DNA of 64,000 bases, taken from the NCBI GenBank assembly GCA_021648145.1, contig JAKITI010000012.1, positions 1-64,000 on the forward strand, given 5' to 3'. This stretch comes from Gammaproteobacteria bacterium. Its GTDB lineage: Bacteria; Pseudomonadota; Gammaproteobacteria; JAADGQ01. Both the position numbers and the translations under genes were made by a program. A model generated the notes under the pieces. It saw nothing but the letters and a program-made list of their open reading frames with translations, did no database searches and was not told the origin of the DNA. Positions 1 through 64,000 of the stretch are shown in pieces (position 1 is the stretch's first letter; each line of letters begins with the position of its first letter).

Positions 1-184
1 AGTGGCATACGTGATACTGCTCGAGTACTTGGAATCAGTCGAAATACAGTAGTAAGCACAATAAAAAAAAGCCAAGCAGATTGTCAAGGTCAATCCTAAT
101 TTTCAAGGAAAAAATCTCTCAGTCAGAATGGTTACACTCCTCCTGGTAATGAGGGCTATGGCTCTGGAAGATAGCGTGATCTAA
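1..184 (+). mobile_element. IS1-family transposase remnant (InsA-like HTH), cut by window edge
   Basis: The first frame reads SGIRDTARVLGISRNTVV and then TIKKSQ before a stop at 97-99. This is the helix-turn-helix part of IS1-type InsA proteins, which bind the element ends. A run of eight A bases at 63-70 could act as a slippery site. Slipping back one base there continues the frame as KKAKQIVKVNPNF to a stop at 182-184, as in the programmed InsA/InsB' fusion of IS1. No DDE catalytic part follows, so this is a dead fragment or the tail of an element outside the window. The family assignment is from memory. Confidence 0.55.
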
Positions 185-411
185 ATAACTGATTATCTGG
201 TATTGCTAATTTAAGGTGGCTTTAGATTTTTACCTATTTGATGAATAGTATAAAAAACCAATAAATCTATAGTTAATTACCAATACTGATTATCTTTTGG
301 AGTAATCCTCCTCCTTAATACAAAAGCTTACACCGTATTTTGGAGGAGCGATTTATAACTCTCTTCCTTAATACAAAGCTTACATTTTGTAGATGTGGCG
401 AAAGGTAAATT
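185..411. other. AT-rich non-coding stretch upstream of the secretion operon
   Basis: No open frame of useful length is seen on either strand. The stretch is AT-rich and must hold the promoter of the secretion operon, but I cannot pick out a convincing -35/-10 pair. It contains the direct repeat at 313-384. A CCTCCTCC run near 307-314 is partly complementary to GGAGGAG near 342-348. No double-glycine leader peptide could be found here. Confidence 0.5.
313..384 (+). repeat. imperfect direct repeat before the secretion operon
   Basis: CCTTAATACAAAAGCTTACA at 313-332 recurs as CCTTAATACAAAGCTTACA at 366-384, differing by one A. The copies start 53 bases apart, about five helical turns, just upstream of the first gene of the operon. 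They may be a regulator-binding pair or duplicated debris from the neighbouring IS remnant. Confidence 0.55.
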
Positions 412-912
412 ATGACGAATAAGTTATACCAATTTGCAGAACGGATTTCACATAACCCGTTAGAATTCTTTGTTGTAGTGTCAATATATTCAGCATCATT
501 TATTTATGTGTTGTATGTATTTTTATTTGACGTTTATAGTGTTTTTTTAATTATGATTATTTTGATAACGCAGATACTTGCTGTTTTCATGTTCTATTCG
601 TTGCGACATATTTATTTTAAAATACTTGAATATGGAAGTAATGCAATAGATGTAAAAAAAAGAAAATGGTACGATGCAACCTATATGCATTATAAAAGCG
701 TAACAAATAAAAAGTCTTTTTATTTGTCAATTATTTTGACTCCTTTAATTCTTTTTCTCTATTCTATTTCAGTAGTTTTTTTTAATGTTACGGATATTTT
801 TCTTACTGTTGTTCTTTGGTTTTTTGGGCTGAGCATATCTTCTCTTTACGATTTAAAAAGTGCATTTTTTCAACTTAATAAATATGAAAAATATAGTCTG
901 ACAGAGAAGTAA
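412..912 (+). CDS. small multi-spanning membrane protein of unknown function
   Basis: I do not recognise this 166-residue protein. It has about four hydrophobic segments (roughly residues 17-40, 42-65, 101-123 and 126-146) with a basic loop near residues 79-84 (DVKKRK), and no signal peptide beyond the first helix. Its gene is very AT-rich compared with the transporter genes that follow. It ends four bases before the adaptor start, so it is probably the first gene of the secretion operon. A self-immunity protein for an exported peptide would fit this position and shape, but that is inference from context only. Confidence 0.6.
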   Translation: MTNKLYQFAERISHNPLEFFVVVSIYSASFIYVLYVFLFDVYSVFLIMIILITQILAVFMFYSLRHIYFKILEYGSNAIDVKKRKWYDATYMHYKSVTNKKSFYLSIILTPLILFLYSISVVFFNVTDIFLTVVLWFFGLSISSLYDLKSAFFQLNKYEKYSLTEK

Positions 913-916
913 TAAA

Positions 917-2161
917 ATGTCCCTATTCCGCTCCGAAGTTAGCGATAAAAAGCGTGACGAGAATTTTTTTGGCGATGTGGTTCTGATTCGCCCCATCTCT
1001 TTTTCAATATATACCGCGCTGCTCGTAATATTTGTAGTCGCGCTGGGTCTGTTTTTATACTTTGGTAAGTACGCCAGTAAAGAGACCGTTCAAGGGGTAG
1101 TGAACCCTCAGTCAGGGTTAGTCAAAGTCTATGCGCCGCAGCGCGGCATTGTGCTGTCTCGTGCAATTAATGAAGGCGATGAAGTCAGTGAAGGTGATGT
1201 GATCTATTTTGTATCAACAGAGCGCCATCTGGGTGGCGGTGAAAAAGTTCAAGCTCTGGTGGCTGAAGAGACAGAAAAGTCCATTGGCATCATCGAATCC
1301 CAGATTTCAGAACAAAAAACCCTGTCAAAACTGCGTAAAACAGATATTCAAAATCAACTCAAATACACCCGCCAGGAAATTACTTCAATTAAAAATGAAA
1401 TTTCCCTGCATGAAACGCGTGTGGCGCTTTATGGCGGAGATGTGGTTCGTCTGAAAAAAATAGCCAAAGAACAATTTGTTCCTAAAACAGAATATACCAA
1501 AAGCTATCAGGTGCATCTGGATAGCCAAGTGGCGCTGGAGCAGCTCCGGCGAAGCCTTACCAATAGTATTAATAGAAGATGGCAACTATCCACTGAGCTT
1601 AAAAAACTGCCGGTTGAGCTTGATCAAAACATATTATCCTATGAAAAATCACTATCTGATTTGCGGCAGCGCCTTGCCGAAATTCGCAGCAACCAAAGCT
1701 ATACCATCATCGCCCCCGCCTCGGGTCGAGTGACATCACTCATCTATAAAGTCGGTGATACGATCAAGCCAGAGACTCCGTTGTTAACCATTTTGCCCGC
1801 AAATGTGGCACTCAAAGCAGACCTTTATGTGCCGACACGCGCGGCTGGATTTCTGGAGGTGGGGCAAGAGGTGAAAATTCGTTTTGATGCTTTTCCCTAT
1901 CAAAAATTTGGACTGCACGGCGGCGTTGTTGAGCAGGTTTCCAAAAACATCATCATTCCAGGTGAAGTAATGTTGCCGGTTGATGTTACAGAGCCTGTTT
2001 ATAAGGTGTCGGTTACGTTGAATAAACAAACCGTCACCGCGTTTGGCCGTGAACACTATCTGCAAGTGGGTATGTTATTGCAAGGCGATATTGTGCGGCA
2101 TCGTAGCCGTATTATTGATTGGGTGTTAGAGCCTTTGTATAGTTTGCGAGGGCGCGGCTGA
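917..2161 (+). CDS. HlyD/CvaA-type periplasmic adaptor of a type I secretion system
   Basis: A membrane-fusion protein that links an inner-membrane ABC exporter to a TolC-type outer-membrane channel. A short cytoplasmic N-terminus is followed by one membrane helix (about residues 30-50). Next comes a barrel/lipoyl half near GLVKVYAPQRGIVLSR, a long coiled-coil hairpin (about 115-260), and the second lipoyl half near YTIIAPASGRVTSL. The 414-residue length is normal for CvaA-like adaptors of bacteriocin exporters. Its stop shares a base with the start of the next gene (TGATG), which implies coupled translation. Assignment to the family is firm; the cargo is unknown. Confidence 0.9.
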   Translation: MSLFRSEVSDKKRDENFFGDVVLIRPISFSIYTALLVIFVVALGLFLYFGKYASKETVQGVVNPQSGLVKVYAPQRGIVLSRAINEGDEVSEGDVIYFVSTERHLGGGEKVQALVAEETEKSIGIIESQISEQKTLSKLRKTDIQNQLKYTRQEITSIKNEISLHETRVALYGGDVVRLKKIAKEQFVPKTEYTKSYQVHLDSQVALEQLRRSLTNSINRRWQLSTELKKLPVELDQNILSYEKSLSDLRQRLAEIRSNQSYTIIAPASGRVTSLIYKVGDTIKPETPLLTILPANVALKADLYVPTRAAGFLEVGQEVKIRFDAFPYQKFGLHGGVVEQVSKNIIIPGEVMLPVDVTEPVYKVSVTLNKQTVTAFGREHYLQVGMLLQGDIVRHRSRIIDWVLEPLYSLRGRG

Positions 2162-4290
2162 TGAAAAATCCGGTTGAGTTACTGCAATTTTCATTTCCAT
2201 CAAAACGCCTGCCCATAGTCTTGCAATCAGAGCTGGCCGAATGTGGCGCTGCCTGTTTAGCAATGGTCTCTTCTTATCATGGGCATAAGATGAGCATTGA
2301 GGCGATCAGGCAATATTTGCCCAGTTCACTCAAAGGTTTATCACTGAAAGATATGATGCAGGCGGCAGGCAAAGTTCATTTTATGCCGCGAGCGTTGCGA
2401 CTGGAGGTTGATGAGCTTTGTAATTTAAAGTGCCCTGCAATATTGCATTGGAATCTGGATCACTTCGTGGTGCTTGAATCCGTGCGTGGCAATAGCGTGG
2501 TGATTCATGATCCGGCGCGTGGCCGCAGAGTTTTATCGCTAAAAGAGGTGTCTGAATCATTCACTGGGGTGGCACTAGAGCTGACTCCGACCAATGAGTT
2601 TGAAAAAAAATCAGATATTCAACGAGTCAAAGTCACCGAACTATTAAAAGGAGTGACGGGTTTAAAGCGGGCGCTGCTTCAGATTCTATTGCTGTCACTG
2701 GTGTTGCAAGTCTTTGTTCTGGTCTCGCCATTTTTTATGCAGATCACGGTGGATCATGTGATTGCATCATCGGATGAACATCTGTTGATGGCGCTGGCAT
2801 TAGGTTTTGGCATGTTGGCTTTGATACAGATGGCGGCAACGACATTGCGTTCCTGGGTAATTCTCTATCTGAACTCAACGCTGGATGTGCAGCTTTTAGC
2901 GAATATGTTGCGGCATTTACTGAGCTTGCCACTGGATTATTTTCAGAAACGGCATCTGGGAGATATCATCTCGCGTTTTGGCTCACTGCGCAGTGTGATC
3001 GGTCTGTTTACTCAGGGGCTGATTGCCAGCATTGTCGATGGCATTATGGCCTTGACAACATTGGTGATGATGTTTATTTATAGCCCTAAACTGGCATTCA
3101 TCGTACTCGTTGCAGTATTTATTTATATCGTTGTTCGTGTTGTCACCTATCGTTTAAACGAGCAATACAAACAGGAGCTCATCGTACTTTCTGCAAAGGA
3201 GAGTACCAATTTTATGGAGACGGTTCGCGCCGTTCAAACGATCAAGCTGTTTTCAAAAGAGAGTCAGCGTGAATCCCTGTGGTTAAACAATTACTCAGCG
3301 TCACTGAATGCGGGCATTAAACTGGGTAAGTTAGGAATTATTATATCGGCCATAAATCAAACTGTTTTTCCCGTTGCAGGCATATTGATTGTTTGGGTAG
3401 GCGCTCAGGAGATTATGGCATCTGTTTTTTCAGTGGGCATGTTGTATGCATTTTTCTCCTATCAAGGTCAGTTTACAGGAAAAATTTCGGCACTGATTAA
3501 TATGATTGTTGAGTTTAAACTGGCGGGGGTTGATCTGGAGCGTGTCTCAGATATTGTGCATGCCAAGCCTGAGCAACATACCGGTGAGTTGCTGGATTCA
3601 AAAGTTGGCTTGAAAGGTGAAATTGAGGTTAAAAACCTCAGTTATCGCTACTCTGAAAATGAACCGTATGTGTTTGAAAACCTGAGTTTTAAAATAGATT
3701 CTGGTGAAACTGTGGTGATCGTCGGTGCATCCGGTTGCGGCAAATCAACGCTTCTCAAGGTGATGTTAGGGTTGCTCGACCCTGCTTCCGGTGAAGTCTG
3801 CTATGACGGCAAAAATATTTCACAGTTCGATAAGTCAGCACTTCGTTCACAAATCGCTGCTGTGATGCAGGAAGACTGTTTGGTGGCTGGTTCAATCGCT
3901 GAAAATATCGCATTTTCAGACCCGCAAATGGATCTTCAGCGCGTGCAACAAGTGGCGCAGATGGCTGCCATTCATAATGAAATTGCACAGATGCCGATGG
4001 CGTATAACAGTCTGGTTGGTGATATGGGGACAACGCTATCGGGCGGTCAGAAACAGCGGATTTTTCTGGCCAGAGCATTGTATGTGAAGCCTAAAATACT
4101 ATTTTTGGATGAAGCCAGCAGTCACCTTGATACAAATACTGAAAGCATGATTAATGAAACGATCAAAAAGATGCCGATCACGCGAGTTATTATTGCGCAC
4201 CGACGCGAGACCATTGCTTTGGCTGATCGGGTGATTGATTTATCAGCACAAAATTCACCGCCATTCACGTCACCGCCTGGAGCAGTATAG
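2161..4290 (+). CDS. C39 peptidase-containing ABC exporter (CvaB-like)
   Basis: An inner-membrane ABC transporter that cleaves double-glycine leaders and exports the mature peptide. The N-terminal C39 peptidase shows Gln22 and catalytic Cys28 in QSELAECGAACL, His101 in DHFVVL and Asp117 in HDPARG, so it should be active rather than a degenerate C39-like domain. A membrane domain spans about 165-440. The nucleotide-binding domain has Walker A GASGCGKST (about 523-530), signature LSGGQKQR (about 626-633) and Walker B ILFLDEASSHLD (about 646-657). At 709 residues it has the usual length. It sits between the adaptor and TolC-type genes with one-base overlaps on both sides. Confidence 0.93.
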   Translation: MKNPVELLQFSFPSKRLPIVLQSELAECGAACLAMVSSYHGHKMSIEAIRQYLPSSLKGLSLKDMMQAAGKVHFMPRALRLEVDELCNLKCPAILHWNLDHFVVLESVRGNSVVIHDPARGRRVLSLKEVSESFTGVALELTPTNEFEKKSDIQRVKVTELLKGVTGLKRALLQILLLSLVLQVFVLVSPFFMQITVDHVIASSDEHLLMALALGFGMLALIQMAATTLRSWVILYLNSTLDVQLLANMLRHLLSLPLDYFQKRHLGDIISRFGSLRSVIGLFTQGLIASIVDGIMALTTLVMMFIYSPKLAFIVLVAVFIYIVVRVVTYRLNEQYKQELIVLSAKESTNFMETVRAVQTIKLFSKESQRESLWLNNYSASLNAGIKLGKLGIIISAINQTVFPVAGILIVWVGAQEIMASVFSVGMLYAFFSYQGQFTGKISALINMIVEFKLAGVDLERVSDIVHAKPEQHTGELLDSKVGLKGEIEVKNLSYRYSENEPYVFENLSFKIDSGETVVIVGASGCGKSTLLKVMLGLLDPASGEVCYDGKNISQFDKSALRSQIAAVMQEDCLVAGSIAENIAFSDPQMDLQRVQQVAQMAAIHNEIAQMPMAYNSLVGDMGTTLSGGQKQRIFLARALYVKPKILFLDEASSHLDTNTESMINETIKKMPITRVIIAHRRETIALADRVIDLSAQNSPPFTSPPGAV

Positions 4291-5600
4291 TGAGAATACT
4301 TCAGGGTTTATTGTTGCTGTCTGTTTCGATGCAGAGTTTTGCCGCCGAAAATATTTTGGATGTTTATACGCTGGCACTGGAATCTGACCCTGAATTAAAG
4401 CAGGTTGAAATTTCCTATGAAATTGCAGTGGAAATGAAGCGACAAGACCGCTCGCCCTTATTACCAAACATTAATGTTAGCGCCAATACGACAGATAATT
4501 CTCAAAAACGCAGGTATGGTCTCTCTCAGTTTGATGGAGAAGAAGACTACAATAGTTATGGTTATTCTGTGACCTTAAATCAATCACTGTTTCGCTTTGA
4601 AAACATCGTTGCCTTTAAACAAGCCAATGATCGTATCAATCAGGCAGATGCTGAGTTAATTGCAGCGCAGCAATCTTTAATCATTCGAGTCTCGGAGCGC
4701 TATTTTGATGTGCTGGCGGCGCAAGATAATTTGCGCTTTATGGCCGCAGAAAAACAGGCGATTCAAAGACAGCTTAAGCAGGTTGAAAGTCGATTAAATG
4801 CCGGGCTGTCTGCCATTACTGAGGTTTATGAAGCAAAGGCGCGGCTGGATTCGACCATTGCCTCAGAGATTGAAGCGCAAAATCAGCTAACGAATAGCCT
4901 GGAATCATTGCGTAAAATTACAGACCAGTATCATGAAAAACTTATCCCGTTAAAAGAATCACTTGTTATGGACGCGCCGACTCCTGTTGGCACTGAAAAA
5001 TGGCAAGCGTTAGCACTCAGTGATAATTTGCAGGTGGTTGCATTGCGCCATAATAATAAAGTATTGAGGCGAGAAATACGCAAGCAAAGAGCGGGCCATT
5101 ATCCTGCTCTGGATTTGGTGACAAGGTATTCAAAATCAATTTCAGGGGGCGGTAATTTTGGCGATAGTGAAACTGAAAATCGTACGGTAGGATTGCAATT
5201 GAATATGCCGATTTACCTGGGCGGCATGGTGAGTGCGCGTTCGCGCACAGCAGTGGCGCAATACGAGCAGAATTTAGCGAAAATGGAAGCGACGATTCGG
5301 GAAGTACGAGGTCAGGCTCGGGAAGCGTATCTGGGTGTGATGGCAAGTATTGCACGAGTGCAATCACTACGGCAGTCGGTTGTTTCTTATCAACAGGCGC
5401 ATATTGCAATAGAGGCGAGTTATAACGCGGGTATGCGCACCACATTTGATGTTTTACAAGCCAATAGAGAGCTGTATCGCGGCCAGCGTGATTATCAGCG
5501 GGCACGTTATGATTATGTTTTGAATAGCCTCAGATTAAAAGAATCAGCTGGGCAACTGTCGCTGTCAGATGTGAAACAGGTTAATTTGTGGTTGGAGTAA
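4290..5600 (+). CDS. TolC-family outer-membrane channel protein
   Basis: The outer-membrane component of the type I secretion machine. It starts with GTG at 4290, sharing a base with the preceding stop. It has a signal peptide (MRILQGLLLLSVSMQSFAA, cleaved near residue 19) and two similar halves rich in long helices, the usual arrangement of TolC. At 436 residues it is a typical length. Motifs such as LNQSLFRFENIVAFKQA and LQLNMPIYLGGMVSAR are characteristic of the strand-helix junctions. It completes a three-gene exporter, so the system does not depend on a distant tolC. Confidence 0.9.
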   Translation: MRILQGLLLLSVSMQSFAAENILDVYTLALESDPELKQVEISYEIAVEMKRQDRSPLLPNINVSANTTDNSQKRRYGLSQFDGEEDYNSYGYSVTLNQSLFRFENIVAFKQANDRINQADAELIAAQQSLIIRVSERYFDVLAAQDNLRFMAAEKQAIQRQLKQVESRLNAGLSAITEVYEAKARLDSTIASEIEAQNQLTNSLESLRKITDQYHEKLIPLKESLVMDAPTPVGTEKWQALALSDNLQVVALRHNNKVLRREIRKQRAGHYPALDLVTRYSKSISGGGNFGDSETENRTVGLQLNMPIYLGGMVSARSRTAVAQYEQNLAKMEATIREVRGQAREAYLGVMASIARVQSLRQSVVSYQQAHIAIEASYNAGMRTTFDVLQANRELYRGQRDYQRARYDYVLNSLRLKESAGQLSLSDVKQVNLWLE

Positions 5601-5621
5601 AGAAAGGTGGAAAGTAGTTAA

Positions 5622-6050
5622 GTGTATTTAGTAAGCTGTCACCGTAATCCACAAATCATAAAGTTGTTAGATGAGAAGTATAGGAAAATATTGAAAAACT
5701 TATCAATACTATCTATAAAGATATATCAAAAATATCTTTCTCCTTATAAAGGCTATAAATGCGCATATTATATGCTGCATAAAACAGATTCTTGCTCGGC
5801 ATCTGTGGTAAATATAATAGAAAAAAAAGGAGTGTTTAAGGGGTGGTCAAATATAAAAAATCAATTTAATTTATGTGCGTTAGCATACGAAAAAATAAAA
5901 GAAGAAGATGAAAAAAATAAAGATAAAAAAAAAGGAGGGTGTCATCCTGCTGATTGTTTAGGATGTACACCACCGAGTCCTGTTTTTCACGTTAAAGTGT
6001 TAAAGAATATAAGCACGAAGTTGATCGGCTTCAACATACGTTGGCATTGA
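5622..6050 (+). CDS. YidD-like protein with Cys-rich C-terminus, next to exporter
   Basis: Residues about 28-95 resemble YidD, a small membrane-associated factor whose gene usually lies beside yidC and which aids membrane protein insertion. The matches are IKIYQKYLSPYKGYKCAYY, DSCSASVVNIIEKKGVFKGW and an FNLCALAYEK end. It differs from housekeeping YidD by a longer N-terminus, a charged Lys/Asp/Glu stretch (about 95-110) and a tail with CHPADCLGC. The GTG start at 5622 has an AAGGTGG about 15 bases upstream. The gene follows the TolC-type gene after 21 bases and is AT-rich. A role in maturing or inserting the exported peptide is a guess. Confidence 0.6.
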   Translation: MYLVSCHRNPQIIKLLDEKYRKILKNLSILSIKIYQKYLSPYKGYKCAYYMLHKTDSCSASVVNIIEKKGVFKGWSNIKNQFNLCALAYEKIKEEDEKNKDKKKGGCHPADCLGCTPPSPVFHVKVLKNISTKLIGFNIRWH

Positions 6051-6088
6051 ATTTGGCTGAGCATTGCAAAAAATTAGAGAGCAAAAGA

Positions 6089-6301
6089 ATGACCTCATAT
6101 CAAAGGCGTGTATTTTTAGAAATGTGTGTAACCTTATTGTTGACAATAAGTGGTCTACTTTACATGTATGGAGTTTTTGATGAAGCTTCAACAAGAGTCG
6201 GTGTGATAGTTATTGCGCTTATAGCGTATTTTCTCTGCGTTATTCCAACTTATTTTTATGTGAAAACTACTATTAATGAAAATGAGTTAAAAAAAATATA
6301 A
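6089..6301 (+). CDS. small two-helix membrane protein
   Basis: A predicted protein of about 70 residues with two hydrophobic helices, MCVTLLLTISGLLYMYGVF and a second one around GVIVIALIAYFLCVIP. I prefer ATG at 6089, which has AGAGAG just upstream; a TTG at 6041 in the same frame would overlap the YidD-like gene. No family is recognised. It is the last gene of the exporter group, converging on the cytochrome gene 20 bases away. A small membrane protein here could be an immunity protein or an accessory exporter subunit. Confidence 0.45.
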   Translation: MTSYQRRVFLEMCVTLLLTISGLLYMYGVFDEASTRVGVIVIALIAYFLCVIPTYFYVKTTINENELKKI

Positions 6302-6320
6302 AAACTGGATGAATTTTAGT

Positions 6321-7907
6321 TTAGCGCCCTGACCAACCCCAAGAAGCAAACCAGCTCCAAAGAGACCACCAATCGGGGCGGCCTGTTTCACAATCAGTAT
6401 TGGCGGATGCATCACCAAAAACACTATTGATGCGGATGTTGTCAACAGCACTTGATGCACAATCAGCAATAATTCTACTATCTGTCCAGGATTGAACATC
6501 GCACTGTTGCGATGTACCGATATCGACAACCCCGGTTCCAGAACCCACCACATCCAGATAGCGGCTAAAACCAGATCCATCAATGGTGACGGTGCCGCTA
6601 TTACAACTGACAGAGTTTATATTCACGACAGGAGTTACTACCAGATTGAGTGGGGCACTTGCAGAAGTTCCGTTCGCAGCACTAACGTTATAGTTGCCTG
6701 GTAGCAAGGTTGAGGGAATCTGCACTTCCATGCTTGTAAAAGAGAGATTCGTCGGCGTGACCTCGATGGTTGGGTTTTCACTGTTTATTGGAGTTAAAAC
6801 AATTCGAGTGGAAATACCTTTCCCAGCTGTTGCCTCCAGATACCCCGTACCTGAAAACAATAGTATTGGGGATGTTCCTTCAAGTATTTTCGCCGTATTT
6901 ATCTGTTCAATTTCGGGAAGGATCGGACCGAACAAAGGTCTCTCATCCGTAGCCTCGGTAACCATGGTAGACCTTGCGATGTTGCTGCCGCCCTCATGGC
7001 AGCCCATGCAGTCCCAGGAAGAACCGATATGTCCAAAAAACCGCTGTTCGCCGTAGCTCCATACGGTTCCATTACCATCTGAATCAGCCTGGATAGTGTG
7101 CAGCGAGGTTGGGGCATGGCATCGAACACAGCCTTGTAATGTATGGTTTGGCGGCGTAGCGTCATGACACAGATTGCAGGTATGTACTGTGCCACTACCT
7201 GGCTGGCCAAGCCCAGTTCCATGATGAGTTAACATGTTAGCGTTAGGGCCAGGTACAACTCTGCCTGTGACATCATCTGTGCCACCATTATGGCAATAGC
7301 GACAGCCCCCAGTTCTATTTCCGGTTGCACCAAAACCTCCATCACCAAAACCTGGATTAGGACTCATGGAAGGGATGACTCTCAGTTCCCATAATTCACC
7401 ATTGGGATCATTGATCAAACTGCCGTGACAGGCGTTACACTCTGCCGCTTGTGCTTTTTTAGTTAGATGATGAACCGATGTAATTCCCGGTACTTGTTTA
7501 TGACAGCTTAGGCAGTCTCGAAATTCAGGCTCGGTTGGTTCAAGTGCAAACTTGAAATATCCACCCAAGGGTCGGGATGGGTCTTCAACCCAGTCCACTA
7601 AGTGGCAGGTGATGCATTTATGGTTACCATCTGTGGATTTCTCGGGAAAGGGGGAGGCTGAATACGCTTCAATAGGGGTATCTACCCGAAGGTGATGTCT
7701 ATCGGGTAAGTAACCAAGCTTGACGGGGGCGGGTGCTGTGTCAGGGTTGAAATGACAGCCGCCACAATCATTGGCAGTCATATTGTTTGATATGGCATCA
7801 GGCATACCAAGGTTTTGGTTGACTGGAGGAGGTGGGCTACTGGCCCAAGATGTAACAGAAACTGATGATACCAACAGCAGTAGTGTGGCAAATAGTTTAT
7901 TAATCAT
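6321..7907 (-). CDS. octaheme c-type cytochrome with Ig-like (IPT/TIG) C-terminus
   Basis: A secreted multiheme electron-transfer protein. Eight CXXCH haem-binding motifs are visible in order: CGGCH, CITCH, CLSCH, CNACH, CRYCH, CNLCH, CVRCH and CMGCH, all in the first two thirds. After them come about 200 residues of beta-rich sequence resembling two IPT/TIG modules (around ILLFSGTGYL and VTIDGSGFSRYL), then a tail ending WWSLWSWFASWGWSGR. I start it at 7907, where GGGGA lies just upstream and the signal peptide begins MINKLFATLLLL; an earlier ATG at 7931 is possible. No assembly or reductase partner lies beside it, so its redox partner is unknown. Confidence 0.8.
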   Translation of the reverse strand: MINKLFATLLLLVSSVSVTSWASSPPPPVNQNLGMPDAISNNMTANDCGGCHFNPDTAPAPVKLGYLPDRHHLRVDTPIEAYSASPFPEKSTDGNHKCITCHLVDWVEDPSRPLGGYFKFALEPTEPEFRDCLSCHKQVPGITSVHHLTKKAQAAECNACHGSLINDPNGELWELRVIPSMSPNPGFGDGGFGATGNRTGGCRYCHNGGTDDVTGRVVPGPNANMLTHHGTGLGQPGSGTVHTCNLCHDATPPNHTLQGCVRCHAPTSLHTIQADSDGNGTVWSYGEQRFFGHIGSSWDCMGCHEGGSNIARSTMVTEATDERPLFGPILPEIEQINTAKILEGTSPILLFSGTGYLEATAGKGISTRIVLTPINSENPTIEVTPTNLSFTSMEVQIPSTLLPGNYNVSAANGTSASAPLNLVVTPVVNINSVSCNSGTVTIDGSGFSRYLDVVGSGTGVVDIGTSQQCDVQSWTDSRIIADCASSAVDNIRINSVFGDASANTDCETGRPDWWSLWSWFASWGWSGR

Positions 7908-8010
7908 GTGAATCCCCATTTGAAACAACAAAAAACGAATGGAAAAAATTATTATTTTTTGGCTATCTTCATGTATCGGTCGCGTAAGCCAAAAGTTGAG
8001 TAATTAGTGA

Positions 8011-8045
8011 AAAAAAAAGGGGCAATATCAATATTGCCCCTTTTT
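8011..8045 (-). terminator. rho-independent terminator of the EF-hand gene
   Basis: A perfect ten-base stem GGGGCAATAT / ATATTGCCCC (8019-8028 and 8031-8040) is flanked by an A run on one side and a T run on the other. On the minus strand the stem is followed by eight T bases. It lies 23 bases after the stop of the EF-hand gene, so it should end that transcript before the cytochrome gene. By sequence it could work in both directions. Confidence 0.85.
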
Positions 8046-8067
8046 GATGAGGTTATCAGCCGAAAAA

Positions 8068-10392
8068 TTATGGTGTCGGCTTGATTTCATCACTTTGTTG
8101 AGAATCAGCTGGAATTTCAATTTCACTACCGCTCTCAGGGGCTTCAATAAGTGGTGTTTCAGCAGGTTGTACGATCTCCGTTGACTCTCCCTCTATACTT
8201 TGAGCATCATCTGTTTGCCCGCCAATTTTTTCGACCCATGATGGTGCAATGGGTTTCAGCCATTCTTGAAGCGTTCCATTTTGCCAAAGCACTGTTCCAC
8301 CACCACCTAATAGAGCAAAAATCACAATCAAGGTTTTCCAAGGGCGCTTTTTCTCAGCAAATGGATCTTTCATTGAGCGTTTTGCGCCTGCAGGAAGTTC
8401 TGCAACTTTGGTGAGTGATTTACCAAATGGAATATTTAGTTTGGCTCGTGTATTCACTGCCCAGCCGTTAGCATCAAGTATAGGGGCTAAGTTACGTTGT
8501 CTTAACTTCAGCCATGCGAGAAGCATTGAAGGGCCAGAGATTAATAACATCACACCGATAAGTGCGAGTGGCATCTGCCACCAGCTAAGCCCTAAAAATC
8601 CTGATAATACTGCGGCCAATGCTGCAGCAAGTGCACCAAGAGCCAGACCGATTGCGGCAAAGATACCTGCAAACTTTCCAATATCAAAAGCAGCGGGTGC
8701 TTTACCTGCTCCCGCCGCTGTATCTGTAATGCCAGATGCCGCTTTTGAGTCAATGGCTTTATCTCTTGATGAGGCCATTTTTTCGATTTGAGAGCCAATC
8801 ATTTTAGCGACACGTTTGTAAGGTGACCAAAATGCTTGGCGAATACTGATGGGTTGTTCGATAAGTTTTACAATCGTGGCATCCCAGTCTTTATTGTCAC
8901 GGTCATAAAAAATACCGTTTCTGCCCACCATCAAATGATCAGAATCACCATCAGTAAAAGCGGCTGCAATCGTCATTTTTTCATCACTGCCAGGGCGAGT
9001 ACATTCACAATAAGCGATATAGACACGACTTGATGAGGCCATTGCACTGTGTTTTGCAATGTCTTCAACGTGAACGCAAAGATCGCAACTGCGTCCATCA
9101 AGGTAGAGCGTTCCTGCTTGAAAAATTGCCTTTTTATCTGGGTTGTAAAAATCAGCAAAAGAGACATAGTTACGTAATAAAACACTTAAATCACGATGAT
9201 AACGTACCAGTCTGTCAACAGATGCAATGGAGTCAGATTCAGGTTTAAGTTCGTTGTCTGTTGCAATCAGGCTATTAATAGCAACTTGGGCATTGCTACT
9301 TAAAATTTCACGAATACGTTCAATACCCAGAGATTCAACTTCTGCCCCTTTTTTCTCTTTTTCCCAAGACTCATAAGCAGAAAATTTCCCGCTTATCGTT
9401 TGCCATTCGTCAAAGCTTAGATGTGACTTTTCACCAAATAGAGGGGCAATAATGTCACTGTTTAATTGCGTAACAGTATTTGCCCATGCAGGGTTAACCC
9501 CTTCTTTGAGTGGCAGAGGGCTATTTATTTTAATTCGTGCTAATGGCAGCCCGGCAATTTCTTCCATAGAGGCTTGCAAATCAATTTCAGCTAAAGATTC
9601 ATATTTTGATTGTGCCGGGTTGAGTGGGGATGTGGCTGTTTCATCAAACTGTGCGAGCTGGCTGCGTGTGAAATAGTCATCCACTTTATTTTTGATCTTT
9701 TCAAAGGTAGTGGCTGCGGCGGCTGTTTTATCACCAAAAGGCAGGATATTTTTGGCATCCTCCTCCGCGACTTTCCACCAGTCAGAAAAGGCTTGAGCCG
9801 ATTCAAAAAATAGATCAGTTTTTTCTTGTGAAATGCCATCTGCGCCACTGAGGTCTTTTTCAGCTTCCAGACAATCAATAATATTTTGAATGACTGTTTG
9901 AATTTTTTCTTCTGTTGCGGCTTCAACAGGTATAATGCCGTCACCATTAAAGTGCGTACCGGCAAATATCTCTTCAGTGTTTGAGGTATCTTCAGCCGTG
10001 ATCGACTCTGCATCCGCTTTGCCGAGATTGCTTAAAATCTGTTTGGCTGACTGTAGGAGTTTCTCTCCTTCTTCAGTTTCGGTGTTAATGGCGGAGAGTG
10101 GTAACTCTTCTCTATTATTGAGAAGGTCATCCGGGTTTTTAAGCACAGAGACGGCCCATTGTACAGCCGCAAGAATTTCCGGGGCGCGGATGTGGCCATC
10201 GCCATCGGTGTCAATGAGATCCAGTGTGTTTTCATCAAACTCGATGCCCCGTGTTGGGCAGCTTAGAGCCGCCCATAGTTTTTGATCAAGCTTATCAAGT
10301 GAGGCGAGGTCATTGCCGTCCTTTAGCTGTACTTGGTCAAAGCCACCTAATCGTAAAAAACTCCAACGGTTTGTGTTGGAAAAATTACCCAT
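8068..10392 (-). CDS. large EF-hand protein with C-terminal membrane helices
   Basis: A 774-residue protein I cannot assign to a named family. One canonical calcium-binding EF-hand loop, DTDGDGHIRAPEI, lies near residues 62-74. A second, HFNGDGIIP, near 145 lacks the first acidic ligand. The middle is mostly helical. A cysteine cluster CDLCVH and CECT near 420-450 may bind a metal. Hydrophobic segments lie around 575-605 and 610-635, with another near 690-710 (LIVIFALLGGGGTVLW) before an acidic, proline-rich tail. There is no signal peptide. The ATG follows GGGAG at a good distance. It is downstream of the paired GTPase genes and was probably transcribed with them. Confidence 0.7.
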   Translation of the reverse strand: MGNFSNTNRWSFLRLGGFDQVQLKDGNDLASLDKLDQKLWAALSCPTRGIEFDENTLDLIDTDGDGHIRAPEILAAVQWAVSVLKNPDDLLNNREELPLSAINTETEEGEKLLQSAKQILSNLGKADAESITAEDTSNTEEIFAGTHFNGDGIIPVEAATEEKIQTVIQNIIDCLEAEKDLSGADGISQEKTDLFFESAQAFSDWWKVAEEDAKNILPFGDKTAAAATTFEKIKNKVDDYFTRSQLAQFDETATSPLNPAQSKYESLAEIDLQASMEEIAGLPLARIKINSPLPLKEGVNPAWANTVTQLNSDIIAPLFGEKSHLSFDEWQTISGKFSAYESWEKEKKGAEVESLGIERIREILSSNAQVAINSLIATDNELKPESDSIASVDRLVRYHRDLSVLLRNYVSFADFYNPDKKAIFQAGTLYLDGRSCDLCVHVEDIAKHSAMASSSRVYIAYCECTRPGSDEKMTIAAAFTDGDSDHLMVGRNGIFYDRDNKDWDATIVKLIEQPISIRQAFWSPYKRVAKMIGSQIEKMASSRDKAIDSKAASGITDTAAGAGKAPAAFDIGKFAGIFAAIGLALGALAAALAAVLSGFLGLSWWQMPLALIGVMLLISGPSMLLAWLKLRQRNLAPILDANGWAVNTRAKLNIPFGKSLTKVAELPAGAKRSMKDPFAEKKRPWKTLIVIFALLGGGGTVLWQNGTLQEWLKPIAPSWVEKIGGQTDDAQSIEGESTEIVQPAETPLIEAPESGSEIEIPADSQQSDEIKPTP

Positions 10393-10484
10393 GATTTATC
10401 TCCCATGATGATTTGATTAATGATTGAACTCTATATAACGTGTTGTTGAAGAAGAATAAGGGTTGTTACTTATTTTTGGGCTAA

Positions 10485-11627
10485 TCAAAGATCCATATCT
10501 AAAACCGTTTGTAGATTGTGTGCCCAGATCTCATTTTTTATTGGAAAAGAACGGTTAACTTGAGCAATAACAAATGCATGCTCGGGTAATATGACTTTTA
10601 ACGCTTCAAAAAAACCTTTTGTTAGTGTGGGTGCAGAAGAGGATTTTATCTCTATTGCAACCCTCTTCTTTCCCTTTTCCAGAATAAGATCTATCTCCGC
10701 ACCGCTTGAAGAGCGATAAAAACTGGCATTATAGCGAGGAAATTTTTCCAATATTGAAGAGATTACCATGGCTTCAAAAGAGTTTCCTAAAGCGGGGTGA
10801 CCAAGAAGGTCATTATAGGTTTCAATTCCCAACAGGCAGTGAATAATACCGGTGTCTCGGATGTATATTTTTGGAGATTTAACCAATCTTTTTTTTGTAT
10901 TGCTATAAAAAGGTTTGAGCCGCCGAATAACAAAGGTACCTTCTAAAATATCTAAATAGTTTTTTATAGTGGGTGAGCTTACGCCCATAGAGGAGGCCAG
11001 CGTTGAGGCATTTAAAACAGAACCATTCAGGTGAGCAAGCATAGTCCAGAATTTTTTTAAGGTTTCCGCCGGAATATTAAATCCCAGTTGAGGAATATCC
11101 CTCTCTAAAAATGTTCTAATGTAGTTAATTCGCCAGTCAAAACTAATTTCAGATTCTAAGTGGTAACTATCCGGGTATCCGCCTTGTAGCCATAGCCTTT
11201 TGAAATCTTTAACTTCATAGGCTGAAAATGGGGATATTTCAATATAGGAGATTCTTCCAGCCAGAGTTTCTGAACTCTGTTTGATTAAATCTCTAGAGGC
11301 AGAGCCGAGTAAAAGAAGCTGCCCTTTGCGACCGCTTTGATCCAGATAAGATCTGAAAAATCTAAAAAGATTGGGGTACATCTGTACCTCGTCAATACAG
11401 ATAAGAGAGCGATTGTTGGCCTCTAAAAAGGTTAAGGGATCTTGTAGTTTTGCAAGATCTCGGGGGTCTTCAAGATCAAGATAAATTGAGTTGTCAATTT
11501 TAGAAATGATTTTTTTGGCGAGCGTAGATTTACCTACCTGTCGCGCACCAAGAAGTGCAACACATGGGAAAGAGAGCAGGTGTTTTTTGATTATATCTTC
11601 TTTTTGCCGAGTAACGTAACTTTGCAT
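10485..11627 (-). CDS. AAA ATPase with C-terminal DUF4143 domain
   Basis: A 380-residue protein of the widespread AAA_14/DUF4143 family, whose cellular role is poorly known. Walker A is GARQVGKST (residues 27-35) and Walker B is SLICIDEVQMYP (about 74-85), followed by LLLLGSASRDL, a sensor-1-like element. A winged-helix-like segment near residues 195-230 precedes the DUF4143 part, which carries a PD-(D/E)XK-like pattern (SGAEIDLIL then VAIEIKSS). The gene is more AT-rich than its neighbours and its start codon lies inside a long inverted repeat. It breaks the spacing between the GTPase and EF-hand genes and is flanked by direct repeats, which suggests late arrival. Confidence 0.85.
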   Translation of the reverse strand: MQSYVTRQKEDIIKKHLLSFPCVALLGARQVGKSTLAKKIISKIDNSIYLDLEDPRDLAKLQDPLTFLEANNRSLICIDEVQMYPNLFRFFRSYLDQSGRKGQLLLLGSASRDLIKQSSETLAGRISYIEISPFSAYEVKDFKRLWLQGGYPDSYHLESEISFDWRINYIRTFLERDIPQLGFNIPAETLKKFWTMLAHLNGSVLNASTLASSMGVSSPTIKNYLDILEGTFVIRRLKPFYSNTKKRLVKSPKIYIRDTGIIHCLLGIETYNDLLGHPALGNSFEAMVISSILEKFPRYNASFYRSSSGAEIDLILEKGKKRVAIEIKSSSAPTLTKGFFEALKVILPEHAFVIAQVNRSFPIKNEIWAHNLQTVLDMDL

Positions 11628-11660
11628 ATTTAAAGTTTAACATTAAATATGCAAAGTTAC
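11616..11660. repeat. 18-bp perfect inverted repeat covering the ATPase start codon
   Basis: GTAACTTTGCATATTTAA at 11616-11633 is exactly complementary to 11643-11660, with nine bases between. The minus-strand ATG at 11625-11627 and the next three codons lie inside one arm. As RNA this would bury the start codon in a hairpin; as DNA it is a good operator for a dimeric repressor. There is no T run, so it is unlikely to be an ordinary terminator for the upstream gene. Confidence 0.85.
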
Positions 11661-11671
11661 AGTATTGTTAC

Positions 11672-13309
11672 TTACGCTTTCTTTTGTATCAGGTTGTTGA
11701 GTGAGTCAGGTATTTTTAATAGTTCTATTTGATCGCTTTTTATTTGCTTGAGTTCTTCGAGTAAAGCACCATGCTCGGTGTTGGTATTGCTCCACAGGGT
11801 TTGTAGTGAGCTATTTAATTCTTCTATGCCTGAGTGAATGCCTTGGTGCAACCCACACCCAGCGGCTGAGGCAAGTGATGGGCGAAGTTTACGTTGCAAA
11901 AACCAGGGAATCAACCAGGCCAGACCAATTAATAAACCGCTGTGTACAGCAAAATCAACACCCAAAAAAATATTATCTCCCTGAGTACCGCTGTAAAAAC
12001 CAGTGACAACGTGATAAACGGCCCATACGGCGGCGGTAAGAGGCAGCAGGCCACTCAGAAAACCTGTTAATTTGTATAGTATTCGTTGCAGCAGTGTGCC
12101 TGGTTTGGCGAGTGCGGCTGTGATGTGAATTTCTATGGATTCATTCAGTTGTTGATGAGCCGTTGCTGTAAAGTGATTGAGTGGAGCCTGAAATGGGTGG
12201 TCAGGCAAGTTTGATTGACGCAAGCTGTTTTGTAGTTCAACGGCGATATCACTCATCAAACGGTCACTTCGTGCGGTACGCAGCGCATCAGTGAGTGTTT
12301 GTACGGACGGCAAAGGTGGGCTGCTCTGGTTTTTGCCCAACAGGTTTTGCTGGGTGGCTTCCAGTAAAAGTGATTGTTTAACAATATTGGCTTGGGTTTC
12401 AAGCAACTCTTGCAGCTTGGATAGCTGTGCCTCGACCGTGTTTTGCCATTGCTTTTGGTGGGAGTCCCAAAGCTCTTTTGAACCCATAGCTTTATGGAGA
12501 TGGGCGACATGATTTTTAAAATCATCGGCTCGAGCCTGTTGGCTAATTTGCTGTAATACCTCTAGGCCGTGTGTCTGCAAAGCTTGGTTAATTGTACTTT
12601 CTAAACGTTGAAAATCATCTTTGTTTTTACTGCTATTGTGAATGTCTGAGCAGTTTGTACGCAAAATGGTCGGGTTTGAAAAGCCTGAACTCTGCAAACG
12701 ATCATTGAAATCATCAAACTGTTCGTTTGTCCCTTCATCCCAGTGGTTCATAACAAACAGCCAGGCATGGCGATGGCCGCGTTGCTGTAAAAAATGCCAG
12801 CCAACATCATCTTGATAGCGCTCAGGGCTGACGACGTACACCAACCAGTCGATATAAGGCAGCCAGCTGAGAACTAAATCACGATTTTGGGTCGCAGTGC
12901 TGTCAATATCTGGCATATCAAGCCACGCGATTAAACGGCGACTGTCATCCTGATGATAGCTGATACTGATTTGCTCGGTGGGGAGCTCTTCGGGCAGTGG
13001 TTTAAGCTGATAATCTTGATGCAGATACAGCGTGACTTCGTGAGAAGTGGGGCGCTCTACACCGGCTCGTGCAATCGGTGCGTTAGCCAAACGATTCAAT
13101 AAACTGCTTTTGCCGACACCTGTGCCACCAAAAAGGGCGACAATGAGTGGCCGCTGATGGCCTGCTTCAAATAGCTGCTCTGCATGTTGTTGTTCAATTT
13201 TATCCAGCGATAGCGCGTCTGCTTGATTGATCCAGCCTGCTTGCTGTGCTTGAATTGCCCAGGCTTTTAATTTTTCCAGTGGTTGTTGTTTATCATCATC
13301 AGGGTTCAT
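11672..13309 (-). CDS. dynamin/Era-like membrane GTPase, second of a pair
   Basis: A 545-residue GTPase. The G1 loop is GGTGVGKSS (residues 61-69), the G3 motif is LDMPDID and the G4 motif is NHWDEG. A long helical region follows, then two or three membrane helices near 405-475 (GFLSGLLPLTAAVWAVYHVV and SGLLIGLAWLIPWFL). The layout of a GTPase head, helical stalk and membrane anchor recalls bacterial dynamin-like proteins and YfjP-type GTPases, but I cannot name an orthologue. Its start overlaps the stop of the other GTPase by four bases (ATGA), so the two are translated together and may work as a heteromer. Confidence 0.75.
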   Translation of the reverse strand: MNPDDDKQQPLEKLKAWAIQAQQAGWINQADALSLDKIEQQHAEQLFEAGHQRPLIVALFGGTGVGKSSLLNRLANAPIARAGVERPTSHEVTLYLHQDYQLKPLPEELPTEQISISYHQDDSRRLIAWLDMPDIDSTATQNRDLVLSWLPYIDWLVYVVSPERYQDDVGWHFLQQRGHRHAWLFVMNHWDEGTNEQFDDFNDRLQSSGFSNPTILRTNCSDIHNSSKNKDDFQRLESTINQALQTHGLEVLQQISQQARADDFKNHVAHLHKAMGSKELWDSHQKQWQNTVEAQLSKLQELLETQANIVKQSLLLEATQQNLLGKNQSSPPLPSVQTLTDALRTARSDRLMSDIAVELQNSLRQSNLPDHPFQAPLNHFTATAHQQLNESIEIHITAALAKPGTLLQRILYKLTGFLSGLLPLTAAVWAVYHVVTGFYSGTQGDNIFLGVDFAVHSGLLIGLAWLIPWFLQRKLRPSLASAAGCGLHQGIHSGIEELNSSLQTLWSNTNTEHGALLEELKQIKSDQIELLKIPDSLNNLIQKKA

Positions 13310-15063
13310 TGAGCCAGTTGCTCCATCGCTTGTTCCGCTTTTTCCAGCTCTTCTGCGCTGAATTGATATAGGCCATCATTGGGCATGTTGGTTGTTAACT
13401 CTATGAACTTGGGGTTGAGTAATTGATCAATGATGTGGTGTTCTACTGAGGTGAGTTGCTTCTGCTTTAACTCTTTTTCTACACTCTTCATGTAATTACC
13501 GACAGCGCTTTCAGTAAGAAAAGAGGTAAAAGAGAGCACCGCAGGTGCGATGGCAAGATCATAAACATTGATGCCACCACTTTTGACTGCGAGTACAACA
13601 GCAGCCGCGTCTGTGGTGATGCGTGTGGCCCGCAGGCTGTTAAGTGCAACAGGGTGATCTTGCAGGTAGAGATAAAGTTTTTCAGCCGCCGCATCTATTT
13701 CAGGTTCAAAAGCCGTTAGATGACTTTTAATGGCATGATCAGCCGTTTGAATGATGGCCGATTTTTCTTGTTGTAATTGTTGGGACAGTGCACGGTGCCA
13801 TTGTGCGCTTTGATCTGTGCCTGACCGCTGCTCCATTAAGTTATTTTGCAGAGCTCTTAGTGTGTGCAGCACCGCTTCATTAATGACGGCTGTTTCATTG
13901 TCGGGTGTGTTGTCCGCTGATTTTGACTGACGTTGTTCTTGCCATAGCGAAAATATTTTCCTGCCGGGCCAGGTGACGATCTGCCTGGCCGTGGAGAGTG
14001 TGCTGGCGATACCGGGAACTTCAAGCAATGCCAACAGCTGTATAATTGCTTTTTGTAATGTCTCAGAGTAGTGCGGGTTTTGCAGATAATCCCGATTATA
14101 AATTTCCAGCGTATCATTCGTTGCTTGTTTGACTTCGCTTTGCCAAATTTTTTCTGCCTTCACTTCCTGGCGAATGGGCGTAAGCCAGCTTTCCCAGTCA
14201 CGTTGCAGGCTGTTTTTTAATGCGACGGATGATGAAATTTGTGGTGTGTTTGGCAGTGCATCATGAGCCTGTTTTCTAAGGTTTTGGCTGGCATCGGCCA
14301 AGAGTAATTCATCTGTCTCTATATATGGCAGTGTGACAACGGCTTCATAATTAATCTGCGCTGTTTCCAGTCGTTTTTTAACCGAAGATACGAGAATATC
14401 TGCCGCATCAGGGGAGGTTTTATTGATGCATACGATCAGTGGCCGATTGATTGGTGCAATTAAATCTAATGTTTGCCAGACTGTCTGATCGGCATATTTT
14501 TCTTTGCTGACGACTAAAACAATAAGGTCAGCGATGGCGCAGAGTTGCGGTACGGTGGTGCGATATTCACGCGAGCTGACGGAATCAAAATCAGGTGTAT
14601 CCCAAATAATAGAGGGTTGGTTTGAAAAAACAGTTTCGGATGCTATTTGAACTAATGAGTAGCTGTCGAGTTGCTGGTTGCTAAGTTGCTCGGGAGGTAA
14701 ACATTTCCAGTTGGGAAAGAGTTTGCCAATTGATGAGCTAATGGCTTCAGTGAGGTGCTCTGTTGTGAAACCCTGAGCATGACGAGTAAAGCCCGCGAGA
14801 GGGTTGGCTTTTGCAGCCTCTATACCGGCCAAAAGATTAACAACCGTGCTTTTGCCTGATTGGGTCGGGCCAATCACAGCCACTTGCAGAGGCAGTGGTT
14901 TGAGTTGTGGCCGCAATAGACTGTGTCGGAGTAGAGCATCTGCATAGGCGAGTGATTGTATCGACAAGCCTGTGATCTCTTTATTGTTATTACCGCTTTG
15001 CAACACATATGGGTGACGTGCTTTCAGTTTTAAAATGAAATGATAGAGTGCTTCTGTTTGCAT
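13306..15063 (-). CDS. dynamin/Era-like GTPase, first of a pair
   Basis: A 585-residue GTPase with G1 GPTQSGKST (residues 65-73), G3 WDTPDFDS and G4 INKTSPDA. The rest is helical, with a weakly hydrophobic stretch near 490-520 (AVVLAVKSGGINVYDLAIAP) that may contact membrane. It resembles its downstream partner in layout but not closely in sequence, so the pair is probably an old duplication or two different families. It is the first gene of the minus-strand group and is divergent from jetA across about 150 bases. Its role is unknown; membrane remodelling or defence are both possible. Confidence 0.75.
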   Translation of the reverse strand: MQTEALYHFILKLKARHPYVLQSGNNNKEITGLSIQSLAYADALLRHSLLRPQLKPLPLQVAVIGPTQSGKSTVVNLLAGIEAAKANPLAGFTRHAQGFTTEHLTEAISSSIGKLFPNWKCLPPEQLSNQQLDSYSLVQIASETVFSNQPSIIWDTPDFDSVSSREYRTTVPQLCAIADLIVLVVSKEKYADQTVWQTLDLIAPINRPLIVCINKTSPDAADILVSSVKKRLETAQINYEAVVTLPYIETDELLLADASQNLRKQAHDALPNTPQISSSVALKNSLQRDWESWLTPIRQEVKAEKIWQSEVKQATNDTLEIYNRDYLQNPHYSETLQKAIIQLLALLEVPGIASTLSTARQIVTWPGRKIFSLWQEQRQSKSADNTPDNETAVINEAVLHTLRALQNNLMEQRSGTDQSAQWHRALSQQLQQEKSAIIQTADHAIKSHLTAFEPEIDAAAEKLYLYLQDHPVALNSLRATRITTDAAAVVLAVKSGGINVYDLAIAPAVLSFTSFLTESAVGNYMKSVEKELKQKQLTSVEHHIIDQLLNPKFIELTTNMPNDGLYQFSAEELEKAEQAMEQLAQ

Positions 15064-15112
15064 GAATTAAAGTATGACGCATATTGTGGCAGTTAGGCAA
15101 TTATCATACGAA

Positions 15113-15173
15113 TTCAGGATTTGAAAATCGACGATTCATCAGGTATAGGCACTTTCAGGATTTGGGGTATAAT
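15113..15173 (+). promoter_or_regulatory. candidate jet operon promoter with direct repeats
   Basis: TATAAT at 15168-15173 is a perfect -10 hexamer, 43 bases before the jetA start. The -35 region is poor. Two copies of TTCAGGATTTG lie at 15113-15123 and 15154-15164, 41 bases apart (about four helical turns), with the second touching the -10 element. This would suit a repressor or activator site, or control of the divergent GTPase operon. Confidence 0.45.
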
Positions 15174-15215
15174 AAAGGTTGTACGTTTTATATACTGAAA
15201 GTTTAACCAGACCTC

Positions 15216-16697
15216 ATGAGCCTCGACTACCAATCTCTCGATACCTTACGCCAAAACCATCCTGCATGGCGTTTGTTGGCAAGTCCTCATGCCCCCTTAA
15301 TTGCCAGTTTTTTGCAAACGGCCTATATTGCACCTAATGTTCGTGTGCTTGCTCAAGCCGATTTAACCGAAGCGTTGGAAGATGAGCTGTTTGCCATCAG
15401 AGAATTACAAGGTCCCGACAGTTTTCCTAAATCGGCAGCGGATTATTTGAATGACTGGGCAGCGCCAGAAAAAGGATGGCTGAGAAAGTTTTATCGTCAG
15501 GATTCCGATGAGGTTCAGTTTGACCTGACACCTGCCACAGAAAAAGCCATTGGCTGGCTGGAGTCTTTAAACGAGCGCAGTTTTGTTGGCACCGAATCGC
15601 GCCTTTTAACGCTTTTTGATTTACTCAAACAACTTCAAAAAGGTAGCACCGATGACCCCGAGGCGCGTTTGCAAGAATTGCAAAAACGCCGTGATGAAAT
15701 TGACCGTGAAATCGCCCAAGTCAAACAAGGCAATATTGCATTGCTTGACGATACGGCTTTGCGAGATCGTTTTATGCAGTTCACCCAGCAAGCCAAAGAG
15801 TTGCTTTCTGACTTTAGAGAAGTTGAGCACAACTTTCGTGGGCTAGATCGCAGTGTGCGCGAACGCATTGCGCAATGGCAGGGAGACAAGGGAGAATTGC
15901 TGGAAGAAATCATGGGCGAACGTGATGCTATTGCCGGTTCTGACCAAGGCAATAGCTTTCGTGCCTTCTGGGATTTTTTAATGTCACCCACACGGCAAGA
16001 GGAATTTAGCGAACTGCTCGAACAAGTCCTGATACTGCCAGCCATCACCCAGCTTAAACCGGATTCTCGTACCCGCCGGATTCACTATGACTGGCTGGAA
16101 GCTGGCGAACATACTCAGCGCACGGTTGCCCGCTTGTCACAGCAACTCAGGCGTTTTCTGGATGATCAGGCGTGGCTGGAAAATCGGCGCATCATGAACA
16201 TTCTGCAAGGTATCGAAAGCAAAACATTAAGCTTACGCGAATCACTTTTTTCAACTCAGATCGGCAATGAATTTATGTTTATTGATTCAGGCTCAGCGAC
16301 CATCGACATTCCCATGGAGCGTCCGCTTTATACGCCACCGTTAAAAACCCGCATCGCCAATATTCGCCTTGAAAGCGGTGATGAAAAACTCGATTCCAGT
16401 ATACTATTTTCTCAAATTGTTATTAACAAAGCCGCCATTGCTGGGCATATTCGGCAATCACTGCAACTCAAATCTCAAATATCTTTAACCGATCTCTGTC
16501 TTTCACGCCCAATAAAACAGGGCTTGGCAGAGTTAGTTGCTTATCTTGAATTGGCGGGCGATGATTCCGATCACAATCGATTCAAGTTTATTGTTGATGA
16601 GTCTATTGAAGATAAAATCAGCTGGCAAACAGCGGATGACAGTGACATTTCAACAACGCACTGCGCACGTTTACCTCGCGTTATTTTTTTAAGGTAG
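15216..16697 (+). CDS. jetA: Wadjet protein JetA (DUF3375)
   Basis: The kleisin-like subunit (MukF analogue) of the type I Wadjet complex, an SMC machine that recognises and cleaves closed circular plasmid DNA. The N-terminal region SLDYQSLDTLRQNHPAWRLL is typical of DUF3375. A winged-helix part is followed by a coiled coil near residues 150-230 (ARLQELQKRRDEIDREIAQ). The length of 493 residues is normal. The gene leads a compact jetA-jetB-jetC-jetD operon in the standard type I order, with six bases before jetB. Family and system assignment are strong from the order and combination of all four proteins. Confidence 0.92.
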   Translation: MSLDYQSLDTLRQNHPAWRLLASPHAPLIASFLQTAYIAPNVRVLAQADLTEALEDELFAIRELQGPDSFPKSAADYLNDWAAPEKGWLRKFYRQDSDEVQFDLTPATEKAIGWLESLNERSFVGTESRLLTLFDLLKQLQKGSTDDPEARLQELQKRRDEIDREIAQVKQGNIALLDDTALRDRFMQFTQQAKELLSDFREVEHNFRGLDRSVRERIAQWQGDKGELLEEIMGERDAIAGSDQGNSFRAFWDFLMSPTRQEEFSELLEQVLILPAITQLKPDSRTRRIHYDWLEAGEHTQRTVARLSQQLRRFLDDQAWLENRRIMNILQGIESKTLSLRESLFSTQIGNEFMFIDSGSATIDIPMERPLYTPPLKTRIANIRLESGDEKLDSSILFSQIVINKAAIAGHIRQSLQLKSQISLTDLCLSRPIKQGLAELVAYLELAGDDSDHNRFKFIVDESIEDKISWQTADDSDISTTHCARLPRVIFLR

Positions 16698-16703
16698 TTT
16701 GCT

Positions 16704-17360
16704 ATGAACACCGCAACAGACGTTAACACTGAAAACACAACTCACCCCGACACTGCCGACTTGTCCGTGTTGTTAATCGCACTTTTAAAAGGTGTCATTT
16801 ACCAAGACACAGACTCGGCTCGCTGGAAACAATTACTTAGCCTTCAAGCTCGTGTTCGTGATTATGCCGTGGTGCTGGGCTTGGAATTGATTTTGGATGA
16901 GTCAGAGGGCTATGCGTTTTTCCGCTCTCGAAAAAATGAGATTAATGACACAGATGACAACCCAATAGAAAAAACCGTTCCACGCTTAATTGCGCGGCGG
17001 CCATTGTCTTTTCCCGTTAGCCTGTTGCTCGCCTTGTTACGAAAAAAACTAGCCGAATTTGATGCCAGTGGTGGTGAAACCCGATTGATTTTATCTCGCG
17101 ACGACATCATCGATTTAATGCGCATATTTTTACCAGACAGCAGCAATGATGCAAAACTCGTGGACAAGATAGATCAACACATTAACAAGGTTGTTGACTT
17201 GGGATTTTTACGTCGACTGAAACAAAACTCGTCCGTTCAATTAAAACATTACGAAGTACGGCGCATATTAAAAGCCTTTGTCGATGCCCAGTGGCTGGCA
17301 GATTTTGATTTAAAACTCGAACAGTACAAACAACAACTCATTGAGAAAAATGATGCCTAG
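16704..17360 (+). CDS. jetB: Wadjet protein JetB (DUF4194)
   Basis: The KITE-type subunit (MukE analogue) that binds JetA in the Wadjet complex. This 218-residue protein has the typical DUF4194 layout: a winged-helix core with RWKQLLSLQARVRDYAVVLG and a motif around EGYAFFRSR, then a second winged helix ending in FVDAQWLADFD. It lies six bases after jetA. Its last codons overlap the start of jetC, so the two products are probably made in coupled amounts. Confidence 0.9.
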   Translation: MNTATDVNTENTTHPDTADLSVLLIALLKGVIYQDTDSARWKQLLSLQARVRDYAVVLGLELILDESEGYAFFRSRKNEINDTDDNPIEKTVPRLIARRPLSFPVSLLLALLRKKLAEFDASGGETRLILSRDDIIDLMRIFLPDSSNDAKLVDKIDQHINKVVDLGFLRRLKQNSSVQLKHYEVRRILKAFVDAQWLADFDLKLEQYKQQLIEKNDA

Positions 17361-20300
17361 TAAAGTTACTATAGATAGCCCAGGATTTAATTTTGTCGAT
17401 GATGATACCTTGTCGGGCTTTCGTTTAAAACGTCTGGAGGTTTTTAACTGGGGCACCTTTGATCAACGTGTCTGGTCAATGAATCTTAATGGTAAAAATA
17501 GCCTGTTAACCGGCGACATCGGCTCTGGTAAATCCACATTGGTGGATGCCGTAACCACCCTGTTAGTCCCCGCTAATCGCGTCGCCTATAACAAAGCTGC
17601 CGGCGCTGACCATAAAGAACGTTCACTGAAATCTTATGTGCTCGGTTATTACAAATCTGAACGCAATGATAACTCAAGTAAAGCCAAACCTGTTGCCTTG
17701 CGCGATCATAATAATTATTCGGTTATCTTAGGCGTTTTTTACAATCAAGGCTATGATCAAACAATTACCTTGGCACAAGTTTTTTGGATGAAAGAGCTGC
17801 AAGGACAACCCGAACGTTTTTTTATCGGGTCAGAAAAAGAGCTGGGGATTGCAAAAGATTTTTCACAATTTGGCAGTGAAATAAAAGCATTACGCAAACG
17901 ACTTCGCCAAAACCGCGTGGAAGTCATGGATCGTTTTCCACAATACAGCGCTTGGTTCAGACGGCGTTTTGGCATCGAAAACGAGCAAGCCTTGGATCTT
18001 TTTCATCAAACGGTTTCCATGAAGTCCGTAGGTAACCTCACGGAGTTTGTACGCGGACACATGTTAGAACCCTTTGATACAGGCTCACGCATTAAAGCCT
18101 TGATTGAGCATTTTGACGACCTGAGCCGCGCTCATGCCGCTGTACTTAAAGCTCGCCGACAAATCAACCTGCTGACACCGCTGGTCGATGATTGCGATGT
18201 GTATCAACAGCAAACAAAAATCGTGGCCGAGTTGCGCCAATGTCGGGATTCACTAAACGTGTATTTTTCCCATAATAAATACACTCTCTTAGCCCGGCGT
18301 ATTGAAAAGTTGATTATTGAACTGGAAAAACACAAGAACAAGGTCAAACGTCTGAGCGATGTTCATCAACAACAAGTGGGACAGCAAGCCGAACTTAAAC
18401 AGCAAATCGCACAGAATGGTGGCGACCGCATTGAGCGCATCAAATTCGATATTTCACAAAAAGGGCAAAGCCTGCAACAACGCCGATCAAAGTCGAAAAG
18501 ATATGCCGATCTACTTAAAGCATTAGATATTACGCCTCAAGAATCAGATGCGGGTTTTATTCAGCAGCAAACCGAGCTTCAGGAAAAATCACAAAATCTC
18601 AAGAAAAACGAAGCGGATCTGGAAAACAAATTACAGGATATCAGCTATGACTTTCGACATAAAAATGAACTGCATGAGGCTCAGAAAAGTGAAATTGCCA
18701 GTCTAAAATCCCGTCGCAGTAACATTGATCAAAATCAAATCATTATTCGCACGGCGTTATGTGAAGCGTTGCAACTGGACGAAGAAAAACTCCCCTTTGC
18801 GGGTGAACTCATTCAGGTAAGAGAAGAAGATAAAGCCTGGCAAGGCGCGGCAGAGCGTCTATTGCGAAATTTCGGCCTGTCTTTGCTTGTGCCTGACGAG
18901 CACTATAACCAAGTTGCCGTTTGGATAGACAAAACGCATCTACGAGGTCGCCTGGTTTATTACCGTGTCACTGAAGCGGCCAATCAATCATTGCCTTCGT
19001 TGCATCCTGATTCGCTCGTTAATAAATTATCCATAAAACCCGACTCACAATTTTATCTTTGGCTGGAGCAGGAAATTGCTCGACGGTTTAACATTGCTTG
19101 TTGCGCAAGTACCGAACAATTTCGTCGAGAAAAACGCGCCATCACTCAGAGCGGACAAATTAAAAGTGGCGGTGGGCGGCATGAAAAAGATGATCGACAC
19201 AATATTAATGATCGTAGTCGTTACGTATTGGGTTGGAGTAACAAAGATAAAATTGCAGCCTTGGAAGCTCAGGCAAAGCAACTGCAAAATCAAATTGCTG
19301 ATTTGGCGAACCAAATCGTACAACAGCAAAGTCAAATTAAATCCCTAAAAACAGCATTGGACACCCTGAGCAAACTGGAAGAGTACCGTGATTTTCAAGA
19401 GCTGGATTGGCAGCCCGTATCACTGTCGATAGAGCAACTTAAAGACGAATTGCGGCAGCTGGAATCCGCCTCAAATTTATTGCAAACACTCACCTCAAAA
19501 CTTGAGCAACTGGAACAAGCACACGAAACAACAATAACGCAGTTAGATGCGGCAAAAGATAATCGCTCTCGAACAGAGCAGAAAAAACAGGACTCAGAAA
19601 CTCTATACCAAGAAATTCAGGTGTTTTTAGACAGTCCGGAAAGTTTGGCCAGTAAAAACTATTTTGATGCGCTGGATAATTTTCGCCAACTGGCATTGGG
19701 TGAACACACGCTCAGCATTGAATCTTGCGATAACAAAGAACAGGATATGCGAAAATGGCTGCAAGAAAAAATCAATGCTGACGACCAAAAAATCAGTCGC
19801 CTGCGTGATCGCATTATCAAGGTCATGTCGGATTACATTACGGAGTACCCACTGGAAACGCAAGAAGCCGATGCGGCCATTGATAGCGCGGAAGATTTTC
19901 GACAAATGTTAGCAAATCTGGCCGCCGATGACTTGCCGCGTTTTGAATCTCGTTTTAAAGAGTTACTCAACGAAAACACGATTCGGGAAGTTGCCAACTT
20001 TCAATCACAATTAAATCGTGAGCGGGAAACTATCCGGGAGCGGATCGAACACATTAACGAATCACTGACTCAAATTGACTACAATTCAGGGCGTTACATT
20101 CTTTTGGAGGCTCAGCCGACGCAAGATGCCGATATTCGTGATTTTCAGACCGAGCTACGAACATGCACAGAAGGTAGCCTTACCGGCTCGGATGACGAGC
20201 AATATTCAGAAGCAAAATTTCTGCAAGTCAAAAACATCATTGAACGCTTTCGCGGGCGTGAAGGGCTGAGCGATCAAGACAAACGCTGGACAAATAAAGT

Positions 20301-20745
20301 CTGTGATGTACGAAACTGGTTCACCTTTGCCGCGTCAGAACGCTGGCGCGAAGATAACAGCGAACATGAGCATTACTCTGACTCCGGCGGCAAATCGGGT
20401 GGGCAAAAAGAAAAGCTGGCCTATACCATTTTAGCCGCCAGCCTCGCCTACCAGTTTGGTCTGGAGTGGGGCGCAGTTCGCTCTCGATCATTTCGATTCG
20501 TGGTCATTGACGAAGCATTTGGTCGTGGCTCTGACGAATCCGCACAATATGGCTTGAAGTTATTCGAGCAATTGAATCTTCAGCTTCTCATTGTAACGCC
20601 GCTGCAAAAAATTCACATCATCGAGCCGTATGTTTCCAGTGTGGGGTTTGTGCATAATGATGCGGGGCGTGATTCTAAAATCCGCAATTTAAGCATTGAG
20701 GCTTATCAAAAGGAAAAAACTCAAGCCGCGCAGCTTGAAACGTAA
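17350..20745 (+). CDS. jetC: Wadjet SMC-like ATPase JetC
   Basis: The MukB-like motor of the complex, which extrudes DNA loops. Walker A TGDIGSGKSTLVDAV lies near residue 55 after a LEVFNWGTF motif typical of this group. Long coiled coils flank a hinge in the middle (around residues 480-580). The C-terminal head has signature SGGQKEKLAYTILAAS and Walker B FRFVVIDEAFGRGSDE. I start it at ATG 17350 (another ATG follows at 17353); a TTG at 17341 is also in frame. The product is about 1131 residues, a normal length, with no frameshift, so the ATPase should be functional. Confidence 0.93.
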   Translation: MMPSKVTIDSPGFNFVDDDTLSGFRLKRLEVFNWGTFDQRVWSMNLNGKNSLLTGDIGSGKSTLVDAVTTLLVPANRVAYNKAAGADHKERSLKSYVLGYYKSERNDNSSKAKPVALRDHNNYSVILGVFYNQGYDQTITLAQVFWMKELQGQPERFFIGSEKELGIAKDFSQFGSEIKALRKRLRQNRVEVMDRFPQYSAWFRRRFGIENEQALDLFHQTVSMKSVGNLTEFVRGHMLEPFDTGSRIKALIEHFDDLSRAHAAVLKARRQINLLTPLVDDCDVYQQQTKIVAELRQCRDSLNVYFSHNKYTLLARRIEKLIIELEKHKNKVKRLSDVHQQQVGQQAELKQQIAQNGGDRIERIKFDISQKGQSLQQRRSKSKRYADLLKALDITPQESDAGFIQQQTELQEKSQNLKKNEADLENKLQDISYDFRHKNELHEAQKSEIASLKSRRSNIDQNQIIIRTALCEALQLDEEKLPFAGELIQVREEDKAWQGAAERLLRNFGLSLLVPDEHYNQVAVWIDKTHLRGRLVYYRVTEAANQSLPSLHPDSLVNKLSIKPDSQFYLWLEQEIARRFNIACCASTEQFRREKRAITQSGQIKSGGGRHEKDDRHNINDRSRYVLGWSNKDKIAALEAQAKQLQNQIADLANQIVQQQSQIKSLKTALDTLSKLEEYRDFQELDWQPVSLSIEQLKDELRQLESASNLLQTLTSKLEQLEQAHETTITQLDAAKDNRSRTEQKKQDSETLYQEIQVFLDSPESLASKNYFDALDNFRQLALGEHTLSIESCDNKEQDMRKWLQEKINADDQKISRLRDRIIKVMSDYITEYPLETQEADAAIDSAEDFRQMLANLAADDLPRFESRFKELLNENTIREVANFQSQLNRERETIRERIEHINESLTQIDYNSGRYILLEAQPTQDADIRDFQTELRTCTEGSLTGSDDEQYSEAKFLQVKNIIERFRGREGLSDQDKRWTNKVCDVRNWFTFAASERWREDNSEHEHYSDSGGKSGGQKEKLAYTILAASLAYQFGLEWGAVRSRSFRFVVIDEAFGRGSDESAQYGLKLFEQLNLQLLIVTPLQKIHIIEPYVSSVGFVHNDAGRDSKIRNLSIEAYQKEKTQAAQLET

Positions 20746-20753
20746 ATCGAACC

Positions 20754-21956
20754 ATGCTCTGGACTCAAGCCAAAGACTTGCAAAAACAAATACAGCGCCT
20801 TTGGGATCGGGGCATTATTCTTAACAGTTTATTGTGTGACAAACCTGTCTTTCCCATACGTTTGTTATTAAAAACGCCCACTAGCAAAGAGCTGTCGGAA
20901 AACTTTGATCAAGTCAGGCAGTGGATTTCATCATTACAAGACATAAAAAGTTTACGTCTAGAAATGAAGACAATACAACATCGCATTCTCGGTGAAAACC
21001 AGGTTCCCGCAGCCATTTGGTTAGACAGTCTGGACGATGCTATCAAGATACTCCGCGTGAAAAATGACGTTCAAACATTCTCTGAGCTTATTGCGCTGAC
21101 GAAAAAAAATCACCCCGCACTCATTGACTGGATAAAAAATCACTGCATAAAAACCTGGCAACTTGCCGAGGCATGGCCAAAACTACTTGATGTTATTGAC
21201 TGGATAAAAAGAAACCCAAATTCCGGAATTTATCTGAGACAAGTGGACATTCCTGGCATTGATAGTAAATTCATCGAACATCACCGAAAGATACTGACAA
21301 CATTATTGGATTTATCGTTACCTGACAGCGCCATTAAGCAGCACGCTACTGGAGCACGTCACTTTGCTCAGCGATACGGCTTTCAGGGCAAGCCCACAAG
21401 AGTGCGTTTTCGTATACTCGACCCAGACATTCAACTGATCCCCGGCAATTGTCAAGACTTGACCGTCAGTCATGCAGCATTTAGTCAGTTAGATGAAAAC
21501 CCTCAAATCAAAACTCAACTGAAAACATTAATTATTACTGAAAATGAAATCAACTTTCTGGTATTTCCAGAAATGCAACATAGCATGGTGATTTTTGGTG
21601 CAGGTTACGGTTTTGAATTTTTGAGTAATGTAAGCTGGTTATCCCAATTAAATATTTACTACTGGGGGGATATTGACACGCATGGCTTTGCAATCCTGGA
21701 TCAACTAAGGGCTAAGTTGCCACACACGACAAGTATTTTGATGGATGAAAAAACGCTGCTAGATCATCGATCATTCTGGGAGTTGGAGCATAAACCTTCA
21801 ATACGAGAATTGACAAAATTAAGTCCAAAAGAAAATCAGCTATATCATAATTTGATAAATAATACTTTTGCCGACAAATTGCGTTTGGAGCAAGAGAGAA
21901 TTGGTTATGCCTATGTATTAGCGGCGTTGACGGAAAAAATCGGTTGCACGCTTTAG
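20754..21956 (+). CDS. jetD: Wadjet nuclease subunit JetD (DUF3322/DUF2220, TOPRIM)
   Basis: The DNA-cleaving subunit of Wadjet, related to topoisomerase VI A subunits. The N-terminal half matches DUF3322, with FPIRLLLKTPTSKELSENF and a WISSL segment. The C-terminal half is a TOPRIM domain with the conserved glutamate in LIITENEINF and the acidic pair in YYWGDIDTHGFAIL, both intact. At 400 residues it is a normal length. It lies eight bases after jetC. With all four genes whole and catalytic residues present, the system looks active against plasmids. Confidence 0.92.
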   Translation: MLWTQAKDLQKQIQRLWDRGIILNSLLCDKPVFPIRLLLKTPTSKELSENFDQVRQWISSLQDIKSLRLEMKTIQHRILGENQVPAAIWLDSLDDAIKILRVKNDVQTFSELIALTKKNHPALIDWIKNHCIKTWQLAEAWPKLLDVIDWIKRNPNSGIYLRQVDIPGIDSKFIEHHRKILTTLLDLSLPDSAIKQHATGARHFAQRYGFQGKPTRVRFRILDPDIQLIPGNCQDLTVSHAAFSQLDENPQIKTQLKTLIITENEINFLVFPEMQHSMVIFGAGYGFEFLSNVSWLSQLNIYYWGDIDTHGFAILDQLRAKLPHTTSILMDEKTLLDHRSFWELEHKPSIRELTKLSPKENQLYHNLINNTFADKLRLEQERIGYAYVLAALTEKIGCTL

Positions 21957-22091
21957 CCGATCGGTTGTTCCTGCTATTCATTTTTGGCTAAAAAAGTGGA
22001 GGTATAGCTTTTAATAGAATAGACTTGATACTTACTAATAACCTGCTCATAATAATATTTCTTACCGCTATTCTTACTGGGGAATTAATAT

Positions 22092-22349
22092 ATGCTAGCT
22101 GCCACAGTAAAGCTCTCAAGCAAGGGGCAAATCGTTATTCCGAAGGATGTTCGTGATTCACTACATTGGGGAGTGGGTGTAGAGCTGGTTTTGTTGACAA
22201 CAGAACATGGTGTTATGTTGCAAACCAAATCACCTGAGAAGAAGAGACTCTCGGCAAAATCTCTACGTGGGTTTTTACAACATACTGGTGAGCCTGTTTC
22301 AACCAAACAATTATGTCAGCCAGTCGAGTATGACAATGATCGCTTTTGA
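22092..22349 (+). CDS. AbrB/MazE-type antitoxin (VapB-like)
   Basis: An 85-residue DNA-binding antitoxin. The swapped-hairpin AbrB fold is marked by VKLSSKGQIVIPKDVRDSL. The C-terminus is expected to wrap the toxin. The gene overlaps the PIN-domain toxin gene by 20 bases, the usual arrangement of VapBC modules, and the antitoxin with its toxin normally represses the operon. It lies about 135 bases after jetD on the same strand, which places a stability module beside the defence operon. Confidence 0.88.
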   Translation: MLAATVKLSSKGQIVIPKDVRDSLHWGVGVELVLLTTEHGVMLQTKSPEKKRLSAKSLRGFLQHTGEPVSTKQLCQPVEYDNDRF

Positions 22350-22725
22350 CACAAACTTATTAGTACGCATCGCTGTTAATGACGACCATCGACAAGCTGA
22401 AATAGCAGAACAATTACTTGATTTAAATGAAATATTTATTTCACGGACGGTGTTGCTAGAAACTGAGTGGGTATTACGCTCTGTTTACAAAAATTCATGT
22501 AATGATATTGCTACATTTTTTGAAAATGCCTTGATGACCAAGAATCTTATGATAGAAAATTCTCTAGAAGTTGGTCACGCCCTTGAGTGGTATAAATTAG
22601 GTGCTGATTTTGCAGATGCTATGCACCTTTGCATTTGTGGAGAAAACAGACTCCACACCTTTGATATTGGGTTCTGTAAGGCCGCTCATAATCTCCGTAT
22701 AACACCAGAATTTAAAGTTTTGTAA
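22330..22725 (+). CDS. PIN-domain toxin (VapC-like)
   Basis: A 131-residue PIN-domain ribonuclease. The acidic metal-binding residues are visible in AFDTNLLVRI (Asp), LLETEWVLRS (Glu) and ADFADAMHL (Asp), with a last one in HTFDIGF. VapC toxins usually cut tRNA or rRNA, and the antitoxin upstream blocks them. The start is ATG 22330, inside the end of the antitoxin gene; ATG 22336 is an alternative. All catalytic positions are kept, so the toxin should be active. Confidence 0.88.
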   Translation: MTMIAFDTNLLVRIAVNDDHRQAEIAEQLLDLNEIFISRTVLLETEWVLRSVYKNSCNDIATFFENALMTKNLMIENSLEVGHALEWYKLGADFADAMHLCICGENRLHTFDIGFCKAAHNLRITPEFKVL

Positions 22726-22911
22726 ATCGACTCAACCCGTTGTTTTTACTCCTATGAAAAATAATCCGTCGAAACGCACATCTTTTGAGCGTCGTGCTGC
22801 TTTGCAAGCATTGATGCTAGCCAGAATCGGAATATGTCGTTATTTATGACTGAGGGGATATGGTGTAGAATTCCATAAAAATTTTAAATATTTAATTCAG
22901 GCAGTAAATTA

Positions 22912-23991
22912 ATGACAAAAAAGATAGCCGTGTTACCGGGTGATGGAATTGGCCCAGAGATTGTGAATGAAGCCATTAAGGTTTTGGAGTGCCTGAGAGG
23001 TGACTTTGGCTTTGCAATGGATATTGAGCATGGATTGGTCGGCGGCAGTGCTTTTGATGCATCCGGCTCACCTCTGCCTGAGGCGACTTTGACGCTGGCA
23101 AAATCAGCGGATGCTATTTTGTTAGGCGCAGTGGGTGGTCATCAGTGGGAGCATCTTGATATTGCGGTTCGCCCTGAAAAAGGGTTGCTTGGTTTGCGCG
23201 CCGAGCTTGAGCTTTTTTCTAATTTACGTCCCGCCATTTTATATAAACAATTGGCGAATGCGTCCACTCTAAAGGAAGAGGTGGTCGCTGGGCTGGATAT
23301 CATGATTGTGCGTGAGTTAACCGGCGGAATCTATTTTGGACAGCCACGAGGAATACGTACGCTGGAGAATGGAGAGCGCCAAGGATTTAATACCTTGGTT
23401 TATTGTGAATCTGAAATCGAACGCATTGCCCATTCTGCGTTTGAAATTGCAATGAAGCGTGATAAACGTGTCTGCTCTATTGATAAAGCCAATGTATTGG
23501 AATGTACAGAGCTTTGGCGTGAAGTCATGGAGCGAGTTGCAAAAAATTATCCTGAAGTGGCTTTGAGTCATATGTATGTCGATAATGCAGCCATGCAGTT
23601 GGTTCGTGCGCCCAAGCAATTTGATGTGATGGTAACAACCAATATGTTTGGTGACATTCTCTCTGATTGTGCTGCCATGTTAACGGGTTCAATCGGCATG
23701 TTGCCATCGGCTTCGCTGGATGCCAATGGTAAAGGTATGTATGAGCCTATTCACGGCTCTGCACCAGATATTGCCGGGAAAAATGTCGCCAATCCATTGG
23801 CGACAATTTTATCAGTCGCGATGATGTTGCGTTACTCCTTGAATGAGCCTGAACTTGCGGATCGAATTGAAGCCGCAGTCAGTTCTGTGTTGGATCAAGG
23901 CTTGCGAACAGCGGATATTTATACAGATGGTTCACGAAAAGTGAGTACTTCTGAAATGGGCTTTGCTGTTGTTGCGGCATTAAAAGTTTAA
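22912..23991 (+). CDS. leuB: 3-isopropylmalate dehydrogenase
   Basis: Oxidises and decarboxylates 3-isopropylmalate with NAD+ in leucine synthesis. Motifs include GDGIGPEIV at the N-terminus, the substrate-binding [15 protein letters not shown] segment, DKANVLE with the catalytic lysine, and [11 protein letters not shown] with [13 protein letters not shown] for NAD binding. At 359 residues it is complete. It precedes asd by 17 bases, and the leuB-asd-fimV order is common in gammaproteobacteria. No leuCD genes are in the window. Confidence 0.96.
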
Positions 23992-24008
23992 TTATAGGTC
24001 AGTTGAAA

Positions 24009-25034
24009 ATGAGCAAAAAATTCGATGTTGTGATTGTGGGCGCAACAGGTGCCGTCGGTGAGGCACTGTTGTCTATTCTTGAGCAGCGTGACTTTCCCGT
24101 AAACAATTTATATTTGTTGGCAAGTAAACGTTCGGCTGGGCGTGAGCTCACTTTTAAAGGAAAACCCATTGTTGTAGAAGACTTGGCTGATTTTGACTTT
24201 TCAAAAGCAAAAATCGGGCTTTTTTCAGCAGGAGGCTCTATTTCTGAAGTGTATGCGCCAAAGGCCGCTGCGAAAGGGTGTATTGTCATTGATAATACCT
24301 CTCACTTTCGTTATGACGATGAAATTCCATTAGTTGTGCCTGAAGTAAATCCGCATGCTATCGGTGATTATAAAAACCATAATATTATTGCAAACCCAAA
24401 CTGCTCGACCATTCAGATGTTGGTGGCTTTAAATCCAATCCATCAGGCGGTGGGTATTACACGGATTAATGTATGCACTTATCAAGCGGTGTCAGGCACA
24501 GGCATTGATGCGATTAAAGAGTTGAATCAGCAGTCGGCCGCTGTGCTCGCAGGTGATGCTGTCTCATGCGATGTTTACCCCAAACAAATCGCTTTTAATG
24601 TATTGCCTCAGATTGATGTGTTTCTGGAAAATGGCTACACCAAAGAAGAGATGAAAATGGTGTGGGAAACGAAAAAAATATTTGAAGATGATGCTATTTT
24701 GGTGAATCCGACGGCGGTACGCGTTCCTGTTATTTATGGGCACTCTGAAGCAATTCATATTGAAACGCGCGATCGAATTAGTGCTGATGAAGTGACTGAA
24801 TTGCTAAAAAAAGCGCCTGGTGTTGTTGTGCTGGATGAGCGTAAAGCGGGTGGTTTTCCCACTGCGGTGAGTGAAGCAGCGGGGGAAGATCCGGTTTATG
24901 TTGGGCGAATTCGTGATGATATTTCACATTCCCATGGTATTGATTTGTGGGTTGTGGCCGATAATGTTCGCAAGGGTGCTGCATTGAATAGTGTGCAGAT
25001 TGCTGAAACTCTTATCAAAGATTATCTTATTTAG
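24009..25034 (+). CDS. asd: aspartate-semialdehyde dehydrogenase
   Basis: Reduces aspartyl phosphate to aspartate semialdehyde with NADPH, feeding lysine, diaminopimelate, methionine and threonine synthesis. It has the nucleotide-binding GATGAVGEALLS, the catalytic cysteine in NPNCSTIQM, and a QAVSGTGIDAIKEL segment. I take ATG 24009 rather than the in-frame TTG at 24003, giving 341 residues. It follows leuB closely and is probably cotranscribed with it. Confidence 0.96.
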   Translation: MSKKFDVVIVGATGAVGEALLSILEQRDFPVNNLYLLASKRSAGRELTFKGKPIVVEDLADFDFSKAKIGLFSAGGSISEVYAPKAAAKGCIVIDNTSHFRYDDEIPLVVPEVNPHAIGDYKNHNIIANPNCSTIQMLVALNPIHQAVGITRINVCTYQAVSGTGIDAIKELNQQSAAVLAGDAVSCDVYPKQIAFNVLPQIDVFLENGYTKEEMKMVWETKKIFEDDAILVNPTAVRVPVIYGHSEAIHIETRDRISADEVTELLKKAPGVVVLDERKAGGFPTAVSEAAGEDPVYVGRIRDDISHSHGIDLWVVADNVRKGAALNSVQIAETLIKDYLI

Positions 25035-25238
25035 GGCGCTATAGTAGATAGTGAGTCCATGTTTGAATGAAAACAAGAGATGAATAAATTAATCTGTCGT
25101 TGCTGAATTGGTGTGGTGACTGGTTTTTTCGTAGAATACTGTGAGTAGTGAACAGAGTTCTAAGTAAATTACAGGCTTATGTTTCAGGTTCATAATTATT
25201 ATACAACGACTTTATAACGTTGAGGTTAGCTTAAAGGG

Positions 25239-27620
25239 ATGCAAATTAAACGCTTATTTCCTTGTATTCTGAGTGCATCAGTCGCTCTGGGTATGCTGTC
25301 ATCTTCCAATGCGGTTGCTTTGGGTTTGGGAGATATCGAGGTTCACTCATCATTAAATCAACCTCTGGATGCAGAAATTAAACTGTTTTCACTGGATGAA
25401 GGTGATTTTAAATCATTAAGTGTAGAGCTGGCTTCGCCAGAAATATTTGATCGCAAAGATCTGGATCGGTTGGCTGTTCTGGGTAAACTTCATTTTGAGG
25501 TCACTCATATTGATGGCGAGCCCTATGTCATAGTACGTAGTGATGAGCCTATTATCGAACCTTTCCTTGATTTTCTTGTTGAAGTGAACTGGAGTCGAGG
25601 TCGACTGATTCGTGAATATACGTTGCTGCTTGATCCGCCTGATTTGACTACAGAAAAACCTGCGCCAGTAAGTGCACCTGCAACAACTCATGCGATACCT
25701 GTCAGACCGAAAGAGCGTGCCGAGCCTGTCAACGACAGACTTGTTATAAACGATGATGGCTCAATCTCTTATGGCGCAACGGAACGACATGACACTTTAT
25801 GGAAAATAGCACTGGAGATGCGCCCAGACTCTTCAGTGAGCGTGTTTCAAGCCATGATGGCGCTTTTAAAAGCCAATCCTGAGTCTTTTTACAAAAACAA
25901 TATTAACAGCCTTAAAGCCGGCTATATATTGCGTATTGATGATGTTGCTCGTTTTACAGCGATCAATAAAAAACAGGCAAGCGAAGAGTACACAATTCAA
26001 AGTCAGCAATGGCAAGCGATTAAGCAAGGCAAAGCACAAATTTCTGGAGAAAATACTCATAAATTACAGGGTGAACCTGATAGCACAGTTATTGCTGAAG
26101 CACCGGCAGCAAGAAAACCAATACAGCCAGCCAGGCTTGAACTAGCAGCACCTGATGATGGCGCTCTGAATAAGGCTGGAGGGTCAGCAGATGAGTTGTC
26201 TGCAAATATTGAAAGATTACAAAATGATTTAGAGTTGGCATTGCAGAGTAATGCAGCGACTGAAAAAGAGAATGCTCTGTTACAGAGTCGTTTGGTTGAG
26301 CTTGAAAACCAGATCAGTGAATTGAAGCGCTTGCTCAGTATTGAGTCAGGTGTGTTGTCAAATTTGCAAAATAGAGAAGCAGATGTGATCGCTACCACGT
26401 CTGATAACGAACAGATTGCGCAAACTCCAACAGTGACCGGCGAACCGCAGCAAGCAGCGACCCCACCAGTCACTTCTGTAGCGCAAGTAGATCAACAAAA
26501 AGAAGACGCAAAGCCCGAATCTTTTATTGGTGGGCTACTTAAAGATCCAACAGCACTTGGTTTAGTGGCTGGGGTTGGTTTAGGTTTATTGGCGCTGGGT
26601 GCGATTGTGGTGCGTCGGCGTTCACGTGATAATGAGTCACTTGATGATGATAGTTATGCTGAATTCACAACGCCACTCACTGAAGAGCCTGAAACAGACT
26701 CACGTGATATTTCAGCCAATGATAAGGGCGACGCTGCTACTGAAACTGTAACAACGACTGAGAAAACGGTTGATGCAGAAGAGGATATGCAGCTTGATTA
26801 TGAAATTGATCCCATTGATGAGGCTGATGTATATATCGCTTATCGACGTTACCCTCAAGCAGAAGATTTATTGAAAGAAGCGATTCAGATTGATCCCGAT
26901 CGAAACGAACTGCATGTTAAATTATTAGAAATTTATGCGGCAACGGGTGAACAGGATGCATTCATTGTACAAGCGGAGCTACTCAACGAATCAATAAGGC
27001 CTGGAGAAGATCGCTTGTGGAGTGAAGTTTCATCAATGGCTTCCAAGGTCTGCCCTGGTCATGCGCTATTCCAGAATGGTGAGCAAGCCGAGTTGCAACA
27101 GGAGGATGAAGCAACTCAGATGTTTAACTTTGATGCTAATGCATTGAGTGAGTCGTCACTTCTATTGTCTGAAGAGATTGATCTAACGGGTGATGATAAA
27201 TTGCTTGAAGGCACGCTGGTTACAGAAGATCTGAACCCACCAAAGAAAAAATCTTTAGAAAGTGAGCTTGAATCAGAGTCTAAAGATGATAACAGTATCG
27301 CTTTTGAAGGTGGCTTGGGCGAGGGTTTGGCACCTTTGGTTAAAAACTCAGAAGAGTTGGCCGAATCATTGAGTGATCTGGAGGAGTTGCCTCATGTAGA
27401 GGGTGAATTTTCGATTCCAGAGGCATCATTAGCCGATGCTGACTCAGGTGATGATTGGTTGTCTAAAATGGATGAGATAGGAACTCGGTTGGATCTGGCG
27501 CGCGCTTATATTGATATGGGGGATGATGGCGGAGCTGTAGAAATACTGAACGATGTTATGGAAAAAGGAGATGACCAGCAGAAAAAAGATGCCTTGGATT
27601 TGATGCAACAACTTTCATAA
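25239..27620 (+). CDS. fimV: FimV/TspA-family polar hub protein
   Basis: An inner-membrane protein that in Pseudomonas organises the cell pole and supports type IV pili and twitching. A signal peptide (about residues 1-27) is followed by the FimV N-terminal domain (LGDIEVHSSLNQPLDAEI). A LysM-like peptidoglycan-binding module follows near 180-235 (HDTLWKIALEMRPDSSVS), then a coiled coil (about 320-365) and one membrane helix near 437-456. The cytoplasmic part is acidic, with a TPR-like segment and the conserved C-terminal FimV motif (LDLARAYIDMGDDGGA). Its place after asd is typical; truA, often next, is absent here. Confidence 0.92.
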   Translation: MQIKRLFPCILSASVALGMLSSSNAVALGLGDIEVHSSLNQPLDAEIKLFSLDEGDFKSLSVELASPEIFDRKDLDRLAVLGKLHFEVTHIDGEPYVIVRSDEPIIEPFLDFLVEVNWSRGRLIREYTLLLDPPDLTTEKPAPVSAPATTHAIPVRPKERAEPVNDRLVINDDGSISYGATERHDTLWKIALEMRPDSSVSVFQAMMALLKANPESFYKNNINSLKAGYILRIDDVARFTAINKKQASEEYTIQSQQWQAIKQGKAQISGENTHKLQGEPDSTVIAEAPAARKPIQPARLELAAPDDGALNKAGGSADELSANIERLQNDLELALQSNAATEKENALLQSRLVELENQISELKRLLSIESGVLSNLQNREADVIATTSDNEQIAQTPTVTGEPQQAATPPVTSVAQVDQQKEDAKPESFIGGLLKDPTALGLVAGVGLGLLALGAIVVRRRSRDNESLDDDSYAEFTTPLTEEPETDSRDISANDKGDAATETVTTTEKTVDAEEDMQLDYEIDPIDEADVYIAYRRYPQAEDLLKEAIQIDPDRNELHVKLLEIYAATGEQDAFIVQAELLNESIRPGEDRLWSEVSSMASKVCPGHALFQNGEQAELQQEDEATQMFNFDANALSESSLLLSEEIDLTGDDKLLEGTLVTEDLNPPKKKSLESELESESKDDNSIAFEGGLGEGLAPLVKNSEELAESLSDLEELPHVEGEFSIPEASLADADSGDDWLSKMDEIGTRLDLARAYIDMGDDGGAVEILNDVMEKGDDQQKKDALDLMQQLS

Positions 27621-27644
27621 CGGCCTCCTGCATTTTGTTATTCG

Positions 27645-27666
27645 TTCCCATGCGCCCGCGTGGGAA
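27645..27666. repeat. small hairpin repeat (REP-like)
   Basis: TTCCCATGCG and CGCGTGGGAA form a near-perfect ten-base stem with a very short loop. From memory, hairpins built on TTCCCA...TGGGAA are scattered in many copies in some gammaproteobacterial genomes. Only one copy is in this window and no T run follows, so I call it a repeat rather than a terminator. It lies 25 bases after fimV. Confidence 0.5.
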
Positions 27667-27780
27667 TACCGTGCAACTCTCACCACTTAAAAAACTTCTC
27701 ATTACAGATTTATTGAAATGCTTGGCATTTTTTTGTTAGTGTCTGGAATAAATGAGTATCTTCAATTCTTAGGAGTAATT

Positions 27781-28986
27781 GTGTCGGCGAACTCGAACTT
27801 ACCAGATCAGCCTTTTGTAACAGTTAAGATTGGCGAGCAATGTATTACGTTGCTTGGAACGGCGCATGTCTCCAAGGTCAGTGCTGATGCAGTGAAGTCA
27901 ATGTTGAGCAGTCAACAATATGATGCGGTTGCTGTTGAGCTTTGCCCCAGTCGTTATAACGCAATGATTGATCCAGATGCTTTAGCACAGATGGATCTTT
28001 TTCAGGTGGTGCGTGAGCGTAAAGTTTCAATGGTGGCAGCGAGTTTGGCATTGGGTGCTTTTCAGCAACGTATTGCTGAGCAGTTTGGCGTTAAGCCCGG
28101 TGCAGATATGTTTGCGGCTGTAGAGTATTCCCAGGATGAAAAAATACCTATATTCCTTGTGGATCGTGAAATGGGTATCACGCTGAAACGTATATATCAT
28201 AATATCCCATGGTGGCAACGTTTTAATTTGGTGTCTGGGCTGTTGGCGAGTGTCGTTTCCAAAGAGAAGGTGAGTGAAGAAGATATTGAGCGTCTAAAGG
28301 AGGGGGACCTATTGGAGTCAACCTTTTCTCAGTTTGCTGAGGAATCCCAAACTCTTTTTTTACCATTAATTGATGAACGTGATCGCTATATGGCTGCTCG
28401 CCTGCTACAAGAAGTAGAGAAAAAATCATTTCGGAATCTATTGGTTGTTGTGGGTGCGGGGCATCTGAGTGGTATAGAAAAATATCTTTTACAATCACAG
28501 CAAAAACCAGAGCAAGTCATTGATGAACTAGAAGTTGTTCCTGTAAGCCGAGGCTGGTTGAAAATAGTGCCTTGGGTTATTGTTGGGTTGATTTTACTGG
28601 GTTTTGCTTTAGGTTTTTCACATAGTAGTGATTTGGGTTGGTCACTTGTTGCTGGGTGGGTTTTAATTAATGGTGGGCTATCGGCGCTCGGAGCCGCGAT
28701 AGCAGGAGCTCATCCATTAACAGTTGTGGGCGCTTTTATTGCGGCACCTATAACCTCTTTGAACCCTATGGTGGGTGCAGGTATGGTGACTGCGATGATA
28801 GAGATCTATATACGCAAGCCCAAGGTGGCGGATTTTAACCAATTGAAGCACGACACGACTCACTTTAAAGGATGGTGGAAAAATCGTGTAACACGTACTT
28901 TGCTTATTTTTATATTGAGCACACTTGGGTCTGCGATAGGGACTTATGTTGCAGGTTTTTTTATTTTCGAGCGGTTGACTCGTTAA
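27781..28986 (+). CDS. TraB/PrgY-family membrane protein
   Basis: A TraB-family protein; the enterococcal members PrgY/TraB reduce pheromone activity, and the domain is related to TIKI-type metalloproteases. The N-terminal domain has LLGTAHVSKVSADAV, VAVELCPSRYNAM and VVGAGHLSGIEKYL, with conserved His and Glu that could bind metal. The C-terminal third has several membrane helices (about residues 260-400). I choose GTG 27781, with AGGAGT just upstream, over an ATG at 27718; this gives 401 residues. The bacterial role is unknown. It converges on the next gene with a four-base overlap. Confidence 0.85.
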   Translation: MSANSNLPDQPFVTVKIGEQCITLLGTAHVSKVSADAVKSMLSSQQYDAVAVELCPSRYNAMIDPDALAQMDLFQVVRERKVSMVAASLALGAFQQRIAEQFGVKPGADMFAAVEYSQDEKIPIFLVDREMGITLKRIYHNIPWWQRFNLVSGLLASVVSKEKVSEEDIERLKEGDLLESTFSQFAEESQTLFLPLIDERDRYMAARLLQEVEKKSFRNLLVVVGAGHLSGIEKYLLQSQQKPEQVIDELEVVPVSRGWLKIVPWVIVGLILLGFALGFSHSSDLGWSLVAGWVLINGGLSALGAAIAGAHPLTVVGAFIAAPITSLNPMVGAGMVTAMIEIYIRKPKVADFNQLKHDTTHFKGWWKNRVTRTLLIFILSTLGSAIGTYVAGFFIFERLTR

Positions 28987-29297
28987 GGATCTGGACGCCA
29001 CTCACCTGTAAATGTATCTATATCCTCTTGTTTGAGCCGGCCATTGACATAGAGGTCGTCAAGAGTTTTTCGAGTAATAATTTGTTGAGGGTTATTGCTG
29101 TATTTCCATTCATGTTGAATGGTCAGTTCAAATACAGTTGCCATAATATCATCAAAGCGAATCTTGTATCGGTGAGCCAGTTGGTTGAAATCCTTCGTTG
29201 TCAGTGGTGCTCCTTTATTTTTGAACTCTTCAGTTACTAATGCTGCTAATGCGATATCCCATTGATGTTCTTCCACTTTGAAATCCCTTTTTACCAT
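28983..29297 (-). CDS. small soluble protein of unknown function
   Basis: A 104-residue protein with no membrane segment or signal peptide and mixed charge. A helical N-terminus (HQWDIALAALVTEEFKNKG) is followed by LTTKDFNQLAHRYKIRFDDI, which could be a helix-turn-helix-like unit. I do not recognise a family. Its end overlaps the convergent TraB gene by four bases, and the next minus-strand gene, the J-domain protein, lies upstream of it. Confidence 0.6.
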   Translation of the reverse strand: MVKRDFKVEEHQWDIALAALVTEEFKNKGAPLTTKDFNQLAHRYKIRFDDIMATVFELTIQHEWKYSNNPQQIITRKTLDDLYVNGRLKQEDIDTFTGEWRPDP

Positions 29298-29352
29298 TAA
29301 ATTTCTCTATTATATAAATTATTTTGCCCGAATTATAGTAAAATTTTTTACT

Positions 29353-29868
29353 TTATTTGCGATCCTTGTTCTGATTTAGCAAGAAGTCTTTGGCCTGGTT
29401 GATTTGGGTGGCCAAGTGAGTTGAGCCACCACGGTCGGGGTGAAATTTTTGCATAAGCCGTTTGTGTGCAGTCACAATCTCTTTTTTTGATGCGCCAGGT
29501 GTAAGGCCGAGCGTTTTATAAGCTTCATCTATACTATGAGTACCTGCGCGGGTTTGATTGAATTGCTGGCCTGTTTGATTTTTTGCTTTGTGGCGATTAA
29601 ATAAACGGCGCAGTAGTGGAAGGTTCATCAGTAGCATAGGAAGAAAGCGCTTCATGAGCGGCAGGAGTATTGCAATCATCGCGCTGATGGCTGCAAATAA
29701 CCAATGTAGTCGTCCCGTGAGTGCTAACAATATAACAATGCCAATAACAAAAAGTAGTGCACTTTTACGTAGAGTTTGTGCAACTTCTTTGGCAGATGTG
29801 CGAGTGAACCAATTTAATAAAATCATCACTATGATCACAATGGCAGCGATGATGATGAGCATTCTCAT
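29353..29868 (-). CDS. membrane-anchored J-domain protein
   Basis: A 171-residue type III DnaJ-like co-chaperone. Hydrophobic helices lie at about residues 3-19, 37-55 and 58-85. A short basic linker leads to a C-terminal J domain (about 113-168) with the essential HPD motif in MQKFHPDRGGS. J domains stimulate the ATPase of a DnaK-type Hsp70. The layout with N-terminal helices and C-terminal J domain recalls the TIM14/DjlA-like membrane forms, so it probably recruits Hsp70 to the inner membrane from the cytoplasmic side. Confidence 0.85.
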   Translation of the reverse strand: MRMLIIIAAIVIIVMILLNWFTRTSAKEVAQTLRKSALLFVIGIVILLALTGRLHWLFAAISAMIAILLPLMKRFLPMLLMNLPLLRRLFNRHKAKNQTGQQFNQTRAGTHSIDEAYKTLGLTPGASKKEIVTAHKRLMQKFHPDRGGSTHLATQINQAKDFLLNQNKDRK

Positions 29869-29992
29869 TGAGTTACTTTACACTCCAGGTGTTGCAGGGA
29901 ATAATGCTGTATATGTTATCATAGCTCTGTTTTTTCGAACATGATTCAGCGAATCGAAATATTGTTTTAAGTGTTTAGAGGTTTATGTTGTT

Positions 29993-30238
29993 ATGCCAAT
30001 TTATGAATATAAGTGCGGTGCTTGTGGGCACCAGCTGGAAAAGATACAAAAAATGAGTGATGAGTCATTGAAAGATTGCCCCGAATGTGAAAAGCCTGAA
30101 TTGGCAAAAATGATATCAGCGGGAGGGTTTAGCTTGAAAGGCTCGGGTTGGTATGAGACTGATTTTAAAAATAGTGGTAAAAAAGAAGCGCCAAGCTCTG
30201 CATGTGGTACGAGTGCTTGCCCAGCTGAAAACAGTTAA
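29993..30238 (+). CDS. FmdB-family zinc-ribbon protein
   Basis: An 81-residue protein with the FmdB-type start PIYEYKCGACGHQLEKIQK and a second cysteine pair in DCPECEKPEL, together binding one zinc. Such genes very often precede aspS in proteobacteria, as here (86 bases apart). Their function is not established; a regulatory role was proposed for the founding member. The C-terminus has more cysteines (SACGTSACPAENS), also usual. Confidence 0.88.
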   Translation: MPIYEYKCGACGHQLEKIQKMSDESLKDCPECEKPELAKMISAGGFSLKGSGWYETDFKNSGKKEAPSSACGTSACPAENS

Positions 30239-30324
30239 TAACGGGGCGCAGAGTTGCACCAAATGCTGTCAAACCGTACTATTTCCACCTTTATTGAATT
30301 ATAGCTAATAGGAAAACAGGTCTT

Positions 30325-32112
30325 ATGCGTACCCACTATTGTGGTCATGTTAATGAATCTCATCTGGATCAAGATGTTGATGTTTGTGGCTGGGTTCACA
30401 ACCGTCGTGACCACGGCGGTGTGATCTTCATCGATTTACGTGACCGTGAAGGGGTCGTTCAGGTGGTTTTTGATCCTGATACCCGTGATAGTTTTGCAAT
30501 GGCAGAGCGTGTTCGCGGTGAATATATTCTGAAAATAAGAGGTAAAGTCCGTGCTCGTCCTGACGGTACGGTCAATGAAAATATTCCGACAGGAAAAATT
30601 GAAATTCTAGGTAAGACTCTGGAAATTCTCAGCGTTGCTGAAACGCCTCCTTTTGTTGTTGATGATGATCTGGATGCAAATGAAGATATTCGTTTGCGTT
30701 ATCGCTATGTTGATTTACGTCGCCCACAGATGCTGGCGCGCATTCAGTTTCGTTCGCGTGTAACGCACTATTTGCGTGATTTTCTGGATAGCCATGGCTT
30801 TCTTGATGTCGAGACACCGATTTTGACCAAATCAACTCCTGAAGGTGCACGAGATTATTTGGTACCAAGCCGTACTCATAACGGCGAGTTTTTTGCATTG
30901 CCGCAATCACCTCAGCTGTTTAAACAGTTACTGATGATGTCGGGTGTGGATCGCTATTACCAAGTGGCGCGTTGTTTTCGTGATGAAGATTTACGGGCGG
31001 ATCGTCAGCCTGAATTTACTCAGCTGGATATCGAAACATCGTTCATGTCTGATGATCAGATTATGAACTTGATGGAGGAGATGATTCGCGGCGTATTCAA
31101 GCAAGAGCTTCAAGAAGCTTTGCCGAGTGAATTTCCTCGTATGACTTATGCTGAATCTATCAGTCGTTTCGGCATAGATCGCCCCGATTTACGCATTTCA
31201 CTGGAACTGGTGGATGTCGGTGATTTGATGGCTGAGGTCGATTTTAAAGTATTTGCTGGGCCTGCGAATGACCCCAAAGGGCGCGTCGCTGCACTGCGTC
31301 TACCTAAAGGGTGTGAGCTGAGCCGCAAACAGATTGATACTTACACTAAATATGTCAGTATTTATGGTGCAAAAGGTCTGGCTTATATTAAGGTCAATAA
31401 ATTGGCTGATGGCCGAGCGGGTTTGCAATCTCCGATTCTTAAATTCTTGCCGGATGAGGTTATTGAATCCATTATGAAGCGCGTGGCTGCAGAAGATGGA
31501 GATCTGGTCTTCTTCGGGGCTGATAAAGCAAAAATTGTAAATGAATCTTTGGGTGCGTTGCGTGTCAAGTTAGGCCATGAACATGATTTTATTGAGCATG
31601 GCTGGAAGCCTGTTTGGATCGTTGATTTTCCAATGTTCGACTGTGATGACAAAACGGGTCAACTCAATGCATTGCATCATCCATTCACTGCACCTAATGT
31701 GGACAGCGTTGAAGCGCTAGAGAGTGACCCAGAAAACTGCTTATCGATTGCTTATGATTTAGTGCTGAATGGCACAGAAGTCGGTGGTGGCTCGATTCGT
31801 ATCAATAATGAAGGCATGCAGCAAAGCGTATTAAAGTTATTGGGTGTTGATGAAGAGGAGGCACGAGATAAATTTGGATTTTTGCTGGATGCGTTGAAGT
31901 ATGGTTGTCCTCCTCATGGCGGGATTGCTTTTGGTCTGGATCGTCTGGTGATGTTGATGTGTGGTGCATCATCGATTCGTGATGTGATTGCGTTTCCAAA
32001 AACTCAATCAGCCGCGTGTTCGTTGACCTCAGCGCCTTCCGCTGTGGATGATACTCAACTAAAAGATTTGGGCATCCGTTTACGCAAGAAAATTTCAGAG
32101 CAGAACAACTAG
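30325..32112 (+). CDS. aspS: aspartyl-tRNA synthetase, probably non-discriminating type
   Basis: A class II synthetase that charges tRNA-Asp. It has the OB-fold anticodon-binding domain at the N-terminus, motif 2 in [17 protein letters not shown], the bacterial GAD insertion (about residues 290-420) and motif 3 in [13 protein letters not shown]. The length of 595 is normal. Near residue 30 the anticodon domain reads [10 protein letters not shown]. Enterobacterial enzymes have Leu at the His position, and the His form is linked in Pseudomonas to non-discriminating enzymes that also charge tRNA-Asn. The product would then need GatCAB, which is not in the window. Confidence 0.95.
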
Positions 32113-32125
32113 CAGGTTTTTAGGT

Positions 32126-33226
32126 ATGTCTGTAAACACAATTGAATTTCAAACGATCGCTCGCATGGATGAGGATGAGTGTCAGACGCGTATTGTTGCA
32201 GCCAAGGAAAAGCTGGGCGATCGCCTGGTGATATTAGGCCATCACTATCAGCGTGATGAAGTTTTTCAACATGCTGACTTTAGTGGCGACTCATTGAAAC
32301 TGTCCCGTGATGCGGCGCAGTCGAGTGCTGAGTACATCATTTTTTGTGGTGTACATTTTATGGCTGAGGTTGCAGATATTCTATCGCGGCCTGATCAAAT
32401 CGCTATTTTACCCGATTTGAATGCCGGCTGTTCGATGGCTGATATGGCTAATCGAGTTAATGTTGAACGTGCCTGGAAAGAGCTTTCAGAAGTGCTGGAT
32501 CCTGATGTCAGCATTACACCGGTGACGTACATTAATTCAGCAGCAGATCTGAAGGCATTTTGTGGTCGTCATGGCGGCATTGTTTGCACTTCATCCAATG
32601 CTGAACGGGTATTAAAATGGTCTTTTCAACAGCGTGAAAAAATCTTATTTTTCCCCGATCAGCATTTGGGGCGAAATACTGCCTATAAAATGGGCATTCC
32701 ATTAGATGAAATGGTCGAGTGGGATTTTGATAAACCTATGGGTGGCCTGACTCCAGATGCCATCCGTAACGCAAAAATGATCTTATGGAAAGGTTTTTGT
32801 TCGGTGCATCAGGTATTCCAAGTCACACATATTGAACAGTTTCTTGAAAAGTACCCTGAAACGAAAGTGATATCTCACCCAGAATGTTCTTTTGATGTGT
32901 GTCAAAAATCGGAATATGTGGGTTCCACTGAATTTATTATTAATACAATCAATGCGGCTCCTTCAGGAACGCGCTGGTTGGTAGGCACAGAGCTGAATCT
33001 GGTGAATCGTGTGGCTGAAAAGAACAGTGCAGCGGATAAAAATGTTCACTTTATGTCACCCACGCTTTGTATGTGTTCGACGATGTACCGTATTGATCCG
33101 CAGCATCTGTTATGGGTTCTGGAAAATTTGGTTGAAGGTCGTGTGGTGAACCGTATTCAAGTGCCGGAAGATGAGGCGGTCAATGCCAGGCTTGCTTTAG
33201 AGCGTATGTTTGAAGTGTCTGTTTAA
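32126..33226 (+). CDS. nadA: quinolinate synthase
   Basis: Condenses iminoaspartate with dihydroxyacetone phosphate to quinolinate in NAD synthesis, using a 4Fe-4S cluster. The three cluster cysteines are expected in [11 protein letters not shown] or the nearby NAGCSMAD, in [18 protein letters not shown], and in [23 protein letters not shown] motif lies near the N-terminus. At 366 residues it is complete. It follows aspS by 13 bases, so it is probably cotranscribed. NadB and NadC are not in the window. Confidence 0.95.
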
Positions 33227-33240
33227 AAGGTATAAGAGTT

Positions 33241-33984
33241 ATGGCGGGTCACAGTAAATGGGCAAATATTCAACACCGTAAAGGCGCACAGGATGCCAAA
33301 CGCGGTAAGTTGTTTACTCGATTAATACGTGAGATTACGATTGCTTCGCGAATGGGCGGATCCGATGTCGGCTCAAATCCGCGCCTACGTTTAGCTATTG
33401 ATAAAGCACTTGCGGGCAATATGACTAAAGATACCATTGAGCGTGCAGTCAAACGTGGTGCTGGAGAGTTGGAAGGTCAGGATTTCGACGAAATACGTTA
33501 CGAAGGTTATGGGCCGGGGGGCGTGGCGGTCATGGTTGATTGCATGACAGATAATAAAAATCGCACAGTCTCTGAGGTGCGTCATGCTTTTAGTAAACGC
33601 GGCGGCAATTTGGGTACAGATGGGTCAGTCTCTTATCTATTTAGCAAGCAGGGAATCATAAGTTACCCCGCTGGTACAGATGAAAACGTGATTATGGAAG
33701 CAGCATTAGATGCCGGTGCAGATGATGTGGTGAGTCATGATGATGGTTCAATTGAAGTGCTGACCACAGAAGAAACTTTTGTCGATATTAAAGAAGCATT
33801 GGTTGCAGCTGGGCTGAAACCTGAACATGCTGAAGTGACCATGAAAGCTTCAACAACTGTTGAGCTGGATTTTGATGGTGCACAAAAAATGTTGGCTTTG
33901 ATTGATATGCTGGAAGAGCTGGATGATGTGCAGGATGTCTATTCAAATGTTGATATTTCTGATGAAGTGATGGCGCAGTTATAG
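33241..33984 (+). CDS. yebC: YebC/PmpR-family protein
   Basis: A 247-residue protein of the conserved family starting [20 protein letters not shown]. Members were described as transcription regulators, and some later work links the family to translation. All three domains appear present, with an acidic C-terminal half. The gene precedes ruvC by three bases, the usual gammaproteobacterial arrangement. Confidence 0.96.
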
Positions 33985-33987
33985 CGG

Positions 33988-34503
33988 GTGCGCATTCTTG
34001 GTATTGATCCCGGCTCTCGTATTACGGGCTACGGGATCATTCAAATTGAAAACAGAAAAGCATGTTATGTTGCATGTGGTGCGATTCGCGCTGAAGGTGA
34101 AAACTTCCCTGATCGTCTGAAGACTATTTTTGAAGGTGTTCATAACGTTGTGTCATCTTATCAGCCTGACGAAATGGCAATTGAGAAGGTTTTTGTAAAA
34201 TTGAATATTGATTCCGCTTTGAAATTGGGGCAAGCACGCGGCGCGGCTATCTGCGCCACAATCGGTGCGGAATTAAGTGTGGCTGAATATACGCCTACAC
34301 AGATTAAAAAAGCAGTGGTGGGTCACGGTCATGCAACAAAAGCACAAGTGCAACACATGGTGCGTGTATTATTGAACCTGTCTGCAACGCCGCAATCCGA
34401 TGCAGCGGATGCGTTAGCGATTGCATTATGTCACTTTAATACAAGTCAGACGATGGCACAGGTGGGGAGTGCGAAGAGTATGGTAAGAGGGCGGTGGCGA
34501 TGA
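33988..34503 (+). CDS. ruvC: Holliday-junction resolvase RuvC
   Basis: Cuts Holliday junctions in homologous recombination together with RuvAB. Catalytic acidic residues are visible: Asp7 in [14 protein letters not shown], Glu in MAIEKVFVK, and the C-terminal pair in [13 protein letters not shown]. The start is GTG at 33988, giving 171 residues. Its stop overlaps the ruvA ATG by four bases. Confidence 0.96.
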
Positions 34504-35114
34504 TAGGGCGTTTACGAGGCCAGTTACTTGAAAAAAAGGTACCTGAATTATTAGTCGATGTGCAGGGTGTGGGTTACGAAGTTAATGCACCCATGACAAC
34601 ATTTTACGTCTTGCCTGAAGTGGGCAATGAAGTGGTACTTTATATTCACTTTGTGGTTCGGGAAGATGCACAGTTGCTTTATGGTTTTGCAAGCGAAGCA
34701 GAACGCACACTGTTTCGCCATCTGATTAAAGTCAATGGTGTCGGACCAAAACTGGGGCTGACTATTTTATCTGGAATTGCTGTAGATGACTTTGTTTGCT
34801 GTGTTCAGGAAGAAGATAGTGCGACACTGGTGCGCTTGCCAGGTATTGGTAAAAAAACGGCAGAGCGTCTGATTATTGAGATGCGTGACCGCTTGAAAGA
34901 TTGGGGTCACACAGCCTCTTCGGATCTGGCTGGGCAGGCTACTCAATCTGTGCAGCAGGTCAAAAAAAGCCCAGTGTCTGATGCTGTCAGTGCATTGGTT
35001 GCATTGGGTTATAAACCACAAGAAGCCAGTCGTATGGTACGTAATATTGAAACTCAAGATTTGCCGAGTGAAGATATTATTCGTTTGGCACTGCAATCAT
35101 CGGTTAAAAAATAA
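34500..35114 (+). CDS. ruvA: Holliday-junction DNA-binding protein RuvA
   Basis: Binds four-way junctions as a tetramer and recruits the RuvB motor for branch migration. The protein starts [18 protein letters not shown] at ATG 34500, which overlaps the ruvC stop (ATGA); an in-frame GTG six bases upstream is less likely. Two helix-hairpin-helix motifs are seen ([13 protein letters not shown] and [15 protein letters not shown]). The C-terminal RuvB-binding domain ([16 protein letters not shown]) is present. Confidence 0.96.
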
Positions 35115-35120
35115 TCTGAA

Positions 35121-36176
35121 ATGATCGAACCTGAACGCTTAATAGCTGCACAAAATACGACCCCTGAAGAGGAGAGTATTGATCGTGCGATTCGCCCTAA
35201 GCGATTAGTCGATTATGTTGGGCAGCCAGTTGTTTGTGAACAGATGGAAATTTTTATTCATGCGGCCAAAAAGCGTGAAGAGGCGCTGGATCATGTGTTG
35301 ATTTTTGGGCCGCCTGGGTTGGGTAAAACGACACTCGCTAATATTATTGCGACTGAAATGAGTGTGAACCTCAAGCAAACTTCCGGGCCTGTTTTGGAGC
35401 GCCCAGGTGATCTGGCGGCATTGTTAACCAATCTGGAAGCTCATGATGTTCTGTTTATTGATGAAATTCATCGTTTGAGCCCTGTGGTTGAAGAGGTGCT
35501 TTACCCCGCGCTGGAAGATTATCAATTGGATATTATGATTGGTGAAGGGCCGGCAGCGCGCTCTATCAAGCTTGATCTTCCGCCGTTTACGTTGGTGGGG
35601 GCAACGACTCGTGCAGGTTCGCTGACCTCTCCACTGCGTGATCGTTTTGGAATTGTGCAGCGATTGGAGTTTTATTCAGTGGCGGATCTGCTGACGATCG
35701 TGAAACGTTCTGCCAATATTTTAGGCTTGGATATGGAGCATGAAGGTGCCTTGGAAGTTGCACGCCGTGCGCGTGGAACACCACGTATTGCAAATCGCTT
35801 GTTGCGCCGTGTACGCGATTATGCAGAAGTTAAAGCCAATGGAAAAATCTGTGGTGACGTGGCAGTTAAAGCACTGGATCTGTTAAGCGTTGATAGTCAT
35901 GGCTTTGATATGCTGGATCGAAAGTTACTACTGTCCATTATTGAGAAATTTGATGGCGGGCCTGTTGGGGTGGATAATTTGGCAGCAGCCATTGGCGAAG
36001 AGCGCGGTACAATAGAAGATGTTCTGGAGCCTTTTTTGATTCAACAAGGATTTATGATGCGCACGACACGAGGGCGCGTTGCAACGAACAGCACTTATCT
36101 GCATTTTGGGCTAAAACCACCGACATCTGATAATAAGCCGATAGCGCCAGATCTATTTGGTGAGCAAGGTGAGTAG
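35121..36176 (+). CDS. ruvB: Holliday-junction branch-migration ATPase RuvB
   Basis: A hexameric AAA+ motor for branch migration. Walker A is [12 protein letters not shown], Walker B is [10 protein letters not shown], sensor 1 is [11 protein letters not shown] and the arginine finger region is [11 protein letters not shown] winged-helix domain ends the protein. The length of 351 residues is normal. It is six bases from ruvA, completing a ruvCAB operon. Confidence 0.97.
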
Positions 36177-36612
36177 TTTTAAATGGCCAGTACGTATTTA
36201 TTACGAAGATACAGATAGCGGTGGGGTTGTCTATTATGCTAATTATCTGAAGTATATGGAGCGTGCACGTACCGAGTGGCTGCGCAGTTTCGGTATTGAA
36301 CAGCCTCAATTGCAAGAGAAGCATGGCGTTGTTTTTGTAGTGCGTTCAGTTGCGCTAGAATATTTAAGACCCGCGCGATTTAATGATTTTTTACAAGTGA
36401 CCGTTGTTTTGAAAAAATGCGGCAAAGCCAGTATGGTGATGGAGCAAACAGTCTATCGCGTGACCTGTTCCACAAATACCAAATTGGAATTGAATGATAA
36501 TGGAGAGCTTTTGTGCCAAGGAAGGATTAAAATTGCTTGTGTTGATGCAATCACTTTTAAAGCTCGTTCTATACCACAATCTGTATTAGGAGAAATAACA
36601 GATGAATGTTGA
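36160..36612 (+). CDS. ybgC: YbgC-type acyl-CoA thioesterase (Tol-Pal associated)
   Basis: A hot-dog fold thioesterase usually encoded at the head of tol-pal and linked to phospholipid or acyl-CoA metabolism. The active-site loop [20 protein letters not shown] contains the catalytic Asp. Three non-ATG starts are possible (TTG 36157, GTG 36160, GTG 36169), all overlapping the end of ruvB; I chose the middle one without strong evidence. The gene's end overlaps tolQ by 11 bases. Confidence 0.92.
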
Positions 36613-37282
36613 TCTATCACTGGTGCATTTAATCAGTAATGCCAGTTTGTTAGTGCAGTTAGTCATGGTGATTTTATTACTTGCATCACTCATTTCATGG
36701 GCCATGATTTTTCGTAAATGGTCTCTTCTGAAAAAAGCATCCAATGCAGCAGATGACTTTGAGGATCGTTTTTGGTCGGGTAAGGATTTGTCCAATCTCT
36801 ATTCACAAGTGTATTCCGATCGACACAATGCCTCGGGTATGGAAAGTATTTTTATGGCTGGTTTCACTGAATTTGCACGAATGCGCAAACGCACTGGAGT
36901 TGAGCCTGCGGCGCAACTGGAAGGGCCACACCGAGCAATGCGCGTTGCATTGAATCGTGAAGTGGATTCTTTAGAGGTGAATTTATCATTTTTGGCAACG
37001 GTGGGTTCAATCAGCCCTTATATTGGTCTGTTTGGAACAGTGTGGGGCATCATGAATGCTTTTCGTGGTTTGAGTGGGGTGCAACAAGCAACGATTGCTA
37101 TGGTGGCTCCCGGGATTTCTGAAGCATTGATTGCAACTGCAATGGGCTTGTTTGCCGCAATTCCAGCGGTGATTGCATATAATCGTTACTCTGCAGATGT
37201 TGAGCGCTTAGTGAATCGTTTTGATAATTTTTCAGATGAATTTTATACAATTTTACAGCGTAAAGTACATTCACCCAGTTAA
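36602..37282 (+). CDS. tolQ: Tol-Pal motor protein TolQ
   Basis: A proton-channel subunit of the TolQR motor that energises TolA for outer-membrane constriction during division. Three membrane helices are visible (about residues 13-38, 131-153 and 168-190), with the conserved FLATVGSISPYIGLFGTVWG and a GISEALIATAMGLFAAIPA segment. The start ATG has AGGAG well placed. At 226 residues the length is normal. Confidence 0.96.
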   Translation: MNVDLSLVHLISNASLLVQLVMVILLLASLISWAMIFRKWSLLKKASNAADDFEDRFWSGKDLSNLYSQVYSDRHNASGMESIFMAGFTEFARMRKRTGVEPAAQLEGPHRAMRVALNREVDSLEVNLSFLATVGSISPYIGLFGTVWGIMNAFRGLSGVQQATIAMVAPGISEALIATAMGLFAAIPAVIAYNRYSADVERLVNRFDNFSDEFYTILQRKVHSPS

Positions 37283-37307
37283 ATTAAAACAGAAATAGGT
37301 GAAGCCG

Positions 37308-37739
37308 ATGGTTAATGGACGTATTAGAAAACGCCCCATAAGCGAAATTAATGTCGTACCGTACATTGATGTTATGTTGGTGCTACTGATTATTTTTATG
37401 GTCACAGCTCCTTTGATGACTCAGGGAGTACAGGTTGACTTGCCTCAGGCAAGTTCTGAAGCGATCGAATCCAATGAAAAAGAGCCTCTTCAGCTCACAG
37501 TTGATGCGAATGGTAATTATTATATGAATATAGGGGGTGATCCTGAAGAAGCAATTGATGCTGAAACAGTGGTGCTGCGAACATCTACGACTTTGCGTAA
37601 TCAACCGGGTACACCTGTGTATGTTCGGGGTGATGTTGATGTTGATTATGGGTCTGTGATTCAGGCAATGGTGTTGTTGCAGCAAGCGGGAGCATCAAGT
37701 GTTGGATTGATCACCGCAGCGCCTGATAACAGCAAATAA
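37308..37739 (+). CDS. tolR: Tol-Pal motor protein TolR
   Basis: The ExbD-like partner of TolQ. The single membrane helix carries the essential aspartate in INVVPYIDVMLVLLIIFMV. The periplasmic domain follows. I choose ATG 37308, preceded by AGGTGAAG, over the GTG at 37299, giving 143 residues. It lies between tolQ and tolA. Confidence 0.95.
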   Translation: MVNGRIRKRPISEINVVPYIDVMLVLLIIFMVTAPLMTQGVQVDLPQASSEAIESNEKEPLQLTVDANGNYYMNIGGDPEEAIDAETVVLRTSTTLRNQPGTPVYVRGDVDVDYGSVIQAMVLLQQAGASSVGLITAAPDNSK

Positions 37740-38645
37740 ATGTTTAAAGATCTTCCATACTTTTTACTTTCAGCATTGATTCATGGCGTTCTTATTGCCG
37801 TGTTGTTGTTTAGTTTTACTTGGGAAGTTGAGTTGCAAAAGCCAATCAGCATTGTAAAAGCGGTCGTCATTAATGATGAACAGTTGCAGGCTGAAATAGC
37901 AAGGATTAAAGAAGAAACCATACGTAAACAGGCGGAGGAAGCGCAACGCCAAGCGGAACTGGAGCAGAAGACTCTATTGGCTGAAGAGAAGAGGGAAGCT
38001 GAAAAACAACGCTTGATTGAGTTAGAAAAAGAGAAGCGAGCTGAAGAGAAACGATTGGTTGAACTGGAAAAGAAACAGCAAGAGGAGCTTAAACGCCAAG
38101 CAGAAGAGAAAATAAAGCAAGAGATTGAAGCAAAACGGCTTGCTGAGCTAAAAAAGAGAGAAGAGGAAGAGAGAAAAAAACAAGAGGCGCTTAAAGCTAA
38201 AAAAGCCGCTGAAGAAAAACGATTAGCTGAAGAGAAAAAGAAAAAAAAGGCCGAAAAGAAGCGGCGCGCTGAAGAGGCTAAACGTAAAAAAGAACAAGAA
38301 GCCAAAGAGGCTGCGGCTAAACAAAAAGCGGATGCTGAAGCACAAACAAAGCGTAATAAAGAATTAAAAGTATTGAGTGCAAAATATGTTGATACGATTA
38401 AGCAACATGTTGAGCGCTACTGGCGTAGACCTCCGAGCGCAGTAGAGGGTTTGTCTTGTACGGTGAAAGTAAAACAAGTTAAGGGTGGAGAGGTGGTGAG
38501 CGCGAAGGTTGGTGTTTGCAATGGTGATCTGGTTGTACAGCGCTCTATCGAGCATGCTGTGTTGCGAGCTTCGCCTCTGCCATCGCCACCAGATCCAGAT
38601 GTGTTCGAGAGGAATCTGATATTTGTTTTTAAACCCGAGGATTAA
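37740..38645 (+). CDS. tolA: Tol-Pal protein TolA
   Basis: Bridges the TolQR motor and the outer membrane. An N-terminal membrane helix (about residues 7-28) is followed by a very long Lys/Glu/Ala-rich helix (about 45-210). The C-terminal domain (about 215-301) binds TolB and Pal and has a cysteine pair (LSCTVKV and VGVCNGD). The start directly follows the tolR stop. The low-complexity codons make false open frames on the other strand. After it the operon is interrupted by two unusual genes. Confidence 0.93.
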   Translation: MFKDLPYFLLSALIHGVLIAVLLFSFTWEVELQKPISIVKAVVINDEQLQAEIARIKEETIRKQAEEAQRQAELEQKTLLAEEKREAEKQRLIELEKEKRAEEKRLVELEKKQQEELKRQAEEKIKQEIEAKRLAELKKREEEERKKQEALKAKKAAEEKRLAEEKKKKKAEKKRRAEEAKRKKEQEAKEAAAKQKADAEAQTKRNKELKVLSAKYVDTIKQHVERYWRRPPSAVEGLSCTVKVKQVKGGEVVSAKVGVCNGDLVVQRSIEHAVLRASPLPSPPDPDVFERNLIFVFKPED

Positions 38646-38675
38646 CTTCCTGTTAGCTTTTTAAAGGAGAATATA

Positions 38676-39119
38676 ATGTTTTTAATAGATATGCATGGAA
38701 AAGTAATTCACAAGAGAATTAAATTAAAAATTAGCCTACCGATAGAAAAAAGGCCAATGAATAAGGTTCGTGGAATAATAGTACACCAAACTGGTGGAAC
38801 AACGGCTAAATCAGCATTTAATAGTTATAATTCTGGGAAATCGGGCACACATCGAAGAGAAATGGCCAAAAATGTTCCAAACAGGTATCCCTCCAATCAA
38901 GATAGCATAGGAATTGAAATTGTTGGGCAAGCGTTCCCTGTTAATGAGCCTGATCATGATAAAAGAACATACGAAGCATTAACAAAAGAGCAAGGCGATT
39001 CTCTCAAATGGCTTATCCAAGAATTAAGGTTCTCTCTTAAAGTGCCGTTAACGGAAATATTTCGACACCCTACTGTTTCTTACAAAAATAAAACAGAAGC
39101 GGCTACAGCATCATGGTAA
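38676..39119 (+). CDS. shortened amidase_2-type peptidoglycan hydrolase inside tol-pal
   Basis: A 147-residue relative of N-acetylmuramoyl-L-alanine amidases. The first zinc ligand is likely His37 in GIIVHQTGGT and a late one His131 in IFRHPTVSYKNKTEA, with the family segment NRYPSNQDSIGIEIVG kept. It jumps from SGKSGTH (residue 59) straight to RREMAKNVP. The usual core after this His, of the type H-F-L-I-D-x-D-G-T-I-Y-Q and a WHVG motif, some 50 residues, is missing. The gene is AT-rich, has no signal peptide and overlaps the next lipoprotein gene. It could be a degenerate or rewired toxin; activity is doubtful. Confidence 0.7.
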   Translation: MFLIDMHGKVIHKRIKLKISLPIEKRPMNKVRGIIVHQTGGTTAKSAFNSYNSGKSGTHRREMAKNVPNRYPSNQDSIGIEIVGQAFPVNEPDHDKRTYEALTKEQGDSLKWLIQELRFSLKVPLTEIFRHPTVSYKNKTEAATASW

Positions 39120-39562
39120 AACTTATACTGCCCTTTTTTATCACTGTAGCACTAGTAGGTTGTTCAATCACCAATAATACGGGACAAACTCAGCAGCCAC
39201 TAGATTTTAAAACCATTCATATTGATAGCAATGGTTCCTATTCTGGTTACATCAGTTCTAATGAGACAGTGGAATCTTGTAAAACATTCATTCTGAATAA
39301 ATCTGAAATTATAAAATTTTTCAAACATTCACGAACAGCAACATCAAGAGAATATGCACACGATTTAATTGCATCTAATTGCTATGCAAGTGGAAGTTTT
39401 ACAATTTCAAATGGCATTGAGGGAACGTGGAAAATTGATCGTGCTCGAAGAGGGTTAATTAATTATAACAATAATGCAAATACAAAATACTATTATTGCG
39501 CTGAATGTAAGAGTGCATTATTTTATGAGTCATGTGACATAGAATGTATTCATGGTCAATAG
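39113..39562 (+). CDS. Cys-rich lipoprotein, possible immunity partner of the amidase
   Basis: A 149-residue predicted lipoprotein: the signal peptide ends in the lipobox ALVGC (Cys17). The mature part has several cysteines (VESCK, ASNCYAS, YYYCAECK, YESCDIECIHGQ), probably disulphide-bonded in the periplasm. I recognise no family. Its start overlaps the amidase stop by seven bases, so the two are translated together. A periplasmic lipoprotein tied to a peptidoglycan amidase is the usual layout of effector-immunity pairs; this role is inference. It sits 66 bases before tolB and is AT-rich. Confidence 0.65.
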   Translation: MVKLILPFFITVALVGCSITNNTGQTQQPLDFKTIHIDSNGSYSGYISSNETVESCKTFILNKSEIIKFFKHSRTATSREYAHDLIASNCYASGSFTISNGIEGTWKIDRARRGLINYNNNANTKYYYCAECKSALFYESCDIECIHGQ

Positions 39563-39628
39563 AATAATAAGTGATACGAAGGACTATAATTAGCTCCATT
39601 GGGCATGGCGATATAAGTTGGATCTTTT

Positions 39629-40942
39629 ATGAAAAAAATTGCTTTATATTTATTCAGTGTATGCCTGTGCTTCTTGATGGTTTCACAAGCACAGGCCGTG
39701 CTGAAAATTGAGATTACACAAGGTGTTTCCAGTGCGATACCGATCGCTGTTGTCCCTTTTGGCATGGAGGGGGTGGCCAACGTCCCAGAGGACTTCGCTA
39801 AAATTATTTCAGCAAACTTACATCGCAGTGGCCGTTTTAAGCCATTGCCCGAAAAAGATTTTCTTTCACGCCCGACAACCGCATCAAAAGTTCGGTTTAA
39901 AGAGTGGCGCATGTTGAAAGCTGAAAGTTTGGTGGTGGGAAAAGTACGCCATGTCAATAATGGTTATGTTGTTCAATTCCATCTTTTGGATGTGCTGAGT
40001 GGTAAACGCTTATTGGGTTATACGATTCCTGCAAGAGGTAAGGTGCTACGAGGACATGAGCTGCGTTATGCGGCGCATCAAATCAGTGATATTATTTATA
40101 AAGAGCTGACAGGAACCGCTGGTGCATTTGCGACACAAATAGCCTATGTAACTTCCGTATTGGAAGCCGATAACAAACCGCGTTATTCACTTTTAGTTGC
40201 GGATGCAGATGGTGAAAACCCACGTGCGGTTTTAACTTCAAAGTGGCCGATTATGTCACCTTCATGGTCTCCTGATGGGCAGCGTTTGGCTTATGTCTCT
40301 TTTGAAACGCAGCGCCCAGTTATTTATATACAGGAGCTGTTGACTGGGGAGCGGAAGCGTTTGAAGTCATTTAAAGGTTTAAACGGTGCTCCATCCTGGT
40401 CACCTGATGGTAAACAATTGGCTGTGGTTTTATCGCGTGATGGTAACCCGGAAGTGTATGTGTATGATCTTGCACGTGATAAGCTACGTCGCTTGACGCG
40501 TAATCGTGCCATAGATACTGAGCCCGTATGGGCACCGGATGGAAACAGTATTGTGTTTACTTCGTCTCGTAGTGGTGGTGCACAGCTTTATCAAATTCCT
40601 GTCGCAGGGGGGCGGCCAAAACGATTGACTTTTGAGGGCAAATATAATTCGCGTGCGGCTTTTTCTGCCGATGGCAAGTTATTAGCTATGGTGCATCGAG
40701 AGCAAGGTAAGTACTATATCGCTATAAAAGATTTGGAGAGAGGAGGGGTTCGCCTGCTATCCGAAGGGGGATTGGATGAATCCCCCAGTTTTTCACCGAA
40801 TGGAAGCATGATTATTTACGCAACAAAAAGTAGAGGCAAGAGTGTTTTAGCTATTGTCTCCGTCGATGGCTATGTTCGACAGCGACTTTCACAAACAGGT
40901 GATGTTCGTGAACCAGCATGGTCTACATTCAAATTAAATTAA
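39629..40942 (+). CDS. tolB: Tol-Pal periplasmic protein TolB
   Basis: A periplasmic beta-propeller that binds Pal and TolA. A signal peptide (about residues 1-23, ending QAQA) is followed by the N-terminal TolB domain. Repeated PD40 propeller blades follow, each with a variant of SPSWSPDGQRLAYVS (SWSPDG, VWAPDG, AFSADG, SFSPNG). At 437 residues it is normal. Its distance from tolA is caused by the two inserted genes. Confidence 0.96.
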   Translation: MKKIALYLFSVCLCFLMVSQAQAVLKIEITQGVSSAIPIAVVPFGMEGVANVPEDFAKIISANLHRSGRFKPLPEKDFLSRPTTASKVRFKEWRMLKAESLVVGKVRHVNNGYVVQFHLLDVLSGKRLLGYTIPARGKVLRGHELRYAAHQISDIIYKELTGTAGAFATQIAYVTSVLEADNKPRYSLLVADADGENPRAVLTSKWPIMSPSWSPDGQRLAYVSFETQRPVIYIQELLTGERKRLKSFKGLNGAPSWSPDGKQLAVVLSRDGNPEVYVYDLARDKLRRLTRNRAIDTEPVWAPDGNSIVFTSSRSGGAQLYQIPVAGGRPKRLTFEGKYNSRAAFSADGKLLAMVHREQGKYYIAIKDLERGGVRLLSEGGLDESPSFSPNGSMIIYATKSRGKSVLAIVSVDGYVRQRLSQTGDVREPAWSTFKLN

Positions 40943-40978
40943 TATCAAACAAATAGCAGAATCTAGGAGATTAAAATA

Positions 40979-41524
40979 ATGAAACCACATTCAAAACTAT
41001 TAGGGTTGGCTGCCCCCGCATTTATATTAATGGGCTGTAGTTCTACTGGAGAGGTGGTGGAGCCTGTTGAAGAGGTTCTTGCTCCTGTTGTTATTGAAGA
41101 GCGTGTAGAGCCGTCCGTCATAACGATGCCTGTTGAATCTATTGCTTCTGAAATAACGGAAGCCTACAGTGGTGATGAATTAGATGATCCTGATAGTATT
41201 TTGGCCGTTCGTGTGATCTATTTTGAATATGATTCCAGTGAAATTAAGGATGAATTTCATTCCGTTATTAGTGCTCATGCAGCGTACCTTATTGATAACC
41301 CCGATGCATTTTTAGTTCTTGAAGGCCATGCAGATGAACGTGGTACTCGTGAATACAATATGGCTCTGGGCGAGCGTCGTGCGAACTCAGTACAGAATAC
41401 ATTGTTGTTACAAGGGGTCTCAGCCAATCAACTGGAGGTCGTCAGTTACGGTGAAGAGCGCCCTGAAGAGGTGGGTTACGATGATAAAAATCGTCGTGTA
41501 GAGCTACGTTATCAAGGACGTTAA
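40979..41524 (+). CDS. pal: peptidoglycan-associated lipoprotein Pal
   Basis: An outer-membrane lipoprotein that binds peptidoglycan. The lipobox is LMGC (Cys20 region). An acidic linker leads to the OmpA-like domain, with YFEYDSSEIKDEF, LEGHADERGTREYN and the LGERRANSV helix. The start has AGGAGA upstream. It follows tolB by 36 bases and shares its last base with the start of cpoB. Confidence 0.96.
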   Translation: MKPHSKLLGLAAPAFILMGCSSTGEVVEPVEEVLAPVVIEERVEPSVITMPVESIASEITEAYSGDELDDPDSILAVRVIYFEYDSSEIKDEFHSVISAHAAYLIDNPDAFLVLEGHADERGTREYNMALGERRANSVQNTLLLQGVSANQLEVVSYGEERPEEVGYDDKNRRVELRYQGR

Positions 41525-42426
41525 TGAAAGTGAAAGGCTTTTCAGCACAGAATTTGTTTCAGCGACCTAGTGCAGGGACGGTGCTGTTTTTAGCGGTGTC
41601 AGTTGTGTTGCCTGTCAATGCTGAGTCGCTGGCACCTGTTGTGGAGGCGACATCAATACAGGCTAGGCAAAGTAACCTGATTGAAGAGCGCCTCAACAAG
41701 TTAGAGCGGTTACTGGATAGTCAGGTGCTAATGAATTTTTCATTGCGCCTGGATGAACTTGAAAACCAGCTGCAGCAGCTTCAGGGTGATACAGAGTTAC
41801 AAATACATAATCAGGAAGGGATGAAACGAAGGCAGCAAGCGCTCTATCTGGATCTGGATCAGCGTCTGGAAGTGCTGGAAACAGGAGTTAAAGCAGATCA
41901 AGCCGAAAGCGTTGACTTGTCAATAGAGCCACCTGCTGAAGATTCCGAACCAATATTAGCGGTGTTTGATGATGAAAGAATACCCGATGCAACTTTAATC
42001 ACGGCTGAAGGTTCAAGTGTGGTTGGATCTTCTAGCTCTGGAGATCCTGCACCGGACTACTCTGAAGCTTACTCGTTACTTAAAAATGGCCAGTATGATG
42101 AAGCAATTAATGCTTTCCAAAGTTTTTTGAAAAATCATTCAGAGACTGAATATGCAGATAATGCTCAATATTGGTTGGCTGAGGCTAATTATGTCACACG
42201 TCGTTTTAGTCAGGCGGTACGTGAATTTGGCTTGGTTATAAGTGATTACAGCAACAGTCAAAAAGTGCCTGGCGCTTTACTGAAAGTGGGTTACGCACAT
42301 TATGAGCTAGAGGAGTGGCCACAAGCCCGCACATTTTTAGAAAAACTGGTCACTCAGTTTCCAGAAAGCAGTGCGGCACGCTTGGCAGAGAACCGTTTGA
42401 AGCGTATGGAAGAAGAAGGACGATAG
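41524..42426 (+). CDS. cpoB: CpoB/YbgF-type TPR protein of the Tol-Pal system
   Basis: A periplasmic protein that coordinates peptidoglycan synthesis with outer-membrane constriction. The signal sequence (about residues 1-34) is unusually long. A coiled coil follows (about 55-120), which trimerises in relatives. The C-terminal TPR domain (about 175-300) has YSEAYSLLKNGQYDEAINAF and YWLAEANYVTRRFSQAVREF. It is the last gene of the tol-pal set. Confidence 0.92.
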   Translation: MKVKGFSAQNLFQRPSAGTVLFLAVSVVLPVNAESLAPVVEATSIQARQSNLIEERLNKLERLLDSQVLMNFSLRLDELENQLQQLQGDTELQIHNQEGMKRRQQALYLDLDQRLEVLETGVKADQAESVDLSIEPPAEDSEPILAVFDDERIPDATLITAEGSSVVGSSSSGDPAPDYSEAYSLLKNGQYDEAINAFQSFLKNHSETEYADNAQYWLAEANYVTRRFSQAVREFGLVISDYSNSQKVPGALLKVGYAHYELEEWPQARTFLEKLVTQFPESSAARLAENRLKRMEEEGR

Positions 42427-42447
42427 GTTTTCTGTGTTTATTTTTTT

Positions 42448-43098
42448 ATGTCGTTAGGTCATCGTTTACAACTTACAGAAATATTTTATTCTCTTCAGGG
42501 AGAGTCACGCAGTGTGGGTTGGCCAACGGTCTTTATCCGTCTGACGGGTTGTCCCTTACGCTGCAGTTATTGTGATACAAAATATGCTTATAAGGGTGGG
42601 CAGTGGCACTCTGTGCCGGATATCATGCAGCAAGTTGAAAGTTATAATACAACTTATGTGACCGTTACAGGAGGCGAGCCCTTAGCGCAAGACAACTGCC
42701 AGCCTTTGTTAGTTGAGCTATGTGATGCAGGTTATGAAGTCTCTCTGGAAACGAGTGGTGCGCTTGATATCTCCAAGGTTGACTCGCGTGTGATTCGTGT
42801 TGTAGATATTAAAACGCCAGGATCAGGCGAAGCCGATAAAAATCTGATTTCCAACTTCTCTTATCTATCTTCTAAAGATCAACTCAAGTTTGTTATATGC
42901 GATCAGGATGATTACCTTTGGTCGAAGGCATTGCTTGTTCAACATCAGCTTCCTGAACGCTGCGAAGTGTTATTCAGCACGTCACACGGTCAACTTGAAG
43001 ATACAGTTTTAGCAAATTGGCTTCTTGAAGACCGCTTGCCTGTTCGTTTTCAAATACAACTTCATAAATACCTCTGGAATGACACACAAGGTAAGTAA
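42448..43098 (+). CDS. queE: 7-carboxy-7-deazaguanine synthase QueE
   Basis: A radical-SAM enzyme in queuosine synthesis that makes 7-carboxy-7-deazaguanine. The CX3CX2C cluster motif is [15 protein letters not shown] and the SAM-binding part has [11 protein letters not shown]. At 216 residues it is the usual size. It directly precedes queC, with which it acts in the same pathway. The link of queE and queC to cpoB is common in gammaproteobacteria. Confidence 0.95.
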
Positions 43099-43105
43099 TG
43101 ATCGT

Positions 43106-43789
43106 ATGAGTATGCTTGATAAACCCGCCGCAGTTGTGCTTGTGTCGGGCGGTCTGGATTCAGCGACAACATTGGCAATAGCCAAAGAACAGGGATTCCG
43201 TTGTTACGCTTTAAGCTTTGATTATGGCCAAAGCCACAGCTCTGAGCTCTTAGCTGCAAAGCGGGTGGTGAGTTCAATTGGAGTTGAAAAACATAAGGTT
43301 GTTCATCTGGATATGCGTCAATTTGGTGGCTCGGCTCTCACGGATGATTCGATTGATATTCCAGAGCACTCTTGTGATGGTATTCCTGTCACATATGTTC
43401 CAGCACGTAATACTATTTTTTTGTCAATCGCACTGGGTTGGGCTGAAGTGCTGAATGCACAAGCGATATTTATCGGTGTCAATGCCGTTGATTATTCAGG
43501 TTATCCAGATTGCCGTTCAGAATATATCTCAGCATTCGAAAAAATGGCAAATCTGGCAACAAGAGCGGGCGTAGAAGGAGTTCCTTTCCATATTCATACA
43601 CCATTAATTAATTTAACCAAGGCAGAAATTATAGCGAAAGGCTCTGCTCTAGGTGTGAATTTTTCTCAAACAATTTCTTGTTATGCTGCGGATAGTCAGG
43701 GACTAGCCTGTCGCGTCTGTGATTCATGTCGCTTGCGAGCTGTTGGGTTTCGAGATGCTGGGGTTTTAGATCCAACAAAATATCGGTAA
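43106..43789 (+). CDS. queC: 7-cyano-7-deazaguanine synthase QueC
   Basis: Converts 7-carboxy-7-deazaguanine to preQ0 using ATP and ammonia. The PP-loop motif is [15 protein letters not shown]. The zinc cysteines are seen in [24 protein letters not shown] choose ATG 43106 (227 residues); in-frame alternatives are ATG 43079 and 43112. It converges on the large TPR lipoprotein gene with 15 bases between. Confidence 0.95.
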
Positions 43790-43804
43790 AGGGGCTCTTT
43801 ACGC

Positions 43805-46705
43805 CTATTTCAGAGTGGAAATATAGGGTGTGCTTTTCTCTTGTTTGTTGTAACGAGCAGGTGATAATTTTTTGAGTGCTTTGATGCTTTTCTTGACCCA
43901 TTGATCATAAATTTTTGATTGAATTCGTCTGGCATTGATTGTGTGTGTGTCAATGGCTTTTTCTTCGAAAGGATACGCTTCTTCTTCCAGTAATATTTCA
44001 TATTGCTCAAGTTCTTCAGCACTCAAACCTGAAGGGCGCTCTGAAGTCATCAGTGCATGACCAAATTCATTGTAAATTTCAGCAATCCGGTACGTTGATT
44101 CTGTTGCAATATCTGCGACGTTATAAGCGATTGCTTTTTGATAACCATTCAGTGCGGCTGTCATTTTCAGTTTCTTCTGCGTCAGGTTTTTCTTGAATGG
44201 TTTGACCAGTTTAATTTTATGAAAAGCAGCATTCTGTGGTTTTACCCGTGCCAAAGCCGCTTTTGCTGTAATGTATTTCATTCGGTCAGTTTTATTTATG
44301 TCAGCGGTGCTTCTTTCCGTATTAATAATATCTTCTAACCAATATTGTTGTTTTTTCTTGTTTCCCTGTTGTTGATAAAGTAGTGCTAGATGGTGGCGTG
44401 CTTCCATGGCTTGTGAAATTGGAAAAGGGTGGAGCGTTATATAGCGTTTATAGGCTTCGATAGCCTGCAAAGGTTGTTGACCTTTTTCGTAGAGCTTTGC
44501 AGCTTGCCAGGCCGCTTCACGCCGGATATCCGGGTTTTGTTCTTTTGTTGATAGAGCCTCGTATACACCTGCGGCTTTTGCGGGTTGGTTATTTTTAATA
44601 TAGGTTTCCGATAAGCGTGCCAAGGCGTTGGGCTGCAATTTATGCCTTGGAAATTCTGTAATAAAATATTCGAGAACTTGAGTTGCTCGGTTCCAATGTC
44701 CCATGGTGATTAGCAGCGCTGCGGCATCGTAGGTTGCAACAGCCGCAACGGAGGAGGCAGACGCTTCTTTTTTAACACGTAAAAAACTCTCTACAGCAAG
44801 CGCTGCCTCTCCTTTGTTTTGCAGGGCTTCACCTTGTTTATAGATTGATGCGGCAAGTTGTTCTTGCCAGGCTTTGCGCTCAGGGTGCTTAAAAGGGGTG
44901 AGTTTCAGGGTGTTTTTGTAAGCCTCTTCTGCCTTGATGTAATTTTGTTGTTCAAAATAAGTATGAGCGATAATCGCCCAGGCTGTCCGCTCTATTTTTG
45001 CATCAATATTTTGTTTCTCTAGAGTTAGAATGCGTTCAGCAATAGATGCTGCGGCCTTGCTTTTTTTCTGTGCGAAAAGTTTTTCGGCGGAATTGATCAG
45101 GACGACAGGTGTTCTGGCATCATCAGGAAAGGCTTTTGTGAAGCGCAGGGCGCTTTTTATCATTTGGGCTTCAAGCGCAATATATTGGTTTGTCTGGGGT
45201 TTGCTGGGCTGTTCAAGGCGATTTTTGTAAGCGGTGAGAGCCGCATAAGCCGCTTCGTTGGAGTGTTTGTGTGGTGGGTAATTATAGGCCGTTTTTTCAT
45301 ATTCAATGGCGGCCTTCTGATACGATCTATTTTCAAATAAAATTTCTGCAAGCATAAAATTGATATTCGCTGCATCGTTATCTTTAGGAAATAGGGTTAG
45401 TAATTGACGATACAATAGGACTGCCTGAGCATATGAGGAGATGTTTTGAGTGGGATTTTTTTGGTACTGAGCATGGTGATGGCGCGCTAAATCACCCATT
45501 GTGCTGGCTAGATAAGGTTTCAGCTTTTTGCGTAGTGTGGGTGTGGTGGAAGCCCAGTATTTACTCTTTATGCCGAAGCGTTTGATAAACTCCTGTTTTG
45601 CATTGAGCGCGTGTTGTATCTGGTTATTTTGGCTATAAGCAAAAATAACTCTTAAGTAGAAAAAGGGAGATTGAGCGTGTTCAGGGTGTTGTTCTACAAA
45701 AGTCAAAAATGTATCTGTGGCATCATCAATGCGGTCATTATCCAGATAAAACTGTCCCAGAGAGTCGTAAATTAAAATTTCATAGTTACGTTTGTTTTTG
45801 GCAAAAAATTCTGACACAGAGTATGCGCCGTCCATATAACTGAATGAGAGTGAAATAACACGCAAGGTGTCATTTCTGAACTCTTTTTCACTGCTTTGCA
45901 AGCCCCGAGTCTGCTCCCATGGCCTGTTTTTTGTATTCAGCTTGATGTCTAGCAGGGCAAATAGAGAGTTGAGTGCTGTTGCATATTTTCCTTGCTTGTA
46001 AAGTGACCAGCCGTGTTTATAGATGGCTCGTTCATAAAATTTGGTTTTGTCTCCCAGATGAATAACAGCCGCATATGCGGCTTCTGCCGCAGCGTATGAT
46101 TGACGGGTGAAATTTATTTCACCGCGACGAAATTGCACTTCACCCAGGTATTTTGAGGTGGTTTTCTTTTTTTGTGGGCGGCCAAAAGAGAGTTCGGGGA
46201 TGCTCTGTTTTTTCCCAAGGTAGGGGGAGCCGGGGTAATCTTTTATTAAAGTATCCAGCGCCTTGAGGGTATTCTCCAGTTGTCCATTATGTTCGTAGGC
46301 TTTGGCTAACTGATACAAGACTCGGTCCTTGGCTGGCATGTCGGGATAGGTTTTTAACAGCTCTTCATAGTGTGCAATGACTTGCTTGTAGATTGCCTCT
46401 TCACTTTGCTGGTTGGTGTTGTTGAATGAGGAGATTAAATCATCAACACGTTCCATCTCCATATCTGCAAGGCGGCGCAAAGCTTCAATGTAATATGGGC
46501 TGCCTTTTGTGGCGCGTTCCAAAACAGTTTTATACGCATTAATCGTTTTATTGTGGTTGACCTCTGTGACTGGGTGCTGCTCAATGGTGACCGCGTTATC
46601 TTCAAGAGATTTGAGTGTAATGACCTTGGATTGTTGCTGATTCCAGGTTGTGCAACCACTGCTTAATAACATGAAAAAAATCACGATAAAAAATAGGTTT
46701 CTCAC
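43805..46705 (-). CDS. very large TPR outer-membrane lipoprotein
   Basis: A 966-residue lipoprotein. The signal peptide ends in lipobox LSSGC (Cys18), with no Asp at +2, so sorting to the outer membrane is expected. Nearly all of the mature protein is helical repeat of TPR type: DRVLYQLAKAYEHNGQLENT, FYLRVIFAYSQNNQIQHALN, ANINFMLAEILFENRSYQKA, AWAIIAHTYFEQQNYIKAEE, LARLSETYIKNNQPAKAAGV and others. It probably serves as a scaffold in the periplasm. It is the last gene of the five-gene operon, overlapping the previous gene by four bases. I do not recognise an orthologue; large TPR lipoproteins occur in several envelope machines. Confidence 0.8.
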   Translation of the reverse strand: MRNLFFIVIFFMLLSSGCTTWNQQQSKVITLKSLEDNAVTIEQHPVTEVNHNKTINAYKTVLERATKGSPYYIEALRRLADMEMERVDDLISSFNNTNQQSEEAIYKQVIAHYEELLKTYPDMPAKDRVLYQLAKAYEHNGQLENTLKALDTLIKDYPGSPYLGKKQSIPELSFGRPQKKKTTSKYLGEVQFRRGEINFTRQSYAAAEAAYAAVIHLGDKTKFYERAIYKHGWSLYKQGKYATALNSLFALLDIKLNTKNRPWEQTRGLQSSEKEFRNDTLRVISLSFSYMDGAYSVSEFFAKNKRNYEILIYDSLGQFYLDNDRIDDATDTFLTFVEQHPEHAQSPFFYLRVIFAYSQNNQIQHALNAKQEFIKRFGIKSKYWASTTPTLRKKLKPYLASTMGDLARHHHAQYQKNPTQNISSYAQAVLLYRQLLTLFPKDNDAANINFMLAEILFENRSYQKAAIEYEKTAYNYPPHKHSNEAAYAALTAYKNRLEQPSKPQTNQYIALEAQMIKSALRFTKAFPDDARTPVVLINSAEKLFAQKKSKAAASIAERILTLEKQNIDAKIERTAWAIIAHTYFEQQNYIKAEEAYKNTLKLTPFKHPERKAWQEQLAASIYKQGEALQNKGEAALAVESFLRVKKEASASSVAAVATYDAAALLITMGHWNRATQVLEYFITEFPRHKLQPNALARLSETYIKNNQPAKAAGVYEALSTKEQNPDIRREAAWQAAKLYEKGQQPLQAIEAYKRYITLHPFPISQAMEARHHLALLYQQQGNKKKQQYWLEDIINTERSTADINKTDRMKYITAKAALARVKPQNAAFHKIKLVKPFKKNLTQKKLKMTAALNGYQKAIAYNVADIATESTYRIAEIYNEFGHALMTSERPSGLSAEELEQYEILLEEEAYPFEEKAIDTHTINARRIQSKIYDQWVKKSIKALKKLSPARYNKQEKSTPYISTLK

Positions 46706-48570
46706 TGCTGGACACCCTTTTCTTCATCTGCCTGATCATAAATCTGGGCAATTGCAATGCTGGCTTGAGCGAGGTAATCAGAGATTCGTTGACTCTTTTT
46801 ATTTAGTACGGTAATCGCCATCTGTTCGATATGATGAGACTGTTTATTCAATAGTTGCTCTATTTTTATCTGTAGATCGTGGGTGCGCTTTTGAAGCGAT
46901 ATGATCTGCTTTTGGTGAGATACAAATGTTTGTGCAACATCATGTTGTTTTTGTTTGATATTTTGTTGGTATTGATCGTACGCTTTTATATTGTCATCAA
47001 GTGACTGAATAGATTGTTTTTTTTCCTGTAAACGTTTATAAAATTGACTGTTGATATTCCATAAAACCAGGCCTTTAAGTAGTCGGTGGCGACCTTGGTA
47101 GTGATTGATGTTTGGGTGTGTAGCGAGTCGTTCAATGCGTTGTTCGATACGTTTGATTCTATCGAGTTGCTCCTTTTCCTGAGCATTGGCGAGTGACTGG
47201 CTGCTGTTATTTTTTTCAATCAGTGCAAACTGTTGGGTGAGTGTTGAGTACCGGGCGTTGACGGTGTTCAAGTGAGCCGCATCGAGCTGTTTATCTATGG
47301 CCGTACTGCGTTTCTTTAATATGTTACGGCGTACATCAATCATGTCGTAATAGAGTGTGAGATCGCTCTGTCTCTGTTGTAATTTAGTTTTCATGAACAC
47401 CAGATCACGATAGCTTTTAAGGACTTCTTGAAAATCATTTTGTGAAAAAAGCACCTGAAGGTAATAGTTTTCAGTGATATTGGTCAGCTCTTGCAACTGC
47501 CAAGGTCCATCCGTTTCATTTTGATTGGGCTGGCCTAATAAGGTATTTGCAAGCTGACTGCCGGGAATGGATTCAATAAAATATTGAATCCGTTGTAACT
47601 GGGTCTTATAAATTTCGACGGCTTGCTGGTATTGTTGCAATGCTTGTTTATGCGCAAAGAGCTGATTCAGTGCATAAGGAGCGGCAAGCAGTGATTCTTG
47701 TACCGCATCATCCAGTTTGTTGTGTTGCTGGAGCTCTTGGGAGTAAACGAGTGCTTGATGAAATTGACTGAGGGCTGAGTGAGTCCAGCCGAGCCCCAGA
47801 AGTGCTTGACTGGCATAAGGGCCATCAAGTTGAATGCGTTCGAAATGTGTTTGTGCCTGATGCCCCTGATAGCGATCCAGATAGATAAACCCTAAGGTCA
47901 GGTTTGCACGGTCACGGAGCGCATTGAACTCTTCATTGCCATTTTTCATTTCAGCAACACGGTTGAGCGCATCAATACCTTGTTGAAACTGTTCACTTTT
48001 TATAAGTGTAACACCTAAGTTATAGCTGCCAAACATTCCCAAAATGGAGTCAGGTTGTATTGTTTTTAAAACGGTTGCAGCGTCTTCATAAGATTGATTT
48101 TTCGTGAGTATTGAAGCCTCTAACAGCAGCCGTTGTTGTTGTAATTCATTGTTCTTTAACGAGCCTTCAATCTTTATTAATGCCTGTTGAGATTTTTGGG
48201 TGTAGCCACGTTGGTGGTAAATTTTTGCTAAAAAAAACCAGGCTTGGTTAAGAGTCTCTACAGGTGTTTTATCTTTAATTAGACGTTCAAAAATTTTACT
48301 TGCTTGGTCATGTATTCCATAAGCGAGATATAGGCTTCCCAAGAGTATTTCAGCATCATGCTCATGTTGCTTCAGACGTTGTTGTTTCTGCGCGGCAAGC
48401 AGGTGAGTGATGGCGGTGTAATAGTTTTGCTGATAAAAGTGCAGTAGTGTTTCACCATAATGGGGCGTTTTGATGGACTCAATTGTTTGAGTGGGCATGA
48501 TGTCACGACCATTAGCGACACTGCTCAGTAGTGCAAAAAGTAGAGCAGAAAAGAGTAACTGTATGCGCAT
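46702..48570 (-). CDS. periplasmic TPR and coiled-coil protein
   Basis: About 622 residues from ATG 48570, which follows the previous stop by one base and begins a clean signal peptide (MRIQLLFSALLFALLSSVANG). An earlier in-frame ATG at 48603 would overlap the upstream gene. The N-terminal half has TPR-type repeats (AEILLGSLYLAYGIHDQASK, AWFFLAKIYHQRGYTQKSQ, ALLGLGWTHSALSQFHQAL). The C-terminal half is long coiled coil rich in Gln, Lys and His. It is likely a periplasmic scaffold that pairs with the TPR lipoprotein. No family is recognised. Confidence 0.75.
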   Translation of the reverse strand: MRIQLLFSALLFALLSSVANGRDIMPTQTIESIKTPHYGETLLHFYQQNYYTAITHLLAAQKQQRLKQHEHDAEILLGSLYLAYGIHDQASKIFERLIKDKTPVETLNQAWFFLAKIYHQRGYTQKSQQALIKIEGSLKNNELQQQRLLLEASILTKNQSYEDAATVLKTIQPDSILGMFGSYNLGVTLIKSEQFQQGIDALNRVAEMKNGNEEFNALRDRANLTLGFIYLDRYQGHQAQTHFERIQLDGPYASQALLGLGWTHSALSQFHQALVYSQELQQHNKLDDAVQESLLAAPYALNQLFAHKQALQQYQQAVEIYKTQLQRIQYFIESIPGSQLANTLLGQPNQNETDGPWQLQELTNITENYYLQVLFSQNDFQEVLKSYRDLVFMKTKLQQRQSDLTLYYDMIDVRRNILKKRSTAIDKQLDAAHLNTVNARYSTLTQQFALIEKNNSSQSLANAQEKEQLDRIKRIEQRIERLATHPNINHYQGRHRLLKGLVLWNINSQFYKRLQEKKQSIQSLDDNIKAYDQYQQNIKQKQHDVAQTFVSHQKQIISLQKRTHDLQIKIEQLLNKQSHHIEQMAITVLNKKSQRISDYLAQASIAIAQIYDQADEEKGVQQ

Positions 48571-48571
48571 T

Positions 48572-49114
48572 TTAAATTTCAGGTTCCCACACCCTGATAT
48601 CAAATGAGGGTTGCTGTTTTTTCTCTAGATCGACTATTTTTAGTTCGACATATTTGGGCTCGTTTGTTTTATTAATCGAAGTAGTGGCTGCACGTGAATA
48701 GTCTCGTTCATTCGGACCTTTTCCGGTAAAAAAAGCGGTGAGTTTATGTGAGCCATGGCGGATATTGCCTATATGAAGCTGCTGAACACCCCCGCGCCGG
48801 AGGGCATCGGCTTCACTTTCAGTGTAAAGGTAGTTGGCGATTTGTGTATCATCGATTGTTAGCTGAACACTATCAAGGGTGAAAAACTCACCGACATCAA
48901 CAGAGACAAAAACAGTGATTTGGGTGTTGACCGGAAAAAGCAACTCTTCTTCTAAAATAAAAAGATCCCTGTTGAGTTTTAATACTTCATCTTTAAGGGA
49001 CTGAATTTCAGAGTCGAGCGCTTTGGGCGAAACACTATTTTCCGCCACCGTGATGGGTGACATCGCGATAAAAAAAAGTGAGATAAGAAAAAATAGAGTG
49101 AATTTATTTAACAT
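48572..49114 (-). CDS. small periplasmic coiled-coil/beta protein
   Basis: A 180-residue exported protein with signal peptide FTLFFLISLFFIAMSPITVA. A short coiled coil (about residues 33-60, SEIQSLKDEVLKLNRDLFIL) is followed by a beta-rich domain with ITVFVSVDVGEFFTLDSVQL and LHIGNIRHGSHKLTAFFTG, which looks like an immunoglobulin or carbohydrate-binding type sandwich. I do not recognise it. Its place between the VWA/FHA gene and the TPR genes suggests a periplasmic linker in the same complex. Confidence 0.7.
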   Translation of the reverse strand: MLNKFTLFFLISLFFIAMSPITVAENSVSPKALDSEIQSLKDEVLKLNRDLFILEEELLFPVNTQITVFVSVDVGEFFTLDSVQLTIDDTQIANYLYTESEADALRRGGVQQLHIGNIRHGSHKLTAFFTGKGPNERDYSRAATTSINKTNEPKYVELKIVDLEKKQQPSFDIRVWEPEI

Positions 49115-49142
49115 TGTTATTGGCTCAAAATGGGGTCAGGGT

Positions 49143-50621
49143 TTAGGTGCTGTTTTTTGGTTCATCGGGGGGCGGTATCACTCTTTTTTTCGGCTTGGCC
49201 ATGAAAATTGTTGGCGCGTCTTCTTCGTCTAACTGAATTTCTGGTTGCGGATTTGGTTTTGAGTCTGATTTTTTTCGTTGCGGTGCCATGTCAATGACAG
49301 TCGCGTCTTCTAATAGTGCTTCTGGTAATGCGCTTTTGGCTTTGTCGTTAACCTGCATTGCTGGGAGAATGAATATGAATTCATATTTATCCAGACGCAC
49401 TTTATCAAGGTGGCTCAGACGCTGCCATTGGTTGATTTTTTGGTCATTAATGAATGTTCCGTTCGAGCTGTTTTTATCATTAATATAGAATGCATTATCA
49501 CGGTATTCAATGACAGCATGTTCGCGGCTGATTGTATCTTGGTCAATTTCAATGTAATGAAATTCAGAAGAGTGATTGCCAATGGCACGTCCTATGATAG
49601 TGGATGAACGTCCAATATTTAAATGTTTTCGAAGTGTTATACGGTGAATATCTTCCAGATAGGCTTCTGGTACTGGGGTGATGATTGGCCGTACATTTCT
49701 TGATGAACCGCTGGAGTTATCTTTGCCTCTATTTTTGAAGTAAATCAGGAATAATAAACCTGCAACAAGAAACCCGATAACAAGTGCAACATTCGAAAAC
49801 TGGATCGTGTTTTGTTCGCTGCTATTTTCTGGATTGACTGTTTTAATTGTGGGTTCATCTTCGGTAATAGGGCTGAGGCTTGCGTCATACTCGGTTAATG
49901 TATTAATCGAAATTCCGCTGGTTGGAGATATGGAAACGGATTGCCCAGTTATTTGTGCACTGACTTTTCTAAAAATGCCAAGCAGTTCCTGTGCGCTGTT
50001 TGCCGCGTAATATTGACCGGATGTATTTTTTGCCAAATCTTCTGCGAGTGTTTGATATGTATTGTTTGCCAAACTGTTTATCAGTGAAATAGCAAAAATT
50101 TTAATCCCTTCTTCTACTGCAGCAGATGAAAAAGTATTGGTTAACCAATGTTGTTTTTCTTGGTCTTGAACGGTGTCACCTGTGTTAACCGGTTGGTCGC
50201 TAAGGAAAATAATAGATTTTTGCACAGCAGTGTTTGTATCATTATCGTCGGTCAGTATTTCAAATGCTTTTTGCATCGCTTCAGGGCTGTTTGATTGCGT
50301 CAAGCCTGGTTCGAGTTGACCAATGTGAGCCAGCACAGTTTTTCGTGACTCACCAAGTGCTAGGAGTGGCGAGGCGATGGTGGTCTTTTCATCAAAATAA
50401 ACCAATCCAAACTTGACACTATTTTCAAGTGATTCAATGAACTCAAGGGCTGCAACACGAGCCAGTTTGTCGGGATCATTCACCGACATGCTTTGTGAAT
50501 TACTCATGACGAGCACAATTTCATGCTTCGTTTCAGACTGAGCTTGAATATTGGTCGATCCTAAAATAAAAAGGAGAGATAACAATATGTTTAGATAGGA
50601 GGTGATACTATTTTTATGCAT
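49143..50621 (-). CDS. membrane protein with periplasmic VWA and cytoplasmic FHA domains
   Basis: About 492 residues from ATG 50621, which overlaps the ATPase gene by eight bases and begins a signal peptide (NSITSYLNILLSLLFILG). The von Willebrand A domain follows; its metal-site motif reads VMSNSQSM instead of the usual D-x-S-x-S, so the first Asp is lost. A membrane helix (NVALVIGFLVAGLLFLIYF) then leads to a cytoplasmic FHA domain with GRAIGNHSSEF, ISREHAVIEY and NSSNGTFIND, intact for phosphothreonine binding. It could carry a cytoplasmic phospho-signal across the inner membrane. An in-frame start at 50702 is less likely. Confidence 0.82.
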   Translation of the reverse strand: MHKNSITSYLNILLSLLFILGSTNIQAQSETKHEIVLVMSNSQSMSVNDPDKLARVAALEFIESLENSVKFGLVYFDEKTTIASPLLALGESRKTVLAHIGQLEPGLTQSNSPEAMQKAFEILTDDNDTNTAVQKSIIFLSDQPVNTGDTVQDQEKQHWLTNTFSSAAVEEGIKIFAISLINSLANNTYQTLAEDLAKNTSGQYYAANSAQELLGIFRKVSAQITGQSVSISPTSGISINTLTEYDASLSPITEDEPTIKTVNPENSSEQNTIQFSNVALVIGFLVAGLLFLIYFKNRGKDNSSGSSRNVRPIITPVPEAYLEDIHRITLRKHLNIGRSSTIIGRAIGNHSSEFHYIEIDQDTISREHAVIEYRDNAFYINDKNSSNGTFINDQKINQWQRLSHLDKVRLDKYEFIFILPAMQVNDKAKSALPEALLEDATVIDMAPQRKKSDSKPNPQPEIQLDEEDAPTIFMAKPKKRVIPPPDEPKNST

Positions 50622-51786
50622 GGTTTTGAAATGTAAATTGTTGTGAGCCAATGGTGATGATGTCACCGTGATTGAGCTTTTGTTCTTCAATCGGTTTGTC
50701 ATTAATCAGTACACCATTGGCACTGCCATTGTCTCGAATAGTCGCCCGATTATTTTGCATCATTATTTCAGCATGGTAGCGGCTGACTTCCGGGCTAGAA
50801 ATAACGATATCATTATTTTTTTTACGCCCCAGTCGAACCAGCGGAGTATCAAGCGGATACTCTGCAACATACTCTCCTTCCATCGTGAGGAGTAGTTTGG
50901 GTAGTTTTTTGGACAACTCCGGTATTTCAAAATCAGGTAAATATTCAGGTTGTTTTTTATGTATTTTTCGTTCGCTGTAAGGAACCCACCTAAGCTCGGC
51001 CACTGCAATTTTAACTAAATCTTTAGAGACTGTTTTAAGTTCCTCCGCATATGCACCAATAAGTGTCATGTCACATAATACGTTGATGAGCCTAGGGATG
51101 CCGCCCGTATAACGATGGATGATAGGGTATGCATCAGTTTCAAACAGTGATTGGTTTGGCAAACCTGCGACTTTCAGTCGGTGAGTGATATAAGGTTCTA
51201 TATCATTCTCACTGAGTGCTGTGAGGTGAAAACGAAAGCGAACACGTTGTAGCAGTTGTTCCATCTCTGCGGTATCAAGCGTATCATTCAGTTCGGGTTG
51301 TCCGACCAAAACGATATTCAGAACTTTTTTGTTGTGTATCTCCAGTCCTGACAATAAGCGCACCTCTTCAAGCATTTTTTGATCGAGATTTTGCGCTTCA
51401 TCAACAACTAAAAGAACACGTTTTCCCTGTTTATATTGGTGAGTTAAATATTTGTTAATAAGATCTAATAGTTCAACTTTTTTGCTATTGAAGGCATCAA
51501 TTCCAAACTTCACTGCAACCGACTGTATAAACTCAGCTTCACTTAATCGTGTTTGGTGAATGTAAGCGACCACAGTAGATGAACCCAACCCTGAAACAGC
51601 ATGGTCAACGAGTGTGGTTTTTCCTGAGCCAATTTCTCCAGTGACAATAATAGAGCTATCACCCATTAACAAAGCTAAATCCATGTAGGATTTGGCTTTT
51701 ACGTGAATTTTACTCCAATAGATGAATCGAGGGTCTGTGGTTAAGCTAAAAGGAGGTTCCGTTAAGCCAAAATAGTCTGTATACAT
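50614..51786 (-). CDS. ExeA/GspA-like AAA ATPase with C-terminal FHA domain
   Basis: A 390-residue protein. The ATPase part begins with the family start DYFGLTEPPFSLTTDPRF and has Walker A GEIGSGKTT (residues 50-58), Walker B VLLVVDEAQNL (about 124-134) and LVGQPELNDTLD. ExeA-like ATPases act in assembling secretion or polysaccharide export machines. A linker (about 270-300) leads to an FHA domain with LGRKKNNDIVI, VSRYHAEI and GSANGVLIND. FHA on an ExeA-like ATPase is unusual; the usual partner domain is a periplasmic peptidoglycan-binding one, absent here. It is the first gene of the five-gene operon. Confidence 0.85.
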   Translation of the reverse strand: MYTDYFGLTEPPFSLTTDPRFIYWSKIHVKAKSYMDLALLMGDSSIIVTGEIGSGKTTLVDHAVSGLGSSTVVAYIHQTRLSEAEFIQSVAVKFGIDAFNSKKVELLDLINKYLTHQYKQGKRVLLVVDEAQNLDQKMLEEVRLLSGLEIHNKKVLNIVLVGQPELNDTLDTAEMEQLLQRVRFRFHLTALSENDIEPYITHRLKVAGLPNQSLFETDAYPIIHRYTGGIPRLINVLCDMTLIGAYAEELKTVSKDLVKIAVAELRWVPYSERKIHKKQPEYLPDFEIPELSKKLPKLLLTMEGEYVAEYPLDTPLVRLGRKKNNDIVISSPEVSRYHAEIMMQNNRATIRDNGSANGVLINDKPIEEQKLNHGDIITIGSQQFTFQNHA

Positions 51787-51884
51787 AGATTTTCAGATTG
51801 GTTATTTTGCATGTATCGAAGCGCTTCTTTATAACATTTAGCTATTGTAGGGGTCAAACGTAAGCGTACCTTGAGGTCATTGTA

Positions 51885-52667
51885 ATGATGAAGTGTATAT
51901 CAATTTTTTGTGGCAGTTTGTTTGTTTTCGCAAGCGGTTGCAGTCTGGTTCCTGCATATTACGACGTGTCGATGCGTTTTGGTTTTCATGCAGAAAAAAT
52001 AGAAGGTGATCTGTTTCAACATGTGGTTTTTTCTAAAGCAGGTGTTGGGCGTGTGCTGCATGTATATATTGAAGGGGATGGCCGTCCCTGGTTGCATAAA
52101 AACCGGGTTTCACTTGACCCGACCCCACGTCATCTATTAATGATGGAGCTTATGGCGCTGGATGATGCGCCTGCTGTTTATTTAGGTCGTCCCTGTTATT
52201 TTGAGCAGCCCTCGCCGTGTTCACCGATCTGGTGGACACATCGGCGCTACTCTGAGCCTGTTGTGAATAGCATGGCTGTTGCGCTTAAGCACTATTCCAG
52301 TGGCTATGAGTCGGTGGTTTTAATGGGGCATAGTGGTGGGGGTGCATTGGCTATGTTATTGGCTGAGCGAATTGATAAAGTCCAGGCGGTTATAACACTT
52401 GCGGCAAATCTTGATATTAAAAAATGGACGCTATTTCATGGCTACAGCCCATTGGAAGGCTCTCTGAACCCTGCTTTACGCCCACCACTTTCAGCAAAAA
52501 TAGAGCAGTGGCACTATGTGGCAGAAGATGATCACAATATTCAAGTGCAATGGCTTGATCCTGTAATAGATCGACAGCCGAATGCAAAATTAATCAGTAT
52601 AAAGGGAGATCATAGCTGCTGCTGGAGGGCGCAGTGGAATAACATATTGCACACTATGAATCAGTGA
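51885..52667 (+). CDS. alpha/beta-hydrolase lipoprotein
   Basis: A 260-residue predicted lipoprotein with lipobox FASGC (Cys19). The fold is alpha/beta hydrolase: nucleophile Ser in LMGHSGGGALAML and a catalytic His in KGDHSCCW, with an oxyanion region near VYIEGDGRPWL. Its substrate is unknown; an esterase or lipase acting at the envelope fits. It is divergent from the ATPase-FHA operon and its end overlaps the diguanylate cyclase gene by seven bases. Confidence 0.8.
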   Translation: MMKCISIFCGSLFVFASGCSLVPAYYDVSMRFGFHAEKIEGDLFQHVVFSKAGVGRVLHVYIEGDGRPWLHKNRVSLDPTPRHLLMMELMALDDAPAVYLGRPCYFEQPSPCSPIWWTHRRYSEPVVNSMAVALKHYSSGYESVVLMGHSGGGALAMLLAERIDKVQAVITLAANLDIKKWTLFHGYSPLEGSLNPALRPPLSAKIEQWHYVAEDDHNIQVQWLDPVIDRQPNAKLISIKGDHSCCWRAQWNNILHTMNQ

Positions 52668-53686
52668 TCAAAAAGCTCGACATCTGTTGTGTTAATCGTT
52701 GTCGGGGCGAGTTTTCCATTCTTGACCAATTGCTCATATTCATAGGTGCTGTTACGCCCATGCTCTTTTGCATAATAGAGTGCGGCATCGGCTTTATCAA
52801 TCGTGCTGGTGGGTGTATTCATAGGTTTTATTTGAGTGAAGCCCAAGCTTATTGTGATTTTTTCTATCTGCGGAAATTTGTAACTCTCAACTGCTTTTCT
52901 GAACTGCTCAAAAGCGCACTTGGCACCAAAAGCCTCTGTGGGAGATAAAATAATAACGAACTCTTCACCACCAAAACGATAGAGCATGTCACTATTTCTA
53001 AAAGTGCTCCCCATGACTTGGGTTAAAAGTATCAATACCTCATCGCCAAACAGATGACCGTATGTATCATTCACATGCTTGAAGTTATCAATATCCGCAA
53101 TAGCAAGCCAATAGTAATTGGTTTCTTCTATTTTACGTCGTTTGTGACTTTTTTCTTCGATCGCTTTAGTTTCTAGAAGAATTTTGTAAAAATTAGAATC
53201 AAAGGTTTTTCTGTTGAGGAGGCCTGTGAGTGTATCGTGATTGCTTTCGTCTATAATACGCAAGTAATTGCGATATATTTTCATAAATGCAGTTACAAGT
53301 TTATTTTGAGCCTCATTAAATGATGAGGTCACGAGTTCAATAAAGCCAATCACACTATTTTGGTGATTAAATATTGGATAGATGGCTCGAGTAAACTGGT
53401 GATGGTAATCAGTATCTATGACCGGCTCGGTATGAGTGAGACACAGCTGCAAACTGTCATCCTGATCGATAGGGATTATCTCTAAAGTGGAGGTATCGAC
53501 TGTTTTACTGTCTGAGTGATACGCCATGCTGACCAAAGCTTCTGCGTTGGTTTGTGTGTTGGTGATTTTTAACAGGCGAATGGAGGTGGGTTGGTAAAGT
53601 TCAGCGAGGGTCGTAACCAAACTGATTTCTAGTGAATCCTTGTCTTTGTGTTCTGTAACCTTGGCAACAGAGTCGAGTATGTCCAT
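52661..53686 (-). CDS. GGDEF diguanylate cyclase with GAF-like N-terminus
   Basis: Makes cyclic di-GMP. The GGDEF domain is intact: RFGGEEFVII with the inhibitory-site RNSD just before it, plus SNHDTLTGLLNRKTFD and DIDNFKHVNDTYGHLFGDEV. The first 150 residues resemble a GAF sensor domain. The start is uncertain. I use ATG 53686; TTG 53740 is possible, and the frame stays open upstream to near 53914 without a normal start codon. No membrane helix is seen, so it is probably cytoplasmic. It is divergent from aceE. Confidence 0.85.
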   Translation of the reverse strand: MDILDSVAKVTEHKDKDSLEISLVTTLAELYQPTSIRLLKITNTQTNAEALVSMAYHSDSKTVDTSTLEIIPIDQDDSLQLCLTHTEPVIDTDYHHQFTRAIYPIFNHQNSVIGFIELVTSSFNEAQNKLVTAFMKIYRNYLRIIDESNHDTLTGLLNRKTFDSNFYKILLETKAIEEKSHKRRKIEETNYYWLAIADIDNFKHVNDTYGHLFGDEVLILLTQVMGSTFRNSDMLYRFGGEEFVIILSPTEAFGAKCAFEQFRKAVESYKFPQIEKITISLGFTQIKPMNTPTSTIDKADAALYYAKEHGRNSTYEYEQLVKNGKLAPTTINTTDVELFDH

Positions 53687-53953
53687 AATTTGGAGTTGTA
53701 TGCCTTGTTTTAAGTGCGAAGGGTTGCAACTACCAGCCAATCCTTTGACTTTACAGATGCCATTACCATAGCCAATGTCGAATGTAAGGTCAATATGCCA
53801 AGTTGCTTGCGCGTAATAAACAAGGGTTCGAATAAGTGTGTTTAATTTCCTGTTTATGGAAAAAAAGGTTAGAATCGCGGCTTTGTTCAGGTTGGTCTTT
53901 CGTACTCGGATCAGTTGGATTTAATAGAATTAATACGAGGTTGTAGTCACCAT

Positions 53954-56614
53954 ATGTCTCATCTGTCAAAAATTCCTGATATTGATGCCGTTGAAACTCA
54001 GGAGTGGATTGACGCTCTTGAAGCTGTCATCGAAAACGAAGGTGTTGAACGAGCCCATTTTCTGTTAGAACAGATGATTGACAAGGCGCGCCGTTCGGGT
54101 GCTAACCTGCCTTACTCTGCGAATACAGCCTATGTAAATACCATCCCAACCCATATGGAAGCACTTCACCCAGGTGATCAAGCGATTGAACAGCGTATTC
54201 GTTCTTTTATACGTTGGAATGCAGTGGCGATGGTGGTGAAAGCCAATCGTAAGTCGGCAGAGCTGGGGGGGCATATTGCATCATTTGCTTCTGCGGCGGT
54301 GCTTTATGATATCGGGTTTAATCATTTTTGGCGTGCTCCCAGCCATGAGCACGGCGGGGATTTAATTTACTCTCAAGGCCACTCTTCGCCAGGGACTTAT
54401 GCTCGCGCTTTTTTAGAGGGTCGCTTGAGCGAAGATCAGCTGGATAAGTTTCGTCAGGAGGTCGATGGTGGTGGGCTCTCTTCTTATCCTCATCCTTGGT
54501 TGATGCCTGATTTTTGGCAGTTTCCAACGGTCTCTATGGGGTTGGGGCCGATTATGTCGATCTATCAGGCTCGTTTCATGAAGTACCTTCAAGATCGTGG
54601 TTTGGCGGATACTAAACAGCGTAAAGTCTGGGCTTTTCTTGGCGATGGTGAGACGGATGAACCCGAATCTTTGGGTGCTATTTCACTCGCAGGCCGTGAA
54701 AATCTGGATAACCTGATCTGGGTCGTCAACTGTAATCTGCAGCGCCTGGATGGCCCTGTGCGCGGTAACGGAAAAATTATTCAAGAGCTTGAAGCTGGTT
54801 TTCGTGGTGCAGGCTGGAATGTCATTAAAGTATTGTGGGGTTCCTATTGGGATCCATTGCTTGCCAAGGATAAAAATGGTTTGCTGCAAAAACGTATGCT
54901 GGAGTGCGTAGATGGTGATTTCCAAAATTATAAAGCTAAAGATGGCGCTTATGTTCGTCAGCACTTTTTTGGTAAATATCCAGAACTGTTGGAGATGGTT
55001 TCCAAAATGTCAGACGATGATGTCTGGCGTTTGAATCGTGGTGGCCATGATCCCCATAAAGTTTATGCGGCTTACAAGGCTGCTGTTGATAGCGGTCAGG
55101 CGACGGTTATTTTGGCTCATACGGTAAAAGGTTACGGAATGGGCGCTGCGGGCGAAGCGCAGAATCGCACACACTCACAGAAGAAGTTGGCTGATGATGA
55201 AATGATCTACGTACGTGATCGTTTTAACATTCCTCTGAATGATGAAGATGCTGCTGCAGGTAAATATTACAAACCTTCAGAAGATAGCCCGGAAATGAAA
55301 TACATGCATGCGCGTCGCAAGGAGCTGGGTGGTTATTTACCTGTGCGTCAGCAAGCCGCTGCACCGTTAGAAGTGCCTGGGCTCGAAGCATTCGATGCGT
55401 TGCTTAAAGGCAGTGGCAAAAAAGAGATGTCGACCACCATGGCTTATGTACGCATGTTGACGATTCTCTGTCGTGATAAAAAAATGGGTAAATATGTTGT
55501 CCCCATCGTGCCTGATGAAGCGCGTACTTTTGGTATGGAAGGCATGTTTCGCCAGTTGGGTATCTACTCTTCTGTAGGTCAGCTTTATACACCGCAGGAT
55601 AAAGACGAGATCATGTTCTATAAAGAGGACAAGTCGGGTCAGATTCTGGAAGAGGGAATTAATGAAGCCGGCGCGATGTCTTCCTGGATTGCAGCCGCAA
55701 CCTCTTATGCGAACCATGCGGTGAATATGGTTCCGTTCTATATCTATTACTCCATGTTCGGCTTTCAGCGCATTGGTGATCTGGCGTGGGCGGCGGGTGA
55801 CATGCAGGCGCGTGGTTTTCTGATTGGTGCTACAGCAGGTCGTACCACATTGGCCGGTGAAGGTTTGCAACATCAGGATGGCCATGGACTGGTGACGGCA
55901 AACACAATCCCTAATTGTGTCAGTTACGACCCGACTTTCAACTATGAGCTGGCTGTTATTATTCAAGATGGTTTACGGCGCATGTACGTAGAGCAGGAGA
56001 ATGTTTTCTACTACGTGACGACCATGAATGAAAATTACACACATCCAGCCATGCCGAAGGGTGCTGAAGAGGGTATTCTTAAAGGGATGTATGAATTCAG
56101 TTCAGGCGCACGATCAAAACTGAAAGTGCAACTGATGGGGTCGGGTACAATTTTGCGTGAAGTGATTGCCGCAGCTGATCTTCTCAAAACAGACTGGGGC
56201 GTGGAGTCTGATATTTTTAGTGCAACAAGCTTTAACGAGTTGACCCGCGAAGCGAACGGTTGCGAGCGCTGGAATCGTCTGCATCCGACTAAAAAGGCTC
56301 GCACCCCTTTTATTGCTCAAACATTGAAAGGTCGTAAAGGACCGTTTATTGCCGCAACTGATTACATTCGCAACTATGCCGATCAAATTCGTCAGTGGAT
56401 ACCTGGCCGTTATGTGGTGCTTGGAACCGATGGTTTTGGCCGTTCCGATACACGAGCACAATTGCGCAAACATTTTGAAGTGAATGCAGTGAATATTGTG
56501 GTTGCTGCTTTAAAAGCTCTGGTTGACGAAGGCCAGATGGATGCTTCAACCGTGGCTAAAGCCATAGACAAATATGGTATTGATGCTGAAAAAACAGATC
56601 CTCTGCACGCGTAA
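53954..56614 (+). CDS. aceE: pyruvate dehydrogenase E1 component (homodimeric)
   Basis: Decarboxylates pyruvate and transfers acetyl to the E2 lipoyl group. It has the thiamine diphosphate motif GDGETDEPES followed by the VVNCN element, and a YPHPWLMPDFWQFPTVSMG segment. The gammaproteobacterial homodimeric type is about 887 residues; from ATG 53954 this one has 886. A TTG at 53915 in frame would add 13 residues. A TAGAAT at 53870-53875 may be the -10 of its promoter. It is followed by aceF and lpdA. Confidence 0.96.
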   Translation: MSHLSKIPDIDAVETQEWIDALEAVIENEGVERAHFLLEQMIDKARRSGANLPYSANTAYVNTIPTHMEALHPGDQAIEQRIRSFIRWNAVAMVVKANRKSAELGGHIASFASAAVLYDIGFNHFWRAPSHEHGGDLIYSQGHSSPGTYARAFLEGRLSEDQLDKFRQEVDGGGLSSYPHPWLMPDFWQFPTVSMGLGPIMSIYQARFMKYLQDRGLADTKQRKVWAFLGDGETDEPESLGAISLAGRENLDNLIWVVNCNLQRLDGPVRGNGKIIQELEAGFRGAGWNVIKVLWGSYWDPLLAKDKNGLLQKRMLECVDGDFQNYKAKDGAYVRQHFFGKYPELLEMVSKMSDDDVWRLNRGGHDPHKVYAAYKAAVDSGQATVILAHTVKGYGMGAAGEAQNRTHSQKKLADDEMIYVRDRFNIPLNDEDAAAGKYYKPSEDSPEMKYMHARRKELGGYLPVRQQAAAPLEVPGLEAFDALLKGSGKKEMSTTMAYVRMLTILCRDKKMGKYVVPIVPDEARTFGMEGMFRQLGIYSSVGQLYTPQDKDEIMFYKEDKSGQILEEGINEAGAMSSWIAAATSYANHAVNMVPFYIYYSMFGFQRIGDLAWAAGDMQARGFLIGATAGRTTLAGEGLQHQDGHGLVTANTIPNCVSYDPTFNYELAVIIQDGLRRMYVEQENVFYYVTTMNENYTHPAMPKGAEEGILKGMYEFSSGARSKLKVQLMGSGTILREVIAAADLLKTDWGVESDIFSATSFNELTREANGCERWNRLHPTKKARTPFIAQTLKGRKGPFIAATDYIRNYADQIRQWIPGRYVVLGTDGFGRSDTRAQLRKHFEVNAVNIVVAALKALVDEGQMDASTVAKAIDKYGIDAEKTDPLHA

Positions 56615-56633
56615 CCAAGGTAGGCGATTAAAT

Positions 56634-57920
56634 ATGAGTAAAGAAATTTTAGTTCCAAATATTGGTGATTTTGATGGTGTTGAAGTCATTGAAATTCTGG
56701 TTTCCGTGGGCGACACAATTGCTGCGGAAGATTCGCTGATTTCAGTGGAATCTGATAAAGCTTCGATGGAAATTCCTGCGCCTGAAGCGGGCGTGGTAAA
56801 AGAGCTCAAAGTAAACATAGGGGATCAAATTTCAGAGGGGAGTTTGCTGCTGATTTTGGAGCCTGCTGGTGAAGCAGCAGCGCCAGTTGAGACAAAAGAG
56901 ACTCCGAAAACAGAAGTATCGACACCAGAGCCCGCAAAGTCAGCGCCTCCAGTGCAAGCGCCAAAACCAGCGACACCTGCCTCTAAAACTTCACCCACGG
57001 CAAAGATCAACGAAGACTCTTTTGCCAAGGCGTATGCAACGCCTTCTGTTCGCAAGTTTGCTCGTGAACTGGGTGTTGATTTGGGTCAGGTTGATGGCTC
57101 GGGTCGTAAAGGTCGAATTACTAAAGATGATGTCCAGGGCTTTGTGAAACGTGCTCTGAGCCAATCCGCAGCTAGTGGTGGTTTAGGTGTTGCACCCATG
57201 CCTGACATTGACTTTAGTCAATGGGGTGAGATCGAAAGCAAGCCATTAACTAAAATCAACAAATTGACGGGTCAGTTTTTGCATCGTAACTGGGTGACTG
57301 TTCCTCACGTTACACAGTTCGACGAAGCCGATATCACCGATATGGAAGCTTTCCGCAAAGAGCTGGGCGCTGATTATAAAGAGCAAGGGATTCGTATTAC
57401 ACCGCTGGTGTTTATGATGAAAGCTGTTGTTTCTGCACTAAAAAAACTGCCTCGATTTAATGCTTCGCTGGATGCGACCGGTGAAAACCTGATTTTGAAG
57501 AGTTATTATAACGTGGGTATTGCAGTGGATACTCCAGATGGTCTGGTGGTTCCTGTGGTGCGTGATGTAGATCACAAGAGTATTGTCGATCTGGCAGTTG
57601 AGCTGGGTGAAATCAGCATCAAAGCTCGCGATAAAAAATTAAAGCCTTCGGATATGCAAGGTGGGTCTATCACAATCTCCAGCCTGGGTGGCATTGGTGG
57701 TACTAACTTTACACCAATTGTGAATGCGCCCGAAGTTGCGATTTTGGGTGTTTCACGCTCTAAAATACAGCCTGTCTGGAATGGTAAAGAGTTCGAGCCT
57801 CGTTTGATGTTGCCGTTGTCACTTTCATATGACCATCGTGTCATTGATGGCGCTGATGGCGCGCGTTTCACGAAATTTCTGAGCCGCGTGTTGTCTGATA
57901 CACGTCGTCTATTATTATGA
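56634..57920 (+). CDS. aceF: pyruvate dehydrogenase E2 (dihydrolipoyl acetyltransferase)
   Basis: The core of the pyruvate dehydrogenase complex. It has a single lipoyl domain with the lysine in ESDKASMEIP, an Ala/Pro-rich linker (about residues 83-125), and an E1/E3-binding domain (ATPSVRKFARELGVDL). The catalytic domain ends with SYDHRVIDGADGARF, where the His is catalytic. ATG 56634 follows an AGGTAGG at a good distance. The 428-residue length reflects one lipoyl domain; E. coli has three. Confidence 0.96.
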   Translation: MSKEILVPNIGDFDGVEVIEILVSVGDTIAAEDSLISVESDKASMEIPAPEAGVVKELKVNIGDQISEGSLLLILEPAGEAAAPVETKETPKTEVSTPEPAKSAPPVQAPKPATPASKTSPTAKINEDSFAKAYATPSVRKFARELGVDLGQVDGSGRKGRITKDDVQGFVKRALSQSAASGGLGVAPMPDIDFSQWGEIESKPLTKINKLTGQFLHRNWVTVPHVTQFDEADITDMEAFRKELGADYKEQGIRITPLVFMMKAVVSALKKLPRFNASLDATGENLILKSYYNVGIAVDTPDGLVVPVVRDVDHKSIVDLAVELGEISIKARDKKLKPSDMQGGSITISSLGGIGGTNFTPIVNAPEVAILGVSRSKIQPVWNGKEFEPRLMLPLSLSYDHRVIDGADGARFTKFLSRVLSDTRRLLL

Positions 57921-57942
57921 TTGGTATTGTGATGGGGGCAAA

Positions 57943-59367
57943 ATGATGAGCAATATTGATATCAGCACCGAAGTGGTTGTTCTGGGCTCGGGCCCTGGTG
58001 GATATACCGCAGCTTTTCGTGCGGCTGATCTAGGCAAAAAAGTCGTTTTGATCGAACGTTATCAAAGCATCGGTGGAGTTTGTCTGAATGTCGGTTGTAT
58101 TCCTTCAAAAGCTCTGTTGCATACAGCGCAAGTGATTAACGAAGCCGCTGAATTTCACGAAATCGGTGTTGCATTTAATAAACCCGAAATTGATTTAAGC
58201 AAACTGCGTGGCTATAAAGAGAAAGTCGTTGGTAAATTGACGGGTGGTTTGAAGCACCTGGCCAAACAGCGCAAAGTTGAAATTGTTCACGGCTACGGCA
58301 AGTTTACTTCGCCTAATACCATTGAAGTTGAATCGACAGACGGCAGCAAAAAAATCGTTGGTTTTGAAAGTTGCATTATTGCCGCCGGTTCGCGTGTGAC
58401 CAAACTGCCTTTTATTCCGTGGGATGATCCGCGTGTGATGGATTCTACTGATGCGCTAGAGATAGAAGAAGTGCCTAAACGTTTATTGGTGGTTGGTGGT
58501 GGCATTATCGGTCTGGAGATGGCGACTGTATATGATGCGTTGGGGTCAAAAGTGAGTGTAGTTGAATTATCGTCCGGTCTGATTCCGGGGGTTGATCGTG
58601 ATGTGGTGCGTCCGCTGGAACGTCGCATCAAGAAAAAGTATGAAAATATCTTCCTGAATACCAAAGTCACTGCCATTGAACCGAGCGATAAAGGTCTTGT
58701 TTGCTCTTTTGAAGGTAAAGGCGCACCCGAAACGGATACCTTTGATCGTGTACTGGTCGCTATCGGTCGTACACCTAACGGTAAGCTGATTGATGCTGAA
58801 AAAGCAGGGGTTGCTGTTAACGACTGGGGTTTTATCGAAGTCGACAAACAACAGCATACTAACGTCGATCACATCTATGCAATCGGTGATGTTGTCGGTC
58901 AACCCATGTTGGCGCATAAAGCCACTCACGAAGGCAAAGTTGCCGCACAAAATATTGCCGGTGAAAAATCTTTCTTTGATGCTCGCACCATTCCGTCGGT
59001 GGCCTACACCGATCCAGAAGTCGCATGGATGGGCAAAACAGAAGATGAGTGTAAAAAAGAGGGCATCAAATACATAAAGGGCGTATTTCCATGGGCTGCT
59101 TCCGGTCGTTCATTGTCACTGGGACGTGATGAAGGAATGACAAAAGTTCTTTTTGGTGAAGACCACAAAATTATAGGGGCTGCGATGGTTGGCCCCAATG
59201 CTGGAGAGTTGATTGCCGAAGCGGTACTTGCATTGGAGATGGGTGCAGATATTGAAGATATTGCTCTGGCGATTCATCCTCATCCAACTCTTTCAGAAAC
59301 CTTTAATTTTGCGGCTGAAATGGCCGAGGGTACGTGTACAGATCTGTATGTTCCGAAAAAAAAGTAA
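57943..59367 (+). CDS. lpdA: dihydrolipoamide dehydrogenase (E3)
   Basis: Reoxidises the lipoyl group and reduces NAD+. It has the FAD-binding VLGSGPGGYTAAFRAADLG, the redox disulphide in GGVCLNVGCIPSKALLH, an NAD-binding VVGGGIIGLEMATVYDALG, and the catalytic His-Glu pair in AIHPHPTLSE. The length of 474 is normal. It lies 22 bases after aceF. The convergent thyA starts its stop codon 17 bases further on; no clear terminator is seen between. Confidence 0.97.
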   Translation: MMSNIDISTEVVVLGSGPGGYTAAFRAADLGKKVVLIERYQSIGGVCLNVGCIPSKALLHTAQVINEAAEFHEIGVAFNKPEIDLSKLRGYKEKVVGKLTGGLKHLAKQRKVEIVHGYGKFTSPNTIEVESTDGSKKIVGFESCIIAAGSRVTKLPFIPWDDPRVMDSTDALEIEEVPKRLLVVGGGIIGLEMATVYDALGSKVSVVELSSGLIPGVDRDVVRPLERRIKKKYENIFLNTKVTAIEPSDKGLVCSFEGKGAPETDTFDRVLVAIGRTPNGKLIDAEKAGVAVNDWGFIEVDKQQHTNVDHIYAIGDVVGQPMLAHKATHEGKVAAQNIAGEKSFFDARTIPSVAYTDPEVAWMGKTEDECKKEGIKYIKGVFPWAASGRSLSLGRDEGMTKVLFGEDHKIIGAAMVGPNAGELIAEAVLALEMGADIEDIALAIHPHPTLSETFNFAAEMAEGTCTDLYVPKKK

Positions 59368-59384
59368 GCATCTTTTGAAGCAGG

Positions 59385-60179
59385 TTAAACCGCGATAGGT
59401 GCTTTGATGGCTGGATGGCACTGATAGTTTTTCAGCGTAAAATCATCATAACAAAAATCAAAAAGCGAATTGACCTCTGAATTAATCTCCATGGTGGGCA
59501 ATGGAAAGGGCGCGCGTGCCAGCTGGGTATCCACTTGCTCAAGATGGTTTGAATAGAGGTGGGCATCACCCAATGTATGAATAAACTCTCCCGCTTGTAG
59601 GTTGGTGACTTGTGCAATCATCATGGTCAGCAAGGCATAGGATGCAATATTAAAAGGTATGCCGAGAAAAATATCGGCACTTCTCTGATAAAGTTGGCAA
59701 GATAATTTTCCATCAGCGACATAAAACTGGAACAGAGCGTGGCATGGAGGCAGCGCCATTTTATCAACCAGAGCAGGGTTCCAGGCACTAACAATCATTC
59801 GTCTTGAATCAGGATTGTTCTTGATTTGCTGGATGACATCACTGATTTGGTCAATGGCTTTGCCTTCTGGAGTCGGCCATGAGCGCCACTGAGAACCGTA
59901 CACGGGCCCTAAATCACCATTTTCGTCCGCCCACTCATCCCAGATGGAAACGCCGTTCTCTTTAAGGTAACGGATATTGGTGTCACCCTTAAGAAACCAC
60001 AAAAGCTCATGAATAATAGATCTGAAATGAAGTTTTTTAGTGGTGACGGCAGGAAAACCTTGCTGCAAATCAAAGCGCATTTGGTAGCCAAATGTACTGA
60101 GTGTGCCCGTGCCAGTTCGGTCTTCTTTTTTTACACCACTTTTTTTTACATGACGCATCAAATCTAGATATTGCTGCAT
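59385..60179 (-). CDS. thyA: thymidylate synthase
   Basis: Methylates dUMP to dTMP with methylenetetrahydrofolate. The catalytic cysteine is in [32 protein letters not shown] is the typical N-terminal loop and [20 protein letters not shown] the substrate-binding segment. At 264 residues, the same as E. coli ThyA, it is complete. It is divergent from the helicase gene with about 120 bases between. Confidence 0.97.
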
Positions 60180-60301
60180 GAATTTCCAAGCCTTATGTCT
60201 ATTTTTCTATATTTTAAATGCTCAAGATTATAACACTCAAAAAAGGTATCATGCGTGGAGTTGCAAATAATGAAGCCTGCTTGATATAAATAAAATTCAA
60301 T

Positions 60302-63300
60302 ATGAAAAAACTAAAACGTAACGATATAAGAGAAGAGTGCGGTAATCGTCATTATCAACGTGGTTTAGACTACTTTGATGTCGGTTTAGTCGCTAGCTTA
60401 GAGTACGAAGAAATTGGTAATGGGTTAGTTGTGCACTCAGTGGTTAAAGGCAGTACACGAAATAGCTATAAACAAAGAATCGAGGTTACTTTATCTGATC
60501 TGTTTAATGTCAGTATTGATGGTGACTGTAGTTGCCCAGTCGGTTTTAACTGCAAACACGTTGTTGCAGCCTGTCTGCAGCTTCAAGAGACGCTGGAATT
60601 GAGTTCAAAAATAGAAAGAAAGCCTGATCTGCGTGCAGCACTCGGTTGGTTAGATAATATGGCCGCGAGCTGTGAAGAGAAGCAACCTCAAGATCCAAGC
60701 AGTGGTTTTATGGCTTATGTGCTCGACTTCAGTAATAAAAAAGGAATATTAGAGGTTAGATTGCTTTCAACAAAGCCACTTAAAAAAGGCGGCCTAAGCA
60801 AGGGGCGTGCTATTCAGCTTTATGCACTTACTTACAGTTATTATAGTAGTGGCTATGTTATACAGGATGTCGACAGAGAAATTTCCAAACTATTGGATGC
60901 CATACAAAGTGCATCAATGTATAACAATCTTGCACTCTATGGTGAACTCGGCTTTGTTGCTCTGAGTAAAATCTTGCAGACAGGTCGTTGTTTTTGGCAA
61001 TCAACCCAAGGCACACCGCTTCAATTGAGTGATGCACGATCACTTAAATTGCAGTGGAAGGAAAAAAATAACACGGCTGTTTTACAAACATTAATTGAGC
61101 CGGCAGGCCAGCTATTATTGACAGAACCGCCACTCTATCTTGATGCAAATGATGGTGTGGTCGGTGCCTTGTTCGATGTGCCTTATTCACTGGAACAGCT
61201 AGAAAAACTACAGCAAGTTCCCGCTGTTCCGCTTGAATTGGCGGATGAATTTAGCCGCAAGTTGATCACTTCTCTTCCGGGTTTACCACTGCCATCACCG
61301 GGGAAAGTGGAGCTTCTCACAATTGAAAATGAGCAACCACAACCTGTATTAATGTTGATGGGGGTAGAGGCATCACCGGATCGACATGTTCATATGATGC
61401 AATTGCGTTTTTCTTACAGCGGCTATGAGCTATCAATACATCCACAAACAGAGTGGCGCAATCTGGAGGTTGATAACAAATTATTACGTGTGCACCGTGA
61501 TCTCATGGTGGAAGAGGAGGCGATTGGTCTATTGCTTTCGCATGGCTTTGATCCGATGAGCAATGAAGAAGGTGATGTTGCTTTTGCCAGTATTAGTGAA
61601 AACAGGTCAGAGTCAGCAGGGCGCTGGCAGCAATTTCTTGAAGAAGTCGTACCAGATCTTGAGCAACAAGGGTGGCAAATAAAAATCAATGAAAGCTTTC
61701 ATCTCAAGTTTCACCAGTCGCAAGATTGGGATGTAGAAATTGAGGGTGAAAATGACTGGTTTGATCTGCGTTTTGACATTGAAGTCAATGGTAAAAAAAT
61801 ACCACTGCTGCCTTTGGTGGTTCAATTGCTATCTGAATACGACCAGCAAGAGCTGCCTGAAACTCTGACACTTCCTTTGGGTGGCCATGAATATTTGACA
61901 CTGCCCAGCGAGCAGATAAAGCCTGTGCTTGATACACTTTATGAGCTTTACAACGGTGATAGTCTCAGTGATGATGGCTCTTTGCGTATGTCTCGTTTCG
62001 ATGCTGCTCGTTTAGCCGAACTGGATGAAAATAGTGAAGCCTTGTTGCGTTGGCAAGGGGGTGAAGCGCTGCGTGAACTGGGTCGTAAACTCAAGGATTT
62101 TAAAGGAATTGCAACAGCTAAGGTTCCCGATGGACTAAGGGCGACCCTTCGAGACTACCAGAAAAATGGTTTGAATTGGTTGCAGTTCTTACGTGAATAT
62201 CGCTTTGGCGGCATACTTGCGGATGACATGGGGTTGGGTAAAACAGTACAAACACTGGCACACCTACTGCTTGAAAAAAGCGAAGGACGTATGGATAAAC
62301 CATGCCTGATTATCGCGCCTACCAGCTTGATGAGTAACTGGCGACGTGAGGCTGAGCAATTTACCCCTGAACTGAAGGTATTAGTGCTACAAGGGTCGGA
62401 TCGTCACCATAAATTTGATCAAATTAAAAATCACGATTTGATACTCAGCACTTACCCATTGTTGGTGCGTGATGAAGAACATCTGCTGGCTCATGAGTAC
62501 CATTATGTAGTGCTGGATGAAGCGCAAATTATTAAAAATCCCCGTGCCAAAGCCGCAAGAATTATACGTCAGTTCAAGACGCAAAATCGTCTCTGCCTCA
62601 CAGGCACGCCGATGGAAAATCATCTGGGTGAACTATGGGCACTGTTTGATTTTGCCATGCCGGGTTTGCTCGGCAGTGAAAAACAGTTCAAACAGCTATT
62701 TCGTACACCGATTGAAAAGCACGGAAATGATGAGCAACGAGCACGCCTAGTAAAACGTATTGCACCCTTTATGTTGCGTCGTACCAAAACAGAAGTTGTC
62801 ACCGAGTTGCCAGAGAAAACTGAAATTATTCGCACAGTGAGCCTGGGTAAAAAACAGGCAACGCTTTACGAAAGCATTCGTTTGACGATGGAGAAAAAGG
62901 TGCGTGACAGCATCGCCAGCAAAGGTTTGGCTCGCAGCCACATTATGATTCTCGATGCGTTACTCAAACTGCGCCAAACTTGTTGTGATCCCGCGATACT
63001 CTCGCTCAAACAGGCACAAGCAGTGAAAGAGTCGGCTAAAATGGAGTTGCTGATGGATATGGTGCCTGAAATGCTTGAAGAAGGAAGGCGTATTTTGCTG
63101 TTTTCCGGGTTCACTAAAATGCTCGCCATTATTGAAGATGCTTTGAAAGATCGTGGCATTGCCTACAGCAAGCTTACGGGCCAGACTCGCAAGCGCGATG
63201 AGGCGATTGAGATGTTTAAAAGTGGTCAAGCCAATATTTTTCTTATTAGCCTGAAAGCGGGCGGTGTTGGTCTGAATCTTGCCGAAGCAGATACCGTGAT

Positions 63301-63547
63301 TCATTACGATCCGTGGTGGAACCCCGCAGCAGAAAATCAGGCCACCGACCGCGCGCATCGTATTGGCCAAAAGAACGCTGTTTTCGTCTATAAGCTGATT
63401 ACAGAAAATACATTGGAAGAAAAAATACTTGCGATGCAAGCAAAAAAACAGTCTTTGGCTCAAGGTATTTATGGCGGTGGTAAAAAAGAAGCGGATGCAA
63501 AACTTTCAGCCGATGATCTCAAAGCACTATTTGAGCCGCTACAATGA
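60302..63547 (+). CDS. SNF2-family helicase with SWIM zinc finger
   Basis: A 1081-residue DNA translocase. The N-terminal SWIM finger reads CSCPVGFNCKHVVAACL (near residue 79). A long middle region is followed by the helicase core: motif I DDMGLGKTVQTLAHLL, motif II VVLDEAQIIKN, motif III LCLTGTPMEN, motif V LISLKAGGVGLNLAEAD and motif VI QATDRAHRIGQ. Bacterial SWIM/SNF2 proteins of this size are common; roles in DNA repair or transcription are proposed but unproved. It stands alone before the sugar-transferase gene. Confidence 0.9.
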   Translation: MKKLKRNDIREECGNRHYQRGLDYFDVGLVASLEYEEIGNGLVVHSVVKGSTRNSYKQRIEVTLSDLFNVSIDGDCSCPVGFNCKHVVAACLQLQETLELSSKIERKPDLRAALGWLDNMAASCEEKQPQDPSSGFMAYVLDFSNKKGILEVRLLSTKPLKKGGLSKGRAIQLYALTYSYYSSGYVIQDVDREISKLLDAIQSASMYNNLALYGELGFVALSKILQTGRCFWQSTQGTPLQLSDARSLKLQWKEKNNTAVLQTLIEPAGQLLLTEPPLYLDANDGVVGALFDVPYSLEQLEKLQQVPAVPLELADEFSRKLITSLPGLPLPSPGKVELLTIENEQPQPVLMLMGVEASPDRHVHMMQLRFSYSGYELSIHPQTEWRNLEVDNKLLRVHRDLMVEEEAIGLLLSHGFDPMSNEEGDVAFASISENRSESAGRWQQFLEEVVPDLEQQGWQIKINESFHLKFHQSQDWDVEIEGENDWFDLRFDIEVNGKKIPLLPLVVQLLSEYDQQELPETLTLPLGGHEYLTLPSEQIKPVLDTLYELYNGDSLSDDGSLRMSRFDAARLAELDENSEALLRWQGGEALRELGRKLKDFKGIATAKVPDGLRATLRDYQKNGLNWLQFLREYRFGGILADDMGLGKTVQTLAHLLLEKSEGRMDKPCLIIAPTSLMSNWRREAEQFTPELKVLVLQGSDRHHKFDQIKNHDLILSTYPLLVRDEEHLLAHEYHYVVLDEAQIIKNPRAKAARIIRQFKTQNRLCLTGTPMENHLGELWALFDFAMPGLLGSEKQFKQLFRTPIEKHGNDEQRARLVKRIAPFMLRRTKTEVVTELPEKTEIIRTVSLGKKQATLYESIRLTMEKKVRDSIASKGLARSHIMILDALLKLRQTCCDPAILSLKQAQAVKESAKMELLMDMVPEMLEEGRRILLFSGFTKMLAIIEDALKDRGIAYSKLTGQTRKRDEAIEMFKSGQANIFLISLKAGGVGLNLAEADTVIHYDPWWNPAAENQATDRAHRIGQKNAVFVYKLITENTLEEKILAMQAKKQSLAQGIYGGGKKEADAKLSADDLKALFEPLQ

Positions 63548-63613
63548 TGATATTATCAATAGGTTAAACGAGATCCGCCCTTTTTATGAAATTTCCGGAT
63601 TAAAATTATAGAT

Positions 63614-64000
63614 ATGTATCGAATTCAGAAACATTACGTTCCAAAACCATATGCATTTTTATTTGTTCTTGAGCTGGTAGTTCTTCTGCTTTCTCTTTAT
63701 CTGGGTGCTTTTCTGCGCTTTTGGGGGGATGATTATATTGTGCGGACAAGCCATGGTGAACTGCTTCTAAGGGCCGCCATATTTGCTGCGGTCATTATGG
63801 CTTTTATTGTTGGTATGGGATTATATCAACGCCATATGAGGGCAAATAAAAGAGAACTGATCTGGCGTGTTTGTATGAGTTTTTTGTTGGGCGCGATTTT
63901 TCTTATATTTATTTATTACCTGTTTCCAGATCTATTGATTGGGCGTGGTGTATTCGTATTTGCTCTGCTTATTTCATTGACTATTATAGTTTTTTTAAGA
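63614..64000 (+). CDS. exopolysaccharide sugar transferase, N-terminal part (window edge)
   Basis: An open frame from ATG 63614 to the end of the window. It starts MYRIQKHYVPKPYAFLFVLE and has four hydrophobic helices in 129 residues. The RVCMSFLLGAIFLIF and YYLFPDLLIGRG segments match the N-terminal membrane part of undecaprenyl-phosphate sugar transferases of the XrtA/PEP-CTERM exopolysaccharide type (TIGR03013). The catalytic C-terminal domain is beyond the window. It suggests a polysaccharide locus to the right. Confidence 0.7.
   Translation, partial: MYRIQKHYVPKPYAFLFVLELVVLLLSLYLGAFLRFWGDDYIVRTSHGELLLRAAIFAAVIMAFIVGMGLYQRHMRANKRELIWRVCMSFLLGAIFLIFIYYLFPDLLIGRGVFVFALLISLTIIVFLR

Follow-up and report, generated by a model that had tools for sequence, protein, structure and literature searches.

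Does a set of five minus-strand genes encoding FHA, VWA and TPR proteins specify a single machine that spans the cell envelope, and if so, which one? The genes lie close together in the window, by which we mean the whole 64,000-nucleotide stretch of gammaproteobacterial DNA that was analysed. A sequence-only reading had proposed a trans-envelope machine under phosphorylation control, matching no named system. All five reading frames that it described are present:

50614..51786, minus strand: P0001, ExeA-like AAA+ ATPase with a C-terminal FHA domain, 390 residues (Pfam AAA_22 and FHA above cut-off)
50647..50838, minus strand: FHA domain of P0001, residues 317–380 (Pfam PF00498, E 2.7e-20)
49143..50702, minus strand: P0002, VWA domain, TM helix and FHA domain, 519 residues counted from 50702 (Pfam VWA_2 and FHA above cut-off)
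49392..49598, minus strand: FHA domain of P0002, residues 369–437, predicted to be cytoplasmic (Pfam PF00498, E 3.2e-15)
49209..49301, minus strand: tail of P0002 with the acidic-Thr-hydrophobic motifs EDATVI (T468) and EDAPTIF (T498)
48572..49114, minus strand: P0003, 180 residues, signal peptide, coiled-coil helix and Ig-like beta sandwich (AlphaFold mean pLDDT 74.8)
46702..48570, minus strand: P0004, putative GltC-like periplasmic protein with TPRs and a long coiled coil, 622 residues (blastp, operon position)
43805..46705, minus strand: P0005, putative GltD-like TPR lipoprotein, 966 residues, GTG start (Pfam TPR above cut-off)

Conservation and structure of the operon

The spacing of the genes is tight and operon-like. 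P0002 most likely starts at an internal ATG at 50621, which precedes the signal peptide and overlaps the end of P0001. For P0004, the 633-residue open reading frame (TTG start) begins too early, and the ATG at 48570 gives the 622-residue protein. The five genes are found intact and in the same order in a sister species (L005), which indicates that the arrangement is not due to chance. Protein identity to the sister species is 72–88% (72% for P0002) with dN/dS of 0.08–0.18 over the five genes, which are under purifying selection. Full-length orthologues of P0001 in other gammaproteobacterial families are 45–48% identical. A sigma-70 scan of the sequence found no more sites than in shuffles, and the matches of a terminator scan are scattered inside genes.

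The products are predicted to be distributed over the cytoplasm, inner membrane, periplasm and outer membrane. Searches of solved structures with P0001 and P0005 yielded nothing but FHA domains, engineered TPRs and a single weak small-GTPase match. The AlphaFold model of P0003 matched no fold at E <0.001; what the search returned was unspecific and in many cases a beta sandwich. The model of P0004 shows TPRs and long helices at a mean pLDDT of only 64, and its TPR matches in Pfam are below cut-off.

Relationship to the Agl/Glt core complex

Judged from sequence and gene order, the three distal genes (P0003, P0004 and P0005) are paralogous to those that open the gammaproteobacterial Agl/Glt core operon (P3, gltC and gltD), whose products form an envelope machine akin to the gliding apparatus of Myxococcus. 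The core complex corresponds to Group B of Luciano et al. (2011, PMC3169522), namely gltC, gltD, gltE, gltG, aglR, aglQ and aglS; gltA, B, F, H, I, J and K make up Group A, which is reported to be limited to Myxococcales and Bdellovibrionales (PMC3169522). We base the GltC and GltD assignments on the architecture of the operons, on two NCBIfam models and on the 2011 paper, with gammaproteobacterial operons as the objects of comparison. P0005 is 32–44% identical over nearly its full length to the genes at the GltD position of complete operons, including the paralogue that this genome carries on contig C17 (37%, 973 columns) and the Alcanivorax gene (32%). P0004 shares the gltC position with an Alcanivorax operon gene to which it is 25.6% identical over 582 residues (blastp, E 1.7e-48); GltC-like proteins of different types are only 24–32% identical to one another. 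In Alcanivorax, P3-gltC-gltD is followed by a TPR lipoprotein, ExbB, ExbD, ExbD and a TonB-like gene, and in other Gammaproteobacteria the three genes continue into gltE, ExbB, two ExbDs and a GltG-like TonB gene. P0004 and P0005 match gltC and gltD of these operons in position, domain types and size. P0003, whose homologues occupy the matching position and open the Glt-type operon in most genomes, is one of the two small genes usual there. Both the P0003-like gene and the other, a gene of about 100 residues before aglR, are candidates for an additional core gene with no homologue in Myxococcales.

A multi-part envelope assembly was the right kind of answer, since three of the genes are homologous to an envelope-spanning, proton-driven machine. 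The same three genes speak against the view that the set belongs to no named system; for the FHA/VWA/TPR combination itself, the literature searched contained nothing matching. The window operon differs from the core complex in being headed by two FHA genes and in lacking an AglRQS motor (one ExbB, two ExbDs). Neither GltG, with its AgmX/PglI-type TonB-like C terminus, nor the gltE TPR lipoprotein was found in the window, and the parts are spread over at least two contigs.

The two FHA genes

The FHA genes accompany P3-gltC-gltD only in the genus of the window. Elsewhere ExeA-FHA is mostly solitary or adjoins queC, and VWA-FHA has different neighbours. In a genome of the same family (G004), P3-gltC-gltD has no FHA gene beside it, VWA-FHA lies on another contig, and there is no close counterpart of the kinase described below. 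None of the ten VWA-FHA genomes outside the family carries GltD, so a role of VWA-FHA in a Glt-type machine here would be a novelty at the level of the genus. We therefore reject the five genes as a conserved system. The sequence-only reading had named independent occurrence of the genes, or a match to a known system, as evidence against itself; for the five-gene unit this is largely what the split in G004, the count of 0/10 and the Agl/Glt match amount to.

These distributions raise the question whether the locus is composite, with an unrelated ExeA-FHA/VWA-FHA phospho-signalling pair at a queC locus and a spare P3-gltC-gltD inserted behind it under a shared promoter. Two genomes of another family, both without GltD, have ExeA-FHA beside queC (L109, L112); in another genome (G200), VWA-FHA has PP2C on one side and, on the other, a gene homologous to the window's alpha/beta hydrolase; and the five-gene order is restricted to one genus. 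However, the sister species has kept the order and the overlaps despite a high dS (1.05–1.57) in the distal genes. ExeA-FHA also co-occurs with GltD above chance: full-length ExeA-FHA is found in GltD-positive genomes in 11 of 16 cases, compared with 85/366 overall (p 9e-5, in counts that ignore kinship), or in 9/12 when counted by family. Furthermore, M. xanthus GltG likewise joins an FHA domain to the machine (PMC3169522). We consider a composite origin possible but rather doubtful. GltG (PglI), an adaptor with FHA and TonB-like regions, resembles P0002 as a membrane protein with an FHA domain; in contrast, P0002 carries a VWA domain and lacks a C terminus of the TonB-like kind, and it matches the GltG model weakly, in the FHA region only.

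Phosphorylation control of the arm, as proposed earlier, is plausible because the canonical residues are retained in the two FHA domains (GR, SRYH and NGSANG in P0001) and because threonine motifs are enriched in the VWA-FHA tails. Thirteen homologous tails contain 28 acidic-Thr-hydrophobic motifs, compared with a mean of 2.1 and a maximum of 9 in 2000 shuffles, for a motif defined post hoc after some tails had been viewed. T468 and T498 are candidate phospho-acceptor and FHA-ligand sites. The window contains no Ser/Thr kinase, as had been noted, but the genome contains three good ones. One of them, a membrane kinase on contig C7, is encoded with a PP2C phosphatase next to ApbE, an arrangement also seen in the sister species. 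Its full-length orthologues are in GltD-positive genomes in 9/11 cases versus 85/366 overall (p 5e-5, again ignoring kinship), and in 6/8 by family. Two motifs following its DFG (DKTLF and DTTIF) resemble those in the P0002 tail. The T6SS PpkA/TagH pathway similarly combines a kinase, an FHA reader and TVI-type threonine motifs, but here it constitutes a system of its own, encoded on contig C19.

A motor encoded elsewhere

Contig C17 carries a complete set with an ExbB/ExbD/ExbD motor, GltE and GltG. Its motor subunits score above the Pfam MotA_ExbB and ExbD cut-offs, and its GltG-like protein passes the NCBIfam model NF033768 'AgmX/PglI C-terminal domain' (59 bits, cut-off 40); its GltE-like protein scores 50 bits with the GltE model NF033758, below the cut-off of 225. 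In genomes of the class, every resolvable motor-less set (15/15) is accompanied by a second, motor-bearing set elsewhere in the genome, whereas all 25 single-set genomes have a motor (Fisher 4.5e-8). Loci truncated at contig ends (L145, L151, L167) were excluded from these counts, and L082 was included with 3.2 kb downstream only. On a tree of P0005 and 65 other GltD-like rows, motor state requires seven changes, at least three of them forced by starred branches. The two counts point to motor sharing in trans. There is a precedent in M. xanthus, where Glt and Nfs share the AglRQS motor (Wartel et al., 2013, PMC3858216). The Nfs sporulation complex (PMC3858216) is a Glt paralogue that has no motor of its own and borrows AglRQS, as we infer for the arm in the window genome; it differs in having its own NfsG adaptor and a role in spore-coat assembly. 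These observations suggest that three of the five genes form a spare, motor-less Glt-type arm that has come under two phosphothreonine-reading genes, and that bacteria swap the outer parts of a shared motor and may regulate them by phosphorylation.

Alternatively, P3-gltC-gltD may form a scaffold that needs no motor, for example a static positioner of an outer-membrane module of DUF3570, TlpA and cytochrome-like proteins. This module is directly upstream of P3-gltC-gltD in many relatives and on contig C3 of the window genome, and 54 of the 55 genomes with the Glt-linked DUF3570 subfamily are GltD-positive. By itself, a scaffold leaves unexplained why motor-less sets are confined to genomes with another motor, and we think it unlikely. 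The module recalls the ApbE/DUF3570/thioredoxin/DUF4266 flavinylation clusters (Meheust et al., 2021, PMC8238504), as the region upstream of gammaproteobacterial Glt operons commonly carries the DUF3570 subfamily and TlpA, and often ApbE; the words TPR, tetratricopeptide, ExbB and TolQ are absent from the main text of that paper. Unlike those clusters, the window genome has DUF3570, TlpA and ApbE on other contigs (C3 and C7), and Glt-linked DUF3570 mostly lacks the [ST]GA[ST] motif. The motif is kept in only 3/16, which weakens the case for a normal ApbE substrate.

Could Tol-Pal, which is widespread in the class, drive the arm, with TolQR replacing AglRQS? TolQ and TolR are encoded in the same window (36602–37739), about 6 kb from the operon; the C17 ExbB is a homologue of TolQ, and of the two C17 ExbDs the second matches the TolR model. 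If TolQR were sufficient, however, motor loss would be expected in single-set genomes too, and these always keep the AglRQS-type motor (0/25 without), making this reading very improbable. Membership of a system for secretion or polysaccharide export (type II, type VI, XrtA/PEP-CTERM) can be all but dismissed: P0001 is similar to ExeA and to the PEP-CTERM ATPase (TIGR03015, 283.1 bits, cut-off 324.5) and the P0002 FHA region matches TagH (41 bits, cut-off 120), but every such match is below its curated cut-off, the genome's T6SS lies on C19 with its own TagH and kinase, no secretin, exosortase or sheath gene was seen in or near the operon, and ExeAB/GspAB does not fit an ATPase that ends in FHA in an operon with neither a peptidoglycan-binding domain nor an ExeB-type partner.

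Taken together, we estimate a probability of about 0.6 that this operon specifies an alternative 'transducer' arm for the gammaproteobacterial Agl/Glt core machine, one that lacks a motor of its own, is set under two phosphothreonine readers and is powered in trans by the C17 motor. By analogy with AglRQS, that motor would drive the window's GltC/GltD arm and move a periplasm-to-outer-membrane assembly. P0002 may act as the inner-membrane adaptor in place of GltG. A membrane Ser/Thr kinase, the best candidate being the C7 kinase with its PP2C phosphatase, would phosphorylate the threonine motifs of the P0002 tail, and the P0001 FHA domain would dock on the phosphorylated tail, so that the arm is assembled or engaged. 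Both the function and the phosphorylation control are inferred from sequence comparisons.

What the Agl/Glt core complex does in Gammaproteobacteria was described as unknown in 2011 (PMC3169522), and we found no later study of it in the literature searched. A broader and more speculative proposal is that Gammaproteobacteria place interchangeable Glt-type arms on one shared proton motor, that a kinase, a phosphatase and two FHA readers switch one of these arms in this genus by way of an ExeA-type AAA+ ATPase, and that the machine serves a redox-active outer-membrane module (DUF3570, thioredoxin and a CxxCH protein), a function unlike gliding. Since motor-less paralogous sets were found only where a motor-bearing set is also present, exchangeable arms are to be expected beyond Myxococcus; the DUF3570-type outer-membrane module is closely tied to the machine, and the FHA genes of the operon would provide a concrete control point.

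The five-gene operon and its relatives

The sequence-only reading described five minus-strand genes, and these are borne out as open reading frames separated by overlaps of a few bases or by gaps of at most 28 bases:

43805-51786, minus strand: P0001, an ExeA-like AAA+ ATPase with a C-terminal FHA domain (ExeA-FHA); P0002, a VWA-TM-FHA protein (VWA-FHA); P0003 (P3), a small Ig-like secreted protein; P0004, a GltC-like TPR/coiled-coil protein; P0005, a GltD-like TPR lipoprotein

Pfam matches in the operon are AAA_22 with FHA, VWA_2 with FHA, and TPR; structure models of P0003 and P0004 were built from four sequences. P0002 probably starts at the ATG at 50621, which lies directly before the signal peptide. 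In a sister species of the same genus (L005; among the whole genomes, G005), the five genes lie in identical order between queC and an alpha/beta hydrolase gene, with dN/dS of 0.08-0.18 relative to the window.

The Alcanivorax locus L007 has a longer operon, which opens with homologues of P0003, P0004 and P0005; after these come a TPR lipoprotein, a small gene, ExbB, two ExbD genes and a TonB-like gene. The operon matches in gene content what Luciano et al. (2011, PMC3169522) termed the core complex in the gliding machinery of Myxococcus: gltC, gltD, gltE, gltG and the motor genes aglRQS. The earlier remark that no named system with this set was known therefore does not hold for these three genes. 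The core-complex genes are clustered in Gammaproteobacteria, where their function was unknown as of 2011 (Luciano et al., PMC3169522). The window's own genome carries a complete set on contig C17: a shortened gltC, gltD, gltE, a small gene, ExbB, ExbD, ExbD and gltG. The C17 GltD is 37% identical to P0005; GltG scores above the cut-off of the NCBIfam AgmX/PglI C-terminal model and the motor proteins above the cut-off in Pfam, and the GltE-like protein matches the GltE model below the cut-off. All 48 sequences of the first ExbD-like subunit (L017 5260-5748 and 47 homologues) have Asn at the channel Asp position; in the second subunit, the channel Asp is present in the 27 scored by the pattern.

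Full-length ExeA-FHA orthologues, the closest at 45-48% identity, are mostly solitary, and in two loci (L109 and L112) the gene adjoins queC, as in the sister locus. Outside the family, 11 of 16 ExeA-FHA genomes are GltD-positive (p = 9e-5, kinship ignored; 9 of 12 by family). VWA-FHA homologues lie beside birA/coaX-like genes or PP2C and a hydrolase, and GltD was found in 0 of 10 VWA-FHA genomes outside the family. In G004, of the same family, P3-gltC-gltD adjoins ApbE and VWA-FHA is on a separate contig. The five genes therefore form a composite at the level of the genus; conservation of the set and its order, proposed earlier as a check, extends to the genus only. In L105 (G200:C262, 1132-5478), PP2C, VWA-FHA and a lipoprotein hydrolase are neighbours. 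This hydrolase is 42% identical to that at 51885-52667 in the window, and the adjacency thus links the window hydrolase to the FHA genes.

Other loci in the window are:

917-5600: HlyD-like protein, ABC exporter resembling the C39-peptidase type and TolC-like protein, probably a peptide export system
6321-7931: multihaem cytochrome-like secreted protein rich in CxxCH motifs
15216-21956: complete Wadjet type I JetABCD (PADLOC models)

Sets with and without a motor

Strong GltD-like matches, defined by E ≤ 1e-30, are present in 88 of 369 gammaproteobacterial genomes, and neighbourhoods were inspected at more than 60 GltD-like loci. The most complete gene order is [HZS_alpha-like protein - SH3 - OMP - TlpA - DUF3570] - (ApbE) - P3 - gltC - gltD - gltE - small - aglR - aglQ - aglS - gltG, with the bracketed module or ApbE present at about half of the loci. 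Motor and gltG are absent from the window, sister-species and G004 sets, which form one starred clade of the GltD tree, and from twelve other resolvable sets. In every resolvable case, the same genome has a second set with a motor. Motor-less sets number 15 of 20 versus 0 of 25 among single-set genomes (Fisher, 4.5e-8; kinship ignored). The genomes are drafts, in which apparent gene absence may reflect a contig end, and such cases were excluded where seen; third copies may be missed because the search scored the two best candidates per genome. The tree requires seven changes of motor state, counting two contig-cut rows as motor-less, and at least three are forced by starred branches; a single inherited event thus does not account for the motor-less pattern. 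The most economical explanation is motor sharing, in which a set can dispense with its own motor if another is present. A precedent is found in M. xanthus, where AglRQS leaves Glt and drives Nfs (PMC3858216).

Kinase and redox-like modules

The window's own genome has three clear Pkinase genes:

C19: kinase beside a type VI secretion system
C3: PP2C-kinase fusion
C7: kinase with a predicted TM helix, with PP2C, ApbE and gmk

The C7 order, kinase-PP2C-ApbE-gmk, recurs in the sister species. Of 11 genomes with a full-length C7 kinase orthologue, 9 are GltD-positive (p = 5e-5, kinship ignored; 6 of 8 families), which makes this kinase a candidate for the co-occurring Ser/Thr kinase that the sequence-only reading had proposed to look for. 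The motor-less set of L079 adjoins PP2C/kinase and gmk genes. The tails of 13 VWA-FHA homologues contain 28 acidic-Thr-hydrophobic motifs (shuffled mean 2.1, maximum 9 in 2000), by a definition made after part of the data had been seen. Two such motifs lie past DFG in the C7 kinase, also in the sister species. A further ExbB/ExbD pair (L174, G005:C42, 9463-10511) is found near the sister species' kinase cluster. The type VI secretion genes on C19 (L018, 6663-17530) include a PpkA-like kinase and TagH, and their TssL-like protein carries a EGRTVVRPRPGG motif.

The DUF3570 proteins of Glt operons form a subfamily with partial matches to Pfam PF12094 (75-155 bits), found in 54 GltD-positive genomes versus 1 GltD-negative genome (p = 4e-40, kinship ignored). 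The own-genome module (L170 on C3, 10666-17866) encodes an HZS_alpha-like protein that carries two CxxCH motifs, SH3, OMP, TlpA and DUF3570, on a contig separate from those with Glt genes. ApbE is known to act on DUF3570 proteins (PMC8238504). Flavinylation of the Glt-linked subfamily is doubtful, because the [ST]GA[ST] motif is kept in only 3 of 16 proteins (L170 10666-11937 and homologues) and absent from 13; those inspected among the latter have S-S-A-S where the three have S-G-A-S.

A proposed shared machine

Beyond the homology, the split of the set and the confinement of the observed motor-less sets, which sequence comparison establishes, we propose that the window's GltC/GltD arm would be driven by the C17 motor, with P0002 as the putative inner-membrane adaptor. 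Phosphorylation of the P0002 tail would be set by the C7 kinase and PP2C, and the phosphorylated tail would be read by the FHA domain of P0001, the AAA+ ATPase. Gene order and co-occurrence suggest that the machine may be linked to the outer-membrane redox-like module.
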